Part shown: positions 1-44,697 of the stretch, in pieces | Layout of the letters: the number at the start of each line of letters is the position of its first letter | Numbering within the stretch: the first letter of the stretch is position 1 | Source of the DNA: an uncultured Clostridia bacterium | GTDB lineage: Bacteria > Bacillota > Clostridia > Oscillospirales > Acutalibacteraceae | NCBI GenBank assembly: GCA_944384825.1 | Contig: CALWUT010000007.1 | Coordinates: 1-44,697 of the forward strand | DNA length: 44,697 bases | Direction: 5' to 3' | The notes under the pieces: generated by a model | Told to the model about the DNA's origin: nothing | The model's input: only the letters and a program-made list of their open reading frames with translations | Databases searched by the model: none | Translations under genes and position numbers: made by a program

Positions 1-4
1 CAAT

Positions 5-223
5 CTATTTATCGTCTTCCCAAGAGATTATTCCACAAACTGCAAGAATTACTTGTACGAAATCCAGAAGTGATCTTCCGTATGTACCATTATAAAAATC
101 TAATGCGCACCACAGAATATCTCCGATTAGCCAAATATAAAAACACCATATATTCTTTCGTATGTTTAAAATAGTTCCTGTCAGCGAAATTGCTGTCAGA
201 AACCATGTCATATCTATCATCAT
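5..223 (-). CDS. small PnuC-like membrane protein of the phage
   Basis: A 72-residue, very hydrophobic protein with two to three membrane segments (roughly residues 5-20, 26-42 and 50-66). The aromatic pattern NIRKNIWCFYIWLIGD resembles a short piece of the PnuC nicotinamide mononucleotide transporter fold. Such mini-PnuC proteins are common in Firmicutes prophages. Full PnuC is about 200 residues, so transport by this piece alone is doubtful and the function is unproven. The ATG overlaps the TGA of the terminase gene and has an AAGGAG site seven bases upstream, so the two are translationally coupled. Confidence 0.6.
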   Translation of the reverse strand: MMIDMTWFLTAISLTGTILNIRKNIWCFYIWLIGDILWCALDFYNGTYGRSLLDFVQVILAVCGIISWEDDK

Positions 224-804
224 CGCTTTCTCCTTGCAGTTAGGAGTAGCTCCATTGCGTTGTCTTGTGGTGTATCGGTAAAACTTGTCGTGCAGTTTTG
301 TTTTACAATATCAAAAATTTCATACCAGATAATGTTTGCCTGCTTTTGGAATCCCACACTCATCTGCACAAATGGGTTCGCAATTGCTGCCCCGGTGGTT
401 GGATGCTTTCCTAAAAATCCAAACTTGCTTATTGCTTCTTCGCATTGTATGTATCTCGCAAAAGCCTGTGAATAGGATTCAACGAGTCTTGGATTTACAA
501 ACTGGTCGCATTTTCGCTTTTTTAGCCACAGCCATGTTTCTTCGAAGATTTTATCTGCTCCGAGCGGTTTTCCGTCTTTTTGCTCGGAACTCAAATACTC
601 ACTTGGTTTTGGAATCTGACTGCCTTCCAAATCCTGTGGCTCTAAAAAGTCAGAGCTATCCATTTCGAATGAAGGCTCATCGTCTAAATCCAGCGGTTCA
701 AAAACTCGTGCTGGCCTTCCCGATGCTATTTTATCAGCTAAAGAATCAGGCTTATCTCCGGCACGAACTCTTCGACCGCCTCTGTACGTTCCGTCTTTTG
801 ACAT
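220..804 (-). CDS. phage terminase small subunit, P27 family
   Basis: A 194-residue protein matching the P27/YqaS-type small terminase, the DNA-recognition subunit that starts genome packaging. The N-terminus SKDGTYRGGRRVRAGDKP is characteristic, followed by an acidic linker. A helical half (about residues 85-190) contains the conserved SYSQAFARYIQCEEAISKFG and HPTTGAAIANPFV blocks. The start at 804 is chosen because GGAG lies about nine bases before it. A longer reading to 840 has no ribosome site. The large terminase would be expected further left, outside the window. Confidence 0.85.
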   Translation of the reverse strand: MSKDGTYRGGRRVRAGDKPDSLADKIASGRPARVFEPLDLDDEPSFEMDSSDFLEPQDLEGSQIPKPSEYLSSEQKDGKPLGADKIFEETWLWLKKRKCDQFVNPRLVESYSQAFARYIQCEEAISKFGFLGKHPTTGAAIANPFVQMSVGFQKQANIIWYEIFDIVKQNCTTSFTDTPQDNAMELLLTARRKR

Positions 805-904
805 TTTTTCACGCTCCTTTTGTAAAATAAAAATTCCCAAAAAGTCACGCAGCTTTTTGAGAATAATTGGTTAATACCCCGTTTGAATCGGATTTTTTTC
901 ACGC

Positions 905-985
905 GTGCCCCCACGCCCGTTGCTTCCGAGGTAGGGAAGAGAGATTTTACTCCCCCCTCCGGAGGAGGCGACTCGAAGCCGCCGG
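905..985 (-). terminator. GC-rich hairpin region after the 104-aa gene
   Basis: This is the most GC-rich patch of the first 10 kb. It contains the palindrome CCTCCGGAGG (956-965) and a stem GGCGAC/GCCGCC (967-972 with 978-983, one wobble pair) right after the stop of the preceding gene. It separates the last promoter cassette from the terminase gene. There is no clean T tract, so a termination role is an inference. Confidence 0.35.
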
Positions 986-988
986 CCT

Positions 989-1303
989 TTAAAGCCTGAT
1001 AAGTGCGGCGTACCTTGCGTAGTCGTAGCCTTCGGCGTTGATTGCCAACGCTTCGTCGTTTCTGGTTTCGTCGCGGAAAAGGTAGCACCTCGCGGTTTTG
1101 TCTTTTTCCTCGCCGCACTCGTTCGTGATCCCTTTTACGAACTCGTTCTCCTCGTTTAAGTTTTGAATCAAATCTTCGTAGGCTTCGTGGGTTAAAACCT
1201 TTTCTCCGATTACCTTGAACCTTTTTTCTTCTCCAAACTTTCTTGCTTCGTTTCTCAAAAGTTCCTCTCTGTTTTTTGCTTTGCGTGAAAAAAATCCTGT
1301 CAT
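989..1303 (-). CDS. hypothetical phage moron protein (possibly DUF6329-like)
   Basis: A 104-residue charged soluble protein. A basic N-terminus is followed by a helical VLTHEAYEDLIQNL block and a C-terminal NAEGYDYARYAALI motif, which recalls a small family seen in Clostridia mobile elements (I think DUF6329, not certain). The ATG follows AAGGAG. Its promoter is copy A of the repeated module at 1361-1462. The codon use looks richer in G+C than its neighbours. Function unknown. Confidence 0.55.
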   Translation of the reverse strand: MTGFFSRKAKNREELLRNEARKFGEEKRFKVIGEKVLTHEAYEDLIQNLNEENEFVKGITNECGEEKDKTARCYLFRDETRNDEALAINAEGYDYARYAALIRL

Positions 1304-1360
1304 TTTAAAAACTCCTTTTTTTAATTTTGCGTTAAGGCTTTGTTTCCCTTTCGCTAATTA

Positions 1361-1462
1361 CATTTTACCTCTACTCGCCTCGACTAGCAAGTTAATGCTG
1401 TACTTTTAAAGGTAGAACAAATCCGCATTTTACCTGACCTTTGCGTCACTAGTACACAAACA
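1361..1462 (-). promoter_or_regulatory. repeated promoter module, copy A
   Basis: On the minus strand, TTGCTA (1385-1390), a 17-base spacer and TAAAAT (1362-1367) form a sigma-70-type promoter for the 104-aa gene. About 60 bases upstream of the -35 are nearly identical to copy C (2452-2556). They include the inverted pair AGGTA/TACCT around TGCGGATTTGTTC and an ACTAGT palindrome, and look like an operator. Confidence 0.7.
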
Positions 1463-1625
1463 GAGGAATGAACAAAGCGTAATCAATTTTATGGACTAAA
1501 TTGAATTTTTTTCCATAACTCGCTACTAAATTTTAAAGACGTTTAAGAGTTTTTTATGGCAATCATTAAACGATAAGTTTTGTAAGTTGCTAAGAATCCT
1601 CTCCTTTTGTGAAGACTTTTAGTTT

Positions 1626-1871
1626 TTACTCCCCTTTTAAATAATACTCCATTTTTTTATTTTCCTCGTCAAGATTTTTTAATTTTATATAGATGTCTTC
1701 TAGATCTCTTAAGTAGCCTGGCAGGTGATTAATAATTTCGTAAACGTTGTTTTCTGCCACGTTTTTATTTACCATTTTCTGGACTAAGTTTAGATTTTCA
1801 GTAAGCTCTTTGTTTAATTTTTGAGTAAGTGATTTGTTGAGTTCGATTGCCTTTTTAATTTTGCTTTCCAT
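1626..1871 (-). CDS. small coiled-coil moron protein
   Basis: An 81-residue, Lys/Glu/Asn-rich protein predicted to be almost entirely helical with heptad-like Leu/Ile spacing. There is a short break at NHLPGYLRDLE (about residues 48-58). No Cys, no signal peptide. The ATG follows TTGGAGG and the gene is driven by promoter copy B (1921-2015). I do not recognise a family. The position suggests an independently expressed prophage cargo gene. Confidence 0.6.
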   Translation of the reverse strand: MESKIKKAIELNKSLTQKLNKELTENLNLVQKMVNKNVAENNVYEIINHLPGYLRDLEDIYIKLKNLDEENKKMEYYLKGE

Positions 1872-1920
1872 TCTTTTTCCTCCAAATTTTATTTAGCTTA
1901 AGGCCTTTTAGCTTGATTAC

Positions 1921-2015
1921 ATATTACCTCTCGTTGGCTACACTATCAAGTTAACGGTGTGCTTTTTGATATAGAACAAACCCGCATAAAATCTAGCTTT
2001 TACGTCATTTGTGGA
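1921..2015 (-). promoter_or_regulatory. repeated promoter module, copy B
   Basis: Minus strand TTGATA (1944-1949), 17 bases, TAATAT (1921-1926): close to consensus. The upstream operator-like stretch is diverged from copies A and C but keeps ATGCGG, TTTGTTCTA, AAAAAGCACA-like and TTAACTTG blocks in the same order and spacing. This indicates selection on the module rather than a recent duplication. Confidence 0.7.
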
Positions 2016-2032
2016 CAAAGGCACTTCAAAGA

Positions 2033-2060
2033 AAAATCTACCCAATAATAGGTAGATTAG
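2033..2060 (-). terminator. intrinsic terminator of the 106-aa gene
   Basis: Minus-strand hairpin AATCTACC (2051-2058) / GGTAGATT (2035-2042) with a seven-to-eight-base loop, followed by a short T run. It lies just after the stop at 2079 and makes that gene a self-contained promoter-gene-terminator unit. Confidence 0.65.
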
Positions 2061-2078
2061 TAAAATAAATTCGATTGT

Positions 2079-2399
2079 TTATATAAATAAAAATCCTTGA
2101 TCATTTATCTCTTCTACACATTCCTTAGCTTGAGATATATCTTCAGGTGTGCAGCTTTTATTATTTGAAGATTTATCATTTTGATCAACTTTTATTACTA
2201 CATCTATGAACCTAAGATTATTTTTAGAAGATGGTATTTGTCTAATTATAGTTTTTAAAAATATGTTGCTATCACAACTTTTCATTGTTTTTATTAATCC
2301 AGTTTCAGGGTCGTAAGTAAAAATACTAAATCCGTATGTATTTGCTGCACTTTCAATAACACAATTAATTGATTTTACCCCTAAGCTAAAGTTCTCCAT
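2079..2399 (-). CDS. hypothetical moron protein
   Basis: A 106-residue soluble protein of unrecognised family. The pattern is an alpha/beta start (VKSINCVIESAANTYGFSIF), two strands around IKTMKSC and RFIDVVIKVD, an Asn/Ser/Lys linker and a C-terminal helix. Four Cys are scattered without a zinc motif. The ATG follows TTGGAGG. The gene has its own promoter (copy C) and its own hairpin terminator, the classic layout of a phage moron. Function unknown. Confidence 0.6.
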   Translation of the reverse strand: MENFSLGVKSINCVIESAANTYGFSIFTYDPETGLIKTMKSCDSNIFLKTIIRQIPSSKNNLRFIDVVIKVDQNDKSSNNKSCTPEDISQAKECVEEINDQGFLFI

Positions 2400-2451
2400 T
2401 TTATTTTTCCTCCAAATTTTTTTAAGCTTCCGGATTCGTCCGCTTGATTAC

Positions 2452-2556
2452 ATATTACCTCTACTCGCCTCGACCAGCAAGTTAATGCTGTACTTTTAAA
2501 GGTAGAACAAATCCGCATTTTACCTAACCTTTGCGTCACTAGTACACAAACAAAGG
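2452..2556 (-). promoter_or_regulatory. repeated promoter module, copy C
   Basis: Minus strand TTGCTG (2475-2480), 17 bases, TAATAT (2452-2457). From 2452 to about 2552 only a few bases differ from copy A at 1362-1462. The conserved block runs about 75 bases upstream of the -35, more than a promoter needs, so it probably holds a regulator or phage-factor binding site. Confidence 0.7.
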
Positions 2557-2623
2557 TAAACTCCATTAGATTGATTTATCACCATATTTTTCCATATGGA
2601 GCTCAAGGTATCCCTACAAGTTA

Positions 2624-3229
2624 TTATAGTCGGATGCACAAAGCTGCTTGCATGACAAAGCCGTCTCTGTTATCAGTATTCTGGATTACTTGTGTACCCT
2701 GAGCGTTTTTAGCACCAAGAGTAATTATGTTGCTCGACACAACATTGAGTTGATGTTCTGTAGAGCTGTCCCTTTTATAGCCGACAGAAAATAAATATCT
2801 GGTTGGATCGCCTATATCTATTGCCATGTGATATATGAGTATGGATCCGGTGTTTCCAAATATTCCGTTACCACCGCTGTCTGATAAAGACACATAAAAA
2901 CTTCCTGTTGCGTCGGAGGAGAGCCTTTCAGTGTGTATTCTTAAAAAATATGTCGGTCCATCGTTAGTTCTCTGTATAACACCAGATGCAAGACATTTCA
3001 GTACTTCAGGTGTTAAATTCACAACACTGTTTTGTATTTCTACTGATTCTCCGGATGATGTTATGCCTTGAATTGCGTGATCAATTTTAGATCTATAGTC
3101 ATCCGTGAAATCATTTGAGGATAATGTTTTGCCAACTTCCTTGTCAACCTTAAGTGAGTCCTGATGGTCAACATACGCTTTATTTACATTACTTGTTCTT
3201 GATAATATCGAATCGCCAATTATAACCAT
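2624..3229 (-). CDS. tail-fibre/appendage-like phage protein
   Basis: A 201-residue protein. Residues about 15-50 (YVDHQDSLKVDKEVGKTLSS, then NDFTDDYRSKIDHA) match the repeat-like stalk found at the start of tail-fibre and baseplate appendage proteins of Firmicutes phages. The rest is Ser/Gly/Thr-rich and beta-predicted, like a receptor-binding tip. There is no signal peptide. The ATG follows AAAGGAG and begins 15 bases after the HNH stop. Such a gene is expected in the tail module, not between the HNH and small-terminase genes, so it may be cargo or a decoy appendage. Function inferred from the stalk motif only. Confidence 0.55.
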   Translation of the reverse strand: MVIIGDSILSRTSNVNKAYVDHQDSLKVDKEVGKTLSSNDFTDDYRSKIDHAIQGITSSGESVEIQNSVVNLTPEVLKCLASGVIQRTNDGPTYFLRIHTERLSSDATGSFYVSLSDSGGNGIFGNTGSILIYHMAIDIGDPTRYLFSVGYKRDSSTEHQLNVVSSNIITLGAKNAQGTQVIQNTDNRDGFVMQAALCIRL

Positions 3230-3244
3230 CTCCTTTTTTTATTT

Positions 3245-3598
3245 TCATCCCCAACGACTTCCTTCCGTTGCGGTAATTCTTGAGTGACAGCTTTTGCAAA
3301 GGCTCATCAAATTTTCTTCACGATGCGTACCGCCTTTTGACAAAGGAATTATGTGATGTACCTCTTCTACAGGTCTTAAAATATTTTTCCTTTCGCACAG
3401 CTCACAAAGAGGATGCTCTTTGATGTAAAGCTGTCTTATTCTTCGCCACCTGCTACTGTAATTTTTATAAGTATTGGGATCTCTTTTATACTTGTTATAG
3501 TAGTGACTTTCGAATTTTCTATGCTTTTCACAATACTTCTCTTCCGTAAGTTCCGGACATCCTATAAATCTACATGGACTTTTAGGCTTTTTTGGCAT
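3245..3598 (-). CDS. HNH endonuclease of the packaging region
   Basis: A 117-residue HNH nuclease. C65/C68 and C101/C104 bind the structural zinc, H81-H82 (VHHIIPLSKGG) carries the catalytic His, and N96 is the central Asn. A second N-terminal cluster (C9, C14, C23, H26) probably holds another zinc. Such HNH proteins sit next to the terminase in many phages and assist cleavage at packaging. The start at 3598 follows GAGGTGAT. Readings further upstream to 3667 lack a site. Here the terminase is displaced 2.4 kb away by cargo genes. Confidence 0.85.
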   Translation of the reverse strand: MPKKPKSPCRFIGCPELTEEKYCEKHRKFESHYYNKYKRDPNTYKNYSSRWRRIRQLYIKEHPLCELCERKNILRPVEEVHHIIPLSKGGTHREENLMSLCKSCHSRITATEGSRWG

Positions 3599-3716
3599 TT
3601 TTATCACCTCATTTTTATTACAGAAAAAGTCCTCGGATTTCTCCGAGAACTTTAAATTATATTCCACTAGTATAACTATATCACATCTAGCTACTCTCTT
3701 TCTCTCTCATTTACTA

Positions 3717-4136
3717 TCATTTACTCTCATCTTTTTTTAAAAATTTTAAATAATTTAATGCTCTAACGTGAATTCGGAATATATGTGGCAAACTATATCC
3801 CATTTTGTTTGCAATTTCTTCCCAGCCTACAAAATTCAGATAGCGAAGCTCCAATAATGTCTGATACTCTGGGTTACCAATTTTTCTAACTACAGATGCA
3901 ACTTCTTTTTTCAAATTTAGTAGTTTATTTACATCAGCGTTGATTTCATTCTCTAAATCAATAATTGCGGCGATATTTTTTTCCATGATATTATGATTTT
4001 GATTTCCTTTAGGCATATCAGACATTACTGAATTTACTTTTGTTGCGAGACACCGTAGTGACTTGATTTGCTCCATTTTACAGTCTATTCTTTGGTCTAT
4101 GTGATACGCCTGAGAGAGATATTCTTTTGCATTCAT
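3717..4136 (-). CDS. DUF1492-type phage transcriptional regulator
   Basis: A 139-residue helical protein. It starts with MNAKEYLSQAYHIDQRI and has a long coiled-coil middle. The C-terminal sigma-region-4-like helix-turn-helix (YQTLLELRYLNFVGWEEIAN through RIHVRALNYLK) is the pattern of the DUF1492/ArpU/RinA-like group. These regulators usually activate the late (packaging and structural) genes and lie just before the HNH/terminase block, as here. The start abuts the stop of the 71-aa gene. Confidence 0.75.
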   Translation of the reverse strand: MNAKEYLSQAYHIDQRIDCKMEQIKSLRCLATKVNSVMSDMPKGNQNHNIMEKNIAAIIDLENEINADVNKLLNLKKEVASVVRKIGNPEYQTLLELRYLNFVGWEEIANKMGYSLPHIFRIHVRALNYLKFLKKDESK

Positions 4137-4352
4137 TTAAAATACCCTCCTTTGTCCAAATTTACAACCAGACCAAGTTATGTATTTAAGGACATTACCT
4201 TGAGTGTCTACATTTAAAAGAGACTTATAATATTCACTTTCGGGATTACCACACTCATACACACTTTGGTTATCGCATTTCATAGTCGGATCTTCTCTAA
4301 CAAAACGGCACCATTTGCATCTGATATTACCATTTTTATTCTTTATGGGCAT
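4137..4352 (-). CDS. small Cys-rich phage protein
   Basis: A 71-residue protein with CKWC, CDN, CGN and SGCKFG cysteines, suggesting one zinc site. The start at 4352 follows GGAAGGTG. A longer reading to 4394 lacks a site. It sits between the VRR-NUC and DUF1492 genes and its stop touches the next ATG. Function unknown. It may be a zinc-ribbon accessory of the replication/packaging switch. Confidence 0.55.
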   Translation of the reverse strand: MPIKNKNGNIRCKWCRFVREDPTMKCDNQSVYECGNPESEYYKSLLNVDTQGNVLKYITWSGCKFGQRRVF

Positions 4353-4457
4353 AAAAACACCTTCCAAATTACAAATTTTAAAATTTATCTGCACTTTGAA
4401 TTTTGTAATTTGTATTTTTGTAACTTTGCATTTTGAATTTTGTACTTTGAGGGTGTT

Positions 4458-4745
4458 TTATTCCGGCATCACCCCTTTCAAGATATCTTTTACTTCCTGC
4501 AAACTTGTAACTTTAAACGCCATACCACCTGATCCATTTATTTTTGTAATCATAAATTCCTGTAGCTTTGATAGCCTACCTTTTTCGGTTTTAACTTCAA
4601 ACGCCACAAATTTTCCTTTATAGCAACAAATGATGTCGGGAAGCCCTGATACACCATATATGCCACCATGCTCTTTGAATGCGAAGCATTCGGGTATTGA
4701 TTTCAAATATTTTAATATTTGATTTGTTATTGTTTTTTCTCTCAT
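4458..4745 (-). CDS. VRR-NUC domain nuclease
   Basis: A 95-residue stand-alone VRR-NUC (PD-(D/E)XK superfamily) protein. The order is an N-terminal helix, E-H-GGIYGVSGLPDIICCYKG (catalytic Asp), then FVAFEVKTEKGRLSKLQ (catalytic E-x-K). Phage members are structure-specific nucleases of the replication module and process branched DNA. The start at 4745 follows GGAG. A longer frame to 4871 only reads through the GGGTAAC repeats and encodes a duplicated MSNMGN, so it is not used here. Confidence 0.8.
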   Translation of the reverse strand: MREKTITNQILKYLKSIPECFAFKEHGGIYGVSGLPDIICCYKGKFVAFEVKTEKGRLSKLQEFMITKINGSGGMAFKVTSLQEVKDILKGVMPE

Positions 4746-4766
4746 ACTCTTATCTCCAATCCAACC

Positions 4767-4988
4767 GTTACCCATGTTACTCATCGTTACCCGAGTTTTT
4801 TGAAAATGGGTAACACCCTTAAACCCAATAACAAAGCCATTGTTTATATAAATGTTACCCATGTTACTCATAAAATAAATTTATTTGTTTATATAGGACT
4901 TTTTTAATTTACACACTAAAAATTTAAATCGTTTATATTACTCTAAATATACGAGTGTGTATGCGCAAAATCGGGGTTCATGGGTAAC
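4767..4988. repeat. GTTACCC/GGGTAAC iteron-like cluster
   Basis: The 258-base gap between the primase and nuclease genes carries GTTACCC at 4767, 4786 and 4854, GGGTAAC at 4808 and 4982, and GTTACTC at 4776 and 4863. A 16-base unit TTACCCATGTTACTCA is repeated exactly (4768 and 4855). TGTTTATATA also occurs twice. Inside a replication module this could be a replication origin or an operator array. The sequence does not decide which. Confidence 0.55.
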
Positions 4989-5003
4989 ACACCTTCAAAG
5001 TGG

Positions 5004-7892
5004 CTATTTTAAGGGATTTGTAGGAACGTCATTTTCTCCATTTGTTCCCCAAGATATCATTGTTTCAATGCAAAAGCATTTTTGCAGCACTCCATTTATT
5101 CTTTTGGGTACGTGCATTCGCGTGATTCCGTGCTTATCTTGGATGGTATTTATCAATTCTCGGTCTTTAAATCCGCGAGTAACTTTCGAGTAGTCAAACC
5201 CGTTTTCCTCAAGTGCTTGACGCAGAATGTTTGGAATAATATACACCGTATTTTCCTCGATTTTTCCGTAACATGGCGTACTATCAGGTACAAATCGGTT
5301 TTTATTGCTCGTTATCCAGCCTATTACAAAGTCCCAAGCTCTGTCGATGGTATCGGCTCTTTGTAATTCTTTACAATTTTCCATGATTTTAGTTCCAAGC
5401 TCTACAGCTTCGTCCCACGCTACTGTTTCATCAAGATTAAAGACCGATATACTCGAATAATAGTCACCAAGACACACTATTGCTACATTATCAAGATGCG
5501 TATTATCACATTCATCGCTGGAATGTTTAAGGATAGTATCTCGTAACTTTTCGAAGTCACGGTGTATCTTGTTTTTAACTTTCATTACGCTATTAATCAG
5601 GTACTCAATGTAAATTTTCCCTGCAAAACCATAATTGTTCTCGCTTGTCAGGTGAAACTGATGAGCCACATTGGGATTAGGAGTAGGCTTGCCGTAAAGT
5701 TCTAAAACTCGGCTTAAGACCCCATCGTTGCTTGATTCTTTGCTGATAGGTTGCTCACCGGACGTTATGATATTGTTTCTCCAGCTTAAAGTTTCCTGCA
5801 TACCACCGTCTTTGGAGCCTCTGAGCCGTCCAAAGCCATTACCAAGACTGTATATGATATTTTCAAGAGGCAGTCTCTTGTTGTTCAAAACCTGCAATTC
5901 ATCGATGGCAAACGGAAGCTGCTTCAAGATTCCGGCCATACGTTCAAGTCCCACGCTCGTAGCGTTAAAACTCCCCATAAGCTTTGTAGGATTCCCCCAG
6001 ATGCTTATTGCCATCTTAATTGCTGCGGTCTTTCCAGACCTAGAATCATGCCAGATATGGACGAAAAACACACGATGATTCAAGATTTTAAGAAGTGGCG
6101 CACTGAACGATGATGCTAAGATAAATCTTCCAAACGGACTCTCTCGGAGTAATTTTGCATTCTTTATCCACGTTTCTAAACTACCACATTCGCAGGTGCT
6201 GTCGATAACATTTGCTGCTTCTTTATACTCCGATTCAAAAACAATCTCGCTACTAAATTTATAGGGAAAAAACTCTTTTCCGACCCAGCCCATACGGGAG
6301 ATTGACTTCACAAACGGAATCTTACTATCATTGACACTTTCGTAATCATAGAGATATTTCACAATGTCAGAAGCATTGCCCGAAGATATAGGAAGTCCAC
6401 TATCAGCGTATTTAATTATCGATGTTCGATTAAACACATGAGACCGCGGTGCAATGACACATTTCCAGTGATCTCGATTCCAAAATGTAATCTCAACTTT
6501 CTGAGTTCCGTCATCTATATTTTCAAACTTTCGAGAGATAATCAGTGGACATGGACACACCTGCATCAGTTCGTCAGAAGCATTATTTTTTAAGATTTTA
6601 CAAACTCCGTGTTTCTCATCGACTTCCCAGCCTTGAGGCACTACTGCACCAAAAGTCTCTAGTTTATCAAGTTTTAGGAGACGAGATTTCTCAGATTTAT
6701 CGCCATTGTTGCGATGAGTCTCGTGTCTGACCGCTTTTTCAAAGTCACGAAGATTAATTTTACCTTTGAGTTTTACTTTAAGTTTTGCGTACTCAGACGG
6801 CAGATTCGATTTTGCCCAAGAACAAAGTTTTATATTTTCTTCAGACAGCACATTGTCAATGTCGACCTTTTCGCTTGAAATTAAATCCTTAAACCTATCT
6901 TCACGACTCGGCAGACCGTAAACAATAGGAGCTTTCACATGGCAGTTTTTGCCACAGTCAAAGTTAAGATTTTCTTTGATATACTCGCAAGTATGCGGTT
7001 TATTTTCCGTTATGGCCCTTTGTATTTTTCTCTCAGTTTCTTCAAAACTGTACTTCGGATAGCTCTTGCTAAACTGATGTACCGAATCGTTACCCCATTT
7101 AAGCGGAGCAAGATTGGTAACCATAGCATGCCACAAAGGCTCCGGCAAATCTGCGGCATTCTGTATGCAATATTTGATAAATTCACAGTTTTGGGCTACT
7201 TTTTCCACATCTTGTGCATTTTTAACAATAGGTGCAATTATATCGTTACAATGTACATATTGACTAAATTTATCTAAACTGTACCTTTTAAGATTACTTT
7301 CTATTACTTCGCACATAGCTCCATCTTTCAGCTTATGGTTAATAGTTCCCGGTACCCTTAAAATACGTGCCAAATCATAAACATTATCGATTCTCCAACC
7401 ATGCTTTTTTGCTTCAAGGTTTATGTATTTTCCAAACCCCTTAAATATCGAAACAATGTAGCTCCTGTCTTGGGTGTTTTTAATATTAAATGGTTCTTTT
7501 AAAAGCCAGTATCCATGTATTCCGTTACCTGAATTTACAATTATACTCGGCTTAATATCCAGATTGTTAAGAAACGATGCGGCTTCGGACGTTGTCTCAG
7601 GAAGTGATTTTTCAGCATGAGCATCGCCTTTAACGTCAATGTCGGCATACAAAGCCCCAATACACGAGATGTCTTTTTCGCTTCCTCGAAGACCATTTTT
7701 AAGTACCTTATTTCTAAGTCCCACGCCAAAGAATACATTTGTTTTTTGGCCTATATTTTCAGCAGTTTTTGCAACTTTCTTGATGTCGTCTACTTTGAAC
7801 CACTTAGTATTTCTGCTAGGGAGAGATGTGAGTGTTATAAATCCAGTATCGCAGCCTTTATAAATTTCGCTTAAAAATTCAGGGGTATTCAT
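5004..7892 (-). CDS. phage primase-helicase (AEP-like primase + DUF927 ATPase)
   Basis: A 962-residue replication protein. The N-terminal third is an archaeo-eukaryotic-type primase: ALYADIDVKG gives the metal-binding D84 and D86, and SGNGIHGYW gives H126. RVPGTINHK follows. The C-terminal half is a DUF927 superfamily III-type helicase with an unusual Walker A (HDSRSGKTAA, K621) and an acidic IDELQ Walker B about 60 residues on. It would prime and unwind the phage genome. Its ATG overlaps the stop of the 54-aa gene by four bases, so the pair is coupled. It lies between the polymerase and the repeat cluster at 4767. Confidence 0.85.
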   Translation of the reverse strand: MNTPEFLSEIYKGCDTGFITLTSLPSRNTKWFKVDDIKKVAKTAENIGQKTNVFFGVGLRNKVLKNGLRGSEKDISCIGALYADIDVKGDAHAEKSLPETTSEAASFLNNLDIKPSIIVNSGNGIHGYWLLKEPFNIKNTQDRSYIVSIFKGFGKYINLEAKKHGWRIDNVYDLARILRVPGTINHKLKDGAMCEVIESNLKRYSLDKFSQYVHCNDIIAPIVKNAQDVEKVAQNCEFIKYCIQNAADLPEPLWHAMVTNLAPLKWGNDSVHQFSKSYPKYSFEETERKIQRAITENKPHTCEYIKENLNFDCGKNCHVKAPIVYGLPSREDRFKDLISSEKVDIDNVLSEENIKLCSWAKSNLPSEYAKLKVKLKGKINLRDFEKAVRHETHRNNGDKSEKSRLLKLDKLETFGAVVPQGWEVDEKHGVCKILKNNASDELMQVCPCPLIISRKFENIDDGTQKVEITFWNRDHWKCVIAPRSHVFNRTSIIKYADSGLPISSGNASDIVKYLYDYESVNDSKIPFVKSISRMGWVGKEFFPYKFSSEIVFESEYKEAANVIDSTCECGSLETWIKNAKLLRESPFGRFILASSFSAPLLKILNHRVFFVHIWHDSRSGKTAAIKMAISIWGNPTKLMGSFNATSVGLERMAGILKQLPFAIDELQVLNNKRLPLENIIYSLGNGFGRLRGSKDGGMQETLSWRNNIITSGEQPISKESSNDGVLSRVLELYGKPTPNPNVAHQFHLTSENNYGFAGKIYIEYLINSVMKVKNKIHRDFEKLRDTILKHSSDECDNTHLDNVAIVCLGDYYSSISVFNLDETVAWDEAVELGTKIMENCKELQRADTIDRAWDFVIGWITSNKNRFVPDSTPCYGKIEENTVYIIPNILRQALEENGFDYSKVTRGFKDRELINTIQDKHGITRMHVPKRINGVLQKCFCIETMISWGTNGENDVPTNPLK

Positions 7893-8053
7893 GATCTCAC
7901 CACCTTACGTTTTTTAGATTTACTTTTCTTGCTGTAGGATAACGAAAAAATATGCATAGCTTTTTTACGTCTTTCTTCTGCATATACATTTTTAATTGCT
8001 TCATATGCTGTTAAATCGTAGTATCCTTCTGCATTTTTTAGTCCTAAATACAT
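7889..8053 (-). CDS. small basic phage protein (54 aa)
   Basis: MYLGLKNAEGYYDLTAYEAI followed by a very basic tail ending SKKRKVVRS. The start at 8053 follows GGAGGG four to eight bases upstream. The longer frame to 8137 lies inside the polymerase gene and is not used. It begins five bases after the polymerase stop and overlaps the primase start by four bases. This size and position is common in Firmicutes prophages. The basic tail suggests nucleic-acid contact. Function unknown. Confidence 0.65.
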   Translation of the reverse strand: MYLGLKNAEGYYDLTAYEAIKNVYAEERRKKAMHIFSLSYSKKSKSKKRKVVRS

Positions 8054-8057
8054 AATT

Positions 8058-9980
8058 TTATCCCTCCATTTCTTTAAGTGAACCGAATCTTGTTCCCACA
8101 GCAGCCTCAGCCACCAGCGGTATATCAAAGTCCTCAAATGGCTGTGCCTCCATACACTTTTTTACAAACTCTACTGCTTCATTTAGCTTTTCTTCCGGCA
8201 GTTCAAACATCAATTCATCGTGTATTTGTAGCAAAGGTCTAAGCCATGGTCTTTCAGGTAGTCCACGAAGTATCCTGGCTATTGCTAACTTTAAGATATC
8301 AGCTGCGGTTCCTTGTATCGGAGTATTAAGAGCTTGTCTTTCAGAAAAACTCTTTTTATTCCAGTTCGATGACAGAATATTCGGAAGATATCTTCTCCTG
8401 CCGAGATACGTCTCTGTATATTCATTAAATTTTGCCGTGACTTTTATCTTGCGTTGCCAAGTTTCAAGCTGTGGATATCCTGCCTTAAGGTTTTTTATAA
8501 TCTCTTCGCATTCTTCAAGAGTTTTATTAAGTCCGGCTTTAAACTTAAGGCTTCTGAGAAGTCCCTTTGCAAAAAGGCCAAAGAATACTCCAAAATTACA
8601 CGCTTTTGCAATTGTTCTGCGTTCCTTGTAGTGAGGTGCGTTTTTATCGACAGCCTCTTCAAACGGTATCTTATAGATTACAGATGTTGTCTTTGCATGA
8701 ATATCGCCGCCACTTTTATATGTTTCCATCATGGCTTTATCTCTGCAGTAAAACGCCCCAACACGAAGTTCAATCTGCGAGAAATCGAGCGACATCAGAA
8801 TTTTACCTTTAGGTGAAATAAAAAAGTTTCTGACTCCAATAGGATCGTTATCCTTACGGTGGCAATTTTGAAGATTTGGATTTCTACTTGCAAATCTTCC
8901 TGTCTCAGTTCCAAGAGGGAAGAGATCTGGATGTATACGTCCTGTCGCGGAGTTAAGATGCTTAAAATAACTGTCTATATACGTCGACTTAATTTTGCCC
9001 CACTTGCGATAATCCTTGATTATATCAAACAATGGTACATATTCAGGCTCATGTTGTTTGCAATATGAAGATAAAAGGATGAATGCTTCATCATCTGCAG
9101 CTTCTTTGTTTTTTCCCGTTGTCTTTAAAACGGGGAGGCCTAACCTTCCATAGAGAAAGTTCTTAAATTCCTGAGTCGTAGCGTTAGAGCCAATATTGAT
9201 ATTACCTGTAAGGAGTGATAGGTCCTCTTTTAATTGTCTGAGCATTGCGGTAGCTTGGTCTTGCTTTTGACTTAGCAAGTTGCGATCAACGAGCATTCCG
9301 TTATGTTTCATTAATCCCACATACACCGCTACAGGTGACTCTATATTCTCGACCAAAAATCTGTGTTTAGGTAAGTTTTTATCAAACCAATCGTTGAACA
9401 GGTGATACAGTCTCAGAGCATAGTCGCTGTCTGCACAGGCATATCTCACAGTTTCATAATTATCTGGGTTAAGCTCATCAAAAAATGCTCCTTCTGTCAC
9501 GCTTTCAAATGTAGGTAGCTCCACCTTCAAAAGTTCAGGAACCAATTTTTTAAGACCGCTGTCAGACAAATTTCTAAATTCTGTATTTGTCTTAAGAGTA
9601 AGCTGAGCTGCAGCCATCGTATCGTACACATTGCATCTCATAATAACGCCCAAAGCGTAGAAAAAGCTACTTTCAAACGCCGCGTTATGAATTACCACAG
9701 TTTTATTTTCATTTAGCAAAATCTCCTCTTTAATGAACGAGAAAACTTCGTTAAAATCAGCATTATCGTAATTTCTATGACGGAGGGGAACATATATCCC
9801 CGTTCCGTATTCAACTGATAGACTAATATCTGTGATTTCTGATTTATTCGAGTCAAGCGATGCCTTTTCATCACGTCTGTATTCATGTTTAGGAGAGGTT
9901 TCTATATCAATCGCCAAGAGAGCATGACTTCCGATATAGTTTTTAATTTCCTCTGCGGTCTTTACTAATTTATACTTCAT
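8058..9980 (-). CDS. phage DNA polymerase, family A (3'-5' exonuclease + polymerase)
   Basis: A 640-residue phage replicative polymerase. Exonuclease motifs are DIETS (D25, E27), NAAFESSFF and YACADSDYALRLY. Polymerase motif A is DFSQIELRV (D399), motif B is RRTIAKACNFGVFFG, and motif C is QIHDELMFE (D588). There is no N-terminal 5' nuclease domain, as usual for phage members. The start at 9980 follows AGGAGG and overlaps the upstream gene by 11 bases. All catalytic residues I looked for are present, so it should be active. Confidence 0.93.
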   Translation of the reverse strand: MKYKLVKTAEEIKNYIGSHALLAIDIETSPKHEYRRDEKASLDSNKSEITDISLSVEYGTGIYVPLRHRNYDNADFNEVFSFIKEEILLNENKTVVIHNAAFESSFFYALGVIMRCNVYDTMAAAQLTLKTNTEFRNLSDSGLKKLVPELLKVELPTFESVTEGAFFDELNPDNYETVRYACADSDYALRLYHLFNDWFDKNLPKHRFLVENIESPVAVYVGLMKHNGMLVDRNLLSQKQDQATAMLRQLKEDLSLLTGNINIGSNATTQEFKNFLYGRLGLPVLKTTGKNKEAADDEAFILLSSYCKQHEPEYVPLFDIIKDYRKWGKIKSTYIDSYFKHLNSATGRIHPDLFPLGTETGRFASRNPNLQNCHRKDNDPIGVRNFFISPKGKILMSLDFSQIELRVGAFYCRDKAMMETYKSGGDIHAKTTSVIYKIPFEEAVDKNAPHYKERRTIAKACNFGVFFGLFAKGLLRSLKFKAGLNKTLEECEEIIKNLKAGYPQLETWQRKIKVTAKFNEYTETYLGRRRYLPNILSSNWNKKSFSERQALNTPIQGTAADILKLAIARILRGLPERPWLRPLLQIHDELMFELPEEKLNEAVEFVKKCMEAQPFEDFDIPLVAEAAVGTRFGSLKEMEG

Positions 9981-10674
9981 TGTCCACATCCTCCTGTGGT
10001 TGAGATTCACCTAAACTTGCGTGATTTTTGATTTGTGTAATAAGTTCTTGTAGGTTATCTTTTTCTGTTTGACTTAAGTCTCGAATTACAGAAAAATGAA
10101 CCATAGAAAAGGCTATCCCCGTTTTATTTACTGCTTTTTTAAGAGATAGCTTTGTTACAACGCTATCTGATCTTTTACCCACACCAAGTAATCTTCTGAT
10201 ATATTTTGAAAATTCCTGAATTGAACTCGCCGGAAGTACTAAAACTGCAGGTAATATTTCATTTTCACGAAGAAGGTATAGTCTGTGTTTGTTCTTACAC
10301 GCTTTGGAGCCATTTTCACCGCTTCCAAATGCATTTAATTTGCACAATTTGCACTTTCCTCCGGGGATACCATTACCATTAATCCCATCAAAACTGCAAC
10401 AATCCGGTGGATTATTGCTTCCGTTATATTTACTCTTATAGTAACTAAACAGGGGATGATGGTGTAAAATTGCTGCAGAAAATTCCTTAACAGTTATGGG
10501 ATTATCGGCATCCTCAAGATTAGGGAATTCAAAGTTCATACCTCCTCCTGCAGGAATTTTTATACGATCAAACCCACTGTCAAGTCCTGCAAGTTCATTT
10601 TTTACATCAATTCCTAAGTTTAAATTAATTGAATATCCTTCGTTTGTTATCATTAATTTCGTATTTTCTTTCAT
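9970..10674 (-). CDS. phage replication-module Cys-rich protein
   Basis: A 234-residue conserved-looking protein. Residues about 85-130 hold the cluster PPDCCSFDGINGNG, GGKCKLCKLNAFGSG and KACKNKH, almost certainly a zinc or Fe-S site. The flanks are beta-rich, with an ILPAVLVLPASSI strand and an SKYIRRLLGV helix. It lies directly before the polymerase in the slot where many phages carry a single-strand DNA binding protein. That role is a guess from position only. The ATG is preceded by TTGGAGG. Confidence 0.55.
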   Translation of the reverse strand: MKENTKLMITNEGYSINLNLGIDVKNELAGLDSGFDRIKIPAGGGMNFEFPNLEDADNPITVKEFSAAILHHHPLFSYYKSKYNGSNNPPDCCSFDGINGNGIPGGKCKLCKLNAFGSGENGSKACKNKHRLYLLRENEILPAVLVLPASSIQEFSKYIRRLLGVGKRSDSVVTKLSLKKAVNKTGIAFSMVHFSVIRDLSQTEKDNLQELITQIKNHASLGESQPQEDVDNEV

Positions 10675-10691
10675 TTCAATTCCTCCAAAAT

Positions 10692-11195
10692 TTATTTTGA
10701 TGCCTTTCTTATACCAACTGTGTTTTTTTCATATACATTAACAAGTCCTTCAAGCCAAGAAGGGAGAAGATTATCATTTTCAGAAATCTGTTCTTTCACA
10801 AAAGAGGATAGAGAATTTGCATTTATAGTTTCGTGAATTAAATCTTCATAGCCTTTCTCACGAAGTTTCGAGTATAGTTCGTCTTTTAGCCCAGCTACGG
10901 CTGAGGCTTTGGTACTTGTCGTCAAACAGAAGGTAGTACCACCACGAGTAAAGTTCTGTGTTTCTTTGAGTATCATAAGCTCTGAAAGTTCGCTATCCAC
11001 TTCAAAAATCATATCGTTAATACCCCGAAGCTCCAGTTCTTTTTGTTTCTTCTGATCCTTTAAATCCTTAAGTCTATCCGCTAATTCAAACAGTGGCGAG
11101 TCGCCACCCCCATTTCGCACACAATAATTATCTGAAATTTCATTCAAAATGCCTGCGTTTTTATCCTCTTCTTTTTCTAATACTGTATTTTCCAT
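10692..11195 (-). CDS. coiled-coil phage protein, Gp157/Gam-like layout
   Basis: A 167-residue protein. A long coiled coil (about residues 35-75, rich in Lys/Glu/Leu) is followed by a small globular half with KASAVAGLKDEL and HETINANSLSSFVKE. This layout recalls Gp157-type and Gam-like phage proteins that bind DNA ends or modulate host nucleases, but I see no diagnostic signature. It starts three bases after the helicase stop and precedes the Cys-rich protein. Probably part of the recombination/replication operon. Confidence 0.55.
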   Translation of the reverse strand: MENTVLEKEEDKNAGILNEISDNYCVRNGGGDSPLFELADRLKDLKDQKKQKELELRGINDMIFEVDSELSELMILKETQNFTRGGTTFCLTTSTKASAVAGLKDELYSKLREKGYEDLIHETINANSLSSFVKEQISENDNLLPSWLEGLVNVYEKNTVGIRKASK

Positions 11196-11198
11196 AAT

Positions 11199-12629
11199 TT
11201 ATTTCCTTTCTGATTTAAATGGATTGAGTCCTTGCCTGTAATCATCAATAAGTGATGAGGCTAAATCGTATTTTTTATTAAGTGATTTCATTACTTTTTC
11301 ATCTATCGTATCTTTGGCTATCAGATAAATATATGTGCACGGATCGCACTGACCGGCACGATGAATTCTAGCTTTTGTCTGCTCGAAGTTGCTCATCGAA
11401 TAATCAAGTGAATAAAACACCATTGTACTGGCTGCTGTGAGTGTTATACCAAGCCCTGCTGTCGCAATCTGACCCACAAATACAAGTACATCCGATTCAT
11501 TTTGAAACTGCTCGATCTGCTCGCTGCGGTTTTTTATATTTCCGGTTATAAGTGAAAATTTCAGTTTTTTCTTTGACAGCAAATCTGTTATTGCTTCAAT
11601 CTCAGGAATAAATCGGGCTATTACCACAAGTTTTTTACTGCTTGACGTTACTTCATCTACAATGTCCTCAAGAGCACCTAGCTTTGCGGTACTTATTTGA
11701 TGTATCTTTTTGCCTTCGTCATCGCCTAAAAATCCTCCGGTCAACTGAGAAAGCCTTAGAATTTTAGTAAGAATATTTGTCGCAGTTACTTCGCCTCTTG
11801 AAAGCTCTGCGAAGCTGTCCTTCACAAGGTGTTTGTAAATATTCATAGCATTTGGTTCTAATTCGACAGAACGAACTATATCGGTCGTTTTCGGTAAATC
11901 TAAGCACTCAGCTTTTGTTGCTCTGAACGCTATACTATGGATTTTTTTCTTTAACTCAGGTTCCACCCCTTTTTTTAAAACCGGAGTATGATTTCCGTAC
12001 CCGACCATGTCGAAGTAACGATTTCTAAAGGCATAAAAACTTTTACCAAATATTCTTGGATCTAAAAATTTATACTGTGAAAAGGCATCAATCGCTTTAT
12101 TTGTTATCAATGTTCCTGTAAGGATTAACCTGTATTCTGCCTTTTCTCCAAGCCTATGAAGCGATTTTGATGCTGCAATATTATGAGTCTTTATTTTGTG
12201 AGACTCATCAACAAGGATCATGTCGGGTATCCAATTTTTAATTTGCGGTTCGATCCTCCAAACAGACTCATAATTTACCACCGCTACTTGCAGGGAAGCA
12301 CCGTTCATTGAATTAAGCGTCATGGCTTTGCTATCAGACGTACCCTTTAAAACTTTTAAGTCATAGTCAAAGTCGGCAAACTTTGAAAATTCTTCTTTCC
12401 ACACTCCGCAGATTGATAATGGACACACTATGAGCAGTTTTCTGATTTTTGATTCTTTATACAGTGCTCCTGCTGTGGCTACAGATATAAGACTTTTCCC
12501 ACAACCCATCTCAATTAAAAGTGCTGCTCCTCCCGGATTCTCAAACTTATTCATTACAAATTTAAACGCTTCTTCCTGATGCTGATATGGTATTGCTTTT
12601 ATCGGCATCTTTAAATTTTCAAATTCCAA
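11199..12629 (-). CDS. SNF2-family (DEXH) phage helicase/translocase
   Basis: A 476-residue superfamily 2 ATPase. Motif I is MGCGKS (K45), motif Ia lies near LLIVCPLSI, motif II is DESHK (D141), and motif III is LTGTLI. The C-terminal RecA lobe has GLGITLTAAS and motif VI QTKARIHRAGQ. Phage SNF2 proteins remodel DNA or help replication and transcription. The start is TTG at 12629 with GGAGG seven bases upstream. The first ATG (codon 8) lacks a site. The 5' end follows the stop of the 60-aa gene within a few bases. Confidence 0.88.
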   Translation of the reverse strand: MEFENLKMPIKAIPYQHQEEAFKFVMNKFENPGGAALLIEMGCGKSLISVATAGALYKESKIRKLLIVCPLSICGVWKEEFSKFADFDYDLKVLKGTSDSKAMTLNSMNGASLQVAVVNYESVWRIEPQIKNWIPDMILVDESHKIKTHNIAASKSLHRLGEKAEYRLILTGTLITNKAIDAFSQYKFLDPRIFGKSFYAFRNRYFDMVGYGNHTPVLKKGVEPELKKKIHSIAFRATKAECLDLPKTTDIVRSVELEPNAMNIYKHLVKDSFAELSRGEVTATNILTKILRLSQLTGGFLGDDEGKKIHQISTAKLGALEDIVDEVTSSSKKLVVIARFIPEIEAITDLLSKKKLKFSLITGNIKNRSEQIEQFQNESDVLVFVGQIATAGLGITLTAASTMVFYSLDYSMSNFEQTKARIHRAGQCDPCTYIYLIAKDTIDEKVMKSLNKKYDLASSLIDDYRQGLNPFKSERK

Positions 12630-12631
12630 AA

Positions 12632-12814
12632 TTAAACCTCCTTGATTTCAATTTTTTGAACGCTGTCCTGTGGCACTATGACCATTAATTTTTGAGCATT
12701 TCCGAACCACCTGTTGCGGATCCTTTCGAGGAGCGGTAGCTTTTTAAATTTTGCTATGCTTATTGGCTTTTCTCCTGACCTTCTGACCGTAATTTTCATT
12801 TCATGTTTATACAT
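12632..12814 (-). CDS. small basic phage protein (60 aa)
   Basis: A 60-residue protein, MYKHEMKITVRR then KPISIAKFKKLPLLERIRNR, ending in a beta strand KLMVIVPQDSVQKIEIKEV. The start at 12814 follows AGAGGTGA. It is the second gene of the leftward early operon and ends three bases before the helicase start. No family recognised. The strongly basic N-terminus suggests DNA or RNA contact. Confidence 0.6.
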   Translation of the reverse strand: MYKHEMKITVRRSGEKPISIAKFKKLPLLERIRNRWFGNAQKLMVIVPQDSVQKIEIKEV

Positions 12815-12958
12815 ACTTTTCACCTCTGTTCCGAGACTTTATTTTTGTTTCCTTAAAAACGCCTCTATATATAAGCCACGAGAAAGGCCTTAGGTGTCGC
12901 AAAAATTTTATAATCTATGTTTTGCATAAAATTTTATAACAAACATTTTGTTAATTAT

Positions 12959-13360
12959 CTATTTAAGCAAAATATTTCTTAGCTTTTTTCTTATTCTCTT
13001 CATCCTCTGCTTTACCGAATTTTCACTAACATCCATAAATTGAGAACATTCAAATTGAGATAAATTATTTTTATTTAAATAAAGTTTATGTATTAACTCT
13101 TTCTCTTGAGGCTTCAGCTTTGCTATCGCATCATACAGTTTGTCCTTATCAAAATTTCTACAAACATCTCCTAAAATATCAACCGTTATGTCAGAATTTC
13201 TCTCGTCTTTATCAAACAAGTCCAGACTTTCGTGTCTTCGGGTTTCCTTACGGTCGTTATTTTTAAGATTTCTATCCAGTTCCAGCATAATTTCCTCAAA
13301 CTCACCATATACTTCTATAGATACATCTTCGCCAGTCACAAATTTATATTCTATTTTCAT
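12959..13360 (-). CDS. phage sigma-70-region-4-like regulator
   Basis: A 133-residue protein. The last 60 residues (KLKPQEKELIHKLYLNKNNL, then SQFECSQFMDVSENSVKQRM and KRIRKKL) form the region-4 helix-turn-helix of sigma factors. The N-terminus is a short acidic beta domain. There is no region 2, so it is more likely an activator that contacts a promoter than a full sigma factor. The start at 13360 is chosen after an AAGGACGAGG site. Frames further upstream run through the attenuator. It is the first gene of the leftward operon and probably regulates it. Confidence 0.7.
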   Translation of the reverse strand: MKIEYKFVTGEDVSIEVYGEFEEIMLELDRNLKNNDRKETRRHESLDLFDKDERNSDITVDILGDVCRNFDKDKLYDAIAKLKPQEKELIHKLYLNKNNLSQFECSQFMDVSENSVKQRMKRIRKKLRNILLK

Positions 13361-13431
13361 TGTCCTCGTCCTTCCGAATTTTTGATTTATGTTCAAAAAA
13401 CGAAGGACTCTTGGTGGACCTCTCACAAAAC

Positions 13432-13488
13432 AAAAAAAGACGCTGATAAGCAACTTTGAATCACTCCGATGCTTAAAATGACGTCTTT
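13432..13488 (-). terminator. attenuator-like hairpin ahead of the early operon
   Basis: On the minus strand AGACG (13482-13486) pairs with CGTCT (13438-13442), with an inner AAGC/GCTT stem (13471-13474 with 13448-13451) and a T7 run directly after. It lies 72 bases before the start of the sigma-like gene and downstream of the palindrome cluster at 13529. It has the form of an intrinsic terminator in the leader, so read-through could control the early genes. Confidence 0.5.
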
Positions 13489-13528
13489 AATTTTCGTGAA
13501 TTATGCTTAAATTATCTTTAGGTCAGCG

Positions 13529-13577
13529 ACCCAAATTCGTTGGGTTGCCGACCCAAATTCTTTGGGTTCAGCACCCA
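13529..13577. repeat. tandem ACCCAAA-N3-TTTGGGT palindromes
   Basis: Two and a half units of about 21-22 bases. GACCCAAATTCGTTGGGTT (13529) and GACCCAAATTCTTTGGGTT (13550) are followed by a half site CACCCAAT (about 13572). Each full unit is itself a dyad. The cluster lies between the leftward phage operon and the rightward peptide gene, the expected place for operators of either one. It also fits a small palindromic mobile repeat. Confidence 0.55.
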
Positions 13578-13620
13578 ATCCTTGTAGAGTACAAATGACA
13601 TACAAAAAATGTATATATTT

Positions 13621-13658
13621 CACAAAGATTAAGCGAAAGAAATATTCGCCTTTTTGTG
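13621..13658. promoter_or_regulatory. long dyad upstream of the peptide gene
   Basis: Nested inverted repeat: outer arms CACAAA (13621-13626) and TTTGTG (13653-13658), inner arms GCGAA (13633-13637) and TTCGC (13645-13649). It ends about 60 bases before the peptide ATG. It could bind a dimeric regulator or fold in the peptide mRNA leader. There is no T tract, so it is not a terminator. A convincing -35/-10 pair was not found between it and the gene. Confidence 0.45.
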
Positions 13659-13721
13659 ATAAATTTTTACTGGAAATAAATGTTAATATCGAAAAGAACA
13701 ATAACATAAGGAGGAAAAATC

Positions 13722-13862
13722 ATGCTTAAAAAAGTATTTGTTACGTTGGCAGCTGTTGCTTTAGTTTTTGGTGCAGTTTCGAACACAAGTATTCCTAAAA
13801 ATTTAGCAGATGCTTGTTATTGTGTCTGTTGCGATCACAACGGCGATGGATGGGATAACTAG
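13722..13862 (+). CDS. secreted cysteine-rich 46-aa peptide
   Basis: A small gene encoding MLKKVFVTLAAVALVFGAVS, then NTSIPKNLADACYCVCCDHN and GDGWDN. The first 20 residues are a textbook signal peptide (KK, then a hydrophobic run with small residues). The mature end has four Cys packed as CYCVCC and a DHNGDGWD stretch that resembles a Ca-binding loop. AAGGAGG lies eight bases before the ATG and a perfect intrinsic terminator follows, so this is a deliberately isolated transcription unit. The gene just downstream encodes a membrane-bound DNA-binding sensor, which suggests the peptide is its ligand or target. A bacteriocin or metal-binding peptide are alternatives. Confidence 0.7.
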   Translation: MLKKVFVTLAAVALVFGAVSNTSIPKNLADACYCVCCDHNGDGWDN

Positions 13863-13892
13863 CACTAAAAAATTGTTGGTTAATATAAAAAA

Positions 13893-13933
13893 AGATACAT
13901 AAATCTAAATTTGTCGATTTATGTATCTTTTTG
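13893..13933 (+). terminator. intrinsic terminator of the peptide gene
   Basis: GATACATAAAT (13894-13904) and ATTTATGTATC (13917-13927) form a perfect 11-bp stem with a 12-base loop, followed by TTTTTG. It separates the peptide from the membrane-sensor gene. The loop contains TTGTCGA, one base off the Spo0A box TGTCGAA. Confidence 0.8.
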
Positions 13934-13979
13934 TAATCTTTTACCTTATAATATAAATAATTAACTTATGTAAAATAGG

Positions 13980-15159
13980 GTGAAATTTTTGATACTTCTT
14001 ACATTAATCAGTATAATTCGGTATTTAATAAGTGGTTCTTTCGCTTTTTCTATATTTAACAATTCAAAAAAATATCCTTTTAAAGTTACTGGTATTCAGT
14101 CAATTTTATATACTATTTCCCTTACCGTATTTAAAACTTTTGTAATTGATAATCCAATAATTACGTTGATTTCAGCTATGGCGATTTTCGGGTGCCTGTT
14201 TTTAAAGAATAAGATGGAGACACCCAAAACTATGGTTACATACTCACTTTTTATAGCATGTATGCTTGAGTATACCCACTTTATTATTTTTGAGGGTGTT
14301 TCAAACGTATGGAAATACTTTGAATTCCCTGAGGCTAAGTATGCTAATTATATAAGTTTGTTGCTTTTTAGAGTAACAGTTCTTTTACTGTACGCTTTAA
14401 TTATTATGTTAATTTATAAATTTGACCGAATAAATATAAAATCAGTATTTAAACTCTCAAATTATAAAATTTTCCGTATATTTTTTTATAATTGCCCTAG
14501 GGGTAATTGTCTATTTAAAGCATCACATTAAATATACTATTTCAAATAAATTCCACGATATTTTATCTATTATATTTGTATCCTTTATAGTTTTAACCCT
14601 TATATTTACTTTTTCCTCAAAAAATTTTTTAGAAATAATTGAAACTTTCCACAAAAGGAAAATAAATCCGGCGATAGAAGAAGCCAAACTGCAAAAGGAT
14701 AAGGGGTATACCGGACTGATTTTTGAATTAAAAGAATTAAATTCACAGATGAAGTATTTTCAACATGAGCTATACATAATCGGAATCGACACAGAAGATA
14801 AAAAAGCTAAACAACTGGTACATTGTAATGTTCTGATTAATCAAGAAGAAAATCCGGAAAAAGTAAATATGAGATCTGGCATTTATTTTTATACTGGGAA
14901 AATCTTAGAAGTACAGCCTAAAAGCGTGGAAATGAATATAAGTAACTTATTAAAGAATCATTGGAGTTCATGTGCTCCAGAAATACTTAAGAAGATAAAA
15001 CAAAATTATCATGGACCAATCTCTGAAGAAAATGGTGCTCCTACTCCAAGAGAATTTATGCTATATTTATCTAAAAAATATAGACAAGATAGTTCTGTGA
15101 ATGAAAGCACAGATAAAATTAATCTTTCATTATTCAAAAAATGTTTTTTAGATATATAA
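13980..15159 (+). pseudogene. polytopic membrane protein with C-terminal Spo0A-C-like DNA-binding domain, split by a frameshift
   Basis: Two readable halves belong together. Frame 1 (13980-14531) encodes five membrane segments and enters a sixth. At the T7 run 14481-14487 the correct frame moves by one base. The continuing frame encodes the rest of segment six (FFIIALGVIVYL), a seventh (LSIIFVSFIVLTLIFTF), a charged linker and a roughly 115-residue domain to 15159. That domain aligns by eye with the Spo0A C-terminal HTH: IGI near its start, KSVEMNISNLLKNHW in the recognition-helix position, and PTPREFMLYLSKKYRQ at the end. Joined, it is about 390 residues, shaped like AgrC/ComD sensors but with a DNA-binding domain replacing the kinase. 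The start may really be TTG 13989 (AGGGTGA upstream) rather than GTG 13980. Mutation, phase variation or an assembly indel are all possible. Confidence 0.6.
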
Positions 15160-15168
15160 AAATAACAT

Positions 15169-15210
15169 CCCTATTTTGACTCATAATGTTGGTCAGAATA
15201 GGGTATTCGT
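15169..15210. terminator. bidirectional hairpin terminator
   Basis: CCCTATTTTGAC (15169-15180) pairs with GTCAGAATAGGG (15192-15203), 12 positions with one wobble pair. It stands between two convergent genes, the membrane sensor and the DUF5655 gene. T-rich tracts lie on the right (TATATTTTT) and A-rich ones on the left, so it can serve both strands. Confidence 0.7.
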
Positions 15211-15231
15211 ATATTTTTAGTGGTAGCTATA

Positions 15232-16125
15232 TTAATTTTCATTATATGCTCGGTCAATATATGGTTTAGCTTTATTCCAAGTTTCTTTATTTGTGATAGT
15301 AATCTCTACATTGCCAGTTCCAAAATGTCCAATGTTCGTCGTGTTTCTTGAAAAGCCTTCCTCAAACTGTACTGTATTTACATCTAAACTTAACCGTAAA
15401 ATAATTTTGGAACGTTGTATCTCAATACAAATTACATTTTTAATCTTTTTAAATGCAATATAATGTTTAAGATGATTTTCAGTGATATCATCACCAAGAC
15501 TCAGTATGTAATCTTTAATAGTTGCATAAAGTGTTTTTAGTTCATTTGATGTATTTTGAAGATTTTTATTAAAATTATAGCTTATATTTTTATGCTTAGG
15601 CTTAGAACCTGAATCAGGAATTGGGGCGACTACATTATCATGAACATACTCAAACATAAGAAGATTATTACCAAACTTTTTATAGCGTATTAGACTTATA
15701 TTTTTATCCATTTGATTAATCGCAGACTTATCATACCTCGTAAAATCTCCAGCAATACACACTACTCTCGGCATAGACCAATCAATATCATTTGATACAT
15801 CAAGACCTAGTTTATTTATCACAAGGACTTTGAAACTATCTTTATGGTCGAGCAACCAGTTGAGATAAAAAAGTCCTTGATTTATTACATTGTCTTTTAC
15901 AGATCGTTTGTATTCAAAAATAACAGGGCAATTATTCTCGTCAATTCCAATGCTGTCCATACGTCCGCCATCTGTTGTTCTATACTCAGATGCCAAAAAT
16001 GTTACACCAAAAAATGTATCCATATTTTTTTCTATTATGTTTTGCAGATCCTTTTCTAAAGCTACGTTTTCGCCTTTATACTCCTTTGCACTATTTCCAA
16101 TCTCAAAAAGTTTTATATCTGCCAT
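15232..16125 (-). CDS. DUF5655-type protein with PD-(D/E)XK nuclease-like N-terminus
   Basis: A 297-residue protein. The N-terminal domain has the order E47 (ASEYRT), D57 (GGRMDSIG), E71-x-K73 (VIFEYKRS), the core of a restriction-like nuclease fold related to NucS/DUF91. The C-terminal 100 residues (LKTLYATIKDYILSLGDD, then HYIAFKK, with NIGHFGTGNVEI near the end) match DUF5655. It may act on damaged or foreign DNA, and the family often occurs in accessory islands. The start at 16125 is chosen because GAAAGGA lies nine bases upstream. The frame is open further up to 16341 only because it runs into a degraded HTH gene. Confidence 0.7.
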   Translation of the reverse strand: MADIKLFEIGNSAKEYKGENVALEKDLQNIIEKNMDTFFGVTFLASEYRTTDGGRMDSIGIDENNCPVIFEYKRSVKDNVINQGLFYLNWLLDHKDSFKVLVINKLGLDVSNDIDWSMPRVVCIAGDFTRYDKSAINQMDKNISLIRYKKFGNNLLMFEYVHDNVVAPIPDSGSKPKHKNISYNFNKNLQNTSNELKTLYATIKDYILSLGDDITENHLKHYIAFKKIKNVICIEIQRSKIILRLSLDVNTVQFEEGFSRNTTNIGHFGTGNVEITITNKETWNKAKPYIDRAYNEN

Positions 16126-16371
16126 TTTTATTTTTCCTTTCAAATCCATCTTAATATTAAACCTTAGAAATAATTGCTTTATATAGCTATTTTTAATTGA
16201 TAAAAAATATTTAGTTAGATATTCTGCTTTAACATCTAGTATTTTACATATGCACATTAGTTCAAAATCTGTTACAATTCTTTTGTTATTCTCAATTCTG
16301 CTTATAGCCTGTTGGTCAATATTTACACCCAAAATTTGCATTTTAGCGGCTAATATTTGCTGAAAATAGCC
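16126..16371 (-). pseudogene. truncated XRE-type helix-turn-helix remnant
   Basis: Reading in the frame of the DUF5655 gene, the segment encodes QQILAAKMQILGVNIDQQAI and then SRIENNKRIVTDFELMCICK, the middle and end of a Cro/CI-type HTH. The N-terminal helix is missing and a TAG stands just upstream (16372-16374). It is either a dead repressor or, if ATG 16341 is used, an N-terminal DNA-binding extension of the nuclease gene. No ribosome site precedes 16341. Confidence 0.5.
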
Positions 16372-16462
16372 CTAAAAAATGCATATATCATATTTTTATG
16401 CACATGGAATTTTATGCTTATCATTTTTAATGTCTAAGCATTACGTTTATATCTAAATTAAT

Positions 16463-16648
16463 TTATTTTTTGTCCAACATTATCTCAGCATTTTTAAGTG
16501 CAAAATCTAATGCATGATTTATTAATTCGTTTCTTGTTCTTCCGCTTTGCTTAGCTAAATTATCAAAACCCTCTTGTATTCTTTTTTCTATTCTAATTGA
16601 TATTTGTACACTTTCATTATCTCTTGGGGTAATTATAAACTTACTCAA
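16463..16648 (-). CDS. ribbon-helix-helix (CopG/Arc-like) DNA-binding protein
   Basis: A 61-residue protein. A beta strand (ESVQISIRIEKRI) is followed by two helices with GRTRNELINHALDFAL, the ribbon-helix-helix signature of Arc/CopG repressors and antitoxins. The start is TTG 16648 with GAGGTGAT eight bases upstream. No toxin gene is adjacent. The next downstream gene is the HTH remnant/DUF5655 pair, which it may regulate. Confidence 0.75.
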   Translation of the reverse strand: MSKFIITPRDNESVQISIRIEKRIQEGFDNLAKQSGRTRNELINHALDFALKNAEIMLDKK

Positions 16649-16751
16649 TTTTCATCACCTCAATAATATTTTAAACTTGCATTAGTATTTTAAAAATGGT
16701 AATATTGTGATATAAAAGTGATATAAAACGAACACAAAAATACAGTGTAGG

Positions 16752-16997
16752 TTATTCTTCATCTTCAAAAAATGTTTCATTCATTTCTGGGAAATCTAAA
16801 AATTCAGATACTGTCATATGAAAACCAATCGATATTTTATGTAAGGTTCTCAATGTTGGATTTTTAGTTATACATTTTACAATTCCGTCAACTGTAGATT
16901 GCCGTAATCCAGACAATGTTGAAAGGCCATTAATAGTCAATCCTCTTTTTTGACAAAGTTGTTTTATACGCTTTGAAATAGCTTGTACATACGTCAT
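16752..16997 (-). CDS. XRE-family transcriptional regulator
   Basis: An 81-residue Cro/CI-type repressor. The HTH lies at about residues 6-62 (KRIKQLCQKRGLTINGLSTL, then SGLRQSTVDGIV), with a short acidic tail FFEDEE. The ATG follows GGAGGAAGT. It is transcribed divergently from the SLOG operon across a 106-base gap with two dyads, so it probably represses that operon and itself. It could also be the lysogeny repressor of the neighbouring prophage. Confidence 0.8.
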   Translation of the reverse strand: MTYVQAISKRIKQLCQKRGLTINGLSTLSGLRQSTVDGIVKCITKNPTLRTLHKISIGFHMTVSEFLDFPEMNETFFEDEE

Positions 16998-17020
16998 AAA
17001 TACTTCCTCCTATTTAACTG

Positions 17021-17078
17021 CATACCGTTATATAAACAGTATGTTATTTTTAGAGCAGTATTAACGTTGTGAAGTTAA
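17021..17078. promoter_or_regulatory. operator-like dyads in the XRE/SLOG divergent gap
   Basis: CATAC (17021-17025) and GTATG (17039-17043) form one dyad with a 13-base spacer. TTAAC (17061-17065) and GTTAA (17074-17078) form a second. Both lie between the two divergent start codons, where an autoregulated repressor would bind. Confidence 0.4.
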
Positions 17079-17103
17079 CAATTCCAAATTTAGGAGGTTA
17101 AAT

Positions 17104-17601
17104 TTGAATTCAAAAACTTGTTGTTTTACTGGACATAGAATACTAAACCAAGCTTTGAAAGTTTTTACAAAACAAATAATTACCGATGAAGCAATAAAAC
17201 TTATAGATCAAGGTGTGATGTATTTTATTGCCGGGGGTGCATTAGGATTTGATACTTTAGCCGCACAAACTGTGTTAGATTTGAAAAAAGATTATGCACA
17301 AATAAAACTGATTCTTGCGATTCCATGCAAAAACCAATCTGATAAATGGAGTTACGAGAATAAGGTAGAATATGAAAAAATTAAAAATGCATCAGACAAA
17401 GTTATATATTTATCAGAAAAATACGAAAGTAGTTGTATGCTAAAACGGAATAGATATATGGTCGATAAATCTGATTTTGTTATAGCTGCATGGGATGGTA
17501 GAAAGAGAGGTGGTACATATTACACCTTAAATTATGCTAAAAAACTAGGCAAAAAAATTATATTTATAGATATCGGGAGCAAAAACGATGACATGGATTG
17601 A
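17104..17601 (+). CDS. SLOG-family (DUF1273/YpsA-like) nucleotide-binding protein
   Basis: A 165-residue Rossmannoid protein. FTGHR (8-12), AGGALGFDTLAA (43-54), KRNRYMVDKSDFVIAAWDG (114-132) and GGT (136-138) are the hallmarks of the DUF1273/YpsA branch of SLOG proteins, which bind nucleotide-derived ligands. Some SLOG proteins act as sensors in phage-defence systems. Others, like YpsA, affect cell division. The start is TTG 17104 after AGGAGG. It overlaps the next ORF by 14 bases and lies divergent from an XRE repressor, suggesting a regulated accessory operon. Confidence 0.8.
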   Translation: MNSKTCCFTGHRILNQALKVFTKQIITDEAIKLIDQGVMYFIAGGALGFDTLAAQTVLDLKKDYAQIKLILAIPCKNQSDKWSYENKVEYEKIKNASDKVIYLSEKYESSCMLKRNRYMVDKSDFVIAAWDGRKRGGTYYTLNYAKKLGKKIIFIDIGSKNDDMD

Positions 17602-17800
17602 CCGTGATAGTAAATTTAAAAAAAGAATTTTTAAAAATATAAAAATCGTTATGGATTTAGAAACACAACTTGATAACACCTTTAAAAGTAATAAAATTTG
17701 TACTCTTTCAGCACTTGGGATTGGCTCCATTATTAGAGGTAGTCAGAAAAATATATTAAAACAGATCAGAGACGATATAGATACAATTATTAAAAACTAA
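17588..17800 (+). CDS. small protein coupled to the SLOG gene
   Basis: A 70-residue basic, helical protein (MTWIDRDSKFKKRIFKNIKI, with LSALGIGSIIRGSQKNILKQ further on). Its ATG lies inside the last codons of the SLOG gene, so it is probably made by translational coupling. The middle could be a weak amphipathic or membrane-touching helix. No family recognised. It may be a partner of the SLOG protein. Confidence 0.45.
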   Translation: MTWIDRDSKFKKRIFKNIKIVMDLETQLDNTFKSNKICTLSALGIGSIIRGSQKNILKQIRDDIDTIIKN

Positions 17801-17876
17801 TGATAAAATAGTTGAATTTGTTGTGTATCAAAATTTACAAATCAAAATAAATGTTTTTTAATAAAGGAATAAAATT

Positions 17877-18269
17877 ATGAATATAGAAGAATTTATAAAA
17901 AATAATGATCATTTAGATAAATATATAGATGCAGAGTTGGAAAAAATTGCAGACTGTTTTTATAGCTTTGTGCATGGATTTTGGGACTTAGATAAAATAG
18001 GATACCCTGAAAAACACCTTACAAGTGTTGTCAAAGATGAATATAACAAAGACGGTATTTTAAAAAAGCATTTTGATATAATTTATAAACTCGAAGATAA
18101 ACTACAAAGCATAGAAGAACAAGCTCGTAAAGATGAGGAGGGATTTAATATTGACGAATCAATGGTTGCCGAAATTAGAAACGAATACCACGATCTAATT
18201 GACGATATTTCAAAGAAAATGTTTATGTATGGCATGAGGTTTGGCATTAAATTAGCTAAAAAAATATAA
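17877..18269 (+). CDS. hypothetical helical protein (possibly DUF6809-like)
   Basis: A 130-residue acidic, mostly helical protein. The C-terminal part VAEIRNEYHDLIDDISKKMF leads into MYGMRFGIKL. That ending recalls small Clostridia mobile-element proteins (DUF6809-like, unsure). The ATG follows AAAGGAA. It lies 76 bases after the 70-aa ORF and before a strong terminator, so it may be the last gene of the SLOG operon. Confidence 0.5.
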   Translation: MNIEEFIKNNDHLDKYIDAELEKIADCFYSFVHGFWDLDKIGYPEKHLTSVVKDEYNKDGILKKHFDIIYKLEDKLQSIEEQARKDEEGFNIDESMVAEIRNEYHDLIDDISKKMFMYGMRFGIKLAKKI

Positions 18270-18373
18270 AAAATATATAAATAAGTGTTTTGTATGTTAC
18301 CGTATTAACTATAAAATCAAAAGGAACACTCTCAATAGGTGTGATTAATAAAAATTCGTAAAAATCTTTATGT

Positions 18374-18403
18374 AAAAAAGCTCCATTATATGGGGCTTTT
18401 TTG
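18374..18403. terminator. bidirectional terminator
   Basis: AAAAGCTCC pairs with GGGGCTTTT (about 18376-18384 with 18392-18400), with A runs on the left and T6 on the right. It ends the rightward SLOG operon and can also end the leftward recD2 transcript. Confidence 0.75.
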
Positions 18404-18432
18404 TCATATAAATATCCAATGTATAAATTTTT

Positions 18433-20595
18433 CTATGGGAACAATTTATTATCAAACCATTTTATTATTTTTTCATTTAAAAGAGTTTTTCTCTCATTTG
18501 AAATATCATTTTCAACTGCGTATTTTAAAGCATTCCTATCACCAATTAAAACTACAATTTTCTTTGCTCTTGTAATACCAGTATAAATTAAGTTTCTTTG
18601 AAGCATTATCCTGCTTTGGAAATGAACTGGAATAACTACAATTGGAAACTCGGCTCCTTGTGATTTGTGTATTGTTATTGCAAAAGATAAAACCAATTCA
18701 TCTAAATCTTGATATTCATAATCTATAAAATTATCGTCGAAATTGACTGTTATTGAATTGTTTTCTAAGTCTACATCGCTGATTATTCCAATGTCTCCAT
18801 TAAAAATATTTTTTTCGTAGTTATTTTTTATCTGCATCACTTTATCGCCCAGTTTGTATTTATTAGCTCCCCTCTTTATAAATAATTTACTGTTGTTCAG
18901 TACGCTTTGAAGTTCTTCATTTAAGTTTTCTGTGCCAAGCAAACCTCGCTTCATTGGCGATAAAATTTGTATATCGGTAATTTTATCGACTTTATAAAAG
19001 TTAGGTAGTCTTTGAGAGCATAATCCCTTTATAGTTTTTACTATGTTTTCTGGATTTTTTTCTTCTATAAAAAAGAAGTCAGAATCATTTTCACTGGATA
19101 AATCCGGCATTTCTCCACTGTTTATCTTGTGAGAATTAGTTATAATTTTGCTAGACTCTGCTTGACGATAAATTTTATTAAGTCTTATCACAGGCAAAAC
19201 ATTTGAACTTATTATATCATTTAAAACGTTTCCTGCATTTACAGAAGGTAATTGGTCGGCATCGCCAATCATTATTACAATCATTTCATTAGGAATAGCT
19301 TTCAATAAATTATACATTAAAATTGTGTCTATCATAGAAGATTCATCAATTATAATTACATCGCCACTTAACTTATTTTCTTCATTTTTACTGAACTTCC
19401 CTTTATGATCTGCTTCTAGAAGTCTATGAATTGTCTTTGATTCTAATTTACACGCCTGTGTCATGCGCTTGGCGGCTCTACCTGTAGGAGCTGCTAAAAT
19501 TATTTTTTTATTCATTAATTTGAAAATATCAATTATTGCCTTTGTAATGGTGGTTTTTCCTACGCCAGGTTCTCCTGTTATCACGCTAAATTTAGATAAA
19601 ATCGCCGCTTCTATAGCAGATATTTGATTTTTATCATAAATTATTTTATTTTTATTTTGTACCGATTTTATTGCACTTTCTAAATCAAACTTTTTGTCAA
19701 TCTCATTTTTAAAAGTTACAATCTCATAAATTCTTTTAGCTATGCCCACTTCTGAATGATAAAAGGGAGGGAGATATATAATCTGATTGTTTTCTTCGCA
19801 AATTAACTCTTTTTGTGAATTTAAATAGTCAAAAGTCATAACTATAATGTGCGAAGGAATATCCAAAAGTTGTGAACCTTTTTGAGTTAAATCATCAAGG
19901 GAAGCGTAGCAGTTTCCGTCGTTGGCAAATTCACTTAAAATATAGAAAATCCCAGCTCTGCACCTATTATATGATTCTTTGGGTAATCCCATTTTTATTG
20001 CTATCATATCCGCAGTCTTAAATCCTATACCATAAATATCGTCTACTATCCCATACGGATTCTCTTTAAGTTTTTGTATGCTTTCCTCGCCATAAACTTT
20101 ATAAATTTTATGTGCTACGGACGTTGAAACTCCGCAATCACTCAAGAATATCATTAAATCTTTTATATTTTTGTGCTTCTGCCACGAATTTACAATTGCT
20201 TGAATTCGCCTTTCTCCAATTTTGGGAATTTCAAGTAGTTTCGTAGGTTCATTTTCTATTATATTTATCGTATTTTCTCTAAATCTTTCTACAATCTGTT
20301 TTGCAAATTTAGGACCGATTCCTTATATTAAGCCACTGCCTAGATATTTTTCAATACCATAAATACTTGCCGGAAGACTTTCTTTATATTCTTTTACGCT
20401 AAATTGCCTCCCAAACTTTTTATTTATTATAAAATTGCCTTTAGCTTCAATTATTGTTCCAATATTTATTGATATAAATTTTCCAGTTAAAGCAATAAGC
20501 TCTGAAAAGGCCTTAGCTCTGATTTTTATAACACTGTAGCCGCTTTCTTCATCGTGGTATGTTATTCTTTCGACTACACCAGTTATAGTTTCCAT
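18433..20595 (-). pseudogene. recD2: RecD2-type helicase gene interrupted by one in-frame TAA
   Basis: Reading through gives a 720-residue RecD2 (superfamily 1B, 5'-3' helicase). In order: an N-terminal OB region (VVERITYHDEESGYSVIKIR), an HhH region (IGPKFAKQIVERF, KIGERRIQAIVNSW), Walker A GEPGVGKTT (K347), IIDESSM, and a C-terminal SH3/UvrD-like end with FAITIHKSQGAEFP and NLIYTGITRAKK. A TAA at 20323-20325 replaces what is usually a Lys codon (GSGLI-stop-GIGPK). Both sides are in the same frame and otherwise intact. The downstream part has an internal ATG at 20154 that would give a 573-residue helicase without the OB and HhH regions. This is a pseudogene, a very recent nonsense mutation, or a base error. 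Confidence 0.8.
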
Positions 20596-20691
20596 TATTT
20601 CACCTCACTAAGCCAAAAATCCCTGTTACTTCAATTATAACATTGTTTTCATATTTGGCGATATATTTATGTGTTTAATGAAATAAAAAAT

Positions 20692-20814
20692 GGGTGCAAA
20701 TTTGTAACGATTACTAACTTTATGTAACGATTATAGCTTTTTATAATTTTAAAATGCACCCACGGAGAAAAAAGCTGTAACGATTACTCTAAAAATTCAG
20801 AAGTAATCGTTACA
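20692..20814. repeat. TGTAACGATTA repeats bounded by GGGTGCA/TGCACCC
   Basis: TGTAACGATTA occurs at 20703, 20723 and 20776, with its inverse TAATCGTTACA at 20804. The last two make a perfect 13-bp hairpin (TGTAACGATTACT/AGTAATCGTTACA) with a 13-base loop. GGGTGCA (20692) and TGCACCC (20755) bracket the first two copies. There is no T tract and no gene. It lies between recD2 and tRNA-Ser. Confidence 0.6.
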
Positions 20815-20850
20815 CAAAAACTACATTGTATCTAAATCAGTCTATCTGAA

Positions 20851-20943
20851 TGGCGGAGAGAGGGGGATTCGAACCCCCGAAGCCGCTTTAACGACTTACA
20901 CGATTTCCAATCGTGCTCCTTAAGCCAGCTCGGACACCTCTCC
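20851..20943 (-). tRNA. tRNA-Ser(GGA)
   Basis: A 93-base tRNA with long variable arm and encoded CCA. The acceptor is GGAGAGG/CCTCTCC, the anticodon loop TTGGAAA gives GGA, and the T loop is GGTTCGAATCC. Its 3' end faces left, towards the accessory region, which is the side on which tRNA-targeting elements insert. Confidence 0.95.
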
Positions 20944-21089
20944 ATATAATAACTTTATTGTACATCATAAAAAAATAAAAATCAATACTATTTTTAAAAA
21001 AATTATTTTTTAATCAATTAAAAAACAATACAACCTATCTATCAATGTTTTTTAGTCGTATTGTTTAAAAAGTATGTAATAAAATCACT

Positions 21090-21662
21090 TTAATCTTGAA
21101 AATTCTTCATCACTTCAAGATCCCTTCGTAAAATGCTATATAAATATACATCAGATAAATCGCAGTTAATTTTTTTGGCTTCTCTTAAAATTCCTTCAAA
21201 ATGCATGCCGCACTTTTGCATAACCCTTCCTGAAGCTAAATTTCTAACATTATGATACGCTTCTACCCTATTCGCACCAACGGTATCAAATAAAAATTTT
21301 ATAACTTTTCTGAGCGCTTCACTTACTATGCCTTTATTCCACCACTTTTTACTTAAACAATATCCAACTTCAAATCTTTTACTTTCTTCATCTATAACTC
21401 GCGCCATAAAAGAACCGATAGGCTCTCTTATTTCTTTCAGTTCAATGCACCATTCCATATGCTTCTCGTTATCATACTGCGATATAGAACTTTTTAAATA
21501 CTCCTCAGTAATTTCTAAAGAAGTATGCGTCTGCCATGTCATATATTTTGTTACTTCATCGTCTGACGTCCAATTTTCAAAAACTTTCCGGGCGTCTTCC
21601 AACGTAAATTTTCTAAGAATCAATCTAGAAGTTTCCAGCTGACAAGTTCCTTTAAAATTCAT
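21090..21662 (-). CDS. GNAT acetyltransferase, RimJ/RimL type
   Basis: A 190-residue N-acetyltransferase. The start LETSRLILRKFTLEDARKVF, the middle EVGYCLSKKWWNKGIVSEAL (acetyl-CoA loop region) and NVRNLASGRVMQKCGMHFEG match the Acetyltransf_3 group that acetylates protein N-termini or small amines. The ATG follows GAGGTGAT. It is monocistronic on the backbone side of tRNA-Ser. The substrate cannot be read from the sequence. Confidence 0.85.
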   Translation of the reverse strand: MNFKGTCQLETSRLILRKFTLEDARKVFENWTSDDEVTKYMTWQTHTSLEITEEYLKSSISQYDNEKHMEWCIELKEIREPIGSFMARVIDEESKRFEVGYCLSKKWWNKGIVSEALRKVIKFLFDTVGANRVEAYHNVRNLASGRVMQKCGMHFEGILREAKKINCDLSDVYLYSILRRDLEVMKNFQD

Positions 21663-21763
21663 TCAAATCACCTCTTATGTATTTTATCAGTTTATACTTT
21701 AAATTTCAAGGCTAAAAACACAACAAATCCAAATTACCACTATTATATATTGAGGTGATTAAA

Positions 21764-22075
21764 TTGACTCAGATTCTTCTTTGTTTTACACTAAGTATCC
21801 TTATTATTTTAGGAATTATCGAATTTTCTGAATTTTTCATTAAATGGAGTTATTTGCCTGTAACTAATTTTGATAAAGAAAGAGTTTTTTTAATTCCGCT
21901 CAGAGGTCATCAAGAAAATATAGAATACATCATTCGAAGTATCGCTTTTACTTATAATACTCAGTTTTCGAATTGTAAATTTAGAATAGTTTGTATTGAT
22001 TTAGGCTCAGATTCGGAAACTAAAAAAATTTGCAGCATACTTTCCAGAGATTATAACTTTATATATATATTATAA
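21764..22075 (+). CDS. small single-pass membrane protein, conserved hypothetical
   Basis: A 103-residue protein with one N-terminal membrane segment (LLCFTLSILIILGIIEF) and a cytoplasmic alpha/beta part with VFLIPLRGHQENIEYIIRSI and RIVCIDLGSDSETKKIC. That part resembles the first strands of a nucleotide-sugar-binding fold but is too short to be a transferase. The start TTG 21764 is preferred because GAGGTGAT sits directly before it. GTG 21755 lies inside that site. Function unknown. Confidence 0.6.
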   Translation: MTQILLCFTLSILIILGIIEFSEFFIKWSYLPVTNFDKERVFLIPLRGHQENIEYIIRSIAFTYNTQFSNCKFRIVCIDLGSDSETKKICSILSRDYNFIYIL

Positions 22076-22108
22076 ATTTCTTAATTTTTATCAATTTTTT
22101 CGTGGTAT

Positions 22109-22843
22109 TCATGTAAAAATTCCACCATTAGGACTTATTATTTGTCCAGTTATGAAATCTGAATCTGAAGAACTTAAAAACTTTATAGTTTTAGCTATTT
22201 CTCGTGGGTATCCTAAACGTCCTAAAGGAGTGTCTCTCAAAATACTTTTTATTTCTTCGTTATTTAAAAAACTGTTCATAGAAGTTTTAATTACTCCCGG
22301 AGCTACGCAGTTTACAGTTATATTCGAAGGCCCAAGTTCTTTAGCCAAAGCTTTTGTAAATCCTATAACTGCTGCCTTTGCAGACGAATAATGTACCTCA
22401 CATGAAGCCCCCGTAATTCCCCATATAGAAGAGATGTTTATTATTTTGCCGCAGTGCCTTTTAAGCATATCTTTTACAGCGGCTTGTGTACAGTAAAACA
22501 TACTATAAATATTAACTTTGAAAATTTTATCTAATTCTTCACATGAAATTTCAGTAAATAATTTTTGACTTGATATTCCCGCATTGTTAACCAAAATATC
22601 TACTTTACCAAACTGCTCTATAGCTTTCTCTATTAAATTATCAGCTTCTTTGGGATTTGAAACATCAGCTTTAACTGCAATAGCCATACACTCATTTTTT
22701 CTTATTTCTTCCAGGAGTTTAAAAGCTTCACTTTTACTATTGTTATAATTAATTACTATATTCATTTTTTCTAAAGAAAGCTCTCTGGCAACAGCTGCGC
22801 CTATACCTAAAGAACTTCCTGTTATAACAGCTGTTTTTTTCAT
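22109..22843 (-). CDS. short-chain dehydrogenase, FabG-like
   Basis: A 244-residue SDR. The NAD(P) site is TGSSLGIGAA, structural NNAG is present, and the catalytic set is S (INISSIWG) and Y-x-x-x-K (YSSAKAAV), with a C-terminal FITGQIISPNGG typical of 3-oxoacyl-ACP reductases. It is likely a fatty-acid or related reductase of the FabG/YmfI group. The start lies just after the stop of the flavoprotein gene, in the same leftward unit. Confidence 0.85.
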   Translation of the reverse strand: MKKTAVITGSSLGIGAAVARELSLEKMNIVINYNNSKSEAFKLLEEIRKNECMAIAVKADVSNPKEADNLIEKAIEQFGKVDILVNNAGISSQKLFTEISCEELDKIFKVNIYSMFYCTQAAVKDMLKRHCGKIINISSIWGITGASCEVHYSSAKAAVIGFTKALAKELGPSNITVNCVAPGVIKTSMNSFLNNEEIKSILRDTPLGRLGYPREIAKTIKFLSSSDSDFITGQIISPNGGIFT

Positions 22844-22844
22844 C

Positions 22845-23360
22845 TTACTTTTTTACCATACATTCTATTATTTCTCCCACGTACATTTTATGATAATCTT
22901 TTTCTTTATAGTTGAGCTCCAGTTTAGGATCTATCATACACTTTTGATCAATAAATTGAGCATATAACTTTTTACATATAAGCACTAGTTTTGATTCTTC
23001 AAAATACGGAGCACTACTTTCAAAGCAAGGAGTTAATCCTGCTTCTTCTACTTTATTTACTTCTCTACCGGATGTTGTTCCGCAAATTCTTAAAGAATCC
23101 TTATATTCTGAATCATAAAAGGACAAACTATAATAATTATTTTTTTCCATAAATTCAAACGTAAACCGCTGAGGCCTTACAAAACAAAATGAAACTTTTT
23201 TATTCCAAAGTACTCCTAGTCCTCCCCAACTTGCCGTCATAGTATTAAATTGACTTTCATTTCCTGCAGTGATAAGCATCCAATCATTTCCTATAAGCTT
23301 AAATGGATTTTCTATTTCTAAATTGTCTAAACTAATTTTTTCTAAATTCAAAATTCTCAT
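22845..23360 (-). CDS. flavin reductase-like FMN-binding protein
   Basis: A protein of 168-171 residues. TASWGGLGVLWNKKVSFCFV and VRPQRFTFEFMEKNNYYSLS are the FMN-binding core of the flavin-reductase-like family, about 160 residues. It probably moves electrons from NAD(P)H or another donor to flavin. Partner unknown. The ATG at 23360 directly touches its GGAGG, so TTG 23351, nine bases downstream of that site, is the likelier start. It forms a unit with the SDR gene. Confidence 0.8.
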   Translation of the reverse strand: MRILNLEKISLDNLEIENPFKLIGNDWMLITAGNESQFNTMTASWGGLGVLWNKKVSFCFVRPQRFTFEFMEKNNYYSLSFYDSEYKDSLRICGTTSGREVNKVEEAGLTPCFESSAPYFEESKLVLICKKLYAQFIDQKCMIDPKLELNYKEKDYHKMYVGEIIECMVKK

Positions 23361-23380
23361 CCTCCACGTTAATTCTAATT

Positions 23381-24043
23381 TTACAAATTATCACTTCTAA
23401 ATAAAACATATGATAATAAATAGCATCCTAGTATTAAAAGTGAAAAATTGTATTTTGATTTTATAAGTAATAAAAATCCTAAAATGCATAAAGGAATCAA
23501 AAATAAAAGAGAAATTATATTTAGAATTCTTTCAGCTAAAATAAAGTCTAATTTCTTAGAAAGCAAAATATAAAGTATTCTGCCTCCGTCTAAAGAGCTT
23601 ATCGGTAAAAGATTTACTATCCCTAGAAAAAGGTTTTGGTAAGAAATTAAATTAATTATATAGCATCCGCCGTTAAAGTATATAAGCTTTAAAACTAAAG
23701 ATAAAACCAAATTTATTAAAGGACCGCTTAATAATATAAATAGTTCATCTGTACTTTCAGCTTTAGAAAAATTATCACTCTCACCGGAAATATCTATATT
23801 TACTATACCAAAAGCTATTTCTTTTATATTACCTTTTTTTAAGTAAATTGCAAGTATATGACCAAGTTCATGCATTGCAGCGGATAACACTCCAAAGATA
23901 GCTGTATATGACTTATCCATGACAAATATAAAAGTAATAAACACCATAAAATAAAAATTAAATTTTACCTTGAAACGTATTTTTTTTAATGAACTAAGTA
24001 TAGTCTTTACACCTTTCGTAAATATATTGATAAAAAAATACAA
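23381..24043 (-). CDS. M50 (site-2/SpoIVFB-like) intramembrane metalloprotease
   Basis: A 220-residue membrane protein. HELGH (H58, E59, H62) lies in the first core membrane segment and SSLDGGRIL supplies the third zinc ligand (D152). About six hydrophobic segments surround them. The size and motif order resemble SpoIVFB, which releases sigma-K in sporulation, but the CBS domain is absent. A housekeeping role is equally possible. The TTG at 24043 has no clear ribosome site and the true start may be further in, near residue 33. Confidence 0.75.
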   Translation of the reverse strand: MYFFINIFTKGVKTILSSLKKIRFKVKFNFYFMVFITFIFVMDKSYTAIFGVLSAAMHELGHILAIYLKKGNIKEIAFGIVNIDISGESDNFSKAESTDELFILLSGPLINLVLSLVLKLIYFNGGCYIINLISYQNLFLGIVNLLPISSLDGGRILYILLSKKLDFILAERILNIISLLFLIPLCILGFLLLIKSKYNFSLLILGCYLLSYVLFRSDNL

Positions 24044-24051
24044 TTCGATTA

Positions 24052-25440
24052 TTAAGCATTAGAAGACAAATCCTTGTCTATTTGATTTGCAGCGCGCTTT
24101 CCAGCTTCCATAGCTAAAATTACAGTCGCAGCTCCTGTTACTGCATCTCCGCCTGCATATACGTACTTTCGTGAAGTTCGAGTAGTAATTTTGTCTGCTA
24201 TTATTCGGTTATTCTTATCAAAACTTAAATCCGTCTCGCTTTCACATAACAATCTGTTTACTTTATTTCCTACCGAAATAATAGCCATGTCCGCCTCTAA
24301 ATAAATCTTTTCTTCACTTATAGGAATAACAATACTTCTTCCAAGATTATCTTTTCCTTCTTGTTTCATGCACGCGCATTTTACACCTTTTAAAATGCCG
24401 TTTTCTCCAAAGAACTCTATAGGTGTCTTAAAAAATACAAATTCCACTCCTTCTTCCCTTGCATGGAAAATCTCTTCCTTTCTTGCGGGCATATCAGATT
24501 CACCACGCCTATAAATAACCGATACTTTTTCCGCTCCTAAACGTACGGCACTTCTCGCAGCGTCTATTGCAACGTTGCCTCCGCCCACGACTACAACTTT
24601 CTTTGGGAATTTTATAGGCGTATCAAATTTTGGATCGTAAGCTTTCATAAGATTTATTCTAGTTAAAAATTCATTTGCTGAGCATACTCCTGCCAATCCT
24701 TCACCAGGAAGTTCCATAAATTTTGGAAGTCCTGCACCGGTTGCAATATAGACAGCGTTATAGCCTTTATTAAAAAGATCATCTATTGAAAGTGTTTTTC
24801 CTATGACCATATTTGTAAATATACGAACTCCTATTTCTTTAAGTCCTTTTATTTCAGACTCTAACACGCTTCTCGGAAGTCTAAAAGCCGGAATTCCATA
24901 AGCAAGTACCCCTCCGGGAGTATGAAGAGCTTCAAAAACATCTACTTTATATCCTTTATGTCCAAGTTCTCCTGCACATGTTAGTCCTGAAGGTCCAGAA
25001 CCTATTACTGCAATTTTTTTACTTTCCTTTAGAGTTTTTACTTCTCGCTTTTGAAAGCAATAAATCATTTTGTCTGCAACGTATTTTTCAAGTCTTCCAA
25101 TTGCTACCGGATCACCAATTTTACCTTTTACACATCGAGCTTCGCATTGTTTTTCTTGAGAACATACTCTTCCACATATTGACGGCAAAAAATTACTTTT
25201 GCAAATAACGTCATAAGCTTCAGATATTAAACCTTGTGAAACGCATTTTATAAATTTAGGAATATCTATCCCTACCGGACATCCTTTAGCGCAAGGACTG
25301 CTTTTACAATTTAAACATCTCAAAGATTCTTTTACAGCATTCTCATCCGTAAGAGTAAACTCAACTTCTTTAAACCCAGTTCTTCTTTCTTCTTTACCTA
25401 GAAGTTGTATCGGTTCTTTAAACTTACTTTTATTTATCAT
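24052..25440 (-). CDS. nfnB: NADP-dependent ferredoxin oxidoreductase, large subunit (NfnB/GltA-like)
   Basis: A 462-residue iron-sulfur flavoprotein. The N-terminus has two Cys clusters (CLNCKSSPCAKGCPVG and ICGRVCSQEKQCEARCVKG) for [4Fe-4S], then an FAD motif GSGPSGLTCAGELG and an NADPH motif VVGGGNVAIDAARSAVRLG. The family is called GltA or NfnB. Next to the small subunit gene it makes the electron-bifurcating NADH-dependent reduced ferredoxin:NADP oxidoreductase of anaerobes. It begins three bases after the partner's stop. Confidence 0.88.
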   Translation of the reverse strand: MINKSKFKEPIQLLGKEERRTGFKEVEFTLTDENAVKESLRCLNCKSSPCAKGCPVGIDIPKFIKCVSQGLISEAYDVICKSNFLPSICGRVCSQEKQCEARCVKGKIGDPVAIGRLEKYVADKMIYCFQKREVKTLKESKKIAVIGSGPSGLTCAGELGHKGYKVDVFEALHTPGGVLAYGIPAFRLPRSVLESEIKGLKEIGVRIFTNMVIGKTLSIDDLFNKGYNAVYIATGAGLPKFMELPGEGLAGVCSANEFLTRINLMKAYDPKFDTPIKFPKKVVVVGGGNVAIDAARSAVRLGAEKVSVIYRRGESDMPARKEEIFHAREEGVEFVFFKTPIEFFGENGILKGVKCACMKQEGKDNLGRSIVIPISEEKIYLEADMAIISVGNKVNRLLCESETDLSFDKNNRIIADKITTRTSRKYVYAGGDAVTGAATVILAMEAGKRAANQIDKDLSSNA

Positions 25441-25443
25441 ATT

Positions 25444-26280
25444 TCAAACACCCTTAAATAAATTACAGTACTTTTCTTTTGAAAGCTTTTCTTCATCCTT
25501 AAACGCCGTATTTCTTACAGCAGCTTCTTCAAAATCTACTGTATGGCCGTCAAAATCCGGCCCGTCGATGCATGCAAATTTTACTTTCCCTCCAACACTT
25601 AATCTGCACCCTCCGCACATTCCTGTACCATCTATCATAATTGACGTCATACTCACAACAGCTTTAATATTATAATTTTTGGTTATATTGCAAACCGCGT
25701 TCATCATAGGGATAGGTCCAACAGCAAAAATCAAATCGTAACTAGAATTTTTTTTAAGTTTATCAGAAAGTATATTTGTCACCAACCCTTTTTTTCCGTT
25801 TGATCCGTCGTCAGTAACTATTATACATTTGCTAGTTATTTTTTTCATTTTGTCTTGAAGTATAATAAGGTCTTTATTTCTAAAGCCAGATATAAATTCC
25901 ACATCCGCTCCCGACTCTTTAAACGCCTTTGCCACAGGACATGCGATGGCACTCCCTACTCCTCCGGAAATAATCATAACTTTTTTAAATCCCTTAATAT
26001 TTGTTGGTTTCCCTAAAGGGCCTACTACGTCTTCAATAACATCACCTTTATTTTTTTTATCAAGTTTAAGCGTAGTCATTCCTACTTTTTGATATATTAT
26101 ATCTATTGTCCCATTGGTTTTGTCGTAATCAAAAACAGTAAGAGGTATTCTTTCGCCATTTTTATCAACTCTCAAAATTACAAATTGACCCGGTAATGAT
26201 TTAGCTGCTATATAAGGGGCATAGAGCTTCATGCGCGACACATTTAAGTTTAACGCCTCTTTCTCTACTATTTTAAACAT
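25444..26280 (-). CDS. nfnA: NADP-dependent ferredoxin oxidoreductase, small subunit (NfnA-like)
   Basis: A 278-residue ferredoxin-NADP reductase-type protein. An FAD-binding barrel (GQFVILRVDKNGERIPLTVF) precedes an NAD domain (IISGGVGSAIACPVAKA). A C-terminal [2Fe-2S] site follows with CGGCRLSVGGKVKFACIDGP. It pairs with NfnB directly downstream. Together they balance NADH, NADPH and ferredoxin in fermentation. The ATG follows AGGAG and an AT-rich 230-base gap that faces the divergent degV gene. Confidence 0.88.
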   Translation of the reverse strand: MFKIVEKEALNLNVSRMKLYAPYIAAKSLPGQFVILRVDKNGERIPLTVFDYDKTNGTIDIIYQKVGMTTLKLDKKNKGDVIEDVVGPLGKPTNIKGFKKVMIISGGVGSAIACPVAKAFKESGADVEFISGFRNKDLIILQDKMKKITSKCIIVTDDGSNGKKGLVTNILSDKLKKNSSYDLIFAVGPIPMMNAVCNITKNYNIKAVVSMTSIMIDGTGMCGGCRLSVGGKVKFACIDGPDFDGHTVDFEEAAVRNTAFKDEEKLSKEKYCNLFKGV

Positions 26281-26510
26281 ATATTTAATTCTCCTATTTT
26301 AAAATTATTATTTTATTTAATAATTTGGAATCTTTATACAAATCTAGGATTCTATATTATCATTTTAAATATCTAATAACGCGTCGACTGTTATATTTAT
26401 ATTAAAATAGACAAACTATAGAATTTAAGATTTAAATTCACTATAAATTATAATATAATTGCATAGTCCTGCAATAAAAAATTATACTTTAAATGCTAAA
26501 GGAGAAAACA

Positions 26511-27392
26511 ATGAGCACTTTCATTTTAAGTTGCTGTTCTACCGCGGATCTTTCTAAAGATCACTTTATTAAACGGAATATTAATTACGTTCCTTTTCAC
26601 TTCTATGTAAACGGAAAGCACTATTATGACGATTTGGGTCAAACAATTTCATTTGACAAATTTTATGAAATGATGAAACAAGGTGCAGACGTAAAAACTT
26701 CACAAGTTAATCAATCTGAATTTATAAAGCACTTTACTCCTTTTTTAGAAAGCGGAAAAGATATTCTGCATGTTAGCTTGTCCTCAGGTATTTCAGGAGC
26801 GTATAACTCTGCTTTAATCGCCAAAACCGAACTTGAAAAAAGTTTTCCGGAAAGAAAAATCTATATCGTTGATTCTCTGGCCGCAGCTTCAGGTTACGGA
26901 CTTCTAATGGATAAACTCGCTGATCTTAGAGACAGCGGAAAAAACCTAGACGAAATTTATCAATGGATAGAAAAAAATAAACTAAAACTTCATCATTGGT
27001 TTACTTCTATGGACCTCACTTTCTACGTAAAAGGAGGCCGTCTTTCTAAAACTGCTGGTTTCTTTGGCGGACTTTTTAATATATGTCCCATATGTAACAT
27101 GAACGAAGTAGGTGAGCTAACTCCTATGTTAAAAGTCAGATCTAAACAAAAAGCTTTTGTAGAAATGGTTGGTAAGATGGCTCAATGCGCGGACAAAGGA
27201 CTTGATTATTCAGAAAAATGCTTTATATCACATTCAAACTGTTATGAAGATGCTTTAACTCTTGCACATCTTGTTGAAGAAAAGTTTAAAAAGCTGTCTG
27301 AACCAATCACCATACATAGTATCGGTACAACAATAGGAAGCCATTCCGGCCCCGGAACAGTAGCACTATTTTTCTGGGGTACAGAAAGATAA
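26511..27392 (+). CDS. DegV-family fatty-acid-binding protein
   Basis: A 293-residue DegV protein. The two-domain signature is visible: DVKTSQVNQSEF, LHVSLSSGISGAYNSALIAK, VDSLAAASGYGLL and a C-terminal IGTTIGSHSGPGTVALFFWG. These proteins bind fatty acids for FakA-type kinases, so a role in membrane lipid recycling is likely. The start at 26511 follows AAAGGAG. ATG 26493 in the same frame overlaps that site. The gene is followed by a hairpin at 27443. Confidence 0.88.
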   Translation: MSTFILSCCSTADLSKDHFIKRNINYVPFHFYVNGKHYYDDLGQTISFDKFYEMMKQGADVKTSQVNQSEFIKHFTPFLESGKDILHVSLSSGISGAYNSALIAKTELEKSFPERKIYIVDSLAAASGYGLLMDKLADLRDSGKNLDEIYQWIEKNKLKLHHWFTSMDLTFYVKGGRLSKTAGFFGGLFNICPICNMNEVGELTPMLKVRSKQKAFVEMVGKMAQCADKGLDYSEKCFISHSNCYEDALTLAHLVEEKFKKLSEPITIHSIGTTIGSHSGPGTVALFFWGTER

Positions 27393-27442
27393 CACAAAAA
27401 TAAAAATTAATTTTATTAAAAATTTCATTTTAATTAACGATT

Positions 27443-27464
27443 TCTCGCTTTTTAAAAAGCGAGA
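27443..27464. terminator. palindromic hairpin after degV
   Basis: TCTCGCTTTTT is followed immediately by its reverse complement AAAAAGCGAGA, a perfect 22-base palindrome. It lies 50 bases after the degV stop. The rest of the 278-base gap is AT-rich without other structure until the promoter at 27606. Confidence 0.55.
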
Positions 27465-27605
27465 ATATAATTTTGTTATTTATTAAGTAAAAGAATATTC
27501 CATAAACTCTGAAAAATCAAATTTGTAACCAATCAAGTATTTATTTCATTGTTTTAATATCCTAATAAAGACATAATGTATATTCTTTATACCAACTAAT
27601 AAATA

Positions 27606-27633
27606 TTGAATTTATCATGAAAATATGTATAAT
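27606..27633 (+). promoter_or_regulatory. promoter of the calpain-like gene
   Basis: TTGAAT (27606-27611), 16 bases, TATAAT (27628-27633). Transcription would start about 30 bases before the AAGGAGGAG site of the gene at 27671. Confidence 0.6.
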
Positions 27634-27670
27634 ATTATTATAAATATAATCAAGCAAGGAGGAGTTATTT

Positions 27671-29083
27671 ATGTATTCGCAACCATCTAAACAAAACATC
27701 TCTGACGAGATTAATAAAATGATTGAAAAAAATGCATTATTGCAAGCTCAAAAGCATGATAGAAAAGAAGCTTGGAGAAGCCAAACTCTTGTTCAGTCAC
27801 TTTATAATGGAGAAAATAATCTTCCCAGTATAAATGATATAAATCAAGCAGGTTATGACCTAGAATATTACGATAAAGGTTATCCTATTGGAGATTGCTA
27901 TCTGCTCGCAGTTCTTATGGGACTTGTTAATCAAAGGCCGGAGTTTATAAAAAATACTTTAATTAAAGAAAAAAACGAAAATGAAGTAGAGGTAACTTTT
28001 CATGGAGTTAAAGTCAATACATCAAAATTAGAAATTGAAAATGGTGACATAAATCTACTAAACTGTGAGCCGGATGGAAAAACATATACTTATTCTGTAA
28101 CCAAAGAAGAAGCCATCAAATGGAAAACCGCTCATAAAGCCTTATGGCCCGCAGTTATTGAAATTGCACTTGCAAAATATTCAGAGAATTTAAAGTTCGA
28201 ATACGCCAAAGCACATCCCAAGGAATTCTTAAAAGTTTTTGAAAAAAACGTAAAAACAGAAGGAGATAAAAAATATTACGAAGAGCTTAAAAATGCAATA
28301 GAAAATGGAAAATTCGAAATATATATTACTAAACTTAGAGAACAGCTGAACCGTGAACGACAAAGTATTAACAGTATTAGAAGATACATTTTTGGAGGAT
28401 GCCCTACTGAAGCTTTAACAAATTTAACAGGTAATAAAGCATTTGCCAAGCTTTTCAATATCAAAAATTATAAAAGTTTTGGCAAGTTCAAGATTAATAA
28501 CTATACCCCTATGGTATTGCAAGAATATAATTATATTAAAGATAAATTAAAATCAGGCAAAGTGGTTATGGCGTGTTTCTTTCACCCTAGAAAAGGCTAC
28601 TCTGAACTGTTTTCTAAAGATATTATAGATCTGACAAAAAGTATTAGATTTAAAAATAAAGAAAAAATTGAAAGCTTATTAAAGATTTTGGATATAAAAC
28701 AAGAAGAGTATTTAAAATGGCTCAAAATACATAATATCGCCGATTTAGACGCTCTTTCTGAACTACATCAAAATTATATAATAGAATCTATAATTGAAAA
28801 TTTGCCTTCTACTCTATTTTCTAAAATTTCAAAAACCAAACAGTCAATTTTTCCCAACCATAGTTATACGGTTACAAATGCATTTGAATATGGAGGATAT
28901 AAATATATTACCTTTAGGAATCCTCATCAGAGAATAAGCAAAGTTTATTACGATAAAAGCACTAAACTTCCAAATGGAATCGATCTACCTAAAGATATTT
29001 TAAATAACCTGGATGACAATGAATTTGCAATGGAATTAAATCACTTTTATAAATATGTAGATAGTTTGGATTATGAGCTATAA
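27671..29083 (+). CDS. calpain-like cysteine protease (peptidase family C2-like)
   Basis: A 470-residue protein. GYPIGDCYLLAVLMGLVNQ holds the nucleophile C76 in the calpain GDC-x-hL-A context. KALWPAVIEIALAKY and GGCPTEALTNLTG match the conserved middle blocks. NHSYTVTNAFEYGGYKYITF gives H397, RNPH gives N417, and DDNEFAMELNHFYKY near the end copies the calpain EFWMSFEDF block. So Cys-His-Asn are all present. An insertion of about 130 Lys-rich residues lies between the middle blocks. There is no signal peptide or membrane segment. It stands alone behind its own promoter between housekeeping genes. Target unknown. An effector or toxin role is inferred. Confidence 0.7.
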   Translation: MYSQPSKQNISDEINKMIEKNALLQAQKHDRKEAWRSQTLVQSLYNGENNLPSINDINQAGYDLEYYDKGYPIGDCYLLAVLMGLVNQRPEFIKNTLIKEKNENEVEVTFHGVKVNTSKLEIENGDINLLNCEPDGKTYTYSVTKEEAIKWKTAHKALWPAVIEIALAKYSENLKFEYAKAHPKEFLKVFEKNVKTEGDKKYYEELKNAIENGKFEIYITKLREQLNRERQSINSIRRYIFGGCPTEALTNLTGNKAFAKLFNIKNYKSFGKFKINNYTPMVLQEYNYIKDKLKSGKVVMACFFHPRKGYSELFSKDIIDLTKSIRFKNKEKIESLLKILDIKQEEYLKWLKIHNIADLDALSELHQNYIIESIIENLPSTLFSKISKTKQSIFPNHSYTVTNAFEYGGYKYITFRNPHQRISKVYYDKSTKLPNGIDLPKDILNNLDDNEFAMELNHFYKYVDSLDYEL

Positions 29084-29180
29084 GTGAATTATCTAATAAT
29101 AAGTAACTTTTTAATTAAATTTAAAAGCAAAATTCAAAAATTAATGAGAAACCATAGTTTTATGTGATTAATTTTTAAAT

Positions 29181-29220
29181 AGAAATAAAATATATGCTAT
29201 TTAGCTAATTTTTTATTTCT
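29181..29220. terminator. bidirectional AT-rich hairpin
   Basis: AGAAATAAAA (29181-29190) pairs with TTTTATTTCT (29211-29220) between the convergent calpain-like and argS genes. The stem is AT-only apart from one G-C pair, so it is weak. Confidence 0.4.
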
Positions 29221-29231
29221 TCAGAGAAAAG

Positions 29232-30920
29232 TTACTCCATAAATTCAGGAGCTTCCACTTTCATTAAATCGAGTATGTTTTTTATTATTATTCTTACACA
29301 GTCACAAAGGTAAAGTCTTGATTCAGTTAATTTACTGTCGTCAGATACTACTTTACAAGAAGAATAAAATTTATGAAATAAAGTTGCTAAATTTATAGCA
29401 TATCTGGTAATTTTTGTAGGGTCGTAATTTTTGGCAGGTTTAATTATTTCTGAGGGATAAGTTGCCATAAAACAGATTAATCTTTTTTCTGATTCATGAT
29501 TAAGAAGACTTAAACTTTCAGGTTCAAAGACTGGTTGTTTATCTTTTAAATAACGTCTAAAAATGCTACATATCCTTGCATGCGCATACTGCACATAATA
29601 AACCGGATTTTTTGAATCTTGAGCTACTGCTAAATCCAAATCAAAATCCATTCCTAAGCACGCTTCTTGACTGTTAAAAATAAATCTTGCGGAATCTGCT
29701 CCAACTTCATCAAGTAAATCGGAAAGTTGGATTGTTTTTCCGCTTCTTTTGCTCATTCTAACCACTTCTCCGTTTTTAATAAGCCGCACAAGCTGAACTA
29801 AAATAACATGAAGTCTGTTTCTATCTATTCCTAGTGCTTCCATAGAGCCTTTCATACGTTCTACGTGACCATGATGGTCTGCTCCCCATATATCTATACA
29901 AACGTCAAATCCACGAGTTACAAATTTATTGTAATGATAAGCAATGTCTGCAGCAAAGTAAGTAGGGACTCCGTTTTTCCTTATTAATACTTCGTCCTTT
30001 TCTGAACCGAATTCAGTTGCTTTATACCAAATACATCCTTCGTTTTCGTAAGTAAGTCCCTTTTGAGCCATTAAGTTTATAATTTTGTTTACTTCACCCT
30101 CTTCATGAAGTTTACTTTCATAAAACCAATTATCATAAACTATTTTGTACTTTTCCATATCTTTTTTCATGCGGTTTATGTTTTTAGGAAGCGCAAAATC
30201 TATTAATGCACGTATTCTTTCTTTTTCACTTTTTTTAATGTATTTTTCTCCGTAAATTTCAAAAAATTGACGTGCAAGCTCAGTTATATCTTCTCCTTGA
30301 TAACAATTTTCAGGCATATTATCAGACAGATCTCCCGCACAAAGCTGTTCATATCGTATATTGAGCGACATTCCAAATTTATCTATTTGATTCCCAGCGT
30401 CATTCACGTAGAATTCTTTAAATACTTTATATCCCGATTTATTAAGTATCGATGCTAGACAATCCCCTAAAGCTCCAAGACGTGCGTTCCCCATATGCAT
30501 GGGACCCGTAGGGTTTGCAGAAACAAATTCAATCATTACTTTTTTTCCTTTACCATAACTGCTTTCACCGTAGTTTTCACCTTTTGATTTTATTTCCCTT
30601 AAAGCAATAGAAAAAAAGTTCTTAGAGAAGAAAAAATTTATAAATCCAGGGCCGGCAATTTCTATTTTTTCTATGTTTAAATTACCTAAATTTATATTTG
30701 ATTTTATTGTTTCCGCTATCTTTTTAGGTGAAGTTCGAAAAGTCTTTGCTGACATTAAAGCTACATTGGAATACAAATCCCCATGAGTGGCGTCTCCGGG
30801 AATCTCAACTTCAAAGTTAGGTATATCAGACTGGGTAAGCTGCTGAGATTTAATGAGTTCTTCCATAGATGATTTAATTGCTTCTTTTAATTTTTTTATT
30901 GTCATTTCAAGAATATACAT
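29232..30920 (-). CDS. argS: arginyl-tRNA synthetase
   Basis: A 562-residue class I synthetase. The Arg N-terminal additional domain comes first, then the ANPTGPMHMGNARLGALGD (HIGH) block and MSKRSGK (KMSKS), and a C-terminal DALR anticodon domain ending LDLMKVEAPEFM. The start ATG 30920 has GAGG nine bases upstream and overlaps the DUF1934 gene by 14 bases. A second in-frame ATG lies at 30905. Essential for translation. Confidence 0.95.
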   Translation of the reverse strand: MYILEMTIKKLKEAIKSSMEELIKSQQLTQSDIPNFEVEIPGDATHGDLYSNVALMSAKTFRTSPKKIAETIKSNINLGNLNIEKIEIAGPGFINFFFSKNFFSIALREIKSKGENYGESSYGKGKKVMIEFVSANPTGPMHMGNARLGALGDCLASILNKSGYKVFKEFYVNDAGNQIDKFGMSLNIRYEQLCAGDLSDNMPENCYQGEDITELARQFFEIYGEKYIKKSEKERIRALIDFALPKNINRMKKDMEKYKIVYDNWFYESKLHEEGEVNKIINLMAQKGLTYENEGCIWYKATEFGSEKDEVLIRKNGVPTYFAADIAYHYNKFVTRGFDVCIDIWGADHHGHVERMKGSMEALGIDRNRLHVILVQLVRLIKNGEVVRMSKRSGKTIQLSDLLDEVGADSARFIFNSQEACLGMDFDLDLAVAQDSKNPVYYVQYAHARICSIFRRYLKDKQPVFEPESLSLLNHESEKRLICFMATYPSEIIKPAKNYDPTKITRYAINLATLFHKFYSSCKVVSDDSKLTESRLYLCDCVRIIIKNILDLMKVEAPEFME

Positions 30921-31362
30921 CGTATTTTTCCTCGCTTTTTAGTTTTTCGTACTCTATTGTAATAGAAGTCATGCTCATAAAGTTAGAATTTACATCCAAA
31001 GAGTATTTGATTTTTATTTTTCCTCTTTCATCATTACAGTTACTTTCAATATCATGAGTAAATACACTCATCATTAAAATTCCATAATCTGTATAATATG
31101 GACTGTCATGTTTCTTGTCTTTTTCCAGTATAAGCTTAGTTTGTTGCTTTCCGTTTTTAGTAAGCGTAATTAAATGGTCATTTTCAAGTTTTACAATGCA
31201 AAGATTATAATTTTGAGTATTGCTTCCTACATATTCTCGGTAAATTAAATATTTTACGTCCCCTTTGCCCACATAATGTCCTCGAGCTATAAGTTCAATG
31301 TTGTCTTTTTCATCAAAATAATTCTGAGTAGATTTAATTTTAATAAGATAATCCTCTTTAAT
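30907..31362 (-). CDS. DUF1934 lipocalin-like protein with apparent ATT start
   Basis: A 151-residue beta-barrel protein of the DUF1934 (YwiB-like) family, usually encoded beside argS as here. Function unknown. The frame starts with KEDYLIKIKSTQNYF, which is what the family N-terminus should look like. The only codon eight bases after the GGAG site is ATT at 31360-31362. The first ordinary start in frame is GTG 31272, which would delete the first beta strands. Either ATT is used, as in infC, or the ATG has mutated. Confidence 0.7.
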   Translation of the reverse strand: MKEDYLIKIKSTQNYFDEKDNIELIARGHYVGKGDVKYLIYREYVGSNTQNYNLCIVKLENDHLITLTKNGKQQTKLILEKDKKHDSPYYTDYGILMMSVFTHDIESNCNDERGKIKIKYSLDVNSNFMSMTSITIEYEKLKSEEKYDVYS

Positions 31363-31389
31363 GAAAAACTCTCCTTTACATCGTTTATT

Positions 31390-32190
31390 TTAATATGACT
31401 CTATATCTATATTTTTTACAGTTATTTCTCTATTTAAAAATCGCTTAGCATTTAATGAAAATCTTTCCGTATCTCCACTTACATAAAATTTCTGAATCCC
31501 GGTTCTTTCGGATTCTCTATTTAATCGGTTATTTTTAAGAAACATTTTTAGAAACTCTGCTACTTCTCTGCTGGGATCTATTAAATTTATTTTGCTCCCA
31601 AACATCCTTTTTATTACCGGTTGTACTAAAGGATAATGAGTACATCCTAAAATAAGCGTGTCAATATCATTTCTTATAAGCGGAGAAATATAAGAATCCA
31701 AAAGAACTCTTAAGTTTGTATTTTTATATTCTATATCTCCGTCCTCTATAATTGATGCAAGCAAAGGACAAGCTCTCTGCCAACATTTAACTTTTCTTTG
31801 TATTCCATTTATGCAATTTAAATAAGAATTACTTTTTATTGCAGCTGCAGTACCGATTATTCCAATTTTAGAATTTTTAGTTACTTCTACTGCAGCAGTA
31901 GAGGCAGGCGTTATTACTTCAAACAGCGGAACTTGCGAACTTAATTTTTTAATGTAAGAGCTGACTGTACCACAAGCCGCTACTATGATTTTTACTCCCA
32001 TTGATTCTAAGAATCTCATATTTTGGTTCGCACAATAAAGAATAGAGTCTATACTTTTATTTCCATAAGGCATTCGAAATGTATCTCCAAAATAAACTAG
32101 ATTTTCATTAGGCATAATTTCTGATATCGCTCTTACTGCAGTTAATCCACCTATTCCTGAATCAAATACACCAATTGCTAAGTCTTTCAT
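31390..32190 (-). CDS. murI: glutamate racemase
   Basis: A 266-residue racemase. GVFDSGIGGLTAVRAI at the N-terminus, the first catalytic Cys in IVAACGTVSS and the second in ILGCTHYPLV. It supplies D-glutamate for peptidoglycan. It is followed after 27 bases by the DUF1934-argS pair and preceded by ddl, so the unit groups cell-wall precursor genes. Confidence 0.95.
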   Translation of the reverse strand: MKDLAIGVFDSGIGGLTAVRAISEIMPNENLVYFGDTFRMPYGNKSIDSILYCANQNMRFLESMGVKIIVAACGTVSSYIKKLSSQVPLFEVITPASTAAVEVTKNSKIGIIGTAAAIKSNSYLNCINGIQRKVKCWQRACPLLASIIEDGDIEYKNTNLRVLLDSYISPLIRNDIDTLILGCTHYPLVQPVIKRMFGSKINLIDPSREVAEFLKMFLKNNRLNRESERTGIQKFYVSGDTERFSLNAKRFLNREITVKNIDIESY

Positions 32191-32295
32191 TTTTCAAAAG
32201 CTCTTATATAGCTTTGCATGATTTAATTTTTATTTAGTATAAACATGCATTTTATGTATACTATATCCAGCTTTTCCCTCCCTTTCTACCTTAAT

Positions 32296-33369
32296 TCATT
32301 TATTCTCTAAAGCTAAATTTATAAGTTTGTCTAAAAGAGGAGAAAATTCTATGCCTTTTTCATTCATAAGCTGAGGATACATACTTATACTTGTGAATCC
32401 CGGAAAAGTGTTAATTTCATTTAGAAATACTTTATCAGTTCCACTTTCAAGAAAAAAATCTACCCTGGAAAGTCCTTTACATCCCATTATTTTATAAGCT
32501 TGCAGTGCTGTACTTTGAATTTCTTTTATAGTACTAAGTGAAAGATCATCGGCAATTTTGGTTCTTGAAGACATATTTAAATACTTTGCTTCATAATCAT
32601 AAAACTCATTTGATGGTATAATTTCTCCTATTGAAGATACTAAAAGGTCATTGTTTCCAAGTACGGCACATTCCAGTTCCCTGCCAACAACAGCTTTTTC
32701 AATCAGTACTCTTTCGTCTTCATATAAAGCTTTTTTTATGCCTTCTATCAATTCTTTTTGGTTTTTTACTTTACTTATTCCTACCGACGATCCGGCATTT
32801 GCAGGCTTTACAAACATAGGATAAGTCTTTATAATTTTTTCCGTCTGTTCAATGCATTTGCTTTCATACTTTTCAAAGTCATATTTTGAAAACCAATGAA
32901 AAATCGGTTTATTTATTCCATTATAAGATAAAACACTATTAGTGATTATTTTATCCATACATGCAGCAGATGACATTACTCCACATCCGACATAAGGAAT
33001 TCCGGAAAGCTCTAAAAGCCCTTGTATAGTTCCATCCTCTCCGTTTTTTCCGTGTAATACTGGGATTACTACGTCTAGTTTTACAATATTACAACTGCCA
33101 TCTTTATTTTTGACTATTATACCCCTTACCGAGGAATCAGAAGAAAAATGAATTTTTTTATTTTTGTCGCATCTTTCCCACCTGCACCTTGATATTTCAT
33201 TCATATCCCCTTCAAATAAAAACCATTCCCCACTTTTAGTAATACCTATTAAGTAGATATTATATTTTTGGGTTGAAATGTTTTTTACTATGCTTTCTGC
33301 TGAGATCTCTGAAACATTATGCTCGGAGGAATTCCCGCCAAATATTATAGCTACACTTAATTTACTCAT
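32296..33369 (-). CDS. ddl: D-alanine-D-alanine ligase
   Basis: A 357-residue ATP-grasp ligase. IIFGGNSSEHNVSEISAESI at the start, LHGKNGEDGTIQGLLELSGI, FVKPANAGSSVGISKVKNQ (ATP-grasp) and LNEINTFPGFTSISMYPQL (metal ligands) are all present. It makes the D-Ala-D-Ala end of peptidoglycan. The active-site residue before PYVG is I-P-Y, i.e. the Tyr that favours D-Ala over D-Lac is present. AAGGTGG precedes the ATG. Confidence 0.93.
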   Translation of the reverse strand: MSKLSVAIIFGGNSSEHNVSEISAESIVKNISTQKYNIYLIGITKSGEWFLFEGDMNEISRCRWERCDKNKKIHFSSDSSVRGIIVKNKDGSCNIVKLDVVIPVLHGKNGEDGTIQGLLELSGIPYVGCGVMSSAACMDKIITNSVLSYNGINKPIFHWFSKYDFEKYESKCIEQTEKIIKTYPMFVKPANAGSSVGISKVKNQKELIEGIKKALYEDERVLIEKAVVGRELECAVLGNNDLLVSSIGEIIPSNEFYDYEAKYLNMSSRTKIADDLSLSTIKEIQSTALQAYKIMGCKGLSRVDFFLESGTDKVFLNEINTFPGFTSISMYPQLMNEKGIEFSPLLDKLINLALENK

Positions 33370-33639
33370 TTAAAGCAGCCACCTTATATTATGTAGTAAA
33401 GCTTAGCAAAAATTGCTCTGCTTCCTAAATTATTATATCATATCTCTTAAAAAAGGTGTTTAAAATATAATCACATGCAACCTTTATTTTATAATAGATT
33501 ATATAATTATCAATAAGTAAAATAAGTTAATAAAATATCTAATTATGAATTCTAACTCTATAAGATAAATTTCCGTATTTGTGGTAATATATTTGAAGGT
33601 AAAAATAATAAACTTTAAATTTTAAGGAGTGTATAATTA

Positions 33640-34626
33640 ATGAATAAAAATAAAAGCGTTATAGTAATAGGTACCGGAGGGACAATAGCAGGAGTAGGTA
33701 AAGACGGAATGACAGGAAATTATACATCTGCTAAAATTAAAGTAGAAAATTTAGTAGAAGAAATAACCCATTTAGATTTACTGGATAATGTAAAATCTAT
33801 TAATATGTTTGACGTAGATAGCTGTGATATAACTTTTGACAATCTGTTAAAAATAGCTAAATATATAAATAAAGCGTCAAAAGATGAAAATATTCAAGGG
33901 TTCGTAATTACTCAAGGAACGGATACTCTTGAAGAATCTGCTTACTTTTTAAATCTCACCATTAAAACAGATAAACCAGTTGTTATAACAGGATCAATGC
34001 GTCCCAATACCGCCATTAGCGCGGACGGACCGTTAAATTTATATCAGTCTATAGTTCTGGCAAGTAGTAAAGAAGCAAAGGGTAAAGGAGTTCTTACCGT
34101 CTTTTGCGATGGAATTTATTCTGCCAGAGAAGTCCGCAAGATCAATACTTTCCGTACTGACGCTTTTCATCAAAGAGATCTCGGCTGCTTAGGATATATG
34201 AGAGATGATAAAGTTTATTTTTACAATAATCCTATTAAACCTCATACTTTAAATACTGAGTTTGATGTTTCAAATATTTCTAAATTACCTAAAGTGGACG
34301 TAATTATGTTCTATATGGACGCAAGTGCAGATATCCTCGATTTTGCCGTTAATCACGCCGATGGACTCGTATTGGCAGGAGCAGGCTGCGGTGGCTCAAG
34401 CACTAATTGGGATAATAAAATTACTAAGCTTTTAGAAAATAACTATCCTATAGTACGCAGTTCAAGAATCGGCAATGGGTTGATTACTTTCAATGAAGAT
34501 GAACTTTTTACTACAGGTATTGGATCTAATAACTTAACTCCTGAAAAATCTAGAATACTTTTGTCCCTCGCACTTTCTAAAACTAAAAATATATCTGAAA
34601 TTCAAGAAATTTTTAATAAATACTAA
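33640..34626 (+). CDS. ansA: L-asparaginase
   Basis: A 328-residue type I/II-like asparaginase. VIGTGGTIAGVG carries the first catalytic Thr, and ITQGTDTLEESAYFL the second Thr-Asp pair. TGSMRPNTAISADGPLNLY and LVLAGAGCGG follow. There is no signal peptide, so it is cytoplasmic and converts Asn to Asp and ammonia. AAGGAG precedes the ATG. The gene has its own terminator. Confidence 0.93.
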   Translation: MNKNKSVIVIGTGGTIAGVGKDGMTGNYTSAKIKVENLVEEITHLDLLDNVKSINMFDVDSCDITFDNLLKIAKYINKASKDENIQGFVITQGTDTLEESAYFLNLTIKTDKPVVITGSMRPNTAISADGPLNLYQSIVLASSKEAKGKGVLTVFCDGIYSAREVRKINTFRTDAFHQRDLGCLGYMRDDKVYFYNNPIKPHTLNTEFDVSNISKLPKVDVIMFYMDASADILDFAVNHADGLVLAGAGCGGSSTNWDNKITKLLENNYPIVRSSRIGNGLITFNEDELFTTGIGSNNLTPEKSRILLSLALSKTKNISEIQEIFNKY

Positions 34627-34675
34627 TTATTTAACTTAATGAAAATTACCTTTTAAAACTTTTTTAAAATATAAA

Positions 34676-34720
34676 AACCCGATACTCCCTTTTTAGTTTG
34701 GGATTTTCGGGTTGATTTTA
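34676..34720 (+). terminator. terminator of ansA
   Basis: AACCCGA (34676-34682) pairs with TCGGGTT (34707-34713), with an inner TCCC/GGGA stem, followed by GATTTTAATTT. It also stands at the 3' end of the convergent Nif11-leader gene. Confidence 0.75.
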
Positions 34721-34726
34721 ATTTAC

Positions 34727-35662
34727 TTATTTATAAAAATCTATATAAGCCGCCTCATGTAGATAATTGCTCAGTATCACTGCGTCGTACCTTTTTTTGC
34801 GATTGATTGTTTGTAGGTCAAATTGTTCATAGATAATATCATTTATCCAACCTGCGAGTCTATTAAAATTTCCGAAAAAACTGTAGCACATGCTGCTATC
34901 AGCACACATAGTGCACGCATGAATATCTTCACAAATCAAATTACGGTTAAACTGCACTTCCACAAATTTACTCACGCTACTTATCACATTCATGAATAAA
35001 TTTGTCATTTCTTTGTCTTCCATGTACAATTCATTAGAATACCAAAAAAGCATAAATTGGTGCGTATATTTTCCATTAAGTTGAACTAAAGGAAACTTTT
35101 TTATTAAACCTTCTTTTGATTTTAAGTAATTTCTGAATGCATTTATTTTTTTAAAAACATCTTTGCCATCTTTGGTAAAAAAGCTTTCCTCGGTTAAAAT
35201 TTCTTTATTAGCGGGTGCTGAAGACGATCTAGAGAAGAGTTTCATGATTAACGCACCGGCAGTGAATGCGCCTAGGCCTACTCCAACTGTTTGCTTGTCA
35301 ACTTTATTTAAAACAGAACCACTTTCATTAACAGTTTTTTGTTTAACTTCTGCAGCTCCGGATAAAGGCACCATTCCACTCATTAGGCTTAGCGCCGAAA
35401 GCGCACCGGCTATTCCTTTTTTAGCTTCTAATTTTCCTCCTGCTACTTTTTCTAAATCACTCATTGAAACGTTTTGTAAATTCATTGACATTAAATCTGT
35501 TACCTCTTTAACCAATTTTTCGTAAGTACCTTCATAACCATATTCCTTACATATTTTGTAAACTTCTTCTACAGTTTGTGCTTTTTGAAAATTCTCATAT
35601 GCTTTTTTATCAGCTTTGATATTCTCCAACGTATACTTTAAATTCATAGTTTCTTTTTCCAT
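34727..35662 (-). CDS. Nif11-type double-glycine leader fused to a large membrane-active-looking cargo
   Basis: A 311-residue protein. Residues about 6-78 form a Nif11-like leader: helices with ENFQKAQTVEEVYKICKEYG and a final MSDLEKVAGGK whose Gly-Gly is the usual cut site of peptidase-containing ABC exporters. The cargo of about 230 residues starts with a Gly/Ala-rich segment, has one hydrophobic helix (TVGVGLGAFTAGALIM) and ends with a helical domain with Cys in CEDIHACTMCADSSMC. Nif11 leaders normally precede short RiPP cores, so a cargo this long is unusual. No modifying enzyme or exporter is nearby. ATG 35662 or 35647 may be used. A G9 tract lies just upstream. Confidence 0.65.
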   Translation of the reverse strand: MEKETMNLKYTLENIKADKKAYENFQKAQTVEEVYKICKEYGYEGTYEKLVKEVTDLMSMNLQNVSMSDLEKVAGGKLEAKKGIAGALSALSLMSGMVPLSGAAEVKQKTVNESGSVLNKVDKQTVGVGLGAFTAGALIMKLFSRSSSAPANKEILTEESFFTKDGKDVFKKINAFRNYLKSKEGLIKKFPLVQLNGKYTHQFMLFWYSNELYMEDKEMTNLFMNVISSVSKFVEVQFNRNLICEDIHACTMCADSSMCYSFFGNFNRLAGWINDIIYEQFDLQTINRKKRYDAVILSNYLHEAAYIDFYK

Positions 35663-35669
35663 GGTTTTT

Positions 35670-35678
35670 CCCCCCCCC
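35670..35678 (-). repeat. G9 homopolymer before the Nif11-leader gene
   Basis: On the coding strand nine G are followed by AAAAACC and the ATG. In such an AT-rich stretch this is exceptional. It occupies the Shine-Dalgarno position, so slippage would change spacing or strength of the ribosome site. Confidence 0.8.
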
Positions 35679-35721
35679 GATTTTAATTTTTTGTTAATTT
35701 ATTATTGGATCTATAAAGTAT

Positions 35722-35750
35722 ATTATAACTTATTTGGCTCAACCTTTCAA
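35722..35750 (-). promoter_or_regulatory. promoter of the Nif11-leader gene
   Basis: Minus strand TTGAAA (35745-35750), 17 bases, TATAAT (35722-35727): a near-consensus housekeeping promoter about 60 bases before the start codon. The rest of the gap up to ftsL is AT-rich without clear structure. Confidence 0.7.
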
Positions 35751-35910
35751 GTATAAAATTTATAATAGTTAAATTATTAACATAAAAAAGTTGTTTATAT
35801 CATATATTACGAGTTTAGTGTTTAAATATCAGTTTTAAACTCTATTAAAATAAATACATTTCATCAAATTTTGGATGAAAATGTATTTAATATGTAAATA
35901 TTTATATTTT

Positions 35911-36303
35911 TTACTTTATCTCTACTTTATCACCGGCATCTATAGTTAAAATTTCAACGCTTTCTTTTTCTTTTACAGGTACTACACTATTATTTGAGGT
36001 TATATTTTCACTTACTAATTTTATATTGAGTTGATCATTTCTATTTTTAAGATCATCCAACTCTTTGGAGCTTGTGTAAATTTGATGATTATATTCAGTT
36101 AATTTAGCTTGTCCGAATATAAAACCTCCAACAGTTGCTCCTGAGGCAATCAAAATACAAAAACTTTTAATTAATAATAACAGTTTCTCTTTAGCTTGTT
36201 TATTTTTTCTTGATTCGATACTGGGTAAATTTAATATTTGAGCAGATTTTTTCTGTTTCGGATCCTCAAATATCTCAAAATTATATGCAGCGTTTTTATA
36301 CAA
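35911..36303 (-). CDS. ftsL: FtsL-like division protein
   Basis: A 130-residue bitopic protein. A basic cytoplasmic tail is followed by one membrane helix (LLLLIKSFCILIASGATVGG) and a short coiled coil (SSKELDDLKNRNDQLNIKL). This layout and the position 28 bases after rsmH identify it as FtsL of the divisome. The start is TTG 36303 with TAGGAG upstream. The usual next gene (a penicillin-binding protein) is absent, so the division cluster is broken here. Confidence 0.7.
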   Translation of the reverse strand: MYKNAAYNFEIFEDPKQKKSAQILNLPSIESRKNKQAKEKLLLLIKSFCILIASGATVGGFIFGQAKLTEYNHQIYTSSKELDDLKNRNDQLNIKLVSENITSNNSVVPVKEKESVEILTIDAGDKVEIK

Positions 36304-36331
36304 CTAAACCACAACTCCTACAGTTTAAACA

Positions 36332-37264
36332 TTACAAAACTTTCTTGCACACACGCATTTTAGCACTTCTGCTTCGAAAATTCTTATCCACTTCTTCAGT
36401 TGAAGCTACAATCGGTTTTCTGTTTATTATCTTAATTTTTGGCAATTTTCCGCAGACACATATTGGAAACTCTGAAGGACAAATACAGCTTTTTCCCCAT
36501 TCCCTCATTTTTTGTTTCACAATTCTATCTTCCAACGAATGAAACGTTATTACTATCAAATTTGCGCCTAATTTCAACAGTTTTAAACATTGATCAAGAC
36601 AACAACTGAGATTTTCAAGTTCATTATTAACGTAAATTCTTATAGCTTGAAATGTTTTTCTTGCAGGATGTCCTCCATGCCGTCTAGCTGCACAAGGAAT
36701 AGCGTCAGTAATAATTTTTACTAGCTCTAAAGTGGTTTTAATAGGCTTTTTAGCTCTTCTTTCTACTACCAAATTAGCAATGCGATTTGAAAATCTTTCT
36801 TCCCCATATTTATATATAATTTCGCTAATTGCAGAGCTACTAAAAAAGTTGACTACATCATATGCAGATTTTCCTTCTTTACTCATTCTCATATCAAGAG
36901 GAGCATCATACCTATATGAAAATCCTCTCTCCGCTGAATCCAGTTGATAAGATGATATCCCTAGGTCAAGTACTATACCGTTAACTAAGTTTACTTCTAA
37001 GTTATGTACTATATCTCTAATATTAGCAAAATTATCCTTTATTATATTTACATTTTGAAATTCTTTAAGTCGGTTTTTACAAACTTCGATTGCATCGGGA
37101 TCTTGATCTATACATATTAATCTGCCTTTATCGGAAAGTCTTGAAGCTATTTCATAAGAAAGTCCTCCGCCTCCGGCCGTACAATCCACGTAAATTCCAT
37201 TTGGATCTATTTCTAACGCAGATAATGTTTCTTCTATCAGCACAGTTTTATGTTCATATTTCAA
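36332..37264 (-). CDS. rsmH: 16S rRNA (cytosine(1402)-N(4))-methyltransferase
   Basis: A 310-residue RsmH/MraW. EHKTVLIEETLSALEI is followed by the SAM site DCTAGGGGLSYEIAS, DLGISSYQLDSAERGFSYR, GHPARKTFQAIRIYVNNEL and ITFHSLEDRIVK. It methylates C1402 of 16S rRNA. The start is TTG 37264 after AGGAGAAGG. mraZ, its usual upstream neighbour, is not present. Confidence 0.95.
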   Translation of the reverse strand: MKYEHKTVLIEETLSALEIDPNGIYVDCTAGGGGLSYEIASRLSDKGRLICIDQDPDAIEVCKNRLKEFQNVNIIKDNFANIRDIVHNLEVNLVNGIVLDLGISSYQLDSAERGFSYRYDAPLDMRMSKEGKSAYDVVNFFSSSAISEIIYKYGEERFSNRIANLVVERRAKKPIKTTLELVKIITDAIPCAARRHGGHPARKTFQAIRIYVNNELENLSCCLDQCLKLLKLGANLIVITFHSLEDRIVKQKMREWGKSCICPSEFPICVCGKLPKIKIINRKPIVASTEEVDKNFRSRSAKMRVCKKVL

Positions 37265-37384
37265 ATAATACCTTCTCCTATTTGGAAGATTAAGTGTAAA
37301 CTGCCACGTTTTTAATTATACTTCAATCACATATGTTAGTTCAATCAAAATTATACATAAATTTAGAACTTCATTAACATATTT

Positions 37385-37409
37385 AAAAAAAAAAAAAAAA
37401 AAAAAAAAA
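37385..37409. repeat. A25 homopolymer
   Basis: Twenty-five consecutive A (T25 in the pduL transcript). It lies 11 bases after the pduL stop, and TTGTCAATTTGACAA just before it is a short palindrome, so it may serve as an extreme terminator tail. The exact length is prone to sequencing error. Confidence 0.7.
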
Positions 37410-37420
37410 TGTGGACATTG

Positions 37421-37990
37421 TCAAATTGACAAATATCCAACTAAATCTTTAGTATATCCTACTGCATTAGCTTCATCTGTATCTATATGCATTGAAAGTG
37501 AAAAATTATCATCTACTCTTAAAACTACGTCTTCAAATGTCAAAGATCTAAACTTATTTTTGATTTTTACTTTACCTATTTGACCATCCTTAATTCCCAA
37601 AAGTTTTGCATCATTAGAATTCATATGCACATGACGTTTAGATACAATCACTCCACTTTCAAGTAAAATTTCTTCATTAGGGCCTTTAATAACACATCCG
37701 GGTGTACCTTTTAAGTTTCCTGATTCCCGTATTTCACCTGATATTCCCAGTTTTATGCAATCGGTAAGTGAAACTTCAACTTGCGTCTTTTTACGGCACG
37801 GCCCTAAAACTATCACTCCATTTATCTCTCCTTTAGTACCTTTAATAGTTACCCTCTCCTCACACGCAAACTGCCCAGGCTGAGAAAGATATTTTTTAAT
37901 GTTAAGTTTGTAATTACTGCCAAATAATGAAAACATATCTTTTTCAGACAGATGGATATGTCTTGCTGAAACTTCAATAGGTACCTTCAT
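37421..37990 (-). CDS. pduL: PduL-type phosphate acyltransferase
   Basis: A 189-residue PduL. Two PTAC repeats are visible, VSARHIHLSEKDM and VSKRHVHMNSNDAK, each with the zinc-binding His pair, plus FACEERVTIKGTKG and MHIDTDEANAVG. It exchanges phosphate and CoA on acetyl or propionyl groups. No microcompartment genes or targeting tail are present, so a phosphotransacetylase role in acetate formation is likely. The nearest ribosome site is 38 bases upstream, see findings. Confidence 0.9.
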   Translation of the reverse strand: MKVPIEVSARHIHLSEKDMFSLFGSNYKLNIKKYLSQPGQFACEERVTIKGTKGEINGVIVLGPCRKKTQVEVSLTDCIKLGISGEIRESGNLKGTPGCVIKGPNEEILLESGVIVSKRHVHMNSNDAKLLGIKDGQIGKVKIKNKFRSLTFEDVVLRVDDNFSLSMHIDTDEANAVGYTKDLVGYLSI

Positions 37991-38032
37991 AAAATTTATC
38001 GCTACTCTAAGTTGTTCGAGCAGCTTCCCTCC

Positions 38033-38905
38033 TTAAAAATACATTTTACTTATTAACTTTTCATTTATATGTCCGTAAAAACTACTATCTTTTAGCGTTA
38101 TAAATTTAGCTTCAAAGGCAGATTGCCTGATCTCAATCTTTCCTTCAGTAGAAGTAAGCAAACATCTACTTCCATCTACCAGAATACTAAGATTGGATTT
38201 TTCCTTAGGTAAATACTCTATAACCAAACTTTCGCAAGAAGTCATAATAACACTTCGAGCTGTTAAAGAATGCGGACAGACAGGTGTAACAACCATGCAT
38301 TTCATTTCTGGTTCTACTATCGGCCCTCCTGCAGAAAGAGAATACGCTGTAGATCCCGTAGGCGTAGATACTATTATCCCATCCGCATGGTAGCTTGATA
38401 TACGTTCTGAATTCTTTAGCACTTTAAACCTCGCAACTTGAGAATCTAAACTCCTTGAAATTACCAAATCGTTAAAAACTAAAAATTCTTTTGAAGAATT
38501 TAAAAGCTTGGCTTTCAACATTATTCTACTGCTTAACTTATAATTTCCTTCCAGAATTTCTTCTAGTCTCTGCAAATTTTTACCTTGAAGACTTGCTAAA
38601 AAGCCTAAATGCCCGCTGTTAATTCCGAATATAGGTTTACCTTTTTGAGCACATAATTTTGCACAGTGTATGATTGTTCCATCTCCGCCGATGGCAATTA
38701 CTATATTACTATTTATTATTAACTCTTCAACATTTAAAACAAATTTTAAGTTTTTATAATTAAACTGTTTAATGTAGTTTTTGATCATTAAAAACTCATA
38801 TTCAGCAGAATTAAATGTTTCTAATATGTACCTTACTTTTCCAAGCGTTCCTATACTTTCAGCTCTAAATATAATTCCAAATTTCAAATTCCTATATCTC
38901 CTCAT
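38033..38905 (-). CDS. nadK: NAD kinase
   Basis: A protein of about 284-290 residues. VIAIGGDGTIIHCAKLC (GGDG motif), FGINSGHLGFLA and GIIVSTPTGSTAYSLSAGGP are diagnostic. It phosphorylates NAD to NADP. ATG 38905 touches its own GAGGAG, so the TTG at 38887 is the likelier start. tlyA lies 82 bases upstream, the usual Firmicutes order. Confidence 0.93.
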   Translation of the reverse strand: MRRYRNLKFGIIFRAESIGTLGKVRYILETFNSAEYEFLMIKNYIKQFNYKNLKFVLNVEELIINSNIVIAIGGDGTIIHCAKLCAQKGKPIFGINSGHLGFLASLQGKNLQRLEEILEGNYKLSSRIMLKAKLLNSSKEFLVFNDLVISRSLDSQVARFKVLKNSERISSYHADGIIVSTPTGSTAYSLSAGGPIVEPEMKCMVVTPVCPHSLTARSVIMTSCESLVIEYLPKEKSNLSILVDGSRCLLTSTEGKIEIRQSAFEAKFITLKDSSFYGHINEKLISKMYF

Positions 38906-38987
38906 TAATCTTTAGAATAAAACTAATGATTTATCCTTAACAGAATACATACCCTCAAACAAAAATACTAAATTTTACAATCATAAA

Positions 38988-39785
38988 TTAAAGATAGTTA
39001 TGAGATTCTTCTACTATCTTTTCTATTTTTACATTTTCACTCATAAAAGTATTGGCACTTCTTTTGATAAAAACTAAATACTCTATATTTCCCTCTGGCC
39101 CTTTTATAGGAGAATAATCAAGATCCAAAATAGAAAAGCCATTATTTAAACTAAAATTACATACCTTATGAATCGTTTCTATGTGAACACTTTTTTCTCT
39201 GACTACTCCCTTTTTTCCTACCTTTTTCCTTCCGGCTTCAAACTGTGGCTTTATTAAAATTACCCCACAAGCTTCATTTTTAATTATTTCTTTTATAACC
39301 GGAAGTACAAGAGTTAAAGAAATAAATGAAACATCTACGCCGAAAAAGTCAATTGTATGCTTTATTAAGTTTTTTTTCAAATAACGAATATTCGTGCGTT
39401 CCAAATTAACTACTTTAGAATTATTTCTTAATTTCCAATCGAGCTGACCATAACCTACATCTATACTATAAACAATATTACATCCATTTTGAAGCATGCA
39501 ATCCGTAAATCCACCTGTTGACGCTCCTACATCCATACAGTTTAAACTATCAAGTTTAATATTAAATTTATTTATAGCTTTTTCTAGCTTTAAACCTCCG
39601 CGGCTTACATATTTAAGCTTAGATCCTCTCACTTCTATTTTACAGTTGCCATCGTAATAAGTACCTGGTTTGTCAGATTTTTGATTTTCAACAAATACGA
39701 TACCTTCCATTATCATTATTTTCGCCTTTTCCCTACTGGGCGCTAATCCTCTGTTAAAAATTATAGTGTCTAATCGTTCTTTCAT
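38988..39785 (-). CDS. tlyA: TlyA-family rRNA 2'-O-methyltransferase
   Basis: A 265-residue protein. An N-terminal S4 RNA-binding domain (RLDTIIFNRGLAPSREKAKI) is joined to an FtsJ-like methyltransferase (NCMDVGASTGGFTDCML, IKPQFEAGRKKVGKKGVVRE). TlyA methylates 16S and/or 23S rRNA. Together with nadK it forms a conserved pair. No clean ribosome site is seen in front of the ATG. An inverted repeat with two AGGAGG motifs lies upstream. Confidence 0.9.
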   Translation of the reverse strand: MKERLDTIIFNRGLAPSREKAKIMIMEGIVFVENQKSDKPGTYYDGNCKIEVRGSKLKYVSRGGLKLEKAINKFNIKLDSLNCMDVGASTGGFTDCMLQNGCNIVYSIDVGYGQLDWKLRNNSKVVNLERTNIRYLKKNLIKHTIDFFGVDVSFISLTLVLPVIKEIIKNEACGVILIKPQFEAGRKKVGKKGVVREKSVHIETIHKVCNFSLNNGFSILDLDYSPIKGPEGNIEYLVFIKRSANTFMSENVKIEKIVEESHNYL

Positions 39786-39797
39786 ATTTAATGCTAT

Positions 39798-39845
39798 GGA
39801 GGCTTAAACTTAAGAAGTGAATTTATAACCTCCTTGTTAGCCTCC
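39798..39845. promoter_or_regulatory. inverted repeat in the tlyA leader
   Basis: GGAGGCT (39798-39804) and AGCCTCC (39839-39845) bracket about 34 bases. In the tlyA mRNA two AAGGAGG motifs occur at 39829-39846 without a following start codon, and one arm would pair with a motif. On the plus strand the same repeat is followed by T5 and resembles a terminator, though no plus-strand gene ends here. Confidence 0.35.
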
Positions 39846-39872
39846 TTTTTAAATTTTTATTTTCTGATTTAT

Positions 39873-40445
39873 TTAATTATATAAATTCATCGCTTTTTCT
39901 GTATTACTTTCAAGCATTAACTTCAAAGCCAAATAAGAATTATGTAAAACTGATTCCAGATTTTTAATTTCTTCTTTCGAAAATTTAGATAAAACCCAGT
40001 CTGTCAAATTCCATTTTTCATTAGGTTTATTTCCAACGCCTATTTTTATACGTGAAAACTTATTAGTATCTATTAATTCAATTATATTTTTGACACCATT
40101 TTGTCCACCATGAGATCCTTCTTTTCGTATTCTCAGCTTTCCTACTGGAAGAGAAATGTCATCGAAAAGGACAATTATTCTGTCGGAAGGAATTTTATAA
40201 AATGTCATAGCTTCGAAAACCGACTGTCCGCTAAGATTCATATAGGTTTGAGGTTTAATCATTAATATCTTTTTATTTTTTATTTCGCAAATGCCGCAAA
40301 GTCCTTTAAATTTATTTACATTAATATCGCAATTAATTTTACGAGCAATGTAATCAATAGCTATAAAACCGGCATTATGCCTTGTATTTTCATATTTAGA
40401 TCCGGGATTACCCAGACCAACTACTATGTAATCAATATTTTTCAT
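39873..40445 (-). CDS. pth: peptidyl-tRNA hydrolase
   Basis: A 190-residue Pth. VGLGNPGSKYENTRHNAGF holds N21-R22-H23-type catalytic residues. MIKPQTYMNLSGQSV, LFDDISLPVGKLRIR (catalytic Asp) and GSHGGQNGVKNI follow. It recycles peptidyl-tRNA. ATG 40445 is preferred over GTG 40454 because AAGAAGTG lies before it. It follows prs by 27 bases, in the common glmU-prs-pth order. Confidence 0.95.
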   Translation of the reverse strand: MKNIDYIVVGLGNPGSKYENTRHNAGFIAIDYIARKINCDINVNKFKGLCGICEIKNKKILMIKPQTYMNLSGQSVFEAMTFYKIPSDRIIVLFDDISLPVGKLRIRKEGSHGGQNGVKNIIELIDTNKFSRIKIGVGNKPNEKWNLTDWVLSKFSKEEIKNLESVLHNSYLALKLMLESNTEKAMNLYN

Positions 40446-40472
40446 GGTTTTCACTTCTTGTTTTAAATTACT

Positions 40473-41435
40473 TTACTCTAATATCATAGTGGATACAGGA
40501 GTATCAAGATGTATTCTTTTAATAGCTTCTGAAATGACAGGCGCTACATTTAAAATTGTAAATTTATCTATTATCTTTTCTTCGGGAATAGGAATGGTAT
40601 TCATAAAAACAACTTTCTTAATCGGACTGCTTTTAAGCCTTTCTACAGCTTTTCCCGAAAGCACCCCATGTGTCGTATATACAAATACTTCTTTCGCTCC
40701 GCCTTTTTCAATTATTGCTTCTGCCGCATTACATATAGTTCCGGCTGTATCTATAATATCATCAACCAATATTACTTTTTTACCACGTACATCTCCTATA
40801 ATATTTACAACTTCACTTACATTCGCTTTTGGACGTCGTTTGTCCACAAGCGCTAAAGGACAAGATAATCTAGTCGCGAATTGACGCGCTCTGGAAATAG
40901 AACCCAAATCCGGAGCTAAAACTGTAAATTCTTCCGGATTAAATCCCTCTGTTTCTTTTATAAAACTGGTAAAGAGAGGCGCTGCTATTATATGATCCAC
41001 CGGAATATTAAAAAATCCTTGAATTTGAAGAGTATGAAGTTCCATGGTTAAGATTCTGTTTGCTCCTGCGGCCGTTATTAAATCCGATACAAGCTTAGCT
41101 GATATCGGATCTCGCGGTCTTGCTTTTCTGTCTTGACGTGCATAGCCAAAATAAGGAATAACTGCTGTAATACGTGATGCTGAAGCTCTTTTAATAGCAT
41201 CGATCATTATTAACAGTTCCACTAAATTTTCATTTACCGGCTTACTTGTAGACTGAATTATAAAACAATCTGACCCTCTGACGGATTCCTGAATACTAAC
41301 ATTTATTTCGCCATCACTAAAGCGAGTAACCTCGGATTTCCCTACTTCACATCCCAGTTCAAGAGCAATGTCTTTAACCAAGCTAGGATTAGAATTACCT
41401 GCAAAAATTTTCATGTTCTCAGTTTTATGCTTCAT
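40473..41435 (-). CDS. prs: ribose-phosphate pyrophosphokinase
   Basis: A 320-residue PRPP synthase. KIFAGNSNPSLVKDIALELG, YFGYARQDRKARPRDPISAK (flexible ATP loop), VDHIIAAPLF, and the PRPP-binding VILVDDIIDTAGTICNAAEA are intact. It makes PRPP for nucleotide, His and Trp synthesis. AAGGAGA precedes the ATG. It lies 43 bases after glmU. Confidence 0.97.
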   Translation of the reverse strand: MKHKTENMKIFAGNSNPSLVKDIALELGCEVGKSEVTRFSDGEINVSIQESVRGSDCFIIQSTSKPVNENLVELLIMIDAIKRASASRITAVIPYFGYARQDRKARPRDPISAKLVSDLITAAGANRILTMELHTLQIQGFFNIPVDHIIAAPLFTSFIKETEGFNPEEFTVLAPDLGSISRARQFATRLSCPLALVDKRRPKANVSEVVNIIGDVRGKKVILVDDIIDTAGTICNAAEAIIEKGGAKEVFVYTTHGVLSGKAVERLKSSPIKKVVFMNTIPIPEEKIIDKFTILNVAPVISEAIKRIHLDTPVSTMILE

Positions 41436-41478
41436 AAACTTCTCTCCTTATTTTTATCTCTAAGGCTAATATATCTAA

Positions 41479-42513
41479 TCATCTATTTGACTTCTGGTTT
41501 ATTAAAGTTACAAAAGGACCTACTTTTTCACCATTACTTAATTTACTATTCTTACAGTAGCTTTGGTTCACAGTTACGTTATCGCCTATTTTACAATCTA
41601 TTATTTGGCTGTTAGGACCAATTACACATTCTTTGCCTAAAACTGTCTTACCTGTAAGTATTGAACCGGGTAAAATTGAAGTTCCTGCTCCAATTTCTAC
41701 CCATTTGCCAATGATAATGCCGTCTCTGCACGGAATTTTTACTCCATTTTCCATCATTCCATCAATTACTTTATTTCTTGCAATTTCATTAAGATTTTGA
41801 AGTTGACATACATCATTAGCACCTAACGCTACATGAGGCGAAGAAGTTTCAAAAGCATCTACTCTAAGTCCTCCGTCTATCATAAGTTTTATTATAGAAG
41901 TTAGATAATATTCACCTTGCGAAGTGTCATCTGTAATTTTCCCTAAATACTCTATAAGATCTTTAACTTTAAACCAATAAGCGCCGGAATTTATTTCTTT
42001 TATTGAGCGCTGTGCAAAACTCGCATCACCTTCTTCTACTATGGCCTCTACATTGTAGTCAGTATTATTTCTTATGATTCTACCATATCCACAGGGATTA
42101 TCAAGTCTGGAAGATATAATAGTAGCAGAATTATTTGAATTTTTATGAGTCTTATAAGCTTTTATAATCGTTTTTTTATCTACAAAAGGAGCGTCTCCCC
42201 CTAAAATTAATACATCTCCTTTTATATGCTTTTTTAAAAATGGCAGCGCAGTCATAACCGCATGGGCAGTTCCTTTTCTTTCTTCTTGAATTACAGTTTC
42301 AAGATGATACTCTAATTTATCTATATACTGCTGAACCAGATCATGTCTGTAACCTGTTACAACACAAATTTCCCGCAAATTACAAGTAATTGCTGAATTT
42401 ATTACCCATCCGATCATAGGTTCAAATAAAACTGAAGAAAGAACTTTCGGAATGCTGGATTTCATTCTTTTCCCTTCTCCGGCCGCTAATATAACACAAC
42501 ACGCTTTGTTCAA
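41479..42513 (-). CDS. glmU: GlmU-type UDP-GlcNAc pyrophosphorylase, C-terminally shortened
   Basis: A 344-residue protein. Residues 1-230 are a complete uridyltransferase domain: VILAAGEGKRMKSSIPKVL, EERKGTAHAVM, ILGGDAPFVDK and NSGAYWF. The left-handed beta-helix starts (GKWVEIGAGTSILPGSILTG) but the protein stops at GPFVTLINQKSNR, whereas bifunctional GlmU has 450-460 residues. The missing part carries the acetyltransferase His and most acetyl-CoA contacts. So only the UTP step should remain. The start TTG 42513 follows GGAG. A longer frame to 42528 overlaps that site. Confidence 0.85.
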   Translation of the reverse strand: MNKACCVILAAGEGKRMKSSIPKVLSSVLFEPMIGWVINSAITCNLREICVVTGYRHDLVQQYIDKLEYHLETVIQEERKGTAHAVMTALPFLKKHIKGDVLILGGDAPFVDKKTIIKAYKTHKNSNNSATIISSRLDNPCGYGRIIRNNTDYNVEAIVEEGDASFAQRSIKEINSGAYWFKVKDLIEYLGKITDDTSQGEYYLTSIIKLMIDGGLRVDAFETSSPHVALGANDVCQLQNLNEIARNKVIDGMMENGVKIPCRDGIIIGKWVEIGAGTSILPGSILTGKTVLGKECVIGPNSQIIDCKIGDNVTVNQSYCKNSKLSNGEKVGPFVTLINQKSNR

Positions 42514-42679
42514 TAAATTCCACTCCAAATAATTATTATAATCTTTATTTGTATTCTTTCAATTTTTATGTTTCTTCAATATTTTATATGTTATTTTAAA
42601 TTATTTCAATATAAATTCCGTTTATTACTTCAAATTTATTATTTTTATTTGTAAAATTATAACTAAATTATTAAATAAG

Positions 42680-42708
42680 TTGACAAATAAATATAGGTAA
42701 TGTATAAT
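42680..42708 (+). promoter_or_regulatory. consensus sigma-70/A promoter
   Basis: TTGACA (42680-42685), exactly 17 bases, TATAAT (42703-42708). This is a perfect match to consensus, 35 bases before the start codon at 42743. The rest of the 213-base gap towards glmU is AT-rich without other visible features. Confidence 0.85.
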
Positions 42709-42742
42709 TTACATGTAGTTTAATAAAAAGGAGGAATTTAGT

Positions 42743-43513
42743 ATGGCAATGATGTCACCAAACAATAGCAATTTTGAATTACCGCAGCATTTAGATGATA
42801 TTAGCGACGCCAATGTTGATGATTCTATTAGTTTTTTTAGCAGTATTAGTAATTTCCTTAGTTCCTTAGAAAGCAGCTTTTGGAATTATATAAGTACACC
42901 TCAAAATGAAGTATCAGAAGATAGTTTAGTAAATGAAAGCGAACGGTATAAACGTGAACTTTCCTCTAAAGCAAGTGAATTAAAAAAATCATTGGGTTTG
43001 CGAAAAGATATAGACTTGCTTAATGATCATTCATTAGAATTATTTAAAAGGCTTTCAGAAAATGTAAGCTGGGGGCGTTTTGGACTGCAATGGACTGTAG
43101 GATTAGTTAGCTCCTCATATACGAAAACTCCATTCCAAGCACTCGTGGATTCAATTGAAAACCTTAATAAAGAATTCGATAATTTTTCAAATGAAATTCA
43201 AAATGTGGAAAATTCTTTAAAAAGTAACAGCATTTCAACTATTAATAAGACATTAGCAAGTTCAAAAAAAAATATAAAAAGAATACAAGATTCTATTAGC
43301 CTGAAATACGAAGAATTAAAAGAAAATATAAAAAAATGGAGAACCCAAAAAAAAGTAGAAACCGATGTGGATAAACTTAAAATAATAGCTTTAACAAATT
43401 TCCTTGAAAGTGTAAACCTCACAAATTTGAACAGAAAACTGCAATTTTCACAAGTGAGAATGGACGCTTTTATGGGAATTCTTAGAATTCAAAGAGAAAC
43501 TAAGCATAAATAA
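42743..43513 (+). CDS. orphan coiled-coil protein
   Basis: A 256-residue protein. A Ser/Asn/Asp-rich N-terminus (about 1-65) contains a short hydrophobic stretch ISFFSSISNFLSSLESSFWN. Charged helices with coiled-coil periodicity run from about residue 68 on. FGLQWTVGLVSSSYTKTPFQ (about 113-132) is the only other apolar part. There is no signal peptide and no known domain. AAGGAGG lies before the ATG, a perfect promoter upstream and a strong terminator downstream, so it is probably highly expressed alone. A structural or secreted effector role is a guess. Confidence 0.65.
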   Translation: MAMMSPNNSNFELPQHLDDISDANVDDSISFFSSISNFLSSLESSFWNYISTPQNEVSEDSLVNESERYKRELSSKASELKKSLGLRKDIDLLNDHSLELFKRLSENVSWGRFGLQWTVGLVSSSYTKTPFQALVDSIENLNKEFDNFSNEIQNVENSLKSNSISTINKTLASSKKNIKRIQDSISLKYEELKENIKKWRTQKKVETDVDKLKIIALTNFLESVNLTNLNRKLQFSQVRMDAFMGILRIQRETKHK

Positions 43514-43532
43514 AAAATGATAATAAACTTAT

Positions 43533-43566
43533 AAAATAACAGTCTTTTACGACTGTTATTTTAATC
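43533..43566 (+). terminator. terminator of the orphan gene
   Basis: AAAATAACAGTC (43533-43544) and GACTGTTATTTT (43551-43562) form a perfect 12-bp stem with a six-base loop, 20 bases after the stop. Confidence 0.85.
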
Positions 43567-43588
43567 TTAATTATATAAATCTAACCTA

Positions 43589-43635
43589 TGGAGCTACTGG
43601 GCGGACTCGAACCGCCGACCTGCTGATTACGAATA
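43589..43635 (-). other. 3' half of tRNA-Thr(CGT), attachment-site scar
   Basis: On the minus strand the anticodon loop TTCGTAA, the 3' anticodon arm, variable loop, T arm GGCGGTTCGAGTCCGCC, the acceptor strand and CCA are present. The 5' half is replaced by unrelated AT-rich DNA. A break at the anticodon loop is the usual crossover of tRNA-targeting tyrosine integrases. The inserted element should therefore extend right of 43635, with the restored tRNA at its far end. The remaining gap to 44217 shows no gene I can support. Confidence 0.75.
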
Positions 43636-44216
43636 TTATCAAAGGATTTCTTCGTTCAGAATATTATTAAAATTTCTACTATTTTCGATAAAATACGATT
43701 GTCGGATAAAAGTAAATTTTATCTATTTAAATATAATTTTCTATCTGAAATCTTTTTACTCTTCCATTAAAGAATTTATTTCAATTATAGTTGGCGTCAA
43801 AATTGGTGTCAAATAAAAATATTTTTATTTTGTGTTTAGGCAAGTAGTTGATAATTTTAAGATAAATATAACTATACAATTTTATGCTATAAAAGAATAT
43901 TTTTAAAACCATATGCTCTCATTAAATCTTCCTTTTATTTTATATAGTTAGTAAATCAGCACTATATATCAAATCAAAAGGAAGATTAACTATATATTCT
44001 TTTGATTACTAAAACTTCAAATAATTAATTCTCATAAGTGATTACAATTTTAAAATACTTTCATTTTTAAGATTGAAATGCAAATATAATTATTTTACTT
44101 GCAGAAAAGGATAATTGTTTATATCTATTTGAGGAATAAAACAGCGTATGTTTCAAAAATAAAAGTTGATATTATTCCCTAAATATTATATATTAAAATA
44201 TAAAGGAAGTGATATA

Positions 44217-44697
44217 GTGGAATATAAAAGCGTTAAAGAAATAGCGAAGGAGTGGGAATTGAGTGAAAGAAGAGTTAGAAAACTCTGCTCCGAAGGAAAG
44301 ATACCAAATGCTCAGCGAAAAGGAAAGCTATGGCAAATTCCTTCTGACTCTCTAAAACCTCTAGACAGACGTAAATTAAAAGGAAAAGATATTGATAAGA
44401 AGTATTTATCTTTGTTCTCTAAAATAGATTCTAAAAATGAAAAATTAAAAGAACTTAGGAAGAAATATCCTTTGACCAAAACCGAATTAAAAGCGCTGAA
44501 TGACAACTTTCTTGTGGAGTATACGTATAATACAAATGCTATTGAGGGCAACACATTAACACTCCAAGAAACAGCTTTAGTTTTAGAAGGAGTTACAATA
44601 AATAAAAAGCCTTTAAAAGATCACTTAGAGATAATAGGTCATAAAGAAGCGTTTAATTGGATTATTGAAATGTTAAAGTCTAAAGCTAAAATTTCTC
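44217..44697 (+). CDS. Fic-family protein with N-terminal HTH (partial)
   Basis: The first 160 residues of a gene cut by the window edge. Residues 1-45 are a small helix-turn-helix/excisionase-like domain (SVKEIAKEWELSERRVRKLC, KGKLWQIP). A linker leads into the Fic N-terminal region, with EYTYNTNAIEGNTLTLQET and EIIGHKEAFNWI. The catalytic HPF-GNGR motif would lie beyond 44697. Fic proteins transfer AMP or similar groups to proteins and often act as toxins or regulators. The start is GTG 44217 after AAGGAAG. It is probably the first visible gene of the element inserted in tRNA-Thr. Confidence 0.85.
   Translation, partial: MEYKSVKEIAKEWELSERRVRKLCSEGKIPNAQRKGKLWQIPSDSLKPLDRRKLKGKDIDKKYLSLFSKIDSKNEKLKELRKKYPLTKTELKALNDNFLVEYTYNTNAIEGNTLTLQETALVLEGVTINKKPLKDHLEIIGHKEAFNWIIEMLKSKAKIS

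Follow-up and report, generated by a model that had tools for sequence, protein, structure and literature searches.

Introduction

According to the introduction of PMC10075063, peptide signalling in Firmicutes follows two layouts, in which either a membrane sensor acts with a response regulator or an intracellular RRNPP receptor reads an imported peptide, and the same text describes prophage quorum-sensing genes located beside sporulation regulators. The Clostridioides phage phiCDHM1, according to PMC3901668, carries agrD, agrB and agrC. A single membrane protein with a DNA-binding end is not described in the passages considered from either source, and none of the matches listed from the open-licence PMC literature (as titles and abstract starts) concerned a membrane Spo0A fusion or a membrane one-component peptide receptor.

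Here we compare with these systems a peptide-receptor gene pair in a 44,697-nucleotide stretch of clostridial DNA (hereafter the window), which is contig C7 of a 23-contig, 1.18-Mb genome. The initial annotation of this DNA had proposed a 46-residue pre-peptide with its own terminator, followed by a seven-segment membrane protein ending in a Spo0A-like domain. Its core reading, a peptide sensed by a one-component membrane receptor that would act on DNA directly, finds support here and gains weight from conservation. We favour, with a probability of roughly 0.6, a reading in which the pair constitutes a prophage-associated cassette for peptide signalling, with the membrane receptor doubling as transcription factor.

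The peptide-receptor pair is conserved and rare

The pre-peptide gene (13722-13862, + strand) encodes 46 residues comprising a KK start, a hydrophobic signal, the residues ADA and a Cys-rich end; the product reads MLKKVFVTLAAVALVFG...CYCVCCDHNGDGWDN and terminates in DHNGDGWDN. Between this gene and that of the receptor lies an intrinsic terminator with a 17-bp stem (13889-13932, + strand; RNA fold z -6.0). Peptide and terminator are both present as initially annotated. The terminator stem is kept in all six loci of the alignment, where 97.1% of cells are paired and two base pairs have changed on both sides. The same six loci carry TATAAT as the -10 element of a receptor promoter (13947-13952, + strand, in the window). 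Together, a separate receptor promoter and the terminator would allow peptide output to exceed receptor output. Upstream, inspection of the peptide promoter by eye identified an extended -10 element, TGTTAATAT (13681-13689, + strand), which aligns elsewhere as TGGTAATAT and similar sequences, and a poor -35 element, a pattern as in activated promoters.

Further loci were identified in the same and in other genomes. Contig C3, the second locus of the window's own genome (G000), carries an intact receptor copy of 367 aa preceded by two tandem peptide genes. Genome G004 carries intact receptors on contigs C61 (385 aa) and C76 (392 aa), each with one peptide (records CALWJB010000061.1 and CALWJB010000076.1, uncultured Clostridia bacterium), and a peptide on contig C78, which runs out 12 residues into the receptor. 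In a different genus (G146), an intact 389-aa receptor is preceded by the start of the contig, which falls within the peptide end ...CHSVDIWDN*. A G176 contig starts within a receptor sharing 96% DNA identity with the window, and G001 holds a decayed receptor remnant and no peptide.

A peptide gene ending in H-x4-W-x-N stands directly upstream of the receptor in 6/6 testable loci, which derive from three genomes; this count omits two loci, one decayed and devoid of a peptide, the other cut by a contig end. The initial expectation of the same pair in related genomes is thus borne out wherever a homologue was testable. Among 398 family genomes, strong peptide matches numbered six, all beside this receptor. 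Nine weak matches (E 0.0016-0.0098) fell within frames 135-929 aa long and were discounted as signal sequences alone. Since peptide and receptor are conserved together at other loci, their pairing is more than chance; by this comparison the pair is real and conserved with its gene order.

Peptide ORFs beside the receptor are 46-47 aa long and begin with KK and a hydrophobic stretch, by eye a Sec-type signal. The five full peptides first aligned have M, K-K, F-G, H, G, G, W and N in common. H-x4-W-x-N forms the C-terminal end of 7/7 peptides, including those of C78 and G146 (the latter known only from its C-terminal end), in which the glycines are only partly kept. Between the peptide genes of the window and C78 (L044 178-318), the signal part is near-identical DNA and the mature end differs in bulk, with 6/8.8 silent sites changed at the mature end vs 2/22.7. 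Diversifying selection on the mature peptide was considered and rejected: because the silent sites of the end differ in bulk as well, the two genes suggest instead an exchange of the mature peptide segment.

The distribution of the pair is very narrow, the receptor being found in 4/398 family genomes. A search of 97 relatives gave matches in four, including the G001 remnant and a G059 protein; the latter is a receiver-Spo0A_C protein with only the C-domain in common with the receptor. The receptor search returned the own genome and two weak matches containing internal stops from 391 class genomes, the own genome and a single weak fragment from 394 order genomes, and two loci, both in G004, from the named genome collection. 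No match was found for the locus DNA in plasmid and phage records, for the receptor or the hairpin in IMG/VR, or in Rfam for positions 12800-15300. The hairpin pattern occurred once in the own genome, the divergent C3 variant being outside its reach.

The receptor combines a membrane part with a Spo0A-like domain

In the window the receptor occupies two frames, with the change falling within 14440-14531, and its pieces were searched separately. The 5' piece (13980-14531, + strand) covers TM1-TM5 and the beginning of TM6, its frame being lost before 14531; the ORF starts at GTG 13980, and homologues make TTG 13989 the likelier start. The 3' piece (14440-15159, + strand), in a different frame, comprises TM6-TM7, an NPAIEEAKLQK stretch, Spo0A_C (residues about 111-212 of its frame) and a variable tail. 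Both parts of the protein initially described are therefore present, but they do not form one ORF, and the gene is broken here. Intact receptors of 367-392 aa are encoded by the own-genome paralogue and by homologues in two other genomes.

The Spo0A_C profile (PF08769; Pfam cut-off 25 bits) matched the window piece at 26.0 bits (27.6 bits in the genome search) and four intact homologues at 28.8, 36.6, 31.3 and 28.6 bits, in agreement with the domain first recognised by eye. The Spo0A C-domain structures 1fc3 and 1lq1 were likewise the top structural matches of a low-confidence model. We take the DNA-contact residues of the Spo0A recognition helix to be Arg, Glu and Arg; at these positions the Glu is kept in all rows and both Arg are replaced in the receptors. 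The Spo0A family model TIGR02875 (equivalog cut-off 200 bits), scanned against three receptors, scored 13 bits in one and gave nothing in the other two, and a PDB sequence search with the C-terminal part found no match. Elsewhere, the host genome holds a separate, intact Spo0A (153.8 bits), and also a lone 150-aa Spo0A_C protein (L002 1465-1917, - strand; 49.7 bits) near what by eye is a RuvC-like gene. A regulator with a receiver and a Spo0A_C-like domain (L016 6433-7215), encoded by another genome of the order, retains the second recognition-helix Arg and adjoins, by eye, a Spo0A-like gene.

For the sensor part, the model places seven long helices across residues 2-207, with hydrophobic (overlapping) windows throughout. 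No Pfam match was found for this part, and neither GHKL ATPase (PF14501, up to E 1) nor TPR was matched by Pfam in the window pieces or the four homologues. Alignment by hhalign against AgrC/ComD-type sensors gave a probability of 86.3% with the full N-terminal part and 52.7% with the TM segments only, values unstable on subsets and to be read beside controls of 0.3-0.7 and circular shifts of up to 28; other inputs, of 1, 2 and 24 rows, had yielded 0.2, 0.1 and 55.3. The end-to-end resemblance to AgrC-type sensors, also proposed at the outset from the membrane layout, is thus suggestive. Two interferon gamma matches of the N-terminal part in the PDB (E about 0.09-0.1) were taken as chance. Directly past the last membrane helix, NPAIEEAKLQK is invariant in the four intact receptors (L013 residues 225-235; C61 identical) and is also found in the window and G176 receptor pieces.

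The presence of a DNA-binding domain at the end of the membrane protein bears on a further explanation, in which the small peptide has antimicrobial or membrane activity and the membrane protein serves as its immunity and autoregulation protein. A signal sequence, the Cys-rich end of some members, tight linkage and the tandem peptide genes at C3 would fit such a role. Against these stand the DNA-binding domain itself, the location of ABC-transporter-like genes kilobases off at C3 (L012 2423-4115) and G176 (L027 4944-6692), and the ORF lists, where inspection by eye showed no gene for export, modification or immunity immediately next to the pair; we consider the explanation improbable. Pfam also gave no match to AgrB or a peptidase among ten neighbour ORFs scanned, other neighbours being inspected by eye only.

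Is the cassette at least intact where it was found? Across 203 codons of the 3' half, the window and G176 differ by 11 silent and 13 replacement changes (dS 0.095, dN 0.027), which points to constraint on the window receptor until lately, or to constraint still acting in G176. Unless an assembly error accounts for the frame change, the window copy is probably dead, newly broken or inactive. That the whole window locus is a pseudogene in a decaying prophage with no present function has a little less than an even chance, and is compatible with our favoured reading for the intact copies. The two receptor frames, a nearby RecD2-like gene that is split too and the decayed relative in G001 speak for it; the 3' half nevertheless retains dN < dS vs G176, the two frames may reflect faulty assembly, and the intact C3 copy could still serve the cell.

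In the window, the pair lies at a prophage early-gene boundary

On the other side of the peptide gene, and divergent to it, a small sigma70 region-4 protein is encoded at 12959-13360 (- strand; Pfam Sigma70_r4 32.8 bits, phrog_11138 73.3 bits) by the first gene of a prophage early operon. Homologues of this sigma-like gene occupy the matching place at C61 and C76, the only loci besides the window where one was found. On the IMG/VR contig L049 a sigma-like gene likewise heads an operon, followed by a small gene and a helicase (by eye). PHROG assigned prophage early and packaging genes across 220-12823 (- strand), with products comprising a terminase small subunit, an HNH protein, a regulator, an endonuclease, a primase/helicase, a DNA polymerase and a helicase. 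All ten genes scanned in this interval, not counting the sigma-like gene, had PHROG matches, three of them to function-unknown families; the scan took in no ORFs between 840 and 3245. The first 13.4 kb of the window are thus a prophage early and packaging region, belonging to a prophage that is decaying and looks incomplete, with no integrase noticed.

Past the receptor lies a repressor-like region (15232-16997, - strand) encoding an XRE-DUF5655 protein, a ribbon-helix-helix protein and an XRE protein, in place of which three XRE-type genes stand in G176 and C76. The pair therefore borders repressor-like genes at the window, G176 and C76; in the first of these the early operon flanks it on the opposite side. 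The ORF at 15232-16341 (- strand), which is XRE-like at its start and includes a DUF5655 part resembling a nuclease, also scored 427 bits to the PADLOC candidate defence family PDC-S18. A YpsA/SLOG-family gene (17104-17601, + strand; Pfam 92.3 bits), with 97% DNA identity in G176, adjoins the repressor-like genes. Farther on, a RecD2-type helicase (PHROG exonuclease V) is split into 18433-20154 and 20323-20595 (- strand); an intact 712-aa relative is found at C3 (L012 11506-13644), near the intact pair.

Phage context was also identified at other loci. At C61 the pair and sigma-like gene lie between a BppU_N/tail-fibre-like gene and host genes; C78 carries, next to its peptide gene, a fragment of the window's helicase (53% identity over 47 residues), and C3 a terminase-like fragment about 8 kb from the pair (82.7% DNA identity to the window). 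The C78 and C3 fragments were recognised solely by protein or DNA identity to the window, PHROG giving no match to either. A tRNA-Met gene (L013 10412-10488) is situated after the sigma-like gene at C61, and the G001 remnant adjoins a tRNA-Gly gene (L015 7082-7156), a common kind of phage insertion site.

These surroundings raise the prospect that peptide and regulator are separate cargo of one phage lineage, merely co-travelling, with the regulator sensing something else. One prophage lineage may indeed underlie all loci, given the phage genes or remnants at the window, at C61 (tail-fibre and BppU_N match) and at C78 (helicase fragment). We nonetheless regard co-travel as improbable, since the C3 pair persists with only a terminase-like fragment in its vicinity, host genes follow the G146 receptor (on the one side seen), terminator and spacing are common to the loci, and the pair is kept though the receptors are only about 50% identical. 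Our best reading is that the cassette is mobile and located at a site where phages keep their lysogeny switch.

A candidate operator array in the control region

The interval separating the peptide gene from the sigma-like gene contains three dyads of the form TTGGGT-N5-ACCCAA with a 22-bp period, a candidate operator array (13518-13578). They start at 13518 (with one mismatch), 13540 and 13562, and no further site at up to two mismatches occurs elsewhere in the window. The dyads noted initially ahead of the peptide gene are thereby recovered; their setting in a decaying prophage, with an early operon and a divergent sigma-like gene, had been missed. Self-match at 22 bp was 25/30 for the window and 24/30 for C61, values attained by 0/300 shuffles in either case. 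At C76 (19/30) and C3 (21/30), 3/300 and 2/300 shuffles did as well at shift 22, and 46/300 and 22/300 when any shift of 15-30 was allowed. Of the five loci tested, two (the window and C61) thus show the period clearly, C76 and C3 show it more weakly, and C78 shows no significant one. Ownership of the array by the sigma-like gene was also considered, and is doubted because two IMG/VR relatives of that gene, with no peptide noticed, lack the array (16/30 and 13/30 at shift 22; n = 2, no shuffles).

Two further elements were examined. A weak 0A-box-like element, ATTTATCAC, lies beside the peptide promoter (13656-13664, - strand), with an aligned AATTTGTCR-like element in C61, C76 and C78, not C3; TTTGTCRAA-like elements (7-8/9 letters) thus occupy the aligned promoter place in 4/5 loci, and 4/6 loci have another such element, TTTGTCGAT, within the loop of the terminator. 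In single-locus shuffles these elements were not significant (0.11-1.0), and we treat them as no more than a lead. Ahead of the sigma-like gene, a terminator-like leader hairpin (13423-13500, - strand; -21 kcal/mol, z -3.3, no Rfam match) is a possible attenuator; z is -1.2 at C61, and by eye GGAGTGAT is kept within the hairpin at the window, C61 and C76.

The array also bears on whether the receptor might instead act as an anti-sporulation device, in which a membrane-held Spo0A_C with no operator of its own competes with or titrates host Spo0A, at its sites or as a protein, and the peptide tunes this effect. The host does encode an intact Spo0A, and the receptor domain is Spo0A-like with two of the three presumed contact residues changed. 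A phage would benefit from a host kept out of sporulation, and prophage quorum-sensing genes next to sporulation regulators are described in PMC10075063. However, the pair has retained its dyad array and two promoters, which hints at local regulation, and the changed contact residues are equally compatible with a changed site, so that we hold this alternative to be unlikely, if somewhat less so than the antimicrobial and co-travel explanations.

Proposed mechanism and comparison with known systems

Comparison among loci establishes the gene pair and the order of its genes, the terminator, an array at most loci and the union of membrane helices with Spo0A_C, and from these we infer a course running from export, trimming and sensing to DNA binding, its targets and the sign of regulation. 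In the favoured reading of a signalling cassette, the pre-peptide would use its own signal sequence for export via the Sec pathway, and trimming would leave a C-terminal peptide of ~15 residues with the H-x4-W-x-N end. The neighbouring seven-helix membrane protein would sense this peptide from outside, and sensing would pass through the strictly conserved juxtamembrane segment to the cytoplasmic Spo0A_C, altering its DNA binding. Altered binding would act on the 22-bp dyad array and the promoter in the region from which the peptide gene and the sigma-like gene diverge, such that the receptor may control its own peptide as well as the phage early operon.

More tentatively, and with the odds against it, the pair might represent a third architecture of Firmicutes peptide signalling, in which an AgrC-like sensor is joined to a Spo0A-type DNA-binding domain in one membrane protein and carried by prophages at the lysogeny/early-gene boundary to read lysogen density, the domain of the sporulation regulator having been taken over as output. 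If true, this would place beside the two known layouts a two-gene sensor that operates without phosphorelay or peptide import. The prophage setting would then qualify it as a candidate for communication between phages beyond the arbitrium family, and the Spo0A-type domain would tie such signalling to host sporulation. The layout appears new within a known kind of system, and its function is predicted.

Among described proteins, the receptor is like Spo0A in its C-terminal helical DNA-binding domain, which exceeds the Pfam cut-off, but differs in lacking a receiver domain, in place of which it has seven membrane helices, and in its partly changed DNA-contact residues. With the GHKL kinases AgrC and ComD it shares a multi-helix membrane sensor beside a peptide gene, although it has no kinase domain and its peptide has a Sec-type signal sequence. 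RRNPP systems, including the phage arbitrium pair AimR-AimP, similarly comprise an adjacent pro-peptide and regulator-receptor on prophages, as described in PMC10075063; their receptors are cytosolic and read an imported peptide, whereas the receptor here is a membrane protein. Finally, phiCDHM1 is likewise a clostridial phage with a peptide signalling locus, which according to PMC3901668 comprises AgrD, AgrB and the kinase AgrC, whereas here a single protein would replace both kinase and regulator.
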